Below the pieces are notes generated by a model, which had not been told where the DNA came from, ran no database searches, and saw nothing but the letters and a program-made list of their open reading frames with translations. This document shows, one piece after another, positions 1-64,000 of a stretch of DNA of 64,000 nt. The DNA comes from Macrosoma leucophasiata. Taxonomy: Eukaryota; Arthropoda; Insecta; Lepidoptera; Hedylidae. The stretch covers positions 11,009,501 to 11,073,500 of the forward strand of contig JAWQUS010000032.1 in the NCBI GenBank assembly GCA_036365455.1. The letters run 5' to 3'. The position numbers were made by a program, and so were the translations under genes. The first letter of the stretch is position 1. Every line of letters begins with the position of its first letter.

Positions 1-18
1 TATTTACTTCTCGTAATA

Positions 19-3000
19 TCAGACGGGAGGCCAATACAATGTTGCTTCATTATGGGCTGACTCCGGTAGCCACCTCAGATATTCATCCAGAAGATCTGCA
101 AGCCAAAATAGAATATAAATACATAGACTTGCGCAAAGGGATATTATAATGAGTATGTATGACCCCGTAATAACAGGATGCAAGGACAGAGACGAGAGAG
201 ATGAGACAATTCAATAGCCAATTAACTATATAGTCATTTAAATAAAATCCGAACTATTTATCTATTAACCCTCTATCGCTGCAATAAGGTTATAACTAAT
301 TGGCTATTAATTATGATGTTATCCATTATTTAAATATGAAACGCATATGTGTATGCGTTTATTATTTAAATATGAAACGCATATGTGTATGCGTTTAATA
401 TTTTAATAATGTACACACGTACGCACGCACATACGCACGCACGCACACACATACGCACGCACGCACACATTCGGTTAAGTAGTTTAGGCGTCCATCGCGG
501 ACTTTCTGCTTTCTACGGAAATATTACTGCAACAAAAAGGTTGGATCCTCCGACCAAGCGAGGAGCGCCGTTGGAAAGTTGTATATAGGGCAACTCTTGC
601 GAAAACTTCGTTTGTGCGATGCAACTCGGCTCGTGCTAGCCAAGTACTTTATGTTTCTTCCACTAGGAGGCGCCTTATGTCGTGGTCGCTACAAATAAAA
701 TATTTTTGAAGCAAGTAAATCCATCACAGCAGACACTTACAATTAGGCTGCTCATCCCAAATTATTTTCAACGCATCTCTATTTCCAATCCTCTTGGCGA
801 CCAAAGCGCCAAGTAGCACTTCCGTTCTCGACTGTAAATTGGCCCAGCTTTTGACCATAGTAGATGGCGGTGAGAGTAGAGAACCAGCATATTTCTTCAG
901 CTTTGGATACACGGAACCATCTAGTAGAAATCTCGCAAACCACCTGCGTTATCAAACGTAATAATATTAAGTGTTATTTATTTTAAGAATAGTATTTTTA
1001 TGGAGGCAAACAAGCACGCATTTCACATTGATGTTAAGTGATGACTGCAAAATATGTGAGACAGATGAGTTTGCCACCCCTTTTCTTAAGAATTCTTTCT
1101 ACCATAAACATTTCTGTCTCTGTAACTTTCCACGGACAGGTTGTCTGTAAGAGACCGCTTTTAGCGCTAAGACCGCCTAATTGTACTGTCTCTTTTGTTT
1201 TTATTTTTGTTTCTGTTGAACATTACTGGTGTACAATAAATAATATTTACTTACAAATATGATTCGAGAAAAATTCCCTAAATCATCAACACTTTACCTG
1301 TATCGTTCAATTTTGTCTGGATATTCAATTTCAACAATGGGAAGTTCCCAACCGGCTTTCCCGAACGTTCCCTTGAAGTGGCACTTGACGCGGCCTGATT
1401 TGTCGTCGTATCTAGGCTCCGGATCCGACAGGGGATCACCTGAGGATAAATTAAATACAGACATAAAATCTATACAAATAAATAAAATTGGAGGGTCTGT
1501 TTGTAATATAAAAATAACCGCTTTTTACTAAATACATATGTATGTATACACGGTACATATACCAAAATAACTTTTTTTTAAAATTTTTGTCTGTCTGTTT
1601 GTCCCCGCTATTCTCGGAAACGGTTGGACCGATTTTGACGAGACTTTCACTGGTAGATAGATAGCTTATGTAATAAGGAGTAACTCAGGCTACTTTTATA
1701 CTAGCTGCGCCCACGGCTTCATCTGGGTAGATACTGAACAATCTTAGATTCTCACGCGGACGAAGTCGCGGGCACAGCTAGTAATAAATAAAACAAATAC
1801 GCTTACACTCACAGCCTTACGGTAGGTATAAACCTGTGTCGTGGGTGCCGTTATACACATACAACACATACATAAACACTCAGATCCGAAACAATCTGCA
1901 GGCCATATAAATATTTGTCCCGGTGCGGAGTCGAACCCGCGACCCTTTGAATCAAAGGGTCATCTTACACCGCTGAATTAACCGGGTCCCCTATAATAAT
2001 CTAAACAGCGGCGCATAACCGCAATGTAACTGATTGAAGTTGCGTAAACATTGCGAACATTTACTCGCGACAACGACAGGCAGAGATTCAATAATGTACG
2101 GCTCTGTAATAATATACTTGCCGCTAAATGTTAGTGTTCAGCACTATCGTGTTCCGGTCAGGTGGTAATGTACGGCCCTGTAATTTCCGGCACAGAGGCA
2201 AAACACCTTAGGCCTCAGGAGTGGTAACGCTTCTGCATTTTGACCTAAGTCTTTGTGTGGGTGTCTATAGGCTGCAGTCATCACTTAACATCAATGTGAA
2301 CTGCGAGCTTGTTTGCCACGTCGGTTACATTAAAAAAAAATCAATATTGGCCAAATGAAAGCGAACGACTGTCACATTTGGCTCCTCGCGTATGCCTTCT
2401 ACGCCATAAAAAATGCTTATTATGCAGCATCTTTGTGCAGATTTGAGATTTTTGGTTATTTATTCTTTAGTGTTAAAATTTTAAATTTTGGCGGGAACCT
2501 CGAAAGAGGCATATGGTGCTCTTAGTTTATTTCATTTTCTTGGTGCATTTATGAGTTATATTAAAAAAAATGTTGGTGGCATTTTGTTTGATATAGGTTT
2601 AATACAGTTCCCGTGTATAGTAAAATAGAATAACAGTGCCTAGATTATTCTACATGAATTCGGGTAAAGGTTCTAAAGAGTGAGATTTTTGTTTTAATAA
2701 CGAACCCGCAATATTAACACTTACCCAAATTACAAAGCTGCGGCACATAAATCGGTAACCACTCCGGTTCAATAGCAGTTACGTTCCTCATCACCATTTT
2801 CCTACGCTCCTCCGAACCTGTTTCATACAACTCCTGGTATATCACCCACTCTGGGATCACTTTACGGAGAATGCTCTCCGAATGAAGGTGAACTGGCTCT
2901 TCTAATTCACCACAATGGTAAGCGTATTTGTATTTACGTTTGTCTTCGCCTAGAAATAACAAACATGAAATTGAACAACAGTACCTTACAATAAATATTG

Positions 3001-6000
3001 CACATCAAGTCTACGAAACAGACAATGGGCTAGTTTCGACTTCGTAGAGCGTTATCTCTGCTGCACACTGTCAACGTAAGCACTGATAGTCCGGTATTGG
3101 TCAAAACTTGATCGAAATGGTCGACAAATGGCACATAGGTAAGTTGCGAAAGAGATAACGCTCTACGATCCGAAATAAACCGAAGTCTAATTATAGATAT
3201 AGAAGTACAATTTCCTCTTTTCAAAAGCCACTATATACGAATAATTGTTAGCAATACATGTCGCTATTCCCACCCCACGGCAATGGAATGTGAAGGAAAA
3301 ATTCGACAGTCAGGGACTTCGGTAGCTCAGTTGAGAGAGTGACCGGACTAGAGTTCCCAGTTCACGGGTTCAAGTCTAATGTTTCTTTAAAAAATATACG
3401 AATCGCCCCATATCTCACCTTCCTTAACTTCCTCCAAGCCTATCTTCCTCCCAACTTGGTCTCCAAGCCCACTCAACAACAACTGACGTAGAAGCCTCGC
3501 TTGGTTGTCGTCGGGCGGCTTCATGTCTGGATCTATCCTCACATCCACACCCGATACACTGAGACTGATCTCGGATGACAATTGCTTGCGAAGTTTGCGT
3601 ATTTCTTTGACCGCCTAGAAGAAAAGTAATATATTTTATAAGTTTGTAACTTGATGGCCTAGAACAAAGGTATAATATATCTAAGTTTGTATCTAGAAGT
3701 CGAATTCGAGATTGAAGTATACGCTTTACTTTCTTGTAGACCCTCCGTAATAAATAAAGATTATCTGAGGAGTATTCAATATTTTTATTTTTTTTTTAAA
3801 GAAAAATGGAAAGAAAAATTTGGCTTCAGGCGAGGCTCGAACTCGCGACCTACTGGGAATCTAGTCCAGCCGCTCTTCCAATTGAGCTACTGAAGCCCTG
3901 CCCGATTTGTCAAATCTTTCCTTCACATCTATTGCATTGCTTTTATGGTAGCAGTAGCGCCATCTATTACCAACTATGCTAGTTAGGCAACCGATATAAT
4001 AGACTTTTCAGTTTATTGAATATCGTAAAGAAGTCGCTTTTACCCTTAATAATTGTTTTGATATTATTTCGCATTAACACATGCTTGTGAAATATATTTT
4101 TATTTTTTTAAAGAAAAATGGAAAGAAAAATTTGGCTTCAGGCGAGGCTCGAACTCGCGACCTACTGGGAATCTAGTCCAGCCGCTCTTCCAATTGAGCT
4201 ACTGAAGCCCTGCCCGATTTGTCAAATCTTTCCTTCACATCTATTGCATTGCTTTTATGGTAGCAGTAGCGCCATCTATTACCAACTATGCTAGTTAGGC
4301 AACCGATATAATAGACTTTTCAGTTTATTGAATATCGTAAAGAAGTCGCTTTTACCCTTAATAATTGTTTTGATATTATTTCGCATTAACACATGCTTGT
4401 GAAATATATTTTTATTTTTTTAAAGAAAAATGGAAAGAAAAATTTGGCTTCAGGCGAGGCTCGAACTCGCGACCTACTGGGAATCTAGTCCAGCCGCTCT
4501 TCCAATTGAGCTACTGAAGCCCTGCCCGATTTGTCAAATCTTTCCTTCACATCTATTGCATTGCTTTTATGGTAGCAGTAGCGCCATCTATTACCAACTA
4601 TGCTAGTTAGGCAACCGATATAATAGACTTTTCAGTTTATTGAATATCGTAAAGAAGTCGCTTTTACCCTTAATAATTGTTTTGATATTATTTCGCATTA
4701 ACACATGCTTGTGAAATATATTTTTATTTTTTTAAAGAAAAATGGAAAGAAAAATTTGGCTTCAGGCGAGGCTCGAACTCGCGACCTACTGGGAATCTAG
4801 TCCAGCCGCTCTTCCAATTGAGCTACTGAAGCCCTGCCCGATTTGTCAAATCTTTCCTTCACATCTATTGCATTGCTTTTATGGTAGCAGTAGCGCCATC
4901 TATTACCAACTATGCTAGTTAGGCAACCGATATAATAGACTTTTCAGTTTATTGAATATCGTAAAGAAGTCGCTTTTACCCTTAATAATTGTTTTGATAT
5001 TATTTCGCATTAACACATGCTTGTGAAATATATTTTTATTTTTTTTAAAGAAAAATGGAAAGAAAAATTTGGCTTCAGGCGAGGCTCGAACTCGCGACCT
5101 ACTGGGAATCTAGTCCAGCCGCTCTTCCAATTGAGCTACTGAAGCCCTGCCCGATTTGTCAAATCTTTCCTTCACATCTATTGCATTGCTTTTATGGTAG
5201 CAGTAGCGCCATCTATTACCAACTATGCTAGTTAGGCAACCGATATAATAGACTTTTCAGTTTATTGAATATCGTAAAGAAGTCGCTTTTACCCTTAATA
5301 ATTGTTTTGATATTATTTCGCATTAACACATGCTTGTGAAATATATTTTTATTTTTTTAAAGAAAAATGGAAAGAAAAATTTGGCTTCAGGCGAGGCTCG
5401 AACTCGCGACCTACTGGGAATCTAGTCCAGCCGCTCTTCCAATTGAGCTACTGAAGCCCTGCCCGATTTGTCAAATCTTTCCTTCACATCTATTGCATTG
5501 CTTTTATGGTAGCAGTAGCGCCATCTATTACCAACTATGCTAGTTAGGCAACCGATATAATAGACTTTTCAGTTTATTGAATATCGTAAAGAAGTCGCTT
5601 TTACCCTTAATAATTGTTTTGATATTATTTCGCATTAACACATGCTTGTGAAATATATTTTTATTTTTTTAAAGAAAAATGGAAAGAAAAATTTGGCTTC
5701 AGGCGAGGCTCGAACTCGCGACCTACTGGGAATCTAGTCCAGCCGCTCTTCCAATTGAGCTACTGAAGCCCTGCCCGATTTGTCAAATCTTTCCTTCACA
5801 TCTATTGCATTGCTTTTATGGTAGCAGTAGCGCCATCTATTACCAACTATGCTAGTTAGGCAACCGATATAATAGACTTTTCAGTTTATTGAATATCGTA
5901 AAGAAGTCGCTTTTACCCTTAATAATTGTTTTGATATTATTTCGCATTAACACATGCTTGTGAAATATATTTTTATTTTTTTTAAAGAAAAATGGAAAGA

Positions 6001-9000
6001 AAAATTTGGCTTCAGGCGAGGCTCGAACTCGCGACCTACTGGGAATCTAGTCCAGCCGCTCTTCCAATTGAGCTACTGAAGCCCTGCCCGATTTGTCAAA
6101 TCTTTCCTTCACATCTATTGCATTGCTTTTATGGTAGCAGTAGCGCCATCTATTACCAACTATGCTAGTTAGGCAACCGATATAATAGACTTTTCAGTTT
6201 ATTGAATATCGTAAAGAAGTCGCTTTTACCCTTAATAATTGTTTTGATATTATTTCGCATTAACACATGCTTGTGAAATATATTTTTATTTTTTTTAAAG
6301 AAAAATGGAAAGAAAAATTTGGCTTCAGGCGAGGCTCGAACTCGCGACCTACTGGGAATCTAGTCCAGCCGCTCTTCCAATTGAGCTACTGAAGCCCTGC
6401 CCGATTTGTCAAATCTTTCCTTCACATCTATTGCATTGCTTTTATGGTAGCAGTAGCGCCATCTATTACCAACTATGCTAGTTAGGCAACCGATATAATA
6501 GACTTTTCAGTTTATTGAATATCGTAAAGAAGTCGCTTTTACCCTTAATAATTGTTTTGATATTATTTCGCATTAACACATGCTTGTGAAATATATTTTT
6601 ATTTTTTTTAAAGAAAAAAAAACTACTATACAAGCATAAAAGCAATGCAATAGATGTGAAGGAAAGATTTGACAAATCGGGCAGGGCTTCAGTAGCTCAA
6701 TTGGAAGAGCGGCTGGACTAGATTCCCAGTAGGTCGCGAGTTCGAGCCTCGCCTGAAGCCAAATTTTTCTTTCCATTTTTCTTTAAAAAAAATAAAAATA
6801 TATTTCACAAGCATGTGTTAATGCGAAATAATATCAAAACAATTATTAAGGGTAAAAGCGACTTCTTTACGATATTCAATAAACTGAAAAGTCTATTATA
6901 TCGGTTGCCTAACTAGCATAGTTGGTAATAGATGGCGCTACTGCTACCATAAAAGCAATGCAATAGATGTGAAGGAAAGATTTGACAAATCGGGCAGGGC
7001 TTCAGTAGCTCAATTGGAAGAGCGGCTGGACTAGATTCCCAGTAGGTCGCGAGTTCGAGCCTCGCCTGAAGCCAAATTTTTCTTTCCATTTTTCTTTAAA
7101 AAAATAAAAATATATTTCACAAGCATGTGTTAATGCGAAATAATATCAAAACAATTATTAAGGGTAAAAGCGACTTCTTTACGATATTCAATAAACTGAA
7201 AAGTCTATTATATCGGTTGCCTAACTAGCATAGTTGGTAATAGATGGCGCTACTGCTACCATAAAAGCAATGCAATAGATGTGAAGGAAAGATTTGACAA
7301 ATCGGGCAGGGCTTCAGTAGCTCAATTGGAAGAGCGGCTGGACTAGATTCCCAGTAGGTCGCGAGTTCGAGCCTCGCCTGAAGCCAAATTTTTCTTTCCA
7401 TTTTTCTTTAAAAAAATAAAAATATATTTCACAAGCATGTGTTAATGCGAAATAATATCAAAACAATTATTAAGGGTAAAAGCGACTTCTTTACGATATT
7501 CAATAAACTGAAAAGTCTATTATATCGGTTGCCTAACTAGCATAGTTGGTAATAGATGGCGCTACTGCTACCATAAAAGCAATGCAATAGATGTGAAGGA
7601 AAGATTTGACAAATCGGGCAGGGCTTCAGTAGCTCAATTGGAAGAGCGGCTGGACTAGATTCCCAGTAGGTCGCGAGTTCGAGCCTCGCCTGAAGCCAAA
7701 TTTTTCTTTCCATTTTTCTTTAAAAAAATAAAAATATATTTCACAAGCATGTGTTAATGCGAAATAATATCAAAACAATTATTAAGGGTAAAAGCGACTT
7801 CTTTACGATATTCAATAAACTGAAAAGTCTATTATATCGGTTGCCTAACTAGCATAGTTGGTAATAGATGGCGCTACTGCTACCATAAAAGCAATGCAAT
7901 AGATGTGAAGGAAAGATTTGACAAATCGGGCAGGGCTTCAGTAGCTCAATTGGAAGAGCGGCTGGACTAGATTCCCAGTAGGTCGCGAGTTCGAGCCTCG
8001 CCTGAAGCCAAATTTTTCTTTCCATTTTTCTTTAAAAAAATAAAAATATATTTCACAAGCATGTGTTAATGCGAAATAATATCAAAACAATTATTAAGGG
8101 TAAAAGCGACTTCTTTACGATATTCAATAAACTGAAAAGTCTATTATATCGGTTGCCTAACTAGCATAGTTGGTAATAGATGGCGCTACTGCTACCATAA
8201 AAGCAATGCAATAGATGTGAAGGAAAGATTTGACAAATCGGGCAGGGCTTCAGTAGCTCAATTGGAAGAGCGGCTGGACTAGATTCCCAGTAGGTCGCGA
8301 GTTCGAGCCTCGCCTGAAGCCAAATTTTTCTTTCCATTTTTCTTTAAAAAAATAAAAATATATTTCACAAGCATGTGTTAATGCGAAATAATATCAAAAC
8401 AATTATTAAGGGTAAAAGCGACTTCTTTACGATATTCAATAAACTGAAAAGTCTATTATATCGGTTGCCTAACTAGCATAGTTGGTAATAGATGGCGCTA
8501 CTGCTACCATAAAAGCAATGCAATAGATGTGAAGGAAAGATTTGACAAATCGGGCAGGGCTTCAGTAGCTCAATTGGAAGAGCGGCTGGACTAGATTCCC
8601 AGTAGGTCGCGAGTTCGAGCCTCGCCTGAAGCCAAATTTTTCTTTCCATTTTTCTTTAAAAAAAATAAAAATATATTTCACAAGCATGTGTTAATGCGAA
8701 ATAATATCAAAACAATTATTAAGGGTAAAAGCGACTTCTTTACGATATTCAATAAACTGAAAAGTCTATTATATCGGTTGCCTAACTAGCATAGTTGGTA
8801 ATAGATGGCGCTACTGCTACCATAAAAGCAATGCAATAGATGTGAAGGAAAGATTTGACAAATCGGGCAGGGCTTCAGTAGCTCAATTGGAAGAGCGGCT
8901 GGACTAGATTCCCAGTAGGTCGCGAGTTCGAGCCTCGCCTGAAGCCAAATTTTTCTTTCCATTTTTCTTTAAAAAAATAAAAATATATTTCACAAGCATG

Positions 9001-12000
9001 TGTTAATGCGAAATAATATCAAAACAATTATTAAGGGTAAAAGCGACTTCTTTACGATATTCAATAAACTGAAAAGTCTATTATATCGGTTGCCTAACTA
9101 GCATAGTTGGTAATAGATGGCGCTACTGCTACCATAAAAGCAATGCAATAGATGTGAAGGAAAGATTTGACAAATCGGGCAGGGCTTCAGTAGCTCAATT
9201 GGAAGAGCGGCTGGACTAGATTCCCAGTAGGTCGCGAGTTCGAGCCTCGCCTGAAGCCAAATTTTTCTTTCCATTTTTCTTTAAAAAAATAAAAATATAT
9301 TTCACAAGCATGTGTTAATGCGAAATAATATCAAAACAATTATTAAGGGTAAAAGCGACTTCTTTACGATATTCAATAAACTGAAAAGTCTATTATATCG
9401 GTTGCCTAACTAGCATAGTTGGTAATAGATGGCGCTACTGCTACCATAAAAGCAATGCAATAGATGTGAAGGAAAGATTTGACAAATCGGGCAGGGCTTC
9501 AGTAGCTCAATTGGAAGAGCGGCTGGACTAGATTCCCAGTAGGTCGCGAGTTCGAGCCTCGCCTGAAGCCAAATTTTTCTTTCCATTTTTCTTTAAAAAA
9601 ATAAAAATATATTTCACAAGCATGTGTTAATGCGAAATAATATCAAAACAAGTATTCAATATGTATTTTAACTCCAGAAATTAACTTCGACGAGTTCGAG
9701 GTGCATGCATATTTTTACACCTTTGCTACCCCGTCGGGGAATACAGGTATGAAGTTACGTCACGTTACGTAGCCCCGTTAACCGAAAGGTAGGAAGGGAA
9801 AGGGGAGGTGGTGGGCAGATAGAAGTAGACGAGTAAAGAAATTGGATTGACTCCAACTATGCGAGAAAATTCAAAAATGTTAAATAATGTTTTTTTTATA
9901 TCTTCACGCCAGGTCCCTAACGGAGGTAGGCAGAGTGTAAAGCGCCAGATATCCCGGTCCTGACATACCTTCCGTGCCTCATCTACCTTCATCATTCTCT
10001 TCATATATGCACGCCGATTCCTAAGTCTAATAAACTAATAGACTAAATAATTATCAACTAGGTATACCTTTTCCCGTAGACCATATTTGGCGCAGAACAA
10101 TTCCTCTTCGCCTTGCACATGAGCGTATTCCGCCGCGCCCGCCGCCCGTAAGAGCACTCCGGGGTCGCCCAGCAACAGTGTGTTGCCTGTGGCCGGCCAG
10201 TTATCCGCTTTGCCACTCATTACCTGCAGGATTGTAATATTTATTCGGTTTTGCGACTAGATATATTAATTTTTCTTTTTAAAGTGAAAAGGACAAAGTC
10301 AGAAATTATATAGAACTTTGACCCACCTGCAGAGTTGTTTACTAACATGGCGAATACATCTTTTTGCTAAGATTTTATCACTGATTATTTAACACACTTT
10401 TAATCACTTTTAAACTTGTAGTTTGTGTGTAAACTAAAGACAGTAATCACATTAGGGCTCTTTTTAATTGTCACCAGACCCCGTATCCTGACCTCTTATT
10501 GCGATTTAATTTTGCTATTTAATACAATCGCTTTTCGGGTAAATCTATGACACTAATGTTGACCGATACCTAGATTGTCAACATTTTGATAATAAAAACA
10601 TCGTATGTAATTATTTAAAAAGAATGTTATTATTAATAACACGTACGAAAAAAATAAATTTGGATAAAAACTAACTAACCCCTCTATTCATATCTCTATC
10701 ATTAACGTATTTTAGCTAAAGTGTTGCTAATGCTCACCTTTGTCTTTTTCTATCCTGCACATTTGACAATGCAACTGACAAAGACAAAGCATTCTATGGC
10801 TAAAACGTATTTAATGTACGTTTATGAATACTTTGTGTGGTTAAAACTTGAGTTAACTTGAACGTTTTAAAGTATTATATTATTAATTTGAGTAACGCAA
10901 TTGATTGAAATTCTAATTAGAACAAACTTAATATTAACGAAAGATTATTTTCTAATTATAATTATTAACCTTAAGTGTAATAGAAAAAAGATGAACTAAC
11001 AAAGGTTTCTATTTTCAAAACATACTTTTTCTTTAATTTACATTTCGTGTAAATAGTGGGTCACAGGCTGGCTTTGTCATTTCTTTAACATCATAGTGTT
11101 TTGAAAGTCGATTAACGAAAAAGGGACTGTGTGTGACAAAGTGTTCAGTTTCACATATCACAAGCCCCTCTTATTTAGTTGGCCTCAAATACAGAGCGAG
11201 CTAAGCTTACGCAGGCAAATTCACTCAGCAGCATTTTAATTTTGCACGTACCGTAATTTGCAGTGGAATATCTAAATCTCATTTAAACTGACGTAACTTA
11301 AGTATACAACCTATAAAAAATACAAATATATCACCTCGGGCACAGTCAGTGCTGACACGAGGGTGATGGTGTACGGCAGTAAGTTCTGTTGGTGGCTGAG
11401 CGCCAACATCTTGCCGTACCGTGGCAGCAGTGGAAACGCTGACACTGCTTTACCTAGGGGCGTCACTTTGAGGATCTGTAAAGAAAAAAATAACTAAGTA
11501 AGATTTTTACTGTTGGTAGAGCTCCAGTGACGTAGCTCGCGGGCGTAGGCACCACCGCATAACCTAATATACTTGTCGCAAAATGGTAGTGTTCAGCACT
11601 ATCGTGTTCCGGTCAGGTGGTTATGTACGGCCCTGTAATTTCCGGCACAGAGGCATAACACCTTAGGCCTCAGCAGTGACAACGCATCTGTATTTTGATT
11701 CCTCTGGTCATTGTGTGGGTGCCTATAGGCTGCAGTCATCACTTAACATTGATGTAAACTGCATGCTTGTTTGCCAATTTCATTGCATAAAAAAAAAATC
11801 AAAAAAAAAGTTTACATCCACAGCTCCACACTAGACATAAAGATCGGCCTAAGTGTCGGTGCCGTTGTACACACACACTACACAAAACTCAAGCCCGAAA
11901 CAAACATTTGTATACCCTTCAAATATTGATGAAGCGGTCCTCACGCTCCACTGAACCAATGGATTTTTATACATATATTTTCTTTTTAACTGGCAAACAA

Positions 12001-15000
12001 GTATGCATTTCTCTCGGATGATAAGTTAATACTGCAGCTTATAGTATAAAAACTGCAAGTCTCAATGCAGATGCGTTGTTACTAAGATCTTTTGCCCATG
12101 TGCCTGAAACCACGGGTTATAGCCCCGTGGCCGTATGACACTTCCACCTAACGGAATCAGTTTTATTTTTATACAAGCTGACCCGGCAAACTTCGTATTG
12201 CCTTAGAATGAAAATATGACATGTGTCAAAGGTTTGATACATACGGACTATTTGTATGGGAAAATGAAATGGTGGTTTTTACTATTTCCCTTCAATTTCT
12301 TCATATTTTCTTACCTTTTAAACATTCCCTGGACTTCCAAAAATCATTCAAAATCAATACTAGCTAAATCGGTCCAGCCATTCACGCGTGATGCCGTGAC
12401 CAAGGAAAACGGGTTGCATTTTTATATATATAGCTAATGGAAGTAGCAAACAAGCATGCAGTTGACATTGATGTTAAGTGATGACTGCAGCCTATAGACA
12501 CCCACACAAAGACCAAGGTCAAAATGCAGATGCGTTACCACTCCTGAAGCCTAGTGTTATGCCTTTGTGCCGGAAGTTACAGGGCCGTACATTACCACCT
12601 GACCGGAACACGATAGTGCTGAACACTACCTTTTAGCGGAAAGTATATTAGGTAATGCGGTGGTGCCTACGCCCGCGAGCTTTGTCACTGGAGCCAGTAA
12701 AACGCCACCAGTAAAACAAAACATATTCAATTACAACAGATACATCAAGTAATGCTTTGGTGCTTACGCCTTTCAGCTCACTAGAAATCTACCACCGATC
12801 GGTCGAGATAAAAGTACCAAGTATTGAGAACACTTACCTCCTCTACTTCTCTTTTGTTCTTAGATTCGTGTTTCTCTAGTATGCCGATTATTTCAAGACG
12901 TTTTTCTGCCAGTCGCAATTGCATCCGGTCTGGGGCAGTGGGGAACGGGAAATTGACTACCTAAAACAACAAAATATTAAGCGATAATTTAGCAAGCTGA
13001 CATTAATACTCAATACTCAATACTCAATACTTTATTGCACCATAATGTACCTACAACATTAGGATTATGGTCCCTGTTGGGCACCGCAATGTAGGAGAGA
13101 GGATGATTTATACTCAATTAAATACCTAGTATTTTAACATATACAGACCTACATTACTTATATTATTACTATAATTTATTAATATTTTAATTTAATTTTA
13201 CTTTGTACTTATATCTTTTTCTTGAAAGAATTCATTAATGCTGTAATAGGATTTATTTAATAAAATTTTCTTTAATTTGGTCAAAAATGTTTTATCATTA
13301 TCTAAGTTTTTTAATTTTTCAGGTAGATGGTTGTATATTTTAATGGACGTTGGATAAGTGCTGGAAGAGTGGAGGTTTAGTCGAGATGGGGGTAGCGTTA
13401 GTTTATTTTTGTGTCTTAAATCCTTGATGAATATGTCGCCTCGTTTTTCGTATAAATTTGGATGATTTCGGACAAATTTACAAATTTCAAGAATGTAGAT
13501 GCAGGGTAGAGTGAGGATTTTTAATTGCTACACAACTTCCTTTCTGATTTAATGGTAAAATAAGCGGCTAAATGAGCGGTAAAATAAGAGGATCCACTTC
13601 GATCTGCTCGATCTGTGAGTCTAGACAGTTTTCAATCTGATACCCTTGTAGTTTCTGGCCAACTTAATCTCCCATCAGCAACTAGGTTTATCTATTTACT
13701 CTCTATAGCCCGATCTGCATCCATGATATTACCTACGAGACATTTTTGAGCGATAGTGTTGGTTTTACCTACCAGTTTCTCTAGCGGTAGTCGGTTGAAA
13801 TAAAAGCGAAGTCAATTTTTTCTTTCCGTTTTTTCTATAATTTCTAAAGTTCACACGCATGTGTTATTGCGAAAAATAAATAGTACAGTTTCTCTAGCGT
13901 TTTGTTTCTTCTCCATCCTCTTACCAGATTTATCTCCATATTTCTCCATATTTTTTTTCAGCATAACGGTCCTATATATTACCCTAGTTCATCTAGAATC
14001 TTTAATTCGCTTACACTAATTCGCTTACACTCACAGCCCCTCAGTAGGTATAAACCAGTGTCGTAGGTGCCGTTGTACACATACAACACATACACAAACA
14101 TTTGTCCCGGTGCGGGGATCGAACCCGCCACCCTTCGAATCAAACGGTTATCTCACACCGCTGGACTAACCGGGTCGTCAATCTTTGAAGCTCAACATTA
14201 CTTATTTAATCGTATGGCAGTCTGTAGAATAGGCGAATACACAAAAATTATAATTATAAGTCTACATTCAGATTTCTTAACCAATTGGCTGCGTCTTCAG
14301 TTAAATTGTAGATTTCTTATTTGGGTCCCAGGTAAGAATGTATTGATGCTCAACATTATGAATAGAGTATAGACTAACCTTATCGATGCCCATACATTTC
14401 ATCTGCAAGACCAAATCATCTACAGGCCTGCGACAGAGGTCAGGCGGGTGATGGTCGGGGCAGTCGTGCTGGAACACAGCGGTGCTGTACAACCGGTACG
14501 CGTGTCCGGCCGCTGTACGTCCGGCACGACCGGACCGTTTCTCACTCGCTTCAGAATACTTTAATTGACTTCATGATGGTACTTATCTCGGACGGATTAG
14601 AAGACCAATATTGGAGGAGACACAATTGAAATTGTCATATTTTTCTCGTGACTTTGTTGAGAAGGGTTGAGACGCAGAGAGCCAAAATAAGTCCTAGTTT
14701 TCGATGTCATGGTCCTGCAGGTTCTGGCCATTTAACTATCCACCAGTAACTAGGTACTGACGACGATATAAATTACGCTCTTTACGTCCAGTTTTTCTCT
14801 TTACGCAATTAACTTTCTCTACTGAGCCCATATCCATCCTCTTCCATACCTTTGAAATAACTATGAGCAGAGCCTTTTTGTTGACAAAAATCTAGAATCT
14901 TTGAAGCTCATCAGTCCACAGTGTAAATAGAGTATAGACTAACCTTATCGATGCCCATACATTTCATCTGCAAGACCAAATCATCTACAGGCCTGCGACA

Positions 15001-18000
15001 GAGGTCAGGCGGGTGATGGTCGGGGCAGTCGTGCTGGAACACAGCGGTGCTGTACAACCGGTACGCGTGTCCGGCCGCTGTACGTCCGGCACGACCGGAC
15101 CGTTGGTCGGCACTCGCTTTAGACGTCCATACTACTCGCCACGCACTAGCGCCAGTACCGTGGTCGTATACGCTGCAGAAACAAAATGCCTCTTTGTAGA
15201 AACTTCGATGGTTCGGTGGTCGAAAACTACGAAGTTCTTGTTCTTTTTCTTTCTAGTATATATCACTTTTATAATTTACGTTAATATTTGGCGCGTCCGG
15301 CAAAGCGTCATAGCTTAAATAAGTAGATCGACTATTACTCGTAAACTTGTAGAGTCTACTAATATGTGACAGTTTTCCTAAACATCATATTTTTTGTCAG
15401 ATTATATATTTCAGTCTAGTACTTGTACATATAGGTCAATGGTAAATACAGTGAGTCTTATCAAATATTGTAGAGTGTGAGTATGTTATGTAAAGTTTAT
15501 AAATTGACAAAACTCAAGCAGAGGTAAGTAGTTAATACAAAGGCTGGAATGCACCAACATTTGTTAAAGTTATAGTTAGTATATTTTACATCCTTATCTA
15601 ACTTTATCAAATTTGTTACAGTAGTTAGAGAAGGGTGTGAAATGTTACATTAACTTAAAAAATATCTTGCTTACTGTTTGTATTTTGTGATGATCGAGAA
15701 TTCGTTAAAAAAAAGTGTTCTCAATTTAAATTTAATTAGCACTAAAACTTACAGGCAGGTCAGACTTGTCAACAACTTGTCAATCGAGTTTTTGGCGGGA
15801 ACCTTGAAAGTGGCGTGTGGTGCTCTTATTTTATTTCATTTTCTTGGTGTATTTTTAAGTTATATTGAATAAAGTTGGTGGCATTTTGTTTGATATAGGT
15901 TTATTACAGTGCCCGTGTATAGTGAAATAGAATAACAGTGCGAAAACACGACCTTTCAGGTTCATTGTAAATGTTCTGGTAAAGTAGCCATCGCTTTACT
16001 CGAATAACTTGACTGTCATACCTTATGAATAATTGACTGACTATATTGTACTAACTTTTACGCTGCTTAAATAAATACGAAATATCGTTTTACTTGACAC
16101 TGGCAATATGCGTAATAGCGATGCCATAATTAAAAAAAAAACTTACAGGCAGCTCTTGGGCATTTCGAAAAATTCGTTAAATAGAGTAAATATATTGAGT
16201 TATGAGGTTAAACCGTATATTGACTTATCACTTACCGCATCTTTTTCTTCCCAGTGTCAACGACATACTTAATAAACGGTATAGTGAGGGATGTCTCGGC
16301 CACGTCAGTACTGACAATACACAGTCTAGCTCCAACTGGGGGTGGAGCGAACACACGTGCCTGTTTCTTTGAGTTGAGCATAGAGTATAGAGGTAGCACC
16401 CATAAAGGTTGTCGGCAGGATTTTATTGCTGGAGTTAGGTCATCTTCTTCTTGATCTGTAAATGAAGAAAGTTGAACTAATGCCCCCTGGTGGGATGTAC
16501 CCCAGGTTATAGTTTTATTTCCCAGTCGATGGTATTGAAAATATATCAATAGGTACTAAAGTTTTTACTGGTGGTAGAGCTCCAGTGACGGAGCTCGTGG
16601 GCGTAGGCACTACCGCACTACCTAATATACTTGCCGCTAAATGGTAGTGTCCAGCACTATTGTGTTCCGGTCAGGTGATAATGAACGGCCCTGTAATTTC
16701 CGGCACAGAGGCATAACACCTTAGGCCTCAGGAGTGGTAATGCATCTGTATTTTGACCTCGGTCTTTGTGTGGGTGTCTATAGGCTGCAGTCATCACTTA
16801 ACATCAATGTGAACTGCATGCTTGTTAGCCACGTCCGTAACAAAAAAAAAAGTGAAACTATCGATACTATCGAAACACGTCGATATCGTAGTATGGATAG
16901 TATCGTGTTCAAAAATATAAATATAATACTTCAATAGTATCGATAGTATTGGCAAAATTCAATACTATCACCTTAATTCCAATATCGATACTATCGATAG
17001 TGTTGCAGCATGTCGATATTTTCGATAGGACTATCGCGCTATCGACTGTTTTTCGAGGTCAACTATCGATAGCGCAACTATCGATAGTTTAGCAACACTA
17101 ATCACAATCACTTAATTATCACACTTATTACATAAACCAAACTTGAGCGTTCCCTTTCGAGGTTATAGTATCAATCGTCCGTTGCTAACATTGTCACTTT
17201 TTAAATAGCCTAATTTTACCGGCAAGTAACACCACAGCGCCAAAGTTGCGTTCTTTAGCCGTTAAATGCGACACTAGCGACGACACCGCCAAAGTTGCTT
17301 GCGTCAACCGATAGATGCGACAACACAGTTCATGACATAAAAAAAAAACACTAACCTGAGTCGCTCAAATGTCCCTCGCTATCGCCATCGCTTCCCACCA
17401 AATCCGCTTGACCGTCGTCTTCGGGCATGTCGTAATCGTCCAAATTTATCTTTGGAAGAGTCTTTATTTTTTTCTTTGCTTTCCGTCGCGCTTTCTTCGC
17501 TCTTTTCATTTCTTTTTCTACCTGCGGACAGCAATCTAAGCTGTGATATATTATAAGAGAGGTCATTTTACTCATCTTCATGAAGAACTTAAACTGCCTC
17601 AGTAGCCTAGTGGTAGCAGGCCACTACTATTACGCTGGGGTCCTGGGCTCGGGGGCCTATCAGAGATAATGGTGTGAAATGCTTTAAGCCTGGTTCTATT
17701 TTCCATTTTCAGGACTACCTAAACTATCTGCTGCCAAATGGTAGTGTTCAGCAGTTTTTACTGGTGTAGAGCTCCAGTGACGGAGCTCGCGGGCGTAGGC
17801 GCCACCGTATTACCTAATATACTTGCCGCTAAATGGTAGTGTTCAACACTATCGTGTTCCGGTCAGGTGGTAATGTATGGCCCTGTAATTTCCGGCACAG
17901 AGGCATAACACCTCAGGAGTGGTAACGCATCTGCATTTTGACCTTGGTCTTTGTGTGGGTGTCTATAGGCTGCAGTCATCACTAAACATCATACTGGAGG

Positions 18001-21000
18001 GGAGTAGCCATAGCGTTTATTACCGATGCAAAACAGTCTTTCATCTTTTGTGAGGGGAAATGCGTGCGACACACACGCACACTACAAAAGTCGTCTATTA
18101 CAACGAAACTCACACCTTGACTTTAACAAAATACAGAAACAATTTCACGCACACATTTAAACATCTAGGCAACAGGTATAGGCCCATTTGGGCTTGTACT
18201 TTGACAGAGGGGAATGTCTGAATATGGCTACTCACCTCCGGTGTTGCTGATGTGAGCTGCATGCTAGTTTGCCATTTCCATTACATAAAAAAAAATGGTA
18301 GTGTTCAGCAATATCGTGTTCCGATTGGATGGTAATGTAAGGCCCCGTAATAAAAATCACAGACACATAACAATTTAGGTCTCAGGGGTGGACACACATC
18401 TGCATTTTGACGTCTGGTTTTTGTGTAGATTGTTTTAACAGTAACTGCTGTACGACTGTGGAATTCCTTGCCCTTAAACATAAGGCAAGCACAGACTCTT
18501 GAGTCGTTTAAAAAACGACTCTTTGACTACTACTTTGCTTCTTTAACTTAACATCATCAATCCTATTGCAATATTATTAAGTTTTGTGTTTTAATTAGGT
18601 TTATATATTTATGAAATGTGTGTACCTATTTATTTATTTATTCACAATGTTTGTCCTTAATTTGATGTACACCCTGCCTCTGTAATTTCACATTTCTCTT
18701 TCCACCGACAAGTTGTCTGGAAGAGATCGCTTTTAGCGATAAGACCAATTGATTGTACTTTCACTTTGTTTTTTCTATTTTTGTTTTTATTGAACATTAC
18801 TGGTGTACAATAAAGAATATTTACTTACTTACTTTTAAGGCTACAGTCATCACGTAACATCAATGTGAGCTGCACGCTTGTTGCCACGTTCCTTACATAA
18901 AAAAATACCTCATCGTCATCTGACTCAATATCTTCAGGTTCGGAGTCTAGAGCAGCATCAGCCTCCTTCGTCGCCTTCTTAGTGATCAACTTTGAGTAGT
19001 CCACGTCTTTCCGATAGGGGAACGAAGCTTTTAGCTTGCGTATTAAATAATGCACCTGAAAAAAATAAGGTTCGGTTGCACCACAATAATTACAAAACTT
19101 ATATTTTTGTCAAATTTAACAAAAACAGTAACATTAACTATAGCAGTGACTGTGAAAGAAATTCTACGACGCCAAGTGTTGCGTCGCTCGGCGTCGGGAC
19201 GCTAGGCGTCGGGATGTTCGACATCGCGACGCTCGGCGTCGGGACGCTCGGCGTCGGGATGCTCGGCGTCGTGTTACTAGGCGTCGGTTCATTCGGCGTC
19301 GTGTTACTAGGCGTCGGGTCATTCGGCGTCGGGACGCTCGGCGTCGTGTTGCTAGGCGTCGGGACGCTCGACGTCGGGACGCTCGGCGTCGGGACGCTCG
19401 GCGTCGGGACGCTCGGCGTCGGGATGCTTGACGTCGTGTTACTAGGCGTCTGGACGCACGGCGTCGTGTTACAAGACGTCGGGACGCTCGGCGTCGGGAC
19501 GCTTGACGTCGTGTTACTAGGCGTCGGAACTCTCGGCGTCGGAACGCTCGGCGTCGTGTTGCTAGGCGTCGGGACGCTCGACGTCGGGACGCTCGGCGTC
19601 GAGACGCACGGCGTCGTGTTACAAGGCGTCGGGACGCTCGGCGTCGGTATGCTCGGCGTCGGGACGCTTGACGTCGTGTTACTAGGCGTCGAGACTCTCG
19701 GCGTCGGGACGCTCGACGTCGGGACGCTCGGCGTCGGGACGCTCGGCGTCGGGACGCTCGACGTCGTGTTGCTAGGCGTCGCGACGCTTGACATCGTGTT
19801 ACTAGGCGTCGGGACGCTCGGCGTCGGGACGCTCGGCGTCGGGACGCTCGGCGTCGAGATGTTCGACATCGGGACGCTCGGCGTCGGGACGCTCGGCGTC
19901 GAGACGCTCGGCGTCGGGACGCTCGGCGTCGGGATGCTCGGCGTCGTGTTACTAGGCGTCGGTTCATTCGGCGTCGTGTTACTAGGCGTCGGGTCTTTCG
20001 GCGTCGGGACGCTCGGCGTCGTGTTGCTAGGCGTCGGGACGCTTGGCGTCGTGACGCTCGACGTCGGGACGCTCGGCGTCGGGACGCTCGGCGTCGGGAT
20101 GCTTGACGTCGTGTTACTAGGCGTCGGGACGCACGGCGTCGTGTTACAAGGCGTCGGGACGCTCGGCGTCGGGACGCTTGACGTCGTGTTACTAGGCGTC
20201 GGAACTCTCGGCGTCGGGACGCTCGGCGTCGTGTTGCTAGGCGTCGGGACGCTCGACGTCGGGACGCTCGGCGTCGGGATGCTCGACGTCGGGACGCTCG
20301 GCGTCGGGACGCTCGGCGTCGGGACGCTCGGTGTCGGGATGCTCGACGTCGTGTTACTAGGCGTCGGGACGCACGGCGTCGTGTTACAAGGCGTAGGGAC
20401 GCTCGGCGTCGGTATGCTCGGCGTCGGGACGCTCGACGTCGTGTTGCTAGGCGTCGGGACGCTCGGCGTCGGGTCGCTCGACGTCGTGTTACTAGGCGTC
20501 GGGACGCTCGGCGTCGTGTTACTAGGCGTCGGGTCATTCGGCGTCGGGACGCACGGCGTCGTGTTACAAGGCGTCGGGACGCTCGGCGTCGGGACGCTTG
20601 ACGTCGTGTTACTAGGCGTCGGAACTCTCGGCGTCGGGACGCTCGGCGTCGTGTTGCTAGGCGTCGGGACGCTCGACGTCGGGACGCTCGGCGTCGGGAT
20701 GCTCGACGTCGGGACGCTCGGCGTCGGGACGCTCGGCGTCGGGACGCTCGGCGTCGGGATGCTCGGCGTCGTGTTACTAGGCGTCGGTTCATTCGGCGTC
20801 GTGTTACTAGGCGTCGGGTCTTTCGGCGTCGGGACGCTCGGCGTCGTGTTGCTAGGCGTCGGGACGCTTGGCGTCGGGACGCTCGACGTCGGGACGCTCG
20901 GCGTCGGGACGCTCGGCGTCGGGATGCTTGACGTCGTGTTACTAGGCGTCGGGACGCACGGCGTCGTGTTACAAGGCGTCGGGACGCTCGGCGTCGGGAC

Positions 21001-24000
21001 GCTTGACGTCGTGTTACTAGGCGTCGGAACTCTCGGCGTCGGGACGCTCGGCGTCGTGTTGCTAGGCGTCGGGACGCTCGACGTCGGGACGCTCGGCGTC
21101 GGGATGCTCGACGTCTGGACGCTCGGCGTCGGGACGCTCGGCGTCGGGACGCTCGGTGTCGGGATGCTCGACGTCGTGTTACTAGGCGTCGGGACGCACG
21201 GCGTCGTGTTACAAGGCGTAGGGACGCTCGGCGTCGGTATGCTCGGCGGCGGGACGCTCGACGTCGTGTTGCTAGGCGTCGGGACGCTCGGCGTAGGGTC
21301 GCTCGACGTCGTGTTACTAGGCGTCGGGACGCTCGGCGTCGTGTTACTAGGCGTCGGTTCATTCGGCGTCGGGACGCTCGGCGTCGTGTTACTAGGCGTC
21401 GGGTCATTCGGCGTCGGGACGCTCGGCGTCGTGTTGCTAGGCGTCGGGACGCTCGGCGTCGTGACGCTCGGCTCGGGACGCTCGGCGTCGGGACGTTCGG
21501 CGTCGTAACGCTCGGCGTCGAAACGCTCGGCGTCGTGTTAAAAGGCGTCGGGACGCTCGGTGTCGTGTTACTAGGCGTCGGGACGCTTGGCGTCGTGTTA
21601 TTAGATTTCGGGACGCTCGGCATCGGGACGCTCGCCGTCGGGTTACTAGGCGTCGGGATGCTCGGCGTCGGGACGCTCGGCGTCGTGTTACTAGGCGTCG
21701 GGACGCTCGGCGTCGTGTTACTAGGCGTCGGGACGTTCGGCGTCGTGTTGCTAGGCGTTGGGACGCTCGGCGTCGTGTTACTAGGCGTCGGGACGCTCGG
21801 CGACGTATTGCTAGACGACGAGACGCTCGGCATCGGGACGCTCGGCGTCGGGACGCTCGACGTCGGGACGCTCGGCGTCGTGTTACTAGGCGTCGGGACA
21901 TTCGGCGTCGGGACGCTTGGCGTCGGGACGCTCGGCGTCGTGTTGCTAGGCGGCGGGACGCTCGGCGTCGCTTCGTTAGGCGTTGTGACGCTTGGCGTCG
22001 GGACGCTCGGTGTCATGTCGCTAGGCGTCGGGACACTTGGAGTCGTATTGCTAGGCGTCGGAATGCTTTTGTTCAAATGTGTAACTGCTTGATACCTTCT
22101 GAAAGTAAGCACAAAATTAAAACGAATGTCTTTCATTCTCACCTCCTGCTGTCCTGTAACGAATATTAGAATTCCTCCCTCAGGAAGACGTGTATGTATT
22201 TTGACTGTTTTCTTGTAAACTTCCTTCAAATAATCACTGTATGTGTTTTTATTGAAATGAACCGTCACTGGAAATTGTCTGGCATCTATCTGTTGAAAAA
22301 AAATAGACGATAAATATGTAAAATAACATTAAACATCAGCAGCAACAACTGATTGAAATACGTGAAAATTCTTTTAACATCGGAATTCTGAGCAAATAAT
22401 TATAAACACTGCCTCATATCCTAATCTGCCTAACTATAGGCAGCTGCAAATCCGAATATTCAATCCTATTTATTCCATCTTCCGTTTATCAATAAGGAAT
22501 ATTGCTGTCCATTTTTTAAAGGACCACTGTCAGTGGGCTGATCAAGAGATTACCAACCACATAAGTCTCATGCGTCCCCCCATAACGCCCGCCAAGGGAT
22601 CGCCCTTAAGCAGTTTCGTAAATGAGACATTCCATAAATGTATGGAGCTTGGGCCTGCATCTTGAACTATATTGAGAGAAGAAGCATAAAAATACTAAAT
22701 CATTTACAGATATCCCAATATTATACCTTCAATTAATAGTCATACATATATTTAAAAAACAATGTCATAGTAACAATATGGTGACAAAAAACAATTCATA
22801 TTATTTGTTGAGTATTTTTCCATGATTCTACGTATTTTTCTATAGTATATCTTTTGATATATAAGGTTGGGGAAAAAGTTTCTTCGCATTTTTTAAGATA
22901 ATTCAAAACATTTATTAATATGGTTTATTTAAATTTAACTAAAGTATGTATGTACCATTTTGTTCGATAACCTTTTGCCATCTTGTAGGTAGGGACATGA
23001 TCCCATTGCTATAAAAATTTTGGGACTTCTCATCAAAATACCGCGACAAGTGGATTTGACAGTCCTCTCGTGATGTTAACCTAACATTGCATAGAGTATT
23101 CCGAAGAGACCGAAACAGGTGGAAATCTGAAGGTGCAAGGTCAGGACTATACGGCGGATGCATTAACACCTCCCAGCCAAACTCTCTTAATTTTTGCTGA
23201 GTGGCTATAGATGTGTGAGGTCTAGCGTTATCATGATGAAACACCACACCCCTTCTGTTGATCAATTCCGGCCGCTTTCTTTCAACTTCTTGCTTTAATC
23301 TCATCAGTTGTTCGCAGTAGAGTTCAGAATCGATAGTCCTGCCTGGTGGTAATAGCTCATAATGAATAATGCCCTTCCAATCCCACCACACACACAACAT
23401 CACCTTATTGCGAGTTAACCCGGGTTTCGCCAGTCTGTGAAGCCTGACCGGCCTTTGACCACGACCTTTTTCGCACGTTCTTGTCGTACGTGATCCACTT
23501 TTCATCACCAGTTATCAGCTTCTTCAAAAATGATTCGGTTTCATTACGTCGTAATAAAGAATCGCAAATGAGTACACGGTTCATTAGGTTTCTTTCAGTG
23601 AGCTCGTGAGGTACCCAAATATCGAGCTTTTTTTTGTACCCAGCTTTTTAAAAATGCGCCAAAACTGTTTTGTGATCAATTCTCAGTTCTTCAGCTACGT
23701 CGTAACTACAGATATGTCGATCTTGCTCCATTTTTTCAAAAATGGCATTTATTTTATCCGTAATAAGGCGACCAGAGCGAGGTGCATCTTTGACATCAAA
23801 ATTTCCGGATTGAAAACGCTTAAACCAAATTTGTGCTACTCTCACAGACACTGCACTAGGTCCATAAACATCGCAAATTTTTTTCGCGGCTTGCGTTTCA
23901 TTTTTACCTTTTTTGTAGTAAAATTTTAAAATGTATCGAATTTCTTCATTAGATTCACTCATCTTGACAGTACGAACAAATGAAAATCACACATTTGCCT

Positions 24001-27000
24001 AATTTGAATTTGGAATTATGTTCTTTAAAATGTTAAATTTCAATGTTGCCAAAACCAGCCAGATACAAATACTACAGCCAAAGAGATTTTATTACAAGTT
24101 CATACATACTATTATGCGAAAAGACTTTTTCCCCAACCTATTAGTATACAAAGCGCGGGCCCAACATGGAACTTGTCCTTCAATTAGGCTGACGTCTTCC
24201 GGCTGATGTGATGGCGAGTTACATAAAAGATCCGTTAAAGCATGAAATTGAAAATACGTTAATCTATAATCACTAACACTCAACATGGATAATATCATTA
24301 CCTTAATCATAGGCGGTGGCTCCTTGAACAGCCTAGTATTTTCAGTGAAATCCTCAACTCGCAACGTTGCCGACATAACAATTAGCCGCAAAGCGTTCCC
24401 TCGCTTACGTCTCAGTGGGACTATCCTCGAGAGCAGACCCAGCAGTATGTCTGTGTACACGCTTCTTTCATGAGCCTCATCTATTATCACTACAGAGTAC
24501 TTGCTCAGCAAGAAGTCACTTTGGATTTCTTTTAAGAGTACACCTGAAAAGAAACTCAATTTTTGCAAAGCGTTACAGAAATGGCTACCCACCTATATCG
24601 AAACTTCTAGCATTTATGTGAATGAACACAGGTTGCAGTATTTACATACTATCAATGTTAACTATATTTATTTTCTGTTTTAAACACAAATAAGAAATGT
24701 ACAAAGAAATTATATTCTGCAAAATAAAATAACTCACCATCAGTCATAAATTTGATCTTCGTATCTTTAGTAACATTGCCTTCGAAACGCATCAAATAGG
24801 ACACCTCCTTACTACTTAACCCAAGTTCATGGCCAACTCTGGCTGACATTGCCACTGTAGCCACTCGCCGAGGCTCCGTCACCGCTATCATCTTATGCTG
24901 GGCGTAACCCGCTTCGTAGAGGAACTGAGGTATTTGTGTGGTTTTGCCGCTACCTGAAATATGTTGCTAATAAATCCAATGGCCCCGCGCATGGCCCAGA
25001 AGCGCGCATGGCCCCGCGACTGGTGTCGCAAGCGATCTACTCGGTTAAGCGATACGGGCGCGGTCGGGTGTGTGATGGGTGACCGCTAGTGGCAAATTAA
25101 ATGCACGTTTCCGTGCTTCGGCGGGGACGTTAAGCCATCGGTCGCGGTTGCTATCGATAGATAGCAGTCGTTAAACCTTATCGGAGGCCTTATGGACGGT
25201 TTGAAAATATCCGACAGCGGGTTGGCCACTAACCCGTATCTCCACCAATCCGCATTGGAGCAGCATGGTGGGATAAGCTCTAGGCCTCCCCTTAAAAAAA
25301 AAGGGGGAGAGGCTCGTGCTCAGCACTGGGACATATAACGGGTTGTTTTTTTTTTTTTTTTATGTAATGGACGTGGTAAACAAGCATGCAGTTCACAATG
25401 GTGTTAAGTGACGACTGCAGCCTATAGACACCTACACAAAGACCGAGGTCAAAATGCAGATGCGTTACCACTCCTGAGTGCCGGAAATTACAGGGCCGTA
25501 CATTACCACCTGACCGGAACACGATAGTGCTGAACACTACCATTTAGCGGCAAGTATATTAGGTAATGCGGTGGTGCCTACGCCCGCGAGCTCCGTCACT
25601 GGAGCTCTACCACCAGTAAAAATAGTATGCTATTATTAAATCCAATATTCGTCAGTTACTTTTTAGTCTTTCAAGTCTAATACGTCGCTTTTTAGTCATG
25701 GAATTAAAAGAACTAATGAATCTCGGATATGAGGTTATTAAAATATTAATATAGCGGTAACATTTATCCGACGCCTTACCAAACTGAGGATGCCATTGGA
25801 AATTTTTTTTTACATATCTGTATGCCTATATTCTCCGTAGTAGGGTTTAGGCGATGGCAATCAATGCTATTTCCTATTATTTTACACGCGGACTCCCTTG
25901 CAATGGACTAGGAGAAGTCTGTCGCCCGAATGGAAATAGGTCGCCGAGTTGTCTTTTTCTTTAATTATGTCATGCTAATGGGTGGCAGCTAGTGGGTTTG
26001 TGGAGGGGATGTTCCCGACCCTACTGCCAATGGTTTACAATGCGGTTGTCCATGCAGAATTTCCACACATAAAAGGCATGGACGACGTTTATATTTTTAA
26101 ATTTAGATAGCGAAGTGATTGCCTTCTAACAACTTCAGAATAATGCAAAAAATGTAATTTAAAATTACACCTTTATAAAAAAAACTACTAACCAGTTTCT
26201 CCGGATACAATCAAAAACTCATTCTCATTAACCAATTCCATAATTCTCTGCTCCTCTCCTAAAATAGGCAGCTTCAACCGCGCCACCTGTACTTTAGGAT
26301 CTCTCTTCACCTCAATGTGTATAGTAGGATGACTCAACAATGGCTTTTTTGGTTGCTCAGTTACTGTAACTGAGTTTTTTCTGTTTACAGAATCATTTTT
26401 GGGTTTGTCTCTAACATTTTGTACATCTTTTACCTTTTCTTCTTTTTCTTCACTTGATTCCACTTTAATTTCAACCTCACTAGTTTCATTTTGTGTAGTG
26501 TTACTATTTTCTACAATTTCTTCTACATCATTTTCATCAGAATCTGAATTTGTTTCTTCTGAAGATTCATCTAGTCCTACTACATTAGGATCGTATTTCT
26601 TTTTCTTAACTTTATCAGCATTATCCATCCTTAATAAACGTAACCTTTTTTTAGCACCTGTGACAAAAACAAAAAAAAACAGGTTTTTTTGGTTTATTAT
26701 TAAATATTTACTTACATTTTTAGTCGTCGCAAAGAAGCATGTGTGCAGTTACACATTTTAAAGCGCATTTTCTATATTTATTACTACGCCCTTATTCATT
26801 ATGACCACAATTGTGCTATTTAACTTTACTGTCTAACTTTTCTTTGTATAATGGCTAATACCAACTACAGAGTAATTCTACCAGAATCTGGTGACATTTA
26901 AATTTAGTTTCTATTAAATATTTATGACATTGAATACAATTTTATTTTCTAAAAATACATAACAAACAAGATTATTACCAGCAATACTGCTAAACTTCTT

Positions 27001-28877
27001 ATTTTCATCTAGTTCACTTTTTTTATCTTCAGCTACATTCAGTTCATACTCATTCAGTTTCCGTAAACCAATGGTCTGGACAGCTGAAATTGCTGTGAGC
27101 TGCTTTACTTCATCAGGCGTGGCTTGAACTTGTGTCAACTGTTCTAACAGATTTGCCCTCTGGAAACATATCAAACAATTTTCGTATAGAAAATAAATCC
27201 TAAAACATTTGTTTGCAAGAAACAAGAATCTAGTTTATAACTATGATTCTAGTTTTAATACATTTAATTTTTTTCACTTGGCGATAATCAGATTTTCTTC
27301 GGCTTGGTTTTAGTTTTGAAGTATATTTGGCTGAAGTATTCCATTTAATCATTTAAAATTACTGATGGCAGGGCTCCACTGCCATAGGCACTATCATAAT
27401 GCTGATTTACTTGCCGCTTAATGGCAGTATTAAGCACTGCCTTTTTCCGGTCAGGTGGTAATGTATGCCTCTGTAATTTATATTAAAATCTCTGGTTTCC
27501 TGTTCTTTATAGGCTAATATTACTTACCATCAATGAAAACTGCTAGTTTATTTTTAGAAATAGGTTATTTCCCACTTCATGACATAAAAAAATAGAAAGT
27601 AAAAAACAGTAGTAAGTATTTTCGATGCTTAGTTAATTTAAAAATAAAAAATCATAATATTATTGTCACAGATGGATCTAGCCTAGTTTACGATAAAGTA
27701 AACCATACTAACATTTTCTTTCTTTTTCTTCTTCTCAACAATCTTCTCTAGTCGTTTTCTCTGTGCCTTAGACAGGAAGCGAGTTTTATCTTTTTTATCG
27801 ACAACAACTTTTGTTTGCCGCTTCTTTGATGGCAAAGCCAAGATGTTGCTGATGTCTGCTGATGCATATTTATTTGATGCAAACTCTAGTTTTATCTGTA
27901 ATGCAAATTTAAATCACATCTATACAAATAAATAAAATTGGAGTTTCTGTTTGTAATATAAAAATAACCGCTCTTTACTAAATGCATATGTATGTATACA
28001 CAGTACACATACCAAAACAACATTTTTTACAATTTTTGTCTGTCTGTCTGATTGGCGAGAACTAATTTTGGGAACAGCTGGACCAATTTTGACGGGACTT
28101 TCAATGGCAAGATAGCTGTTATATTAAGGAGTAACTTAGGCTACTTTTATACTAGCTGCGCCCACGACTTCGTCCGGGTAGATACTGAATAATCATAAAT
28201 TCTAACGAGGGCAAAGTCGCGGGCACAGCTAGTTTATTTATATAACCCAAAAATAAAAAATACACAAGAACACAATATTTTTTAATAATGGATTTAAGGA
28301 CTGAACAATGAAAGGACGAAAGAAATTATAGGATTCAGCACTATCCAATTCTCTATAATTCAGTCAAAGATAAAAAAATATCTTATAAGTTTTTTTGGCA
28401 GCATGCTGTTCACATGAATGTTAATTGGTGACTGCAGCCTATAGACCTCTCGGACCTCTCACTCTCAATAAACCAGAGATCAAAATGCAGATGCCACTCC
28501 TGAGACCTTAATTGATATGTATCTGTGATAGTTATTATGGGGCCATCTCAGAGGTTTATTTTAATTTAGCTTACTATTAACATAAGCTGCTATTAGTTTG
28601 CCAATTGATTCGCATTTAATTTAGAAATACAAGTATATATAACATTAAAAACATAACCACCTAAGAGTATTATAGGTTATAAAAATATACCTAACACTTG
28701 ATAAATACACTTTTTCGGGGTCTAGTCTATCGCACACGAACGAGACAGTTTTTTGTATGATAGACTGCTCTATTAGATGTGAATTTAAAAGTGAGCTCTT
28801 ACCTCGTTAGTTTGAGAGTTATCAATGTTTGTTTTGACGACTTGTCTTGCCTTCGCGTTATATCGTCGTTTACCCAT
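19..28877 (-). CDS. DHX37: DEAH-box RNA helicase DHX37/kurz, complete 19-exon gene
   Basis: CDS segments in transcript order: 28877-28803, 27895-27713, 27159-26979, 26657-26193, 24953-24738, 24543-24302, 22289-22143, 19055-18909, 17521-17356, 16455-16236, 15172-14944, 12960-12838, 11475-11335, 10223-10068, 3614-3419, 2949-2725, 1439-1298, 943-741, 95-19. They total 3534 nt (1177 aa plus stop), join in frame, and every intron is GT-AG. Motif I GETGSGKT (about residues 299-306) spans exons 4-5. DEAH (about 396-399) and SAT (432-434) are in exon 6, STDVAETS in exon 10 and QRSGRAGR (704-711) in exon 11. An acidic, lysine-rich N-terminus precedes the core. The C-terminus matches the DHX37 tail and ends YWPPV. 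From the family, it acts in the nucleolus in small-subunit processome maturation (U3 snoRNA release). The human protein is of similar length. Compared with it, the join of exons 13 and 14 lacks about 25 residues, so a small exon could be missed in 10224-11334. The 3' UTR and poly(A) site lie outside the window. Confidence 0.95.
325..396. repeat. Two perfect 36-bp tandem copies with palindromic core
   Basis: 325-360 equals 361-396. Each contains AAACGCATA-TGTG-TATGCGTTT, a hairpin. It lies in intron 18. Confidence 0.85.
409..475. repeat. ACGC-type microsatellite
   Basis: Interrupted ACGC/ACAC tetranucleotide run just after the 36-bp pair. The apparent TH-repeat peptide here is an artefact. 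Confidence 0.85.
997..1060 (-). repeat. Dispersed repeat R1, short fragment
   Basis: GGCAAACAAGCACGCATTTC followed by TTGATGTTAAGTGATGACTG matches the tail-proximal end of the family. Confidence 0.6.
1110..1256 (+). mobile_element. LINE 3' UTR fragment
   Basis: Same family as 18438-18835: GGACAGGTTGTCTGTAAGAG, TTTTAGCGCTAAGACCGCC, GAACATTACTGGTGTACAAT and a short ATTTACTTAC tail. It lies in intron 17. Confidence 0.7.
1469..1781 (+). mobile_element. Non-autonomous Helitron (313 bp)
   Basis: It starts TCTATACAAATAAATAAAAT and ends GCGGGCACAGCTAG, inserted between A and T as Helitrons do. The interior has the GTCTGTCTG run. It lies in intron 16 of DHX37. Confidence 0.75.
1797..1988 (-). repeat. 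tRNA-derived SINE (CCCGGTGCGGG family)
   Basis: On the minus strand a tRNA-like head contains a B box like GGGTTCGACTCC, then a body with GTGTCGTGGGTGCCGTTA. Related to 14003-14177 and 29144-29343. It lies in intron 16. Confidence 0.7.
2109..2340 (+). repeat. Dispersed repeat R1, 5'-truncated
   Basis: It begins at ATATACTTGCCGCTAAATG and runs to the A9 tail. It lies in intron 16. Confidence 0.7.
2476..2641 (+). repeat. Dispersed repeat R2 (GGCGGGAACC family), partial
   Basis: Shares TTTGGCGGGAACCT, TTTCATTTTCTTGGTG and GTGGCATTTTGTTTGATATA with three other copies. Non-coding. It lies in intron 16. Confidence 0.65.
3030..3190. repeat. Inverted repeat, possible MITE in intron 15
   Basis: GTAGAGCGTTATCTCT near 3045 returns as AGAGATAACGCTCTAC near 3150, bounded by CGACTTCG- and CGAAGTC-like ends. 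Confidence 0.5.
3285..3400 (+). repeat. Diverged monomer related to the tRNA-like array
   Basis: The stretch from ATGTGAAGGAAAAATTCGAC through GACTTCGGTAGCTCAGTTGAG and GGACTAGAGTTCCCAG to GGGTTCAAGTC aligns with the array unit and its tRNA-like block. It keeps a better A box (TAGCTCAGTTGAG) and a longer anticodon-loop region. It is in the right-arm orientation, about 400 bp outside the array, within intron 15. Confidence 0.7.
3771..3782. repeat. 12-bp direct repeat flanking the tRNA-like array, left
   Basis: AGTATTCAATAT here is repeated at 9651-9662, exactly bounding the array. This looks like a target-site duplication from a founding insertion. Confidence 0.8.
3783..6620 (-). repeat. Left arm of inverted tRNA-like array (9 units of 312 bp)
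   Basis: Nine head-to-tail units have a period of 312-313 bp; length differences fall in T runs. Each holds a 76-nt tRNA-like block on the minus strand starting at plus positions 3822, 4134, 4446, 4758, 5071, 5383, 5695, 6008 and 6321. The block folds as acceptor GCTTCAG/CTGAAGC, D-arm GCTC/GAGC, T-arm GCGAG-TTCGAGC-CTCGC and a 5-nt variable loop. The anticodon stem (GCTGG/CCAGT) closes a 9-nt loop, so no normal anticodon is presented. Pol III A box (TAGCTCAATTGG), B box (GTTCGAGCC) and a TTTTT terminator just after the block are intact. The array lies in intron 14 of DHX37, in the sense orientation relative to that gene. Confidence 0.95.
6621..9650 (+). repeat. Right arm of inverted tRNA-like array (10 units of 312 bp)
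   Basis: Ten units have the same sequence in the opposite orientation, with tRNA-like blocks starting at 6685, 6998, 7310, 7622, 7934, 8246, 8558, 8871, 9183 and 9495 (each 76 nt). The first unit starts abruptly after a short non-homologous spacer (about 6621-6637). The last unit ends at ...ATCAAAACAA just before the target duplication. Together with the left arm it forms a palindrome of nearly 6 kb, a likely problem for replication and assembly. Confidence 0.95.
9651..9662. repeat. 12-bp direct repeat flanking the tRNA-like array, right
   Basis: AGTATTCAATAT is the partner of 3771-3782. Confidence 0.8.
10702..10817. repeat. Inverted repeat, possible MITE in intron 13
   Basis: ATTAACGTATTTTAGC near 10702 returns as GCTAAAACGTATTTAAT near 10800, with TTTGTCTTT and AAAGACAAAG inside as a second inverted pair. 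Confidence 0.45.
11504..11810 (+). repeat. A-tailed dispersed repeat R1, near full length
   Basis: Family hallmark order: TTTTTACTGGTGGTAGAGCT, GGGCGTAGGCACCACCGC, TGTTCCGGTCAGGTGG, CCTGTAATTTCCGGCACAG, GGCTGCAGTCATCACTTAAC, then A-run. It has no coding capacity and is SINE-like. This copy is in intron 12. Confidence 0.75.
11981..12157 (-). repeat. Dispersed repeat R1, old fragment
   Basis: Recognised from GGCAAACAAGTATGCA and AATGCAGATGCGTTGTTAC. Much of the rest is diverged. Confidence 0.45.
12170..12434 (-). mobile_element. Helitron-like dispersed repeat
   Basis: It begins ACAAGCTGACCCGGCAAACTT and ends in TATATATATAGCTAA. It resembles the 3'-hairpin ends of lepidopteran Helitron-type repeats. 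Family not certain. Confidence 0.45.
12437..12715 (-). repeat. Dispersed repeat R1, near full length
   Basis: All family blocks are present in reverse order, ending GCCACCAGTAAAA. It faces the copy at 11504-11810, so the two could pair. Confidence 0.75.
13011..13525 (-). mobile_element. 3' end of another non-LTR retrotransposon
   Basis: The minus strand reads a C-terminal LINE ORF ([20 protein letters not shown], then [14 protein letters not shown], ending ISTK and TAA at 13198). The 3' UTR ends in ACTCAAT-type heptamer repeats at 13007-13030. It lies in intron 11. Confidence 0.7.
13812..13893 (+). repeat. Short diverged fragment of the tRNA-like unit spacer
   Basis: The sequence AATTTTTTCTTTCCGTTTTTTC followed by CACACGCATGTGTTATTGCG resembles the region that follows the tRNA-like block in the array units. 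No tRNA-like part remains. Confidence 0.5.
14003..14177 (-). repeat. tRNA-derived SINE (CCCGGTGCGGG family)
   Basis: The tRNA-like head at 14105-14177 (minus) has GGGTTCGATCCCCGCACC. The body includes CACCTACGACACTGGTTTA. It lies in intron 11, within the region between exon 11 and exon 12. Confidence 0.7.
14362..14553 (-). pseudogene. Partial duplicate of DHX37 exon 11
   Basis: Bases 14362-14539 appear identical to 14927-15104, the donor-side three quarters of true exon 11 (offset 565 bp). The copy keeps the splice donor at 14379/14378 and the codons for the conserved [10 protein letters not shown] stretch and beyond. After 14539 similarity drops to a short gapped match ending near 14553. 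The acceptor side, including the QRSGRAGR start, is missing, so it cannot splice as a normal in-frame alternative exon. It lies within intron 11. Flanking intron sequence also shows older, diverged similarity. Confidence 0.85.
15787..16129 (+). repeat. Dispersed repeat R2, full length
   Basis: Runs from TTTTTGGCGGGAACC to GCGTAATAGCGATGCCATAA, followed by an A-run. It lies in intron 10. Confidence 0.7.
16562..16851 (+). repeat. Dispersed repeat R1, full length
   Basis: It starts TTTTTACTGGTGGTAGAGCT and ends with an A10 run. It lies immediately before the TATCGATA cluster in intron 9. Confidence 0.8.
16855..17095. promoter_or_regulatory. Cluster of TATCGATA octamers
   Basis: Six perfect TATCGATA octamers at 16859, 16938, 16983, 16992, 17064 and 17079, plus several extra CGATA cores, occur within 240 bp. 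In Drosophila TATCGATA is the DREF site and CGATA the BEAF-32 core, both tied to boundaries and housekeeping promoters. It lies in intron 9. It could also be a repeat of regulatory origin. Confidence 0.5.
17594..17712 (+). repeat. tRNA-derived SINE (GCCTCAGTAGCC family), partial
   Basis: The head GCCTCAGTAGCCTAGTGG with GGTCCTGGGCTCG in place of a good B box is followed by ATCAGAGATAATGGTGTG. Related to 49449-49770. It lies in intron 8. Confidence 0.65.
17754..18292 (+). repeat. Dispersed repeat R1 split by a MITE
   Basis: The parts 17754-17993 and 18247-18292 are one R1 copy interrupted by the MITE at 17994-18246. Confidence 0.8.
17994..18246. mobile_element. MITE with GGAGGGGAGTAGCCAT ends
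   Basis: The inverted ends CTGGAGGGGAGTAGCCATA and TATGGCTACTCACCTCCGG bound about 250 bp. It interrupts an A-tailed dispersed repeat that continues on both sides. A relative lies at 60594-60851. Confidence 0.8.
18296..18905 (+). repeat. Dispersed repeat R1 split by a LINE 3' end
   Basis: The parts 18296-18437 and 18836-18905 form one diverged R1 copy. A LINE 3' end (18438-18835) sits inside it. The A-run ends next to exon 8. Confidence 0.7.
18438..18835 (+). mobile_element. 3' end of a non-LTR retrotransposon
   Basis: The last codons of a LINE ORF2 are readable at 18439-18552 ([17 protein letters not shown]... ending at TAA). A 3' UTR with GACAAGTTGTCTGGAAGAG and a tail of ATTTACTTACTTACTT repeats follow. 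It is inserted into an R1 repeat in intron 8. Confidence 0.8.
19164..22070. repeat. 15-bp GC-rich minisatellite array 1 (2.9 kb)
   Basis: The unit is GGCGTCGGGACGCTC with a frequent variant GGCGTCGTGTTACTA. There are three CpGs in each main unit and a GCGTC-GG-GACGC inverted repeat. The array is higher-order: a block starting GCTTGACGTCGTGTTACTAG recurs at 19426, 20101 and 20926 (spacings 675 and 825, both multiples of 15). It lies in intron 7 of DHX37. The unit contains no stop codon in several frames, so very long open frames on both strands are a by-product of the repeat. Confidence 0.97.
22863..24140 (-). mobile_element. Mariner transposon with broken transposase
   Basis: The inverted ends share AGGTTGGGGAAAAAGT (left near 22864, right complement ending 24139) with TA on both sides. 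The N-terminal helix-turn-helix part of the transposase is 23962-23648 (begins [19 protein letters not shown]). The catalytic part is 23508-22939, with HHDNARPHT and [15 protein letters not shown] carrying Asp residues. An in-frame stop and frame change around 23505-23650 separate them, although the first catalytic Asp region (TGDEKWI) is still readable. It is probably immobile without help and lies in intron 6 of DHX37. Confidence 0.93.
22939..23962 (-). pseudogene. Mariner transposase pseudogene
   Basis: The two blocks are 104 and 189 codons. The frame is lost after [12 protein letters not shown] and recovers before [13 protein letters not shown] mariner DDD-type catalytic triad is recognisable across the pieces. 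The usual transposase is about 345 aa. Confidence 0.9.
24984..25340 (+). repeat. SINE with a 5S-rRNA-like head
   Basis: The stretch GGTTAAGCGATACGGGCGC through GGTC...GATGGGTGACCGC resembles the 3' half of 5S rRNA, including its internal promoter region. The body contains TATCGATAGATAGCAGTCG and a GGGGGAGAGGCTCGTGC tail. It lies in intron 4 of DHX37. A copy in reverse is at 57145-57510. Confidence 0.6.
25346..25622 (-). repeat. Dispersed repeat R1, full length
   Basis: It begins with a T16 run and ends ACCACCAGTAAAAA. It abuts the 5S-like SINE in intron 4. Confidence 0.8.
27357..27592 (+). repeat. Dispersed repeat R1, old copy
   Basis: Strongly diverged but keeps TTCCGGTCAGGTGGTAATGT and an A tail. 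It lies in intron 2. Confidence 0.55.
27919..28232 (+). mobile_element. Non-autonomous Helitron, same family
   Basis: It has the same TCTATACAAATAAATAAAAT start and GGGCACAGCTAG end as 1469-1781, with A before and T after. It lies in intron 1 of DHX37. Confidence 0.75.
28400..28545 (-). repeat. Dispersed repeat R1, old fragment
   Basis: It keeps GACTGCAGCCTATAGAC and ATCAAAATGCAGATG blocks. It lies in intron 1. Confidence 0.5.
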
Positions 28878-29143
28878 TTTGAACCAGCAATAGATACTGA
28901 TCTATAAAAATTGAAAAAAAATTACGTTGCGTGCGTCTAGTTGCTTATAGTATATTTAATTCATTAAATATGTAATGGTTTGAATAATTTGAAAAACAGT
29001 AAAACAACACGCTGTAACAATGACAATTAAGACATTATGACAATATTGTCAATGACAATGACAATTAATGACATATGACAGTAACCCAGCCACTGTGGTC
29101 GTGTTCGGAAAAATTGGTTGTGCTCAGAAAAAGATCTTAAATA
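28878..29143 (-). promoter_or_regulatory. Presumed 5' flank of DHX37
   Basis: This is the AT-rich stretch directly upstream of the DHX37 start codon. No clear TATA box is visible. Between about 29019 and 29085 there are repeated TGACAAT-like heptamers in both orientations. A SINE begins at about 29144, so the proximal promoter is likely confined here. The transcription start cannot be placed from sequence alone. Confidence 0.3.
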
Positions 29144-29343
29144 CGCGATTAGTCCAGCGGTGTGAGATGACCGTTTGATTCGAAGGGTCGTGGGTTCGAT
29201 CCCCGCACCGGGACAAATATTTATATGGCCTACAGATATCTGTTTCGGGTCTGGGTGTTTGTGTATGTGTTGTGTGTGTACAACGGCACCCACGACACAG
29301 GTTTATACCTACTGTGGGGCTGTGAGTGTAAGCGTATAAATTA
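29144..29343 (+). repeat. tRNA-derived SINE (CCCGGTGCGGG family)
   Basis: GATTAGTCCAGCGGTGTGAG (A-box side) and GGGTTCGATCCCCGCACC (B box) precede a body with ACGGCACCCACGACACAGG. It lies just upstream of DHX37. Confidence 0.75.
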
Positions 29344-29523
29344 AAAATAAACGTTCCCCAGGTGTGAGTATGTGGCAATACATTGTTGAAGATTATAAAA
29401 TGCTTCCATTATTATTTCACACTTGCCACCTCAGACTTAAACAAAATGAATCAGTTGGTGCTTTGTCACATTTTGTTAGATGGCGTGCAAATGTTGTATT
29501 TGTTGTAAATAGTTATATATTTA

Positions 29524-29711
29524 CTAGCGGCCCGCCCCGGCTTCGCCCGCGCTGCTCTGCTCCTATTAGTCATAGCGTGATGTAATCTATCCTATCTCTC
29601 AAGTTGGATCGAACTGCACATGGTGTGCGAATTTTATTATAATCGGTTAAGTGGTTTAGGAGTCCATTGAGGACAAACATTGTGACACGAGATTTATATA
29701 TATTAAGATTA
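29524..29711 (-). mobile_element. Non-autonomous Helitron, second family, shortened
   Basis: It begins (plus strand) CTAGCGGCCCGCCCCGGCTT, the reverse of the 3' hallmark, and runs to a degraded ...AAGATTAGT 5' end. Confidence 0.65.
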
Positions 29712-30473
29712 GTCTACAAAGGAGACGTTCCAAAATGTATGGAGATTCAATCAAATAATTTTATGAGGTCTAAGAGTATTTTTAAAAATAACGCGACTAT
29801 TGCAGTGGGCGCAGTGTGTTAAGGAACAGTGCGCACCGGATATGACACAAGACAAGACACATGACAGGAACACAGGAAGGGAAGGGGAGTTACCTATATA
29901 CGATACCGGTTTTATGAATCGTTACTTTTTACTTTACCACACAAATTTATTATTATTTGACAATAGACAAATCTTTTAAAAATTAGGGTTACTATGGAGT
30001 ATCACAGATTTGATTTAAATTACTTATTGTACTAAGTAAACACGACAATTATTTATTTGTTGTTGAAGAATACGCAATAACAAGTTTTTAACAGGAACGA
30101 CACAAGAAATAGGTCGATGTACTGTAGCTATCAATGCCATAAAATAGAAAATACGGCGCTATTTTGAATACACGGCATTCGTCCTTCAACCGCCGAAATG
30201 AGATTTCACGGGCAAAAAACATGGTAATGAACGCGTTCATTATGTACACACCGAAAAGTAAACAGAATCTCCAGCCGAAACGCCGAAGAAAAACGAATGT
30301 GTGACTTCGTCTAGTGACTCCTCAGCGCTGGAAAAATTATAACATGCACCTAATAATTGAAGTTGAGAAAAAAAATGTGTACTCTAGGCCATATTGTCGA
30401 CGACATTACCGACTGATATATTATTGAAGTAGGTGATAACTCTTGACGATTCGGCACATTGAGGTACGGAGTC
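29712..30473. other. Intergenic stretch without identifiable feature
   Basis: No repeat family or open frame was recognised between the shortened Helitron and the copia target site. Confidence 0.5.
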
Positions 30474-30478
30474 ATTAC
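30474..30478. repeat. Target-site duplication ATTAC, left of copia
   Basis: The five bases match 35134-35138 on the other side of the element, as expected for copia integrase. Confidence 0.9.
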
Positions 30479-33400
30479 TGTTGAGGTTCGTGTTTTAATG
30501 AAAAATAATTGTTTATTAATTTTCACAAGATCGATTTTATTCGTAACTAAGACGTTAAAAATTCTAACAAAAATGTATATGACAATGACATTCTATTTTT
30601 ATAAACAATTAAAAATAAATCGACGTCCAAACTCCTTTTACATCCTCCCTTTTGGACTAGCCCTATATTTGCTGATATAATTGCCATTCTTGGCCTATGT
30701 AGAGCTTTAGTCAGGATGTCAGCCAGTTGGAATTCCGTTGGCACATATTCTACGCATATATCGCCATTCGTCACAAGTTCCCTGATGTAGAAATGTCTTA
30801 TAGCAATATGCTTGATGCGTCTATGCATATCAGGATTTTGGGAAATTCTGATGGCAGCTATGTTATCAACCTTAAGCTTGGGTACTTCTTTCAGGCTTGA
30901 TATTTCACCGAATAATCTCTTAAGCCATACAATTTCTCTTGCTGCTTCACTATATGCCACTAATTCAGCTTCAGTGCTCGATATAGCAACACAGGTCTGT
31001 TTTCGACTACACCAGGATATAGCAGCTCCTGAGTACATACATATGATGCCAGACGTCGAACGTCCTGTTGTCATATCTCCTGCGTGATCTGAGTCGCTGT
31101 AGCATTCTAAAATGCCTGTCTTGTAGCCTTTCTTATAAATGATGCTCGAGTCTAAAGTTCCTTTTACATATCTTAGAATACGCTTGACTTTGACAACGTC
31201 ATCTTTTGTAGGTTTATCCAGAACTCTGGATACCACGCTCACAGCGTAAGCTAGGTCTGGTCTACTTCCTACCATTAAGTAAGCCAAGGCTCCCACAGCT
31301 TCTCTATAAGGAAAAGAGTGTACCTCTTCAGTACCATTTTCAGATTCTGTAGGTCCATCTTTTATTATTGGTGTTGATACGGGCTTACAGTCCGTCATTC
31401 CAAAGCGATCTATGACTTTGGATGCATAGTGCTTTTGTGATAATCTCACGCCATCTTCCGTTTTGTCAATCTCGAGACTTAAAAAGTATGTAAGTGGCTT
31501 TGCAGTTATCTTGAACCTTCTCTTCAGCTCTAAAATAAATTTATCTGAGTCCTTAGGGTTCTTACTTGCTACAAGTCCGTCGTCAACATAGAGAGCCAAT
31601 ATAATTTTATTGCTACTAGTGTTCCTTGTGAACAAGCATGGATCATTATCACATTGATTAAATCCAATACTTTTCAAATAATCTACTATGCATCGGTTCC
31701 AACATCTAGGTGCTTGTTTTAATCCATAGAGGCTTCTCTTTAGTTTACAAACTTTACCTGTGCCATCACTATAGCCTTCCGGCTGTTTCATATAAATTTC
31801 CTCATTCAACGTACCGTTAAGAAAGGCTGTAGAAACATCGAATTGAGTTAAATTTAGACCTTCATTTGCAGCAATGCTCAATACTGATCTTATTGTAGTC
31901 ATTTTGGCCACTGGACTGAATGTCTCCTCATAATCTATTCCTTTCTTCTGTGTGTATCCTCGAGCAACAAGCCGAGCTTTGAATTTGTCTAGAGATCCAT
32001 CAGCATTGGTTTTAGTCTTGTATACCCATTTACAGGAAATCGTTTTTCTGTCTTTTGGTAGTGGTACTAAAATCCACGTCTTCATCTCTTTGAGAGATTT
32101 TATCTCACTATCCATAGCTTTTAGCCATTGTTCTCTTTGAGGACTTGTCACAGCTTCTTTGTACGTAGTTGGATCTTCTTGACACAAACTTTCAGCGTAT
32201 GACATCATTACATAGTCATTATATCTGATCGATGGTCTTATCTTGGATCTATCCCTTAACTGAATAGTCCTTTGACCTTCATCTTCAATTTCTCTAAAAG
32301 ATATTCCACCTATCTGATCTAAATCTTCTGGCATTTCAACTACTTCATTTCCTTCTTCAGTACATTCGTACTCCAAGGATGTAGGTAAAACTGATTGATC
32401 TTCAGATCTCTGGTCGCAATGTCTAGAGGTCTCTGAAACAGGTTCTATAATAGAAGAGACTGGAACTGAACCTGAATCACCATTTCTTTCAAATAAATCA
32501 TTCGATTCAAGAGGCACATCAATAGAATTAGGTTTATCATTTGTACGAAATTCTCTATGATTACTATTATCCTCCCTTGCTTCATGCATTGGATGATTTT
32601 CTGTGTCAATTGGTACATGAATGTCTATCACTTTCTTATGTTCAAGTTCTTCTTCTTCTAGACCTACTGATTCAATGACATTTTCTTTAAATGTTACGTC
32701 TCTAGATCTGATCAGGTTATATTTGCCATTTTGATTAGCCAAAAGTCTGTACCCATCGTCTCCGTCATAACCAATCAATATACATTTCTGAGCTTTCCTT
32801 GACAACTTTGTTCGCTTCTGCTTGGGTACATGGGCGTAACACTCGGTGCCAATTATCTTCAAATGTTTAATTGATGGTTTTTTATTAAACCAGAGTTCAT
32901 GTGGTGACTTCTCTTCTTCAGAAGTTGGAGCAGTTCTGTTAAAAATGTAAGATGCTGTCATAATTAGTTCTGCCCAAGATGCAACGGGTAATTCTTCATG
33001 AGCATGCATCATACTACGAGCGGCCTCAACCAAAGTTCTATTTTCTCGCTCACTACACCCATTTTGTTGTGGTGTGTAAGGCATAGTCAACCTTTGTTTT
33101 ATACCTTCTCTATGTAGTATTTGTCTTACTTTTTCATTATCGAATTCACCTCCATTGTCACTGATGATTTCTTTAACAGTGAGTCCATTTATTTTACATT
33201 CCTTTATCATTTGTTCTAGCTTCATATGTACTTCAGACTTATGTCTTAGGAAGTACACATGTCTGTACTTACTGTAATCATCTTTGAACAAAAGAAAATA
33301 TTTATTCTTATTGAAAGAATTAGGAAAAGGACCACAAACATCCGTATGTATTCTTTCTCCGGGATTATTAGCTCTATCTCTTGTTCCAAACTTCCTTCTG

Positions 33401-35133
33401 TGCATCTTTCCATATATGCATCCGATACATAATTCAGAATCTAGATTAACCTTAATGCCGAATTCCTTTTCTATTACTTTCTTTACATGTCTTTTATTCT
33501 GATGAGCAAACCGTTCATGGTATAGTTGCAGGATATTATTATCTGTCGATGTAATAGTGTTCAAATTTGGAGTTATGTTCTTCAGTGTATGAACATGTAG
33601 TTTATATAAACCTCCATTCTTCACTCTTTTACCTACGAGCATAACCTTTCCATTAACTTTGAGTGAACAGGTTTCTCTATCTGACATAAACATGCTTTTG
33701 TTTAATACGTCTTGTGCAGCCAAAACCGAAAATAGATTTCTCTTTATATCAGGAACATACCATACATCAGTCAATCTAATTCTTGATGTCTTACCATTGA
33801 CTTTAGCTTCTATATCAACTGATCCTTTGCCAATTGCCTTAATTACACAACCGTTTGCTATTGTTACTGTAAAATTATCTCTGAAGGATTCGAAATTAAC
33901 AAAAATATCATTTCTGAAAGTAACCTGGCTTGTCGCACCGTTGTCCACATACCATGTGTCATAATCTTCAGCAATAGCAGTATTTAAAGCTGGTTCTGTG
34001 TTTATATGCATTAGCACTAGATTTAAGTTGGTACTGTTGTTAGTAATCTTTGGTGGTTTTCCGTCAGAAATCCATTTCTTACATTTACGTACTCTATGCC
34101 CAATTTCTCCACAGTAGTTGTACTTACAATTCTCAAATATATTTTGTACTTGCTTATTCTTTTTAACTTTTGTATTGACATATAAGGCTTGCTCTTGACT
34201 TGTGCTAGTATCTGTTTTATTCTTCAAAGCTTGTTCATGGGCGCACAACTGTGTTGTCAGACTGTCTATGTTTCTATCATTCTTCGACATGAGTAACCAA
34301 CTTGATTTAAAAGTGAAGTAATCTTCTGGTAAAGTTTCCAAAATTTTGCATATTATCAAAATTTCTGGTAAATTTTCTGTCATTTGAGAAGATAATTCTT
34401 TATTTAAATCATGCCATAGATTTTTCATATATGACATATGAGTCGCCATATCATGAATTGGATCTTTCGTGTACTTAAATAATTTCATACATAAATCGTA
34501 GGCACGATTATCTGAACAACCATCATATAGTCTCGCTAGTTCATCCCACATCATTTTTGCACTTGAGCACCTCATCACTTTTTCTAGAGTATCCTCAGTC
34601 ATATTCGTAGTTATCATAAGCAATGCAATACTATCGACCTTGCTAAAATGTTCTAGTTCTGCATTGTAATCTGCAAGAGCTTTAGCTGAACATTCTTTGT
34701 CGGGAGGGTTTGGCTTTGTTAAAGTCCCATTTACAGCCTCGAACGCTCCAGGTGCAGTACGTAACAGCAATTGAATTTTATATTTCCATACCTTGTAATT
34801 ATTCCCATCTAGGTTTCCAATCTCCATCTTCATGCCTGACTGCATGATGACTTGTTTGAGGGTCTAACCGTATGTGAACTTTCCGTAAAACAAAATATAC
34901 TCATTCAATTTTTGCTGCAGTAAGCCTTTATAGCGAACTTTACTTATCGTTCTGAACGCTCTGCTACCATGTTGAGGTTCGTGTTTTAATGAAAAATAAT
35001 TGTTTATTAATTTTCACAAGATCGATTTTATTCGTAACTAAGACGTAAAAAATTCTAACAAAAATGTATATGACAATGACATTCTGTTTTTATAAACAAT
35101 TAAAAATAAATCGACGTCCAAACTCCTTTAACA
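30479..35133 (-). mobile_element. Young copia-type LTR retrotransposon, complete
   Basis: The element has LTRs at 30479-30642 and 34970-35133 (164 bp each, about three differences, TGTTGAGG...ACA ends). It is flanked by a 5-bp target duplication ATTAC (30474-30478 and 35134-35138). Next to the 5' LTR the primer-binding site TGGTAGCAGAGC (minus strand, about 34958-34969) matches the 3' end of initiator Met-tRNA. A purine tract AAAAGGGAGGA adjoins the 3' LTR. Near-identical LTRs and an uninterrupted frame indicate recent insertion. It sits in the intergenic space between the two divergent genes. Confidence 0.97.
30547..34845 (-). CDS. Copia gag-pol polyprotein (1432 aa, uninterrupted)
   Basis: Domain order is copia type. 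An N-terminal Gag comes first, then a zinc knuckle at about residues 242-257 whose first pair is spaced C-x4-C. Next are an aspartic protease (YVDNGATSQ, Asn in place of the common Ser), an HHCC integrase zinc site (HERFAHQ...CIGC) and the integrase D-D-E core (DVCGPF, SDNGGEFD, and the ENRT region). The reverse transcriptase has ARLVARGYTQ, FDVSTAFLNG and YVDDG, and a terminal RNase H has YSDSDHAGD. The integrase-before-RT order separates copia from gypsy. The C-terminal codons run into the 3' LTR. No frameshift or stop was seen. Confidence 0.93.
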   Translation of the reverse strand: MQSGMKMEIGNLDGNNYKVWKYKIQLLLRTAPGAFEAVNGTLTKPNPPDKECSAKALADYNAELEHFSKVDSIALLMITTNMTEDTLEKVMRCSSAKMMWDELARLYDGCSDNRAYDLCMKLFKYTKDPIHDMATHMSYMKNLWHDLNKELSSQMTENLPEILIICKILETLPEDYFTFKSSWLLMSKNDRNIDSLTTQLCAHEQALKNKTDTSTSQEQALYVNTKVKKNKQVQNIFENCKYNYCGEIGHRVRKCKKWISDGKPPKITNNSTNLNLVLMHINTEPALNTAIAEDYDTWYVDNGATSQVTFRNDIFVNFESFRDNFTVTIANGCVIKAIGKGSVDIEAKVNGKTSRIRLTDVWYVPDIKRNLFSVLAAQDVLNKSMFMSDRETCSLKVNGKVMLVGKRVKNGGLYKLHVHTLKNITPNLNTITSTDNNILQLYHERFAHQNKRHVKKVIEKEFGIKVNLDSELCIGCIYGKMHRRKFGTRDRANNPGERIHTDVCGPFPNSFNKNKYFLLFKDDYSKYRHVYFLRHKSEVHMKLEQMIKECKINGLTVKEIISDNGGEFDNEKVRQILHREGIKQRLTMPYTPQQNGCSERENRTLVEAARSMMHAHEELPVASWAELIMTASYIFNRTAPTSEEEKSPHELWFNKKPSIKHLKIIGTECYAHVPKQKRTKLSRKAQKCILIGYDGDDGYRLLANQNGKYNLIRSRDVTFKENVIESVGLEEEELEHKKVIDIHVPIDTENHPMHEAREDNSNHREFRTNDKPNSIDVPLESNDLFERNGDSGSVPVSSIIEPVSETSRHCDQRSEDQSVLPTSLEYECTEEGNEVVEMPEDLDQIGGISFREIEDEGQRTIQLRDRSKIRPSIRYNDYVMMSYAESLCQEDPTTYKEAVTSPQREQWLKAMDSEIKSLKEMKTWILVPLPKDRKTISCKWVYKTKTNADGSLDKFKARLVARGYTQKKGIDYEETFSPVAKMTTIRSVLSIAANEGLNLTQFDVSTAFLNGTLNEEIYMKQPEGYSDGTGKVCKLKRSLYGLKQAPRCWNRCIVDYLKSIGFNQCDNDPCLFTRNTSSNKIILALYVDDGLVASKNPKDSDKFILELKRRFKITAKPLTYFLSLEIDKTEDGVRLSQKHYASKVIDRFGMTDCKPVSTPIIKDGPTESENGTEEVHSFPYREAVGALAYLMVGSRPDLAYAVSVVSRVLDKPTKDDVVKVKRILRYVKGTLDSSIIYKKGYKTGILECYSDSDHAGDMTTGRSTSGIICMYSGAAISWCSRKQTCVAISSTEAELVAYSEAAREIVWLKRLFGEISSLKEVPKLKVDNIAAIRISQNPDMHRRIKHIAIRHFYIRELVTNGDICVEYVPTEFQLADILTKALHRPRMAIISANIGLVQKGGCKRSLDVDLFLIVYKNRMSLSYTFLLEFLTS

Positions 35134-35138
35134 ATTAC
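35134..35138. repeat. Target-site duplication ATTAC, right of copia
   Basis: This is the partner of 30474-30478. Confidence 0.9.
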
Positions 35139-35936
35139 CTGATTCTGATTATTAATTTGCATGTCATTATTAAGATTTATAGACACTTAAAAAATAAGTG
35201 TGTTGCATTTATGTTTTTATCATATCTATACATTAACCATACAGGTACAATAAAAAGGCATGCCTATTGATACATTACGGGTGTCGCCGCATTCTAAAAT
35301 TTTAAAGACACTTTTTTGTAATCACCTAATTTTTATCTAAACCTCAAAATGTTAGAGGGTTCTCTTTAGGCACATGCAATAAGTCGTCATTACCATTTCT
35401 TATTTACTAGCGCAGTGTAAAATATTAATAAGATATAATATAAATTAAAAGGCCAGGAGCAGTAAACGTACTAAACTTCCTTTTATTAGTGATTTGTTGT
35501 TGTTGATATTGTTTTTTTGTTTTCTGTTTTTGTTACTGTTATGAAACAATATGCAATTCCTTAGATGTCCAAATAAGGAAATTTATAAATGGTCTGATGT
35601 AATTTTATTAAGATTGTTTGTAAGCAAATAAGACTGTTTGTTTAAAAATTATTACTGAAAAACGATACTAGATTGTAAATTACGTAAAGTTACGGTAGTG
35701 GCACATCACTATTAATGATCCCCAAAAACCTAGCCTGACCTAGCCACACAGCTTATGTCAATTAAAGTCAATTTAGTCTGTCTGTACCGAAAAAAAAACA
35801 GACTTGTGTATAAAGTGTATTAAAAAGTGCTCTAAAATCAATCTAAAATAGTCGAAAACAGTTGAAAAGATTACAAAAACAACAATTTTAATTACTTTTA
35901 GTACATTGTGTAATAAAATTGTGATAATATACCTAA
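35139..35936 (+). promoter_or_regulatory. 5' flank and leader region of the TFIIIC-like gene
   Basis: AT-rich sequence lies between the copia target-site duplication and the ATG. No repeat family was recognised here. The stretch 35700-35936 is A-rich before the start codon and probably contains the 5' UTR. No TATA box or initiator can be assigned with confidence. Confidence 0.3.
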
Positions 35937-37901
35937 ATGATGTTCCACGAGATTACCCGCCAGCATATAAACGTAAACAAACGTGAAGAAATATATTTCT
36001 CATACAACAACTTCGTGGCTATTGTAAGACACGATAAGTGCTTATATTTTATAAGTTTTTCAAATAATTTGGAATGTTTGGATAAGAAATTAGATTTAGT
36101 GGTTCGTACTCTAAGTGCTCCCACTCATAGCCCAGCATCGAAGTTTTTTCAACAAGGTTTTGCACAAGAAACATTATCTAACATGGAGGTAACCCAAATG
36201 ATAACTGAGCCAGTGCTGTGGCCGCATAACAACCAGCTGCTGCATGAGGTAACTAATGTTAGTATGTTCGAATGGTCCCCAAGCCGTTTCATGCACAACA
36301 ACCACAGTAATATTGCTACTTTAAATACAGCTGGCAATATAGACCTAATTGTACCCAACAGACATGGTTGGGCGTATCACACTAACCTCTCTCTGTTGAT
36401 GAAAGGACATCTACGATCGGTTCTTCCAACTGACGTGTTCGAAGTTGTACCAAAGAACCTTCAAGAATTAAGACATTGTGTTAACTCCGTCACAGCAAGT
36501 GCCCTGTGTTGGGCTCCACAATTAAACGAAGATTCATCATGTTATTTTGTTACAGCACAAAAAAATAGTATTCTCCTTTTCTGGTCATTGAAATATGTCA
36601 TGAATGAAATCAAAGTTGAGTACCGTGGCGGCATTTATAACAATGATTCAGAAATCCTCGGCATAAAGTGGATTACTCAGTCTAAAAATAAATTTCTGCT
36701 TGTCTGCTCAAATATACATGGCCAGTTACTTGTGTATGAGTGTAAAATTAATAATCAACTTTTGTTTAGTTCGAAACTACATGAGCTTTGGAAACATAAA
36801 GACAAGATAGTGATAAAACATGTGACTCATACCATTCATGATAGCAAAATTGTACTTGCTTGCAGTAAACATAGACATCTGGTGGTGTTATTGATTGATG
36901 AAAATTGTAATGTTCTGTCCCAGTATGTAACAGTTGTAAATGACTATAAAATAGTGAGTATTATAAATGCTAAAACTAATTTCATATTGGGTACAGTAAA
37001 TGTAGAAGTATATGAAATAAATTATTCAATTCAGAATGAAAGTTTAGATGTTAATTTGTCCCAAATAAAATTCAAGGACACCAATACAACTCATGAATTA
37101 TATGGCTTGGGAATTTCTAATTCTAATTCATTATTAATAGCAGCTTTAATAGACAGGAGAATTTCATTTAGAAAGGAGACCATAGATTTTGAAATTGTAT
37201 ACTATTGTCGGGAACCTACACAGTCAGACAATATGTTAGTAGTTTTAAACAATGAAACGAAACGGATATCATTATTATGGGATGAAGTACATGTTATAAG
37301 ATACAAAACAATGAAATTACGAAGCTTACCAGACATAGACTACAACAAATTGTATGATGAAGGCAGTGAAGATGCTTACAAACTTCGAGTTTATTATATA
37401 ATGTTAATATTTTATAATAATTTAGAGAAAATAATTAGAAATGAATCACAGGTGACATTACCGGAAACATCTTTAGAAAATGTGAAAGAAAAGATAATGG
37501 TTATTAATGCTAGAGATTTGGCGAAAAAGATTTATGAAAAAAGGAAAACTGGTGAAACATTAAGTAATTTAGAATCTGAAAGTTTAAGCGGTGCTGTGAA
37601 ATATTTGACATATTATTGTGGTAAGAATGAAAAGCCGCTAAGTGAATTTATGCCTGCAGAGAGTTTAGTGTCGGATTATTTTGAATATACTTGTCAGTGT
37701 TGTGATGAAAAAATTGAACTATATTCATGTAAAAGTAACCATTTGAATATGTTTTGTTCTGTTACATTCACACCTATCGAAACCGATAATTACCTTGTAT
37801 GTAATGTATGTAATGCTACTGCAAGGTTAGAATTGAACACAGATGAACCACCTATGTGTATATTTTGTGATTTTTATTTAGAAGAATATCAAATAAAATA
37901 A
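35937..37901 (+). CDS. TFIIIC subunit 4-like protein (GTF3C4/TFIIIC90), intronless
   Basis: A single 654-codon open frame begins at the first ATG of an ATGATG pair. The N-terminal two thirds reads as beta-propeller-like sequence with repeated hydrophobic strands (for example ALCWAP, FVTAQKNSILLFW, LACSKHRHLVVLL), as in the WD-type half of GTF3C4. The last 75 residues carry paired zinc ligands (CQCCDEK, a Cys and His pair, CNVC, CIFC), like the TFIIIC zinc-finger domain. TFIIIC recognises A and B boxes and recruits TFIIIB for RNA polymerase III. Human GTF3C4 is longer (about 820 aa), so this is a compact version. An AATAAA overlaps the stop codon at about 37894. The gene is divergent from DHX37, and a truncated mariner starts about 60 bp after its stop. 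The family assignment rests on overall pattern and the zinc domain, not on a search. Confidence 0.68.
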   Translation: MMFHEITRQHINVNKREEIYFSYNNFVAIVRHDKCLYFISFSNNLECLDKKLDLVVRTLSAPTHSPASKFFQQGFAQETLSNMEVTQMITEPVLWPHNNQLLHEVTNVSMFEWSPSRFMHNNHSNIATLNTAGNIDLIVPNRHGWAYHTNLSLLMKGHLRSVLPTDVFEVVPKNLQELRHCVNSVTASALCWAPQLNEDSSCYFVTAQKNSILLFWSLKYVMNEIKVEYRGGIYNNDSEILGIKWITQSKNKFLLVCSNIHGQLLVYECKINNQLLFSSKLHELWKHKDKIVIKHVTHTIHDSKIVLACSKHRHLVVLLIDENCNVLSQYVTVVNDYKIVSIINAKTNFILGTVNVEVYEINYSIQNESLDVNLSQIKFKDTNTTHELYGLGISNSNSLLIAALIDRRISFRKETIDFEIVYYCREPTQSDNMLVVLNNETKRISLLWDEVHVIRYKTMKLRSLPDIDYNKLYDEGSEDAYKLRVYYIMLIFYNNLEKIIRNESQVTLPETSLENVKEKIMVINARDLAKKIYEKRKTGETLSNLESESLSGAVKYLTYYCGKNEKPLSEFMPAESLVSDYFEYTCQCCDEKIELYSCKSNHLNMFCSVTFTPIETDNYLVCNVCNATARLELNTDEPPMCIFCDFYLEEYQIK

Positions 37902-37958
37902 TTACCTATTATTCTTGTAATTTTTATTTTACTTTATAAGAAATGGGAGGTATACATA

Positions 37959-38459
37959 TTAGGTTGGGGAAAAAGTTTATTTGCATTTAAGATAATTCAA
38001 AACATTTTTTAATATAGTTTATTTAAATTAAACTAAAGTATGTATGTACCATTTTGTTCGATAACCTTTTGCCATCTTGTAGGTAGGGACATGATCCCAT
38101 TGCTATAAAAATTTTGGGACTTCTCATCAAAATACCGCGACTAGTGGATTTGGCAGTCCTCTCGTGATGTTAACCTAACATTGCATATAGAATTCTGAAG
38201 AGACCGAAACAGGTGGATATCTGAAGGTGCAAGGTCAGGATCTATACGGCGGATGCATTAACACCTCCCAGCCAAACTCTCTTAATTTTTGCTGAGTGGC
38301 TATAGATGTGTGAGGTCTAGCGTTATCATGATGAAACACCACACCCCTTCCGTTGATCAATTCCGGCCGCTTTCTCTCAACTTCTTGATTTAATCTCATC
38401 AGTTGTTCGCAGTAGAGTTCAGAATCGATAGTCCTGCCTGGTGGTAATAGCTCATAATG
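37959..38459 (-). mobile_element. Truncated copy of the same mariner
   Basis: The left inverted end (TTAGGTTGGGGAAAAAGT) and the C-terminal transposase coding part match 22863-23370 closely, with small indels. It stops at ...CTCATAATG (38459) with no second inverted end. It begins about 60 bp after the TFIIIC-like stop codon, so it may be in that gene's 3' UTR or just past it. Confidence 0.9.
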
Positions 38460-38650
38460 CCGTACAAGTGACCGTTAGTGACGTCACTTATTGACAAGAA
38501 TTGTAAAAGTATATAAACACCCTTCCGGCTGAATTTGATTATTAGGCTGGAGCGCCATCTGCGCTCGCCGATTGCCCGGTGAAGTAGACTAGTGCCGTCT
38601 CGAGACAGGCCGCCTACACAAAGCCCGAACTAAAAAAAAAAAAAAAAAAT
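38460..38650 (+). repeat. Retroposed segment with poly(A)
   Basis: It starts after the truncated mariner, contains GTATATAAACACCC and GAGCGCCATCTGCGCTCGCC, and ends in about 18 A. This looks like a reverse-transcribed transcript or a LINE 5' end. Source not recognised. Confidence 0.5.
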
Positions 38651-38739
38651 TGATTCATTCTAATTATTGTGCGCTAACTTGTAAGGTGAAACTCTGTCCG
38701 ATTGTTGTACGATTTGTGAATAAAATAAATAATCAAAGT

Positions 38740-38965
38740 AAAATCAGTGAATAAAAGTTGTTATTTGCCTCCTTCTGTTTCACATGTGATAAAAATACTG
38801 ACATTAATCAATTTTCATTTGACATAAGTAATACAATTAAAAATATATTAACATGGCTCGATCACAATAATTTGAAAGTTAATTTACTTGAAACAAAATT
38901 TATCCAGTTTAGCACCTACGGTAAACCACATATAAACAACCTACATGAATCACGAAATTAATAAG
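38740..38965 (+). pseudogene. Reverse transcriptase fragment of a LINE
   Basis: Reads ILTWLDHNNLKVNLLETKF followed by IQFSTYGKPHIN, the post-catalytic region of jockey/CR1-type RTs. The catalytic YADD region is absent. Confidence 0.65.
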
Positions 38966-39371
38966 AAAGAAAGAATCATTTATTCAGAAACAAGAGCACA
39001 TTGAGACATAAACAAAAAAATATATATAAAAAAAAGAACATTATACACAAGACAAAAAAAAAAGAAAATAAACAACAGTCACAATTAACACAGGTGGTAG
39101 GCAGTATGTCCCACGGCTGGTCTGAATGGGTTCCCAGATCAGCTTCATGTCAAGCAGATATGATCTACTTGTCGCTGGTTTTCATCTGGGACCCTGTGCT
39201 CCACGGATGTCATTCAGTTAAAGGTGTCCCAGATACTACTTTATCTTTAAACATTAATAACAAAAATATATATATGTATATACATAAAATATATGAAATT
39301 ATCATTTTGATATATTATCTACTTTATTATTTTTACTTAAACTTAAAAACAAATAAAAGTAATACAAAATT

Positions 39372-39378
39372 AAACTAC

Positions 39379-39409
<31 letters not shown>

Positions 39410-39415
39410 TTTCAG
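39372..39415. repeat. TTA/TTTA microsatellite
   Basis: ATTATTATT then ATTTATTTATTT, probably the tail of LINE debris. Confidence 0.7.
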
Positions 39416-39577
39416 GCAACAATTGTACACTTAAAGTAAGACAAAAGGCCCATACAAATATATACCTTAAAAACTAACATACATATAATATTTATTTAAA
39501 CTAACACTAATTGTCACGTGAAGACGGCGACGTGATACGCGGTTTGTCTTATAGTTTATCGACAATAAATAAATAAA

Positions 39578-39837
39578 TCTACACTAATATTATAAAGAGG
39601 AAAACTTTGTTTGTTTGTTTGTTTGTTTGGTTGTATTGAATAGGCTCAATAACTACTAGACCGATTTTAAAAATTCTTTCACTTTTCGAAAGCTACATTA
39701 TCCACAGGTAACATAGGCTATATTTTATTTTGGAAAAAATAGGGTTCCGTAAGATATTTGGGTTTTTCAGACACAAGGTGTAAAAAATCAAATCATCAAT
39801 GCAACATTGCACCGCGCGAAGTCGGGGCGGGCCGCTA
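39578..39837 (+). mobile_element. Non-autonomous Helitron, second family
   Basis: It starts TCTACACTAATATTATAAAG and ends GGGGCGGGCCGCTAT. The usual terminal CTAG is changed to CTAT. Confidence 0.7.
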
Positions 39838-39859
39838 TAATTTAGCATTAAAACACCCA

Positions 39860-40386
39860 CAATGCTCTTAAAATGATATCATTTGGAGATCGTGGTTCAG
39901 GTTTTCAATCGCTGTCCTAACCATCTTCGGCTTGAAAGAAATATACAGCTGCACATCATCAGCATATACATATATGATAGTTACATGATTGTAGACTATT
40001 TGCTATATCCGCGCAATACAATATAACTAGAATTGAGCCTTGTGGTACGTCCATTTCCAGAGAGATTGGCTGAGAAATCCTGGAGCTACCATCGGCCAAT
40101 TTCAACTCTACCAATTCGAGGAAAAATCGAGTAAAACCAAGATAGTGCACATTCCCTTATCTTGAGCAGCAAGTATATTGTCCATAACATCTAACAACGC
40201 TGTGGTCGTACTGCGCCTTTTTCTGAAACCAGATTGCAGCTCTGGTAGAATTGAATTACTTTCTAAGTATTTCGTAATTTGGTGACAAATAAACTTTTTC
40301 TTAAACTTTTTCTTTAACTTTTTCCTAAGGTGACTGATACTACTTTTTAGGTTTTCGTCTGGATAAAAATCTAAACTGGAAGCCAC
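39860..40386 (-). pseudogene. Degenerate LINE reverse transcriptase
   Basis: Pieces read ITKYLESNSILPELQSGFRK with RRSTTTALLDV (RT fingers and motif A side), then DVPQGSILVILY, and a decayed YADD-like region near 39950. Frames are broken. It meets an opposite-strand LINE piece at about 40380. Confidence 0.7.
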
Positions 40387-40691
40387 ACGTAGACACGGTT
40401 TGTAGCAAAATTAATAGATTTGTGTATGTCATCTACAAATTACGTAAATCTTCCACTGAACGTACTGTACTAGCGGCATATCACGGCTATATATCTTCCG
40501 TATTAAACTATGGTCTCATATTGTGGGGAAACTCCAAGGAGGTACATCGTGCTTTTTTAACACAAAAAAAAATACATTCGCGCCATTCATGCCATATTCC
40601 CATGGGAGTCCTGCAAACCGCTTTTCAAAAAGTCTTACATACTCACTCTACCTTGTATGTACTATATACTGGAATAAGCAAAATTTGTTAA
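40360..40691 (+). pseudogene. LINE ORF2 C-terminal fragment
   Basis: Reads NWKPHVDTVCSKINRFVYVI then LNYGLILWGNS, the thumb region of jockey-like RT, with later frame changes. It is immediately upstream of minisatellite array 2. Confidence 0.7.
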
Positions 40692-40802
40692 GCTACACCA
40701 GTGATTCCCAAAGTGGTTTATATCGACCCCTGGGGGTCTATAACAAACTAATAGGGGTAAGCGTGGGCGAAAAAAAATTTGGGGATCCATGAAATGATAA
40801 TG

Positions 40803-43445
40803 GGGGTCGGGATGCTGGGCGTCGGCACGCTGGGCGTCGGGACGCTGGGCGTCTGGACTCTGGGCGTCGGGACGCTGGCCGTCAAGACGCTGGGCGTCGG
40901 GACGCTGGGCGTCGGGACGCTGGGCGTAGGGACGCTGGGCGTCGGGACGCTGGGCGTCGGGACGCTGGGCGTTGGAACGCTGGGCGTCGGGATGCTGGGC
41001 GTCGGGATGCTGGGCGTCGGCACGCTGGGCGTCGGGACGCTGGGCGTCTGGACTCTGGGCGTCGGGACGCTGGCCGTCAAGACGCTGGGCGTCGGGACAC
41101 TGGGCGTCGGGACGCTGGGCGTCGGGACGCTGGGCGTCGGGACGCTGGGTGTCGGGACGCTGGGCGTCGGGACGCTGGACGTCGGGACGCTGGGCGTCGG
41201 GACGCTGGGCGTCGGGACGCTGGGCGTCGGGACGCTGGGCGTCGGCACGCTGGGCGTCGGCACGCTGGGAGTCGGGACGCTGGGCGTCTGGACTCTGGGC
41301 GTCGGGACGCCGGCCGTCAAGACGCTGGGCGTCGGGACGCTGGGCGTCGGGACGCTGGGCGTCGGGACGCTGGGCGTCGGGACGCTGGGCGTCGGGACGC
41401 TGGGCGTCGGGACGCTGGGCGTCGGGACGCTGGGCGTCGGGACGCTGGGCGTCGGGACGCTGGGCGTCGGGACGCTGGGCGTCGGGACGCTGGGCGTCGG
41501 GACGCTGGGCGTCGGGACGCTGTGCGTCGGGACGCTGGGCGTCGGGACGCTGGGCGTCGGGACGCTGGGCGTCGGGACGCTGGGCGTCGGGACGCTGGGC
41601 TTCGGGACGCTGGGCGTCGGGACGTTGGGCGTCGGAACGCTGGACGTCAAAACACTCGGCGTCGGGACGCTGGGTGTCAGGACGCTGGGCGTCGGGACGC
41701 TGGGCTTCGGGACGCTGGGCGTCGGGACGTTGGGCGTCGGAACGCTGGACGTCAAAACACTCGGCGTCGGGACGCTGGGTGTCAGGACGTTGGGCGTCTG
41801 GACGCTGGGCGACGGGACGCTGGGCGTCGGGACGCAGGGCGTTGGGACGCTGGGCGTCGGGACGCTGGGCGTCGGGACGCTGGGAGTCAGAACGTTTGAC
41901 GTCGGGACGCTGGGCATCGGGACACCGGTTGTCAGGACGCTGGGCGTCAAAACACTCGGTGTCGGGACGCTGGTCGTCGAAACGTTGGGCGTCAGTACGC
42001 TGGGAATCGGGACGCTGTGCGTCGGGACGTTGGGCGTCTGGACGCTGGGCGACGGGACGCTGGGCGTCGGGACGCAGGGCGTTGGGACGCTGGGCGTCGG
42101 GACGCTGGGCGTCGGGACGCTGGGAGTTAGAACGTTTGACGTTGGGACGCTGGGCGTCGGGACGCTGGGCATCGGGACACCGGTCGTCAGGACGCTCGGC
42201 GTCAAAACACTCGGTGTCGGGACGCTGGTCGTCGAAACGTTGGGCGTCGGGACGCTGGGCGTCGGGACGCTGGGCGTCGGAACGCTGGACGTCAAAACAC
42301 TCGGCGTCGGGACGCTGGGTGTCAGGACGCTGGGCGTCGGGACGCTGGGCTTCGGGACGCTGGGCGTCGGGACGTTGGGCGTCGGAACGCTGGACGTCAA
42401 AACACTCGGCGTCGGGACGCTGGGTGTCAGGACGTTGGGCGTCTGGACGCTGGGCGACGGGACGCTGGGCGTCGGGACGCAGGGCGTTGGGACGCTGGGC
42501 GTCGGGACGCTGGGCGTCGGGACGCTGGGAGTCAGAACGTTTGACGTCGGGACGCTGGGCATCGGGACACCGGTTGTCAGGACGCTGGGCGTCAAAACAC
42601 TCGGTGTCGGGACGCTGGTCGTCGAAACGTTGGGCGTCAGTACGCTGGGAATCGGGACGCTGTGCGTCGGGACGCTGGGCGTCGGGACGCTGGGCGTCGG
42701 GACGCTGTGCGTCGGGACGCTGGGCGTCGGGACGCTGGGCGTCGGGACGCTGGGCGTCGGGACGCTGGGCGTCGGGACGCTGGGTGCCGGGTCGCTGGTC
42801 GTTGGGACGCTGGGCGTCGGGACGCTGTGCGTCGGGACGCTGGGCGTCGGGACGCTGGGCGTCGGGACGCTGGGCGTCGGGACGCTGGGCGTCGGGACGC
42901 TGGGCGTCGGGACGCTGGGCGTCGGGACGCTGGACGTCGGGACGCTGGACGTCGGGACGCTGGGCGTCGGGACGCTGGGCGTCGGGACGGTGGGCGTCGG
43001 GACGCTGGGCGTCGGGACGGTGGGCGTCGGGACGCTGGGCGTCAGTACGCTGGGCATCGGGACGCCGGTCGTCGGGACGCTGGGCGTCGGGACGCTGGGC
43101 GTCGGGATGCTGGGCGTCGGCACGCTGGGCGTCAAAACACTCGGCGTCGGGACGCTGTGTGTCAGGACGTTGGGCGTCTGGACGCTGGGCGACGGGACGC
43201 TGGGCGTCGGGACGCAGGGCGTTGGGACGCTGGGCGTCGGGACGCTGGGCGTCGGGACGCTGGGAGTTAGAACGTTTGACGTTGGGACGCTGGGCGTCGG
43301 GACGCTGGGCATCGGGACACCGGTCGTCAGGACGCTCGGCGTCAAAACACTCGGTGTCGGGACGCTGGTCGTCGAAACGTTGGGCGTCGGGACGCTGGGC
43401 GTCGGGACGCTGGGCGTCAGTACGCTGGGCATCGGGACGCCGGTC
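40803..43445. repeat. 15-bp GC-rich minisatellite array 2 (2.6 kb)
   Basis: The unit GGCGTCGGGACGCTG differs from array 1 mainly in the last base. Long stretches are perfect (for example 41340-41520). Higher-order blocks recur: the GACGCAGGGCGTTGGGACGC variant occurs at 41831, 42071, 42476 and 43211, all spaced by multiples of 15. Open frames of more than 800 codons on both strands are repeat artefacts. It is intergenic, next to LINE debris. Confidence 0.97.
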
Positions 43446-43559
43446 CATCCATTGACTATTTACTTATATAATATGTTCATTTTCTTATTTTTTGTAATTA
43501 ATTTTGTCTTTATTGCGTTACCTTATATATATAATTTGTGAAAATGTTAGCTTTCTATT

Positions 43560-44050
43560 CTAGCTATCACTATGTATTTATGAGATAGTTACAGCCTGGT
43601 GACAGACAGACGGATGGACGGACAGACAGACACACAACGGAGAATTAGTAATCCGTAGGGTCCGTTTTTACCTTTACGAAACCCCCTAAAAGATAAAAGA
43701 TAGATACAGAATAGCTTAAAAATATTCGATAAGATTCTATAAATTGACATAACTTTTTTATTTCTGAACGGATTCACATGAAACAAACACTAAATGTTAA
43801 GTGAAACTTACCACAATACATATAATAGAGAAAAATTCAAATCGAATAAGCCATTCCTGAAATTAGCGTGCACAACACACAGCCAAACACATTTTTCCGG
43901 GATAAAAAGTGTTGTGCGCCAAAGGTCAGAGTACAATCATACCCAAGTTTCATTGTAATCGGACCGGTAGTTTTTGTGTGATGCTTGAACAAACAGACAG
44001 ACAGACAGACAAAATTTTTTTTAATCACATATTTGTGTTCGTTTTCGATC
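43560..44050. other. Repeat debris between array 2 and FABP A
   Basis: GACAGACAGA patches at 43598-43636 and 43993-44010, with AACACACAGCC and GTGTTGTGCGCC inverted segments. No coding sequence was seen. Confidence 0.4.
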
Positions 44051-44131
44051 TAGTAACATTGGTATTTATTTTTTCAATATTTTTAATGAACAGAATTTAC
44101 ATTTCTACAGTTTTATTATAGTATAGATAAA

Positions 44132-47100
44132 TTAAACGGCTTTGTAGTATTTAAAAGCAACACCGTCCCAACCAGCATGTGATATGGTCTGAAATGAAAA
44201 ACGTGAATTATTTTATTTGTTTATATTATTACCTATGTATTGTGTATTGTTAAGTATGTTAGTCTCGAGAAAACTGATTTATGGTTAGCTAAATTACTGT
44301 ACCTACCTACTCAATTAGAAATCTAAGGCTCCACAAGTCTATTATATGAAGATAGCGCGCGCGCGCGCGCGCTCACACACACACACACACACACACACAC
44401 CTATCTATGTATTTAATTCGTTTGTTTGGTAAGTAAGTAAACTTGAAGTTGAGATTTTGGCGGTAACCTTGAAGGATGCGTGTAGTGTTCTTATTTTATT
44501 TCATTTTCTTGGTGTATTTTTGAGTTAAATAAAAACATTTTTAAGCATTTTGTTTGATATAGGCTTATTTAGGTGCCCTAGTGAAATAGAATAATAGTGC
44601 GAAAACACGTCCTTTCGGGTAGCCTCCAAAATTTCATTGTAAATGTTCTGGTAAAGTAGCCATCGCTTTACTCGAATTATTGACTGTGACTGACTGACGG
44701 ACTGATAAATTGACTGACTGACTCTGACTTTTACGCTGCTTATATTACGAATACGAAATATCGTTTTACTTGACACTAGCAATATGCGTAATAGCGATGC
44801 CATCATAATATTGATTAAAAAAAACTTAAAGTTTAAAAGAAGTGCTTATATTAAAACGTACCTCTTTGAGCGTTGAGTCAGTGAATTCTTTTTTAATTGT
44901 CACATGGAAACCCAATTCGAACTTCAATGATTGTGTGATGGTATTCCCATCTACCGTTAGTGTCACCTTGAACTGAAAAGATATTACAAAATTAATGTAA
45001 GTTATAGAAAAGAGCAAAGATATTAGATGAAGTTATATCTTCGGAAAAGAGTTTGGTTGTGTTAAATAATAATTGGGGTATGACATACGTAATCGCTAAA
45101 TGGCTCTTTATCATTTGTATATCAATGCTCTTTATACTTGAACGGTCCTTGACAGTCAAATGTGAACTACTCCTTGAAGTTAAGAGCGAAAAGGTACAGA
45201 TGCAAAGTTAATTTATTTTCATCTCAAAATATAAGAAATTGTAACCTACCGAACGAGAGCTTAGTAGATTTACATCCATCGAAATAAGTTAGGTATAGGT
45301 ACTCACTTTTTGATCACGGATTGAGTCCTCAAATTCTACGCCGGATTTGAAAGGAATAATTTTTTCTCCTCTGGATGTAAACACAATGAAATTGTAGCCA
45401 TCACTTGTCTTTTCAAACTTCTGGTCTGGGGCGTATTTCAGCACCAATTCTGCTTTGTCCTCTGGAATACCTGAAGTTGAAAGGGTATTATTGACTGAAA
45501 AATGTAGGTATTAATTGGTTTATTAAGGAAGCAAGTTCCTATGAAAAAATATTGGCATAAGAAAATGTATTTTGTCTATTATTGAGGTAATTTTCTTCGC
45601 TATAGAATAAGGAAAAAGACCGCGTCCTTACTAACAAGATTGCGGTCAAGTTCAAATAGCATTCTAAATACGAGTACGTTATCAGCAAAAACTGACTCTC
45701 CTATATTGAAACATTTTGTTAACATCTTGATTAGACAGGCTTGATGTGTTTTTCATACTTATATAATTACTAACATAGTTTTAAGCATTTTGTAGTACTA
45801 TCAAGTGAGTTTGAGTTGCTTTAAATAAATAAATAAATTTAAAACAAAAACTGTAGGTACTTCGTATTGGGTTCATAGAGAACTAATGCTAATGGAATTG
45901 AGAAGTTGCCATATTTCGGGCTATTCCATTCATTCCTAATTTGATAGTATTTATTAGGTTCAAAATATTTAGATATCTGCGTTTAGGCAAACTTTGTTCC
46001 CCCATGCGTTTAGATTTTGATCTTTCATAAAACGTAACTTCACGCCTGTAATCCCTGAAGGGGTAGGCAGAAGTTATTATTTGATTGAACAACCCTCGTT
46101 TATATGACAGTATAAGTAGGTACCTATTTGTCAAAATAATTAAGCAATGCACATTCAAGCATATATGAAAACACCCACGATTCGCCGGTTACGTTTTGGC
46201 CCATGTCACAGATGGTGATCCTGTTGACATCTCCGGGCATATTAGCAAATTTAGAGATACTGGGAAATTTCCAGAAAATGGAAAAAAAAATGGAAATGGT
46301 TCAATAGAACCAGAGATAAAGGACCATACAAAAGACCATACGTCCTGCGTAGTAGTAGCGTAGTAGTAGTGGCCTGCTACCACTAGGCTACTGAGGCAGT
46401 TAATGTTGATCTTTCTTAATTGAGTAAAATTCTCAAGGTAAAATATAAACGTAGGTACTCATTTAATATCCTTACTGTTTTCTTTTACTTGTTCTTATGG
46501 CATCGCTTTTACCCATATTGCCAGTGTCAAGTAAAACGAAATTCGTATTCGTATTTATTTATGCAGCGTAAAAGTTAGTATAATATATTCAGTCAATTAT
46601 TTATTAAGTATGTCAGTAAAGTGAGTTACAGTCAGTTATTCGAATAAAACGATGGCTACTTTACCAGAGTATTTACAATGGATTTTTGGAAGCTGAAAGG
46701 TCGTGTTATTCTATTTCACTATACACGGGCACTGTAATACACCTATATCAAACAAAATGCCACCAACTTTATTCAATATAACTTATAAATACATCAAGAA
46801 AATGAAATAAAATAAGAGCACCATACGCCTCTTTCAAGGTTCCCGCCAAAACTCCATCCTTACTGTTGTTACTTCATTAATCATTTGGTTTAATTTAAAA
46901 TGATTTGATTGAACAACCCCCATTTATATGACAGTATAAGTAGGTACCTATTTGTCAAAATAATTAAGCAATGTCAATGTCAAGAAGTTTAAATTTAAAA
47001 CATGATAGGTACCTATCTAATTTTTAATGTTATTATTCTTAAAGGTATAAACAAAAAGGTATTTAAAGTAAAAATAAATACGTACCTAAAGATTTTACAA

Positions 47101-47155
47101 AGTCCTCGTATTTCTCAGTTTTGTCCTGTTTAAAGATTTTTCCGAAATAGGCCAT
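44132..47155 (-). CDS. Fatty-acid-binding protein, copy A (4 exons, 133 aa)
   Basis: Exons are 47155-47086, 45470-45307, 44972-44862 and 44188-44132. They total 402 nt with consistent GT-AG borders and phases 1, 0, 0. The protein begins MAYFGKIFKQDK and has the lipocalin-fold FABP/CRABP layout: N-terminal Y-F-G-K, mid-protein ELVLKYAPDQKFEK, TVDGNTITQ and C-terminal WDGVAFKYYKAV. The three introns sit at the classic FABP positions. Such proteins bind long-chain fatty acids or retinoids in the cytosol, in insects often in gut or fat body. In the C-terminal P2 motif (R-x-Y) the arginine appears to be lysine (K-Y-Y). Intron 1 contains SINE and R2-type repeats, and intron 2 is short. Copy B lies upstream in the same direction. 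Confidence 0.92.
44356..44401. repeat. (GC)n(AC)n alternating tract
   Basis: About 16 bp of pure GC alternation run straight into about 26 bp of CA repeat. Such alternation favours Z-DNA. It lies in intron 3 of FABP A. Confidence 0.9.
44449..44812 (+). repeat. Dispersed repeat R2, full length
   Basis: Same ends as 15787-16129. It lies in intron 3 of FABP copy A. Confidence 0.7.
46040..46402 (-). repeat. tRNA-derived SINE (GCCTCAGTAGCC family)
   Basis: The minus-strand head at 46402-46330 has TAGCCTAGTGGTAGCAGGCC. The body shows TTCTGGAAATTTCCCAGTA, and the tail matches TACCCCTTCAGGGATTACAG near 46050-46066. The middle contains an insertion. It lies in intron 1 of FABP A. Confidence 0.65.
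46497..46853 (-). repeat. Dispersed repeat R2, full length, reversed
   Basis: Starts ATGGCATCGCTTTTACCC and ends GGTTCCCGCCAAAAC. It lies in intron 1 of FABP copy A, facing the copy at 44449. Confidence 0.7.
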
Positions 47156-47424
47156 TTTCGATGTCTAAATTATTACACGTTCAGCTGTAACTATCACAGT
47201 CTAATTAATAAATGTAACACACAATATCCTCTATTTATTAGTATCGCAAAATATCCGATAAGATCCATCAAATGCAAGTCGGAGAAGATTAAAATTATTT
47301 ATCAATTATTATTGTGATTTATTTTTCTTTCTGATAACTTAAAAAACTAAATTTTAAGGTACCATTATAATTCAATATCATTATTATCGTACTGATTAGC
47401 AAGTAACCGAGAAGGCCCTTTATT
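47156..47424 (-). promoter_or_regulatory. Promoter block of FABP copy A, shared with copy B
   Basis: About 270 bp upstream of the ATG aligns with the equivalent region of copy B (63273-63565). Shared pieces include the cttcagctg-like leader, the TATA-like CTAATAAATAG (plus-strand 47231-47241), several GATA/TTATC motifs, a run of ATTTATCAATT, and the outer block AGCAAGTAACCGAGAAGG at about 47399-47416. Conservation across the duplication suggests regulatory content. GATA sites would fit gut or fat-body expression (inference). Confidence 0.55.
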
Positions 47425-47439
47425 GGTGGCGGTGGTGGT

Positions 47440-48055
47440 GGCGGCAAACAAGCATGCAGTTTACATTGATGTTAAGTGGTGACTGCAGCCTATGGACATC
47501 CGCCCAAAACCAGAGGTCAAAAATTGTTTTATATTATTTCGCATTAACACATGCTTGTGAAATATATATTTTATTTTTAAAGAAAAATGGAAAGAAAAAT
47601 AAAATATATATTTCACAAGCGTGTGTTAATGCGAAATAATATAAAACAATTATTAAGGGTAAAAGCGACTTCTTTACGATATTCAATAAACTGAAAAGTC
47701 TATTATATCGGTTGCCTAACTAGCATAGTTGGTAATAGATGGCGCTGCTGCTACCATAAAGCAATGCAATAGATGTGAAGGAAAGATTTGACAAATCGGG
47801 CAGGGCTTCAGTAGCTCAATTGGAAGAGCGGCTGGACTAGATTCCCAGTAGATCGCGAGTCAAAGGTCAAAAAGCAGATGCGTTGCCACCCCTGAGACCT
47901 TAGTTATAATGTCTCTGTGATAATTATTACAGGGCCATACATTACCATCTAACCGGAACACGATAGTGCTGACTACCATTTAGCGGCAGATGAATTAGGT
48001 AATGCGGTGGTGCCCAGGCCTTTGAGCTCCTACACTGGAACTTTACCACCAATGA
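47440..48055 (-). repeat. Dispersed repeat R1 split by the solitary tRNA-like unit
   Basis: The flanks 47440-47523 and 47864-48055 join across the insertion at the duplicated AGGTCAAAAA. It lies just upstream of FABP copy A's conserved promoter block. Confidence 0.8.
47524..47863 (+). mobile_element. Solitary tRNA-like unit with foldback end
   Basis: This is a single relative of the 312-bp array unit. Its left end is a perfect-looking inverted repeat (ATTGTTTTATATTATTTCGC... returning as ...GCGAAATAATATAAAACAAT by about 47649). After it come the same spacer and a 3'-truncated tRNA-like block from about 47805. A 10-bp duplication AGGTCAAAAA flanks it (47514-47523 and 47864-47873). It has split an older dispersed repeat, which resumes directly after it. 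Confidence 0.88.
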
Positions 48056-48239
48056 AAGTAAGTGAAGTAGATTAGGTAATGCGGTGCGGCGGTGCCTACG
48101 TCCGCGAGCTCCATCACTGGACCACTAGTCAATATGTCAGGGACAAAATGGAACTGACGAATCGTGGCCATTACCTATGCCTACTCTGTTTGAGGAATAC
48201 AGGCGTTAATTATGTACTTAGGTTTAGGTAAGTAAGTAG

Positions 48240-48770
48240 TACTAATAATGTCCTCCAGACTGAATTTCTGCCACGGCGGCCAATATCAAGGGAGAATAGT
48301 TTACTGTGCGGGAGATTATTGTACTGCACAAGTGTATGCAAACACAAGTGCGCTCTCTATTCCCTCACTCTCATAGCCCGATGGGACGGCAATCCGACAC
48401 GACCGGAGAGAGATCGGGCGCCGGCTTTTTACGTGCTAGGTTTGTATACAGGCTGCAATGTTGCCCAAGCATCCATAAAGCCTACAGATTATCTTTTCCT
48501 CTAGCTACAATTAGGTATGTATTGTATGAAGCCGTCTGGACGTGGCGACCGTATCGCCCTTTGGTGGTGGAGAATTCTTTGCAGTCAGTCAACCGAAGAT
48601 TGGAGGTCAAACCATTACAATAGGGCGGTAGTAAAAGGAACAACGGGGGAGGGGCAACAGTCTTGCGGTAAAACTACCGCCACTGTGATCGCCAATCTTG
48701 GCGAGTCTGTCAAGCTTGGCGATTCTCCCGCGCCGCCCGCAAGACTATAAGGAATCTCAGAAAAATACAA
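48240..48770. other. Unrecognised GC-richer segment
   Basis: Locally higher GC than the surroundings, with CGGGCGCCGGC and AGGGGCAACAGTCTTGCGG. Short frames such as ANLGESVKLGDSPAPPARL are readable, but no domain is recognised. Possibly part of an unidentified transposon. Confidence 0.35.
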
Positions 48771-48821
48771 AATATCAATATCAATTGTACATTGTACTTG
48801 TGTACAAGTAGTACACAAGTA

Positions 48822-48990
48822 CAATGTACGGCCCTGTAATTTCCGGCACACCTAATGTCTCAGGAGTGGCAGTGCATCTGCATTTTGACCTCTGGTCATT
48901 GAGTGGGTGTCTTATAGGCTGCAGTCATCATTTAACATCAATGTGAACTGCATGCTTGTTTGCCACTTTTATTACATAAAAAAAAAACAA
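48822..48990 (+). repeat. Dispersed repeat R1, 5'-truncated
   Basis: It starts at CAATGTACGGCCCTGTAATT and ends with an A9 run. Confidence 0.7.
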
Positions 48991-49448
48991 GTAATGTAAT
49001 TTTTTTAAATAGCGTTTTTTTATTATCTTTTGTATTTATGTGTAGTACCTACTACACTGCTAGAAATTAAAGATTTCCGTGTTGTAATATTCTTCATAGA
49101 CTGTACTTATAAGACATATAATATCATTGGACCATACAATAAAAACATAAAATAAATCATAAATATGTAGGTAGGTGTTTGTACGTTTTTGGAAAGAAAA
49201 TCGTAAATTTTTATTTTCATTACGTAAAATGTTGTTATCATTATTATTTGTACTGCAGTTTTTACTATTGATAAGACCACAAATTAGTCATATTTCATGA
49301 TCTTTTTTATTCGTAATCGGTGACTCATATCACTTGTAAAAAATTATCTTAGTATTGGGTCTTTCTTTATCTTGAAATTGCCGTTTTTCATGAAATAAAT
49401 GAAGCGTATTTTTTTCTACGTATATTTTTTATTTTTAGGTAGGTATTC

Positions 49449-49770
49449 ATCAGTAGCCTCGGTAGCCTAATGGTAGCAGGCCACTACTACTACGTTGAGG
49501 TCCTGGGTTCGATTCCCGGGTAGGGAGTTATCAGAGATAATGGTGTAAAGTCTTTTATCTCTGGTTCTATTGGGATTTTTACATTTTCTGGAAATTTCCC
49601 AGTACCACGAATTTTGGTAATGTGCCCGGAAATGTCAACAGGCTCGCCACCTGTTACATGGGCCAAAAACGTAATCGGCGAATCGTGGGTGTTTGCATAT
49701 ATGCTTGAATGCATGCATTTACCTCTGCCTACCTTCGGGGATTACATACGTACGATACGTACGGATACGT
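49449..49770 (+). repeat. tRNA-derived SINE (GCCTCAGTAGCC family), best copy
   Basis: The head GTAGCCTAATGGTAGCAGG has a clean B box GGGTTCGATTCCC, then the same body and the TACCTTCGGGGATTACA tail. It abuts the shattered mariner. Confidence 0.75.
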
Positions 49771-50206
49771 ATTCATCAAATTTATCTCTTATGCAATCAA
49801 TGCATCTTTTCCAACGCATTAGTAGCTTATTGATGTCCTTGTTGAAAAAAAATCAGCTGGACGGAAAGCAACAAAGTCTTCAAAGACATTTTGTACTGCC
49901 TCTCGGGTATAAATTTTTTTCCCGCCAATAAGTTATTCAAATTATGGAAAAAGTCTGTAGGCGCAAGGTCTGGTGAGTACGGCGGATGGCGGAGAACTTC
50001 CAACCCCAGCTCTTGTAGCTTGGAGACCGCCTGCTGTGTAGTATGAGGTCGCACGTTGTCGTGCAGGAGCAGTGGAGCCGAACGATTAAACAAAGCTGGT
50101 TGGAGACGTGCGAGCTTCTCCATCGTTGTGTTCAGTTCTTCACAGTACACATCTCCAGTAACGCTCGCCCGTTGGGTAAGAAGCTGTGATGAATTACTTT
50201 TCTTTT

Positions 50207-50385
50207 CTTTTTTTTATGTAATGGAAGTGGCAAACAAGCATGCAGTTCACATTGATGTTAAGTGATGACTGCAGCCTATAGACACCCACACAAAGACCAA
50301 GGTCAAGATGCAGATGCGTTACCACTCCTGAGGCCTAAGGTGTTATGCCTCTGTGCCGGAAATTACAGGGCCGTACATTACACCC
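50207..50385 (-). repeat. Dispersed repeat R1, partial, in mariner
   Basis: A T-run start then ATGTAATGGAAGTGGCAAAC, ending at GGGCCGTACATTAC inside transposase sequence. Confidence 0.7.
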
Positions 50386-50717
50386 GCGTTATACCACCAA
50401 ACAATGACTATCACTTTTCTGGGGGTATGTTTTCGTCTAGGGCATTGTTTGGGTGCTGAACCAGGGACCAACCAACTTGCTGAGCACTTACGATTGTCGT
50501 TCAGGATCCATTTCTTGTCACAAGGAACAATGGGGTTCAAAATTCCACAATACATACGTATACCTGTTGAGCAGTGCAATTCACGTCTCGACGCGTGGAT
50601 GAATTGTCACCTAAGTCGCGCTGACAATCATTGAGTTCGTGGGGTACTCATTTGTCAAGAATGATTGATGAAAAATTTCAATTTCTTCCTTCCAAAAATT
50701 TGATAAGAAAAAAAAAG

Positions 50718-50998
50718 GTGGTAGAGCTCCAGTGACGGAGCTCGTGGGCGTAGGCACCACCGCGTTACCTATAAACTTGCCGCTTAACGGTAGTGTTCAT
50801 CACTATCGTGTTCCGGTCATGTGGTAATGTACGGTCCTGTAATTTCCGGCACAGAGGCGTAACACCTTAGGCCTCAGGAGTGGTAACGCATCTGCATTTT
50901 GACCTTGGTCTTTGTGTGGGTGTCTATAGGCTGCAGTAATCACTTAACATCAATGTGAACTGCAAGCTTGTTTGCCACTTTCATAACATAAAAAAAAG
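50718..50998 (+). repeat. Dispersed repeat R1, near full length, in mariner
   Basis: Runs from GGTGGTAGAGCTCCAGTG to ACATAAAAAAA, inserted into the broken mariner. Confidence 0.75.
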
Positions 50999-51046
50999 TA
51001 AAATATATTCGTCAAAGCAAAATCTAAATTATTCACTTAGCAGAGT

Positions 51047-51352
51047 TCCACGTGCAGTCACTACTGAGAAGAACTCCGCTACCCAATTAACTCAGTAGGA
51101 GCTCTTTTAAAACTTTTAACTTATGTCTAATACAGAAGATAGTCATTAAAATTAATATTATATGTATATTTCATTATAATGGATAGTTAATGTTTTGTAC
51201 TTACACAAATATAATATGCTATTGACGTTTACATTATACTCGTAAGATTTTAATGACTATCTTCTGTATTAGACATAAGTTAAAAGTTTTAAAAGAGCTC
51301 CTACTGAGTTAATTGGGTAGCGGAGTTCTTCTCAGTAGTGACTGCACGTGGA
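51047..51352. mobile_element. Palindromic MITE with terminal repeats of about 106 bp
   Basis: Left arm 51047-51152 starts TCCACGTGCAGTCACTACTG. Right arm 51246-51352 is its near-perfect reverse complement. An AT-rich centre of about 90 bp separates them. No coding capacity. Flanking duplication is not clear. Confidence 0.88.
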
Positions 51353-52352
51353 GACCAGACAGACTAGTCCCCACCATCAGCATCCGTTCACGAGTATGAC
51401 GCATGTGGCAGCCATTGCTCTTCTCGACCATTTTAGAGGGAAGTGAGAAGCTTTTTTACCTTGCCAATTTGACGCAAATGAACCAATATTGTTTTGATGC
51501 TAACGTTGAAAGCTGCTGCTGAGTTTCTTCAGCTCCCACAATCGCCTTTAATTTGTCATTGTGGACCAAAGTTTTTGGACGACTACGGGGTTCATTTTTC
51601 AAGTCAAAATTTCCAGAACGGAAACGGACAAACCAATAACGTTCGTTTGTAGTGTTCGCTCCGTAAACGTCATTGACGTTGCGTGTCACTTGTGCCGCTT
51701 TGCTGCCACGACGGTACTCAATGAGTACCGTCGTGTCGTGGTATGAGTACTACTCATACCATATTACACATTATCTGCTCATACTACATAATTAATTGAT
51801 TTTTAAAGTGTGTTGTGTGTACCATGATGACGAAAAATATTCGAATGCGTTGAAAATAAAACAATATCTATTAAATAAATGACGATTTTAGAAAAAAATA
51901 TAGGTGCCACGTTTTTAAAATAAAATTATTTATTTAAATTAACAGCCAAACAAATAAAAAATTTTCGATTGATCGGCAGAACGCCAATTTCATTGGTAAC
52001 GACCTATTATGATTTTTTCATATTAATGGTCTAACTTTTGCCCGCTACTTCGTCCGCATGGAATTCGGAACAAAAATAATGTCTAATAAAAAAAATATCG
52101 CAGGATGAAACCAATGAACAAAGTAAGAAAATATAAGAATAATACCTATTATTAAAAGGAAATAAGCGTAGGGACGTGACCTGCCCACCTCCCACTGGCG
52201 CAGGAAATATCTTATAAGATGAAGAATGAAGAAAAAATAATTTAATTAGAGATACTTGCGGCTATTTTTTGATAGGAAACCTAGTGGATATATGTTATCT
52301 AGATTATAAATATGCGTAAAATTTAAGTTAGCAGCATATCTGGAAGAATAAA

Positions 52353-52755
52353 ATGATTCTGCAGTGGGATCCTCACCTATTATTTAAAAACCAGGACCGA
52401 ACACTGGATATAAACGTCATGCTGGAGAGATCTCAGCTGATGAAGACTACGCTCCGGTCAGCACCTGCATCCAAAACCCCGAGAGCTTCCAACTCGAACT
52501 TCAAAGTCGCTTTGAATGTCAGAGTAATCACTCCGACAATCAATGCGATTTTGAATGCCTGAGGGGCGACTAGCATCCACAACAAGATCTCTGAATCAAC
52601 TCTCAAACACATGGAGGAGGCGCGATATTGTTCTAAAGTCATCTAAAGACGCTTTCGTGTACAGGCTCTACAGACAGATCTCCAAGTCACTGACTCGCGA
52701 CCTTCGGCAATTTAATACTGATAGTATATACATACAATTTAAAGACAGACTTTAA
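52353..52755 (+). other. Unrecognised broken open frames
   Basis: Two overlapping frames read SNFKVALNVRVITPTINAILN then STTRSLNQLSNTWRRRDIV. They look like a decayed mobile-element protein, but no family is assignable. Confidence 0.3.
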
Positions 52756-53049
52756 AAAAAAACATTATCGGCCCGTATTCGTAATAGGTGCCTTACATAA
52801 GTGGCGACGTTTAGAAAATTTTGAACAGCTGCCCTATAGGTGTGACTCTATATAGACAGCTCAGTTTGGTAGAGATACTCAATAGGGTGCTAGGCATACC
52901 CATATCATACTCTGACGCGCTTGAGCAATAACAAAAATCCCCCTCCAGGGTCGACCGCCTAACAATTGTCGTTTTCACCCAGAGTAGCTTATCTCTAGCT
53001 AGGGGAGCCCGGGGATAGTTGCATATAGAGGCAAGTAGTATAAGCAACA

Positions 53050-54530
53050 ATAACTCACTACCATCAAGTGCTTTTCATCAACTATTTACGAGCGACGATA
53101 CATTCCCGAAACCTGCTAACTTGTGCGAAGTAAGCCGTACGGAGTTCGTATGTGGCATCATATTTTGTTCGGCGAGAATTTTTTTTCGTTCGTACTCTTT
53201 TTAGGGTTTTGTAGTATAAGGAAATCTTATAGTTTCGACATAATTAACACGTTAGTTTTCATTAGACTGTGGTTTCGCCATGTTCGTCTGTCTGTGTGTC
53301 TGTCTGTCCGTCCTCGGTTTAGCGCAAAAACTATTGGTACTAGAGACTTGAAATTTGGCACAAGTATACACCTTAATTACGCCGACAAAGTGGTAGAATA
53401 AAACTATGAAAAATAAAATGATTTAGGGTACCTCCGCTACACGCGGATATTTTTTTTATTTTTCGTTTTGTATACCTATAGTGTGGGTTATCGTTGGATA
53501 GGTCGTTCAAAAATGTTAGGGGTATGCTTACATTATTATTCGATTTAGTTAACTATTCGTGACTTATTTAGCTATAAAGCGCCAATTTTCGTTAGAGTCA
53601 AGTGTGCCCCCACCTCTACCAACTTAACGCTTGTTGTTAGAAATTCAAACGTTACGGCAATAGTAGCTACATATTATAACGAAATTAAAAGGAAAACTAT
53701 CATACCTAGGTTGGCTTTACAAGTTTGCGAGTAATAGTCGACCAAATGTAATACTCGAATTTTTAAAGAACTCCATAGAAAATATTTTTTTTTTAATTAC
53801 ATTAATCAAACCTAAAAACTACGGAACCCTACACTGCGGGTAGCCCGACATGCACTTGACCGGTTTTTGTTATTGTGCCTATGGCTATCTGTTAATAGAA
53901 GCAACACACGTCCAGATTTGGTACGGAGTGGACATCAGATTCGGTAACCAAATCTGGTCGTGTGAAGAGGAGTCTAGCCTAGAATTCGAATCCAAATTCA
54001 ACCTTATCACGAACAATTTTCGTCAGTGAAATCCAAATAGGTAGTGTTATTCAATTTGTTTAAGAACGCAAAACTATCTTTACTTCGACGCGACGGTGAG
54101 ATCGGCCCTAAGTGTGTGGAGAGAGTTTGGGTAAAGGATTGTGTCGGGGGAGGGTAAATGTGGGTCTGTGTGTTTGTGAGGGTGAGTGTGTGTGTGTTAA
54201 ACGTAATGTTGTTGTTTTGCCAAATGTAATTATGATAGTTTTAGTCAATTGCTTCCATGTTAGTGCCATAGTTTGTATAATATATATATGTATGTATTGA
54301 TACGCAGGTAAAATTCAAATTGGTTTCAGGGGTTAGTTGACAAATTTTGTATGGGGTAGATAGAATTTATCAGTCAACCAACCAATTTGAAATAAGTATG
54401 ACATTTTGTATTTATTTTAATGAATGATGTGGGCTAAGCTTAAACAAAAGCTAGAAAGTAATCCGATCCTCAGGAGTGCTGATTTGGACATGGCGGGGTG
54501 AATAATGTTTGTTGAGACTAGCATTTTATT
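53050..54530. other. Intergenic stretch, repeat debris only
   Basis: Contains a GTCTGTCTG-rich patch (53284-53315) typical of lepidopteran dispersed repeats, and a TGTGTG patch at 54155-54200. No gene was supported. Confidence 0.45.
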
Positions 54531-54535
54531 TCGGA

Positions 54536-55161
54536 CTAGCTGTGCGCGCGACTTCGTCCTTCGTCCTTGAAAAGTAGCCTAAATTACTCCTTATTACATC
54601 AGCTATCTCCCAGTAAAAGTCCCGTCAAAATCGGAGACACTCAAATTCTATTTATTTGTATATAGGTATGTATGTATGTATGGTTGTATGGATATACAAG
54701 TAGCCTAATCACTCCTTATCACATCAGCTATCTGCCAGTGGAAGTCCAGTCAAAATCGAAGACACTCAAATTCTATTTATTTGTATGTAGGTATGTATGT
54801 ATGGAGATAAAAGTAGCCTAAGTTACTCCATATTACATCAGCTACCTACCCGTGGAAGTCCCGTCAACGTCGGATACACTCCAATTCTACTTATTTGTAT
54901 GAAGGTATGTATGTATGGATATATGGAGATAAAAGTAGCCTAAGTTAATCCTTATCACATCAGCTATCTGCCAGTAAAAGTCCCATCAAAATCTGTCCAG
55001 CCGTTCCCAAGATTAGCCCTGCCAAACAGACAGACAGACAGACAATAATTGTAAAAAAAATTGTTTGGTATATGTACCGTGTATACATACATATGCATTT
55101 AGTAAAAAGCGGTTATTTTAATATTACAAACAGACACTCCAATTTTATTTATTTGTATAGA
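54536..55161 (-). mobile_element. Expanded Helitron with internal tandem units
   Basis: Same family as 1469-1781 in reverse (ends TCTATAC at 55161, CTAG at 54539-54536) but twice as long. AGTAGCCTAA... units start at 54573, 54699, 54812 and 54934 (spacings 126, 113, 122), an internal amplification. Confidence 0.75.
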
Positions 55162-55439
55162 TGTATAGATAGACGTATGTTTCATTTTCGTTTGTATTGA
55201 CTGTTCACTAACTGTGAGACGGTCTCCCCTACGACATTGCCTAAGTAAGTAGCCTATGTTCTTTCTCAAAGTCAGCTCTATCTCTGTACCAAATTTCATT
55301 AAATTCGGTTCAGTCGTTTGGACGTAAAAAGGTAACAGACAGACAGACAGAGTTACTATCGCATTTTTAATATTAAGTAGGGAAGTAGGGATTATCTGAC
55401 ATAGTTCTGTTTGTTTTGTGGCTACAGTTAACTAAATTA

Positions 55440-56060
55440 ATCATCATATCAGCCATAGGACGTCCACTGCTGAACATAGGCCTCCCCCAATGACCTCCAT
55501 GCCGACCGATCGGAAGCGACGTGCATCTAGCGGGTACCTGCAGCCTTCACTAGGTCGTCGGTCCATCTTGCAGGTGGACGCCCTACGCTGCGCTTGCCGA
55601 TACGTGGTCTCCACTCGAGAACCTTTCTGCCCCAGCGGCTATCGGTTCTCCGAGCTATGTGCCCTGCCCATTGCCACTTCAGCTTGGAGATCTGCTTTTC
55701 TATGTCAGCGACTTTTGTTCGCCTACGGATCTCCTCATTTCTGATTCGATCCAGTAGGGAAACGCCGAGCATAGCCCTCTCCATTGACCGCTGAGTGACT
55801 TGGAGCTTTCGTACGAGACCCATAGTGAGAGACCACGTCTCGGCACCGTAGGTCATCACCGGCAAAACGCACTGGTTAAAGACTTTCGTCTTCAAGGACC
55901 CCGGGATGTTTGACGAGAAAACGCTCCTTAACTTCCCGAACGCTGCCCAGCTGAGTTGGATTCGGCGAATGACCTCTTTCTCGAAGTTCGACCTGCCTAG
56001 TTGTATGGTTTGTCCTAAATAGACGTAGTCGTCGACAACTTCGAGCATCGAGTATACTAC
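55440..56060 (-). pseudogene. LINE ORF2 C-terminal region
   Basis: It starts inside LEVVDDYVYLGQTIQLG and includes VLPVMTYGAETW and RRTKVADIEKQ. It ends SDRSAWRSLGEAYVQQWT after a stop that replaces the usual Trp codon following AGTR (55525-55527). RTE/CR1-type. It is 5'-truncated. Confidence 0.8.
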
Positions 56061-56338
56061 TATTTATATATAATTGATACTAAATTAATGTATATAGGTA
56101 ACATCGAAGAAATGTCTGGCAGGTCACGTAATTGCATTATTTGTGGCGATAAAGTCTAATTTGCAATGGGTTTAGACCACCGAAAACTTCTTCGACGGTA
56201 CATACGTAAGTAGGTAGTCGATTGGTTAAATAAAACATAGGTAACTCTTTCCGTTTTATTTACAAAAACATATTCATTCTTTAATCAAATACAACTGTTA
56301 ACTTTATACAATAAATTAGACTTCATCTTTTTTTTTAA

Positions 56339-59300
56339 CTAAACGGCTTTGTAGTATTTAAAAGCAGAACCGTTCCATTCGGCATGAGAGATGGTCTGAA
56401 ATTAAAAAGGTTCTCAATTAAATTTATATGTTAAAGTAATAAAGTACACAGTAGTTACGCTAACCGCGCGGCTAACCGCTTGTGCGTAAGGGCGCTAATG
56501 GCCGAATACTCAAACGTCACTCAATTTTAAGCAACCCTCAAATGTGCACTATCTCTATCGTTTGAACGTGTTATTATAAAAACAGAAGACTTTTAAGTCC
56601 CACTTAGATTTGAGTGACGTTTGAGTATTTGGCCGAAAGATTCGAACTTTCTATTTTGTTTCACAGACATGTCAAAACTCTGGCTTTACTTTGGAAATAC
56701 CAAGTTTACCTACTTAGAAAAATAAATCGATCAAAGTAAACTGTTATTTACAGTTTGACGCGTTAATAAAACAAAATAAACATCGAAATTTCGACTCGAA
56801 CTCAATTACAGTCGTCGTGCGGTATGTGAATCTCACCCTGAAGTCATGGGTACCTTATCCATAAAGCTATAAGCTATCAATGGTTCTCATACATTGAAGT
56901 CGCCCTTTTGCAAAAAATACTAAATACATATTTTATGGCGCCTTAAAAAAAACAAAATCCACTACCTAAACATTGCTTAATGTGTATCTTCTTTGCTTTG
57001 AGTTTCGAGAAAACTCATTTATGTCTAGCTAAACTACTGTACCTGCGCAATTAGAAATCGGAGGCTGCAAAACCTTATTAGATCAAGATAGTTTTCTTAT
57101 AAATTTGACCTACAATGCGCATTGTAAGATATACGCATACACGTCATATACGTCCCACAATATACGTCCCACTGCTGGGCACGAGTCTCTCCCCTTTTTC
57201 GGGGGAGGCCTGGAGCTTACACCACCACGCTGCTCCAATACGGATTGGTGGAGGTGGATGGGTTAGTGGCCCACCTGCTGTGGAATGTTTTCAAACCGCC
57301 CCATAAGGTCTCCGACAAGGTTTTAACGACTGCTATCTATCGATAGCAACCGGGACTGACGGCTTAACGTACCCTCCGAAGCACGGAAACGCGCATTTAA
57401 TTTGTCACTAGCGGTCACCCATCACACTACCCGACCGCGTCCGTAGTGCTTAACCGAGTAGATCGCTTATGATCTGCACCAGCCGCGGGGTCATGCGCGT
57501 TTCAATCACCTATCTATGTATTTACCTAATTATTTTGTTTGGTATCTGGTTAAGTAAGTCTTATAGGTATATATTAAAAACGTACCTCTTTTAGTGTTGA
57601 GTCAGTGAATTCTTTTTTAATTGTCACTTGGATACCAATTTCGAATTTCATTGTATGTGTGACGGTATTCCCATCTACCGTTATTGTCCCCTTGAACTGA
57701 AAAGATATTTCAAAATTAATATAAGTTATGTTAATATAAGTTATGAAAAGTATTTGGTTGTTTTTCATTGAGGGGAAATGTCATAATCGCTACGCTTGGC
57801 ATGCGGGTTGGTGATCGCAGCGGCGGTAGTTTTATCACGTTTTTTTTTAAGAAAGTTGCAAACAAGCATGCAATTCACATTGATGTTAAGTGATGACTGC
57901 AGCCTATAGACACTTACATAAAGACCAAGGTCGAAGTGTAGATGCGTTACCACTGAGGCCTAAGGTGTTATGCCTCTGTGCCGGAAATTACAGGGCCGTA
58001 CATTACGTGAAGCTGCGCTTGTATATTTATTACCGTCCTATGGTATTGTTCGGTTGAATGACAGCACTATCCAATGCCTTCTTCTCCACTCCTCGTTACG
58101 TCTTCCCAAATGAATAGACGAAACGTACTCGAGCCTCTCAAGTGGATAGATGAACTGGTGAAAGTTGGAAACAGTCGATGGATGAGGGTAGCCCAGAACG
58201 GTTGTGGCAATATTTGAAGGACAATTTTGATCAGCTGTGGACGTGTTTCTCCTGAAATTGTGAATGTGAATAGCCACCGACCGCAACACCGTGTCCAGTT
58301 CTCCAGTATGATACGCGTCATAAATTCTGTGTAAGCATTAAAGAGAAGCGGGGATATTATGCACCCTTGACGGGCACCTACGAAGGTATGGAAATCGCTC
58401 AATAGGACCCCGTCTCTTCGCATTGAGGATGTTCCCCCCTCATACAAATATCTTGGAAGGTAAGTTCTAAGTGCATTGGTGGCCCATTCGCAGTTAGGTG
58501 TTACATAAAACTGCCCATTTCACAGAGTCAAATGTCTTCGAGAAATCTCTTTGATTTGACGTACGATTACAATTTACTCCCTAGTTCACCTTCACTAATC
58601 AATTGTTTTGGAGCAATTTCTTTGGACAGGTAGGACTTCAATAGCTCATTAGATAAGTATATGTAGCAGAATTATGATCGCATGTGTTATGAGTGCAATA
58701 TGACGGTAATTGCTACATTTTTCTCTCGATCCCTTTTTATGTAGGGGAGCAAATACTGCATGAGTGAAGTCGATTGGTCAAACGCCTATGTGCTATAATT
58801 GTTGCGATACATCACGTGATAATAACAGTATATGAATTCACGTAGAACCTTGTAATAGTGAGCCAGCGAAATGTACCTAACGGAAAAATTCATTTAGAAT
58901 GTACGCTCATAATGTAAGTGAAGAAGAAGGTGAAAAGAACAAAGGAACCTGCAGATGTTTGATGGTTGGACCGTATTGATAAAACTGAATCTTCGATGGA
59001 CGGCAGCCTTCACAAGGCTAATCACATTGTCAAATACGAAGGTGATTTTAACACGGATGATCTCGCTTCTAATATAAGCTAGGTATATGGTATTCGTTAT
59101 TAACTGTAATCGTTCTAATATTTTAAATGCGAAAGTTTGTGGAGTAGGTATGGACGTTTATTACTCTTTCATGAAGAAACGAATATACAGATTTGGATGA
59201 AACTTTACAATTATATATAGGTTATACATTGGAACAACTTACAGGCTACAATTTGTAACGATGAAAAGTACACGCGGACAAAGTCACGGACAAAAAGCTA

Positions 59301-62300
59301 GTTACAAAATAAAATGCTATACCTACTAATTTAGCAATTGGATTTCACCAACGTTTAACTTAATTTAATTCTGAATTGTTCAGAATTAAATTAAAGAAAA
59401 AAATAATTAAGAAAACGTACGTTTTAACTAATTAAAAAAGAATTAATTAATTGGTTAAAACGTCTTAAAACTTTGCAGTCCACATGCAATTACTTATCCG
59501 AGGTCCAACTTATGAATTTGGTATGTATCAAATGTCCATTATACAACAAGTATACCCAGTTTAACCTAGGCATATTATATGATGGATGAAAGACAAAAAA
59601 AACATTTAAACACATGCAGTTATAAAACAGGTGAATTTATGGACTTATCTACTTTATACCTAATTACTTATGTACAAGGACATTGTCAGATAAGTAATTT
59701 ACGTTTAAGCTGATTATGGAATAAGCTTACATAAAATAATAAAGTTTTTATCACATCCATTTAGGTATAAAAGTGACTAAACGCAATTTCAAAGCCTAAA
59801 GACATATCAAAATTTTATCTTGCTGATAACTTTACTTAACCCACCGGCACACTGATATATCGTACGTGTAGGTACCTATCAGAGAAAATATTATTATATC
59901 TCTAAATAAGAGTTATGGCAGATAAATTAAACGATAACGAAGGAGTGTTACTAAACGATAGGTATGTTCTAGAAAAATGCGCATTACGAATGTTGTCCAT
60001 GGGTTACTCAAACTGGCATTCGAAAATATTTTTTTCAGGTGAACAAGCAGTTCAGATTAGGTAAGCCATTGACTCAGGGATAGGCCCATTACATAATTCA
60101 AGGTAAAAATATAATAAATGTTATATCTATAGCAATAAAGTCTATGTTACAAGTACCATAGTTAATCGAAGCGTAAAGAATCATGGCAAGTTTTATACAT
60201 TGATTTGTACAAAAAAAGTTAGAAAAAGGTACAAGGTAAAACGGATTAGAAATATTATCTAGGAAACCTAAAGAACATTTTCTGGTGTGTAAATTATTTT
60301 TAAATCACCGGAATAAAAATTGCCTTTCCTAACAACAGCAGAAGCACTTCATACTAAAGTTCTATTACAAACTTTTTATTCCGGAGAGTTAAAAATATTT
60401 TAAGTATCAGGTGATGTTGTTTAGGTTCACTGGATAATATTTCCATGCGGTTTTACCGTGTACCTTTTTTTTCATTTTTTCTGTACAAATCTTGCCCTGA
60501 TCCTTTGAAAAAAAAATGCCTTTCCTTTCTTACAGTAAAATTGAACTAGTAAGTACGAGTTGGTAGGTACTTTGTTTGTATATTGCATAGAGCAACACCG
60601 GAGGGGAGTAGCCATATGCAGGCTTTCCCCTCTGTCAAAGTACAAGCCCAAATGGGCCTGTACCTGTCGCCTAGATGTTTAAATGTGTGCGTGAAATTGT
60701 CTCTGTATTTTGTTAAAGTCAAGGTGTGAGTTTCGTAGTAGGTAATAGACGATTTTTGTAGTGTGCGTCGCACGCATTTCCCCTCGCAAAAAATGACAAA
60801 CTGTTTTGCATCGGTAATACGCGCTATGGCTACTGCCTTCCGGTCCGCCGCGACCGGTGGGCCGCGTTGCTCTATCTATGGTATATTGTAACCAAGGGAT
60901 GTTGAATTTGTCAATGTTTGTTATGAAACGCAGAGGAGTGGAGAAAGAAATGGATATCAAATATTACAAAATTTACAAACAAATTGCTTGCAATCTATTC
61001 AATACGTAGGTAGAACCTGTGACCTTTGGAAAAGTTCCATTGTGCGCCCCAGAGGTTCAAATCCCGCCCAAAGTGAAGAAGGTGTTCCAAAGGTCCGAGT
61101 CCGGTCCAATTTTAAAAAGGATAATGGTATGTTCCATATAATAGTTCATTCAATTATGAAAAAATATTCGAGGTGAAACATGTGGAATACCTATTATGTT
61201 GAGAACCTTTTTACTGGTGGTAGAGCTTCAGTGACGAAGCTCGCGGGCGTAGGCACCACCGCATTACCTAATATACTTGCCGCTAAATGGTAGTGTTCAG
61301 CACTATCGTGTTCCGGTCAGGTGGTAATGTACGGCCCTGTACTTTCCGGCACAGAGGCATAACAACACCTTAGGCCTCAAAAGTGGTAACGCATCTGCAT
61401 TTTGACCTTGGTCTTTGTGTGCCTATAGGCTGCAGTCTTCACTTAACATCAATGTGAACTTCATGCTTGTTTCATATGTATATTCTTGTGCTGGTAACAC
61501 GTAACACAAAACATATAGTTTGGAAGCGTCCCCCGTAGTCACCGCATGCCAAATCCGAATATGTGTTACGTGTTACTACTATAAGGAAAGCTCTAACAAT
61601 TTTTAGATGTTTGCGTATTAATGGGATATATATAATGGGATAATGGGATATAGCTCTACCACCAGTAAACAGATAACAAAGACAAAGATATAGTTGCAAA
61701 GTAAAGGAGATGTTGCGAGCTCGGCTCTGGTTCGTACACTACCTCAAAAAATTGGTAAATTAAAGAAGAAGCCGAAAAAAATACAATTAATTTATTCAAG
61801 AATATATTTTAGAGTTACAACCACATTTAATTCAAACGATTTCGTCATTTTCAAGATGGCGGCGATACAGCCTACGCTTAAGATAGTACCTGTATATGTA
61901 GATAAAACAAAACTAACGCTATCTGTATCTCACTAGTACAATTATTAACAAAAAAACGATGTATCGAATCGATCAATTTAAAGAAGTTGCGATGAAATTC
62001 TTTAAATTGGAAATCGATTAGTATCGATTATTAGCGGAATTTGTCAAAATGACATCGCCCGCCATATTCGCCATGTTGGTTTTAAGTTGCGATTCTAACT
62101 GCAAATAATGTTTTGTAACTACAAACAAAGCTAAATAAGTGAAAATATGCAGTAAAAAACGATTTTATATTGATTTTAATGATATTGTGTACAATACATG
62201 GCCGCACGTCCATACATTTTTGCAACATCTCCTTTATCTTCATCTCAAAATATAAGAAATTGTAAACAGGGTAACATCCATCGTAATAAGTTATACTCAC

Positions 62301-63272
62301 TTTTTGATCACGCAATGTGTCTTCAAATTCCACGCCGGATTTGAAAGGAATAACTTTTTCTCCTTTGGGTGAAATCAATACTAAATTGTAACCATCACTT
62401 GTCTTTTCAACCCTCTGGTCGGGAGCGAATTTCAGCAGGTACTCAGATTTTTCCGCTGGAAGACCTGAAGTTGAAAGTGTTGTTAGTAAAATGTATTCAT
62501 TGGTTTATTTAAGAAGTATTGCTATGAAAATGTAAAAAATTATTTGTCATTAATGGCCGAATACTCAAACGTCACTCAATTTTAAGCAACGCTCAGATGT
62601 GCGCTATCTCTATCGTTTGAACGTGTTTTATGAAGACAGAAGACTTTTAAGTCCCACTTAGATTTAAGTGACGTTTGAGTATTTGAGCGTAAGTGACGTA
62701 ATGTTTGGGTAGGTAGTTTTCCTTGTAGTTCCTTACAACGTGGGTACGTTAATTTATTGGAAAAAAGAATTGAGATGTTGCTGTATTTCGTGATATTCAA
62801 TTAATTCATAATTTGATAGTCTTCATAATTAACAAAATATAATTCAATTGGATGAGGTTTAAAATGTTAACTGCGATTAGACAAAATATAAAACTTATGG
62901 AGAAACCCATGCGTTTAGATTATGATCGTTCATAAATGAGTCAAAAATCTCATTCACATCACATTTTTAATTCGAATGATATTTTTAATATTATTCGAAT
63001 CGAAAATGAAAATATAATGATAAATGTAAATATAAATGAACAAGTAAAATAATTAATCAATGTCAAGTAAGTTTAAATTTAAGAATGTGATATAACATAT
63101 GAAGGATATAAGTAATTTTTTAACTGATTGGTTTTGTTTTTATTAGTCTTAAAGGTTTAAACAAAAAGGTATTTAATGTATTTGAAGCAAAAAGATACGC
63201 ACCTAAAGATTTCACAAATTCATCGTATTTCTCAGCTTTTTCCTCCTTGAAGGTTTTTCCGAAATAGGCCAT
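56339..63272 (-). CDS. Fatty-acid-binding protein, copy B (4 exons, 133 aa)
   Basis: Exons are 63272-63203, 62464-62301, 57696-57586 and 56395-56339, with exactly the same exon lengths (70, 164, 111, 57) and phases as copy A. The protein starts MAYFGKTFKEEK and ends TISHAEWNGSAFKYYKAV. It differs from copy A mainly in exon 2 (EYLLKFAPDQRVEK) and in the W-D to W-N change near the C-terminus. It also has Lys in place of the family Arg of the R-x-Y carboxylate motif. Intron 2 is about 4.6 kb and holds a 5S-like SINE, LINE pieces, MITEs and Helitron fragments. It is a tandem paralogue of copy A, and upstream similarity shows the promoter was copied too. Confidence 0.92.
56497..56636. mobile_element. 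Small palindromic MITE, copy 1
   Basis: A 140-bp element has inverted ends around GAATACTCAAACGTCACTCAA. It is nearly identical to 62552-62696. Both copies lie within FABP copy B (introns 3 and 1). Confidence 0.75.
57145..57510 (-). repeat. SINE with a 5S-rRNA-like head, second copy
   Basis: Reverse orientation of 24984-25340. The 5S-like part is at about 57415-57480 (GCGGTCACCCATCAC on the plus strand) and the tail at 57170-57215. It lies in intron 3 of FABP copy B. Confidence 0.6.
57841..58007 (-). repeat. Dispersed repeat R1, partial
   Basis: T-run start then GCAAACAAGCATGCAATTC, ending at CCGTACATTAC. It lies in intron 2 of FABP B. Confidence 0.7.
58038..58450 (-). pseudogene. LINE reverse transcriptase fragment
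   Basis: Reads VGARQGCIISPLLFNAYTEF, the RT motif B region, then loses frame. It lies in intron 2 of FABP copy B. Confidence 0.7.
58650..60590. other. Intron 2 of FABP B, mostly featureless
   Basis: Apart from a Helitron-like 3' piece (59150-59303) and an inverted AATTAAATTAA pair near 59370, no element or exon was recognised. Confidence 0.4.
59150..59303 (+). repeat. Helitron-like 3' fragment
   Basis: It ends ACACGCGGACAAAGTCACGG...AAAAGCTAGTT, similar to the 3' ends of the Helitron family above. The 5' end is not found. Confidence 0.45.
60594..60851. mobile_element. MITE, second copy of the GGAGGGGAGTAGCCAT family
   Basis: It begins ACCGGAGGGGAGTAGCCATA and ends GCTATGGCTACTGCCTTCCGG. 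The interior matches 17994-18246 in inverse orientation (shared ACACCTTGACTTTAACAAAA when read on opposite strands). Confidence 0.8.
61208..61471 (+). repeat. Dispersed repeat R1, 3' shortened
   Basis: Starts TTTTTACTGGTGGTAGAGCT and stops at TTCATGCTTGTTT without the A tail. Confidence 0.7.
62552..62696. mobile_element. Small palindromic MITE, copy 2
   Basis: Same family as 56497-56636, with the same orientation of internal sequence. Confidence 0.75.
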
Positions 63273-63565
63273 TTTAGATGTCTGATTAGTACACGTTCAG
63301 CTGTAACTATCACTATGTAATTAATAAATGTAGTTGACATTACCATCTATTTATTAGTATCGCAAAATATTCGATAAGATCCATCAAACGTAAGTCAGGA
63401 GAGATTAAAATTATTTATCAATTATCAGGTAAGATTAAAATTTTATTTATCAATTGTGATTTATTTTTCATTCTGATAAGTTAAAAAACTAAATTGTAAT
63501 GTACCAATCAATAAATTTAATAATAATAATATCGTATTGAGTAGCAAGTAACCGAGAAGGGCTCT
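63273..63565 (-). promoter_or_regulatory. Promoter block of FABP copy B
   Basis: This is the counterpart of the copy A block, with the TATA-like element at plus-strand 63347-63357, repeated TTATCAATT/GATA motifs, and the outer AGCAAGTAACCGAGAAGG block near 63543-63560. A small internal duplication (attaaaattatttatcaatt, at about 63405 and 63432) is unique to this copy. Confidence 0.55.
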
Positions 63566-64000
63566 TATCTCAAAAACCATCCAAAAAAATTATAAAAATA
63601 TATCTATGTAGGTACGTAAATATTATACCACAGTGTAAAAATACAAGTATATCTATAAATAAGTATCAACATGTTATTCGTAATAATTTTCGTTTAAAAT
63701 ACCCAGGGGCGGATTTGATACGTTGGCTGCCCTAGGCCCTAAAACCCTAGAAACAGCCCTTTTCTTTTTCCCATACAAACGTTTTCTTACTAAAGCGTAG
63801 ACTCAATTTGAACTTTATTGCTTTTATATAAAGTTCATATTCAATTACAAGCACTCACTATCTAAGCAATATAGGTGTGTTCCTTCAAAGAGTCAACAAA
63901 TCTTTTTGACAGGACGATGTCTGTCGGGTCCGCTAGTTATAGATATTTTTGCCTGTTTTTTTTTAATTCTTTTTATATAAAATATGTAACTGTCTGATAG

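What the first reader, a model, noticed from the sequence alone, without database searches (positions are those of the whole stretch)
3771..9662. Nearly 6-kb inverted array of 19 tRNA-like units inside a helicase intron
Nine units on one strand face ten on the other. All have a 312-bp period and differ visibly only in homopolymer length. Every unit keeps an A box, a B box and a T5 terminator next to a cloverleaf whose anticodon loop is 9 nt. This is 19 potential Pol III units in one palindrome. Near-identity implies very recent amplification or ongoing conversion. Possible roles (insulator, Pol III non-coding RNA, replication fork barrier) are inference.
Basis: partly seen in the sequence, partly recalled or inferred. 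Interest (0 to 1): 0.87.

Follow-up and report, generated by a model that had tools for sequence, protein, structure and literature searches.

The report
Jumping tRNA-like repeat, inverted array
The 19 tRNA-like units are one insertion of a very abundant mobile element that, by our reading, is copied round and round a small RNA template from both edges of the cut in the chromosome at once, which would be a new way for such an element to make a large palindrome in one step.

Summary
In detail: 9 units on one strand face 10 on the other, in a DHX37 helicase intron. It is a single mobile-element insertion, 5,868 bp, between 12-bp target-site duplications (3771-3782, 9651-9662). The genome holds about 24,000 tRNA-like cores of this type and about 3,000 of a related family. 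I examined 61 family-1 loci. Of 39 inverted insertions with both outer ends placed, 37 have one 'A' end (5' of a tail hairpin) and one 'B' end (3' of it); none is A/A or B/B. No simple two-arm locus has the opposite orientation. Target duplications are 10-16 bp in 30 of 41 loci. Young arrays are internally identical, and three rare variants fill every unit of both arms (12/12, 7/7, 6/6). Most old arrays are as diverse inside as between loci. Best explanation: target-primed reverse transcription from both cut strands on one monomeric RNA that could be traversed repeatedly, most simply a circle. Polarity and one-step origin are well supported; RNA, circularity and the enzyme are inferred. It resembles animal retrozymes (no hammerhead found) and Penelope insertions (no partner found). 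Insulator, Pol III RNA and fork-barrier roles have no support here.

The parts
3771..3782 (.). left target-site duplication AGTATTCAATAT
   Evidence: control for such repeats
3783..6618 (-). minus arm: 9 complete tRNA-like units plus ends; outer (left) end is the A end, ...CTTTAAAAAAAAATAAAA
6619..6634 (.). 16-nt filler at the head-to-head centre
6635..9650 (+). plus arm: 10 tRNA-like units; outer (right) end is the B end, ...GCGAAATAATATCAAAACA
9651..9662 (.). right target-site duplication AGTATTCAATAT
6998..7309 (+). one reference unit, 312 bp: tRNA-like (phase 1-76), T-rich trailer with T5, A-rich A site (phase ~103-121), hairpin, B site (phase ~146-165), then upstream module (phase ~166-312)
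47514..47523 (.). left target-site duplication (AGGTCAAAAA) of the second inverted copy
47524..47863 (.). second family-1 insertion (W2), 340 bp, minus arm 82 nt then plus arm about 266 nt; B end at left, right end at phase 57 (does not fit the A/B rule)
47864..47873 (.). right target-site duplication of the second copy; sits in an older repeat whose unoccupied paralogues align across the joined flanks
13787..13885 (+). 5'-truncated copy of the related family 2, flanked by 14-bp duplications (13773-13786, 13886-13899), B end
3243..3393 (+). old relative (71% identical over part of the unit and the tRNA-like part), flanked by ATATACGAAT at 3233-3242 and 3394-3403 (repeat read by eye; the script saw 7 bp of it)
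10062..10235 (-). DHX37 exon on one side of the intron (aligns to residues 842-883)
3381..3623 (-). stretch holding the next DHX37 exon (aligns to residues 884-949)

Best explanation
The array is one insertion of a non-autonomous, tRNA-headed retroelement with a unit of about 304-315 nt. A reverse transcriptase, borrowed from an unidentified autonomous element, used both 3' ends of a staggered target break (10-16 nt apart) as primers. One cDNA started on the 3' side of a hairpin in the unit's tail (B site), the other on its 5' side (A site). Both copied the same sense-strand RNA many times, which is simplest if the RNA was a circle of one unit. The two cDNA ends were joined head to head by short microhomology or filler. 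SHOWN: insertion with target duplication; A/B ends; fixed orientation of two-arm loci, hence one template polarity if target 3' ends prime; identity and shared rare variants through both arms; scattered inner ends. INFERRED: that the template is RNA, that it is circular, how it is cut and closed, and which enzyme does it. The tRNA-like part probably serves as internal promoter and/or processing signal (guess).
For: Target duplications: 30 of 41 loci share an exact repeat of 9 bp or more (10-16 bp) at the two ends, against 88 of 1,640 cross-locus pairings; 12 bp or more, 24 of 41 against 2 of 1,640. Unoccupied target sites seen for copy W2. Ends: 23 of 30 duplication-supported loci A/B, 6 B plus other, 1 A plus other, 0 A/A, 0 B/B; 4 more A/B by phase; 10 of 10 clean new inverted loci. 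Family 2, 20 loci: 11 A/B, 8 one-arm B, 1 unclear. Orientation: every simple two-arm locus is minus-then-plus; position-ordered sample of 69 clusters: 53 single, 11 minus-then-plus, 5 one-way, 0 plus-then-minus, same-strand spacing only 305-311. One template: within-locus substitution divergence 0.00% in 12 of 27 loci with two or more full units, between-locus mean 1.95%; rare variants in 12/12, 7/7, 6/6 units over both arms; the first is otherwise found only at 6 isolated sites, the second nowhere else (exact 28-mer, 616 Mb). No late homogenisation: L031-L035 differ inside by 2.9-4.3%. Inner ends scattered round the unit, with 0-14 nt overlap or up to 28 nt filler.
Against: No RNA data, so circularity is inferred. 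No self-cleaving ribozyme (Rfam, E up to 10). The T5 runs next to the tRNA-like part should stop Pol III, so the source of unit-long RNA is unexplained. No partner enzyme found: GIY-YIG (PF01541) gave one match in the whole genome; LINEs were not surveyed. The third variant also fills a second array (C20, 3 units), and the window's own long A run recurs in other arrays, so array-to-array descent is not excluded for those. Several of the zero-divergence loci have unit sequences also found in other loci (nearest other locus at 0.00%), so their inner identity is less telling. L029, a diverged array, is still less diverse inside (1.0%) than against its nearest other locus (2.0%), and L025 has no inner divergence at all. 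Inner ends show no fine clustering and no link to helix edges, so reverse-transcriptase pausing is not supported. In family 2 the two arms carry different markers, so there the arms come from different RNAs or from an inherited inverted dimer, and L055 may have B at both ends. W2 (B plus phase 57) and L024 (A plus phase 178) do not fit the A/B rule. The first locus set was the top-scoring 40, which favours long young arrays.
Confidence: 0.62

Rival explanations
1. Linear multimer model: read-through RNA from an existing homogeneous array is reverse transcribed from both target ends; no circle is needed.
For: Arrays with the same variant in several units exist. One-arm copies of more than one unit are common. 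Target duplications and A/B ends are explained equally well.
Against: Arms copied from a linear RNA can only shrink, yet arms of 9-10 units occur. The L018 double variant has no second locus and the L021 variant has no second array. Unit joints of the window's array are clean throughout.
Confidence: 0.17
2. DNA-level model: a one-unit insertion expands afterwards by unequal exchange, and gene conversion across the palindrome homogenises it; or a small DNA circle is amplified and inserted.
For: Tandem and palindromic repeats can convert (general knowledge). Centre junctions look like end joining. L025 and L029 are diverged from the other loci but rather uniform inside.
Against: Most old arrays are not homogenised. 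Simple two-arm loci have 3' ends outward and, in 37 of 39, one A and one B end; a double-stranded circle would give both orientations and no A/B rule.
Confidence: 0.11
3. Inherited inverted dimer: the head-to-head element itself is the transposing unit, A being its 5' end and B its 3' end, and centres are lost by palindrome instability.
For: Explains the A/B rule and B-only copies as 5' truncation. In family 2, A arms and B arms carry different markers. Penelope elements have inverted terminal repeats with a tail on one of them (PMC3846280).
Against: In family 1 the centres differ from locus to locus and both arms share rare variants. Arm lengths are unequal. The internal promoters point outward, so no internal promoter makes such an RNA.
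Confidence: 0.07
4. Host tRNA gene cluster or insulator kept for function.
For: Good tRNA fold with A and B boxes. One acceptor pair changes A-U, G-U, G-C across loci.
Against: 24,258 cores genome-wide, target duplications, 9-nt anticodon loop in the fold, intronic site.
Confidence: 0.02
5. Assembly artefact.
For: Long near-perfect palindromes are hard to assemble.
Against: The same architecture with private duplications and rare variants at dozens of loci; non-repeat sequence on both sides.
Confidence: 0.01

Closest known systems
Animal (non-LTR) retrozymes, PMC7229834 and PMC7761336 (passages found by term)
   Same: Unit of about 300 bp in dimers to long multimers, low G+C (unit 36.9%), structured non-coding RNA, proposed circle copied as multimeric cDNA.
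   Different: No hammerhead or other known ribozyme found; tRNA-like part with Pol III boxes instead; head-to-head inverted arms and an A/B end rule, of which the passages shown say nothing ('inverted' has no hit in PMC7229834).
Penelope elements of Adineta vaga, PMC3846280 (passages and the Discussion read)
   Same: Head-to-head inverted repeats, a short tail on only one of the inverted ends, short target duplications, preference for simple AT-rich targets; replication cycle left open by the authors.
   Different: No protein coding; 10-16 bp duplications against the 8-10 bp named in the passages; many-unit tandem arms; only one GIY-YIG match in this genome.
tRNA-derived SINEs of Lepidoptera, PMC8010984 (term search only)
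   Same: tRNA head with A and B boxes, high copy number, target duplications (SINE features as I know them).
   Different: Unit with a long module upstream of the tRNA-like part; copies extend through the Pol III stop; inverted two-arm insertions. 'Tandem' does not occur in that paper and 'inverted' only in a reference.
L1 twin priming (5' inversion), recalled
   Same: Two target ends prime on the RNA; microhomology at the inversion junction.
   Different: Classical twin priming copies two different parts of one RNA; here both arms copy the same region, in family 1 repeatedly.
Helenus TRIMs, PMC10886601 (passages found by term)
   Same: tRNA-like promoter inside a non-autonomous retroelement.
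   Different: Helenus has LTRs, PBS, PPT and 4-5 bp duplications.

Membership tests
animal retrozyme | hammerhead ribozyme in every unit | tested here: not met
   Rfam at E up to 10 finds none on the unit; no CTGANGA core on either strand. A genome-wide type I search found none, but its controls were silent too.
animal retrozyme | tandem units of about 150-450 bp, low G+C | tested here: met
   312/313 bp, 36.9% G+C.
animal retrozyme | circular RNA in cells | not testable with these tools
   no RNA data.
tRNA-derived SINE | tRNA-like head with A and B boxes | tested here: met
tRNA-derived SINE | dispersed copies with variable-length target duplications | tested here: met
tRNA-derived SINE | the Pol III transcript from the head is the template | tested here: inconclusive
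   T5 at unit position 80 precedes most of the copied unit, which also includes sequence upstream of the head; read-through not excluded.
Penelope-mobilised element | inverted head-to-head arms with an extra tail on one outer end | tested here: met
   A/B ends; form compared with PMC3846280.
Penelope-mobilised element | GIY-YIG Penelope partner in the genome | tested here: inconclusive
   one PF01541 match only, not resolved further (the control rang in 12 of 14 genomes); a diverged endonuclease could be missed.
L1-type twin priming product | arms are two non-overlapping parts of one RNA | tested here: not met
   arms overlap in several family-2 loci, e.g. L049, L050, L064, L068; many family-1 arms exceed one unit.
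LTR element (TRIM, Helenus) | 4-6 bp target duplication of fixed length | tested here: not met
   10-16 bp.
fold-back DNA transposon | identical inverted ends and fixed-length duplication | tested here: not met
   two different ends; 10-16 bp.

The most novel reading that the evidence does not exclude
A ribozyme-free circular-RNA retroelement of very high copy number, in which a tRNA-like fold takes the place of the hammerhead (host RNase P or a similar enzyme could cut it to unit length). A single tail hairpin positions two reverse-transcription starts, one on each flank, so that both cut strands of the target are extended on the same circle and a large palindrome is born in one step. The same two-start rule may be the missing step in Penelope replication.
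Probability: 0.35. Interest if true: 0.88.

Novelty: new variant of a known kind. Interest (0 to 1): 0.74.

Why it matters
Palindromes and tandem arrays are usually explained by slow DNA-level duplication. Here dozens of insertions of different ages suggest that both are made in one retrotransposition event. The A/B rule is a concrete, testable constraint on how reverse transcriptase engages two target ends, a step that the Penelope literature leaves open (PMC3846280, Discussion read). It also implies that plain tRNA gene counts would be swamped in such a genome: about 24,000 tRNA-like cores.

Tried and rejected
Rejected: host tRNA gene cluster, LTR/TRIM element, fold-back DNA transposon, classical twin priming, snap-back of one cDNA (would give matching arms; arm lengths and inner phases differ), assembly artefact. 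Led nowhere: IMG/VR and prokaryote genome scans for the unit (no exact match; the tool notes that near records may be left out); test that inner ends mark structural reverse-transcriptase stops (75 close pairs against 68.7 +/- 8.3, P=0.22; next base paired 69% against 66%); a target-strand motif (N|GT) that looked lopsided by genome strand is weak and shared by both nicks. Rfam hits HPnc0260, SpR14, CRISPR-DR64, MIR854 and psRNA6 were far below their cut-offs and ignored. Rows dropped before the A/B count: 11 one-arm loci and L030 (unclassifiable) in the first 41; L076 (nested), L072 (gapped), L069, L071, L073, L084 (ran off the fetched piece) and one-arm L070, L078, L079, L087 in the next 20. 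W2 and L024 were kept as the two that do not fit. Two of the 22 new loci were not fetched. Searches for print; nothing like this was listed, but the listings were capped and most subscription journals are not held.
Full report
WHAT IS THERE. Nine tRNA-like units on the minus strand face ten on the plus strand, with a period of 312 bp (12 of 17 complete units) or 313 bp (5 of 17) and no difference other than the length of one A run. The range given, 3771-9662, runs exactly from one copy of AGTATTCAATAT to the other (coordinates read), so 5,868 bp were inserted with a 12-bp target-site duplication. The site is an intron of a DHX37-like DEAH helicase: the flanking exons align to DHX37 residues 842-883 (weak, E=0.041) and 884-949 (E=3.7e-9) of 7mqa, and another exon of the gene matches DHX37 at E=8.5e-35.

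A SECOND COPY IN THE SAME WINDOW. At 47524-47863 a 340-bp insertion, about 97% identical to the unit in its longer arm, has the same plan: minus arm left, plus arm right, 10-bp duplication. It sits in an older repeat with many copies in the window. Joining its flanks gives a sequence that aligns without a gap at the junction to an unoccupied paralogue (16830-16563, 80% identical). This shows directly that the inverted structure arrives as an insertion. Two further relatives, at 13787-13885 and 3243-3393, are also flanked by direct repeats of 14 and 10 bp (the last repeat read by eye).

GENOME-WIDE. The window lies in a 616-Mb assembly of 61 contigs. A 30-base core of the tRNA-like part occurs 24,258 times with up to 2 mismatches (control, the pattern read backwards: 0); some of these may belong to close relatives. 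I fetched the 39 other loci among the 40 scored and 20 of 22 new loci. With W1 (the finding) and W2 that makes 61 family-1 loci. A related family 2, with another tRNA-like head and a homologous tail, has 2,965 copies of a 53-base core with up to 3 mismatches (control 0); I read 20 loci of it.

THE A/B RULE. Phase 1 is the first base of the tRNA-like part. Outer ends fall mostly in two places: A, phase about 104-121, in the A-rich stretch ...CTTTAAAAATAAAA; and B, phase about 149-170...GCGAAATAATATMAAAC(AATT). A and B lie on the two sides of a predicted hairpin, UAUUUC-ACAA-GCAU-GUGUUA-AUGC-GAAAUA. Of 30 loci with an exact duplication of 9 bp or more, 23 are A/B, 6 have B plus another end (five one-arm loci and the inverted W2), 1 has A plus another end (one-arm L025), none is A/A or B/B. 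Four more inverted loci fit by phase (L010, L021, L028, L041), and 10 of 10 clean inverted loci in the later set (9 of the 10 with a duplication of 9 bp or more). That is 37 of 39 inverted loci with both outer ends placed; W2 (B and phase 57) and L024 (A and phase 178) do not fit, and L030 and L076 could not be classified. Family 2 shows 11 A/B, 8 one-arm B and 1 unclear of 20; the unclear one, L055, may have B at both ends, and an exact duplication of 9 bp or more was found in 8 of the 20.

ORIENTATION AND POLARITY. All simple two-arm loci are minus-then-plus, that is, 3' ends outward. Because the first sets were chosen by score, I also took the first 100 exact hits on one contig in order of position: 69 clusters, 53 single, 11 minus-then-plus, 5 one-way, 0 plus-then-minus. 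Same-strand spacing is only 305-311, and about 0.7 chance neighbours are expected. If each target 3' end primes, both arms are copies of the same strand of the template. A double-stranded DNA template would allow both.

TARGET DUPLICATIONS. At 41 loci the longest exact repeat between the two ends is 9 bp or more in 30 (10-16 bp), against 88 of 1,640 cross-locus pairings. For 12 bp or more it is 24 of 41 against 2 of 1,640. Both nicks show a weak preference for T|GT.

ONE TEMPLATE, ONE STEP. In 141 complete units, 27 loci have two or more. Substitution divergence within a locus is 0.00% in 12 of these 27, with both arms identical in the six of them that have full units in both; the mean between loci is 1.95%. 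In several of the 12 the unit sequence is also found in other loci (nearest other locus at 0.00%), so their identity says less. Rare variants fill whole arrays: the L021 variant in 12 of 12 units, and elsewhere only at six isolated sites; the L018 double variant in 7 of 7 units and nowhere else in the assembly (exact match); the L019 variant in 6 of 6 units, but also in one other array of 3 units, one inverted pair and 14 single sites. W1's long A run is in 19 of 19 units, and also in other arrays. Old arrays L031-L035 are about as diverse inside (2.9-4.3%) as against their nearest other locus (2.3-3.3%); L029 (1.0% against 2.0%) and L025 (0% against 0.65%) are more uniform. So homogeneity is mostly a birth mark, not the result of later conversion.

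INNER ENDS. The arms meet at different phases in different loci, with overlap of 0-14 nt or filler of up to 28 nt. Seventy-eight inner ends from 39 loci are scattered; there is no fine clustering (P=0.22) and no association with predicted helix edges. This agrees with the absence of a fixed RNA 5' end, but it does not support structure-driven stops, which I had expected.

MECHANISM. The simplest model that meets all of this is target-primed reverse transcription from both target strands on one small RNA that can be traversed many times, a circle. Two start sites flank one hairpin. Why one arm starts at A and the other at B is explained if the two sites belong to the same hairpin on the same molecule, or if first and second strand use different sites; I cannot separate these. 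A linear multimer can only shrink, so it does not explain the birth of 9-10-unit arms, but for some loci it is not excluded. In family 2 the arms of one locus carry different markers (selection bias possible), which points to two RNA molecules or to an inherited inverted dimer there. That is a real difference between the families.

STRUCTURE. The 312-nt unit folds better than shuffles (z=-3.1 linear; z=-2.9 circular, 2 of 100 shuffles as good). The tRNA-like part sits on an extended stem made by its leader and T-rich trailer. Across 31 loci one pair of the acceptor stem shows G-C (20), A-U (7) and G-U (3); it is the only one of 92 predicted pairs with changes on both sides, so covariation is weak. 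One hairpin loop is GAAA or GCAA. No ribozyme family was found.

KNOWN KINDS. Retrozymes share unit size, low G+C, multimers and the circle idea (PMC7229834, PMC7761336; passages) but are defined by a hammerhead, which I did not find. Penelope elements share head-to-head arms with a tail on one side only, and their replication cycle is left open by the authors (PMC3846280; passages and Discussion); the genome search for their endonuclease gave one match, not resolved further. I therefore file this as a new variant, working like a retrozyme with Penelope-like insertion, and a member of neither by test.

WHAT IS NOT KNOWN. The organism (I infer an insect, probably a moth or butterfly, from the kinds of repeats; no call names it), any RNA, the enzyme, and whether the array affects DHX37.

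L024 was moved from fitting to not fitting the A/B rule; the possible B/B reading of L055, the more uniform old arrays L025 and L029, and the unit sequences shared between loci were added. These do not change the order of the explanations, and I left the odds as they were.

Noticed in passing
19185-22045 and 40801-43440: Two G+C-rich minisatellites of 15-bp units (CGCTCGGCGTCGGGA-like and TGGGCGTCGGGACGC-like), about 2.9 and 2.6 kb, giving long spurious open frames on both strands.
   Followed up: no
30547-34863 (-): Long open Ty1/copia-type polyprotein frame of 1,438 aa with gag, integrase and RVT_2 domains.
   Followed up: partly
35937-37901 (+): Open frame with a TFIIIC-type zinc finger (PF12660, 22.1 bits, just below its cut-off of 23), some 26 kb from the Pol III-like array; probably coincidence.
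   Followed up: no
22939-23511 (-): Transposase fragment (PF01359, Transposase_1) within the DHX37 gene region.
   Followed up: no
47444-48123 and at least ten other places, e.g. 16563-16830, 11505-11775, 50717-50976: An unnamed repeat of about 270 bp or more, mostly 74-87% identical between copies, that gave the empty site for copy W2.
   Followed up: partly
about 14.4-15.3 kb: A coding-like segment seems to be present twice (the same stretch read twice in the output; ORFs near 14911-15318); coordinates not worked out.
   Followed up: no
unit phase ~244-256, e.g. in 6998-7309: Each unit holds TAGATGGCGCTAC, which resembles the core of the CTCF consensus as I recall it; not tested.
   Followed up: no
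L049-L068: Family-2 arms of one subfamily: AAATTT-type run in 6 of 6 A arms and AATTTTTTC in 12 of 13 B arms, unexplained; the A arm of L049 has the B-type run but could not be placed in the subfamily and is left out.
   Followed up: partly
L076:72-1380: Nested or double insertion reading minus, plus, minus, plus.
   Followed up: no
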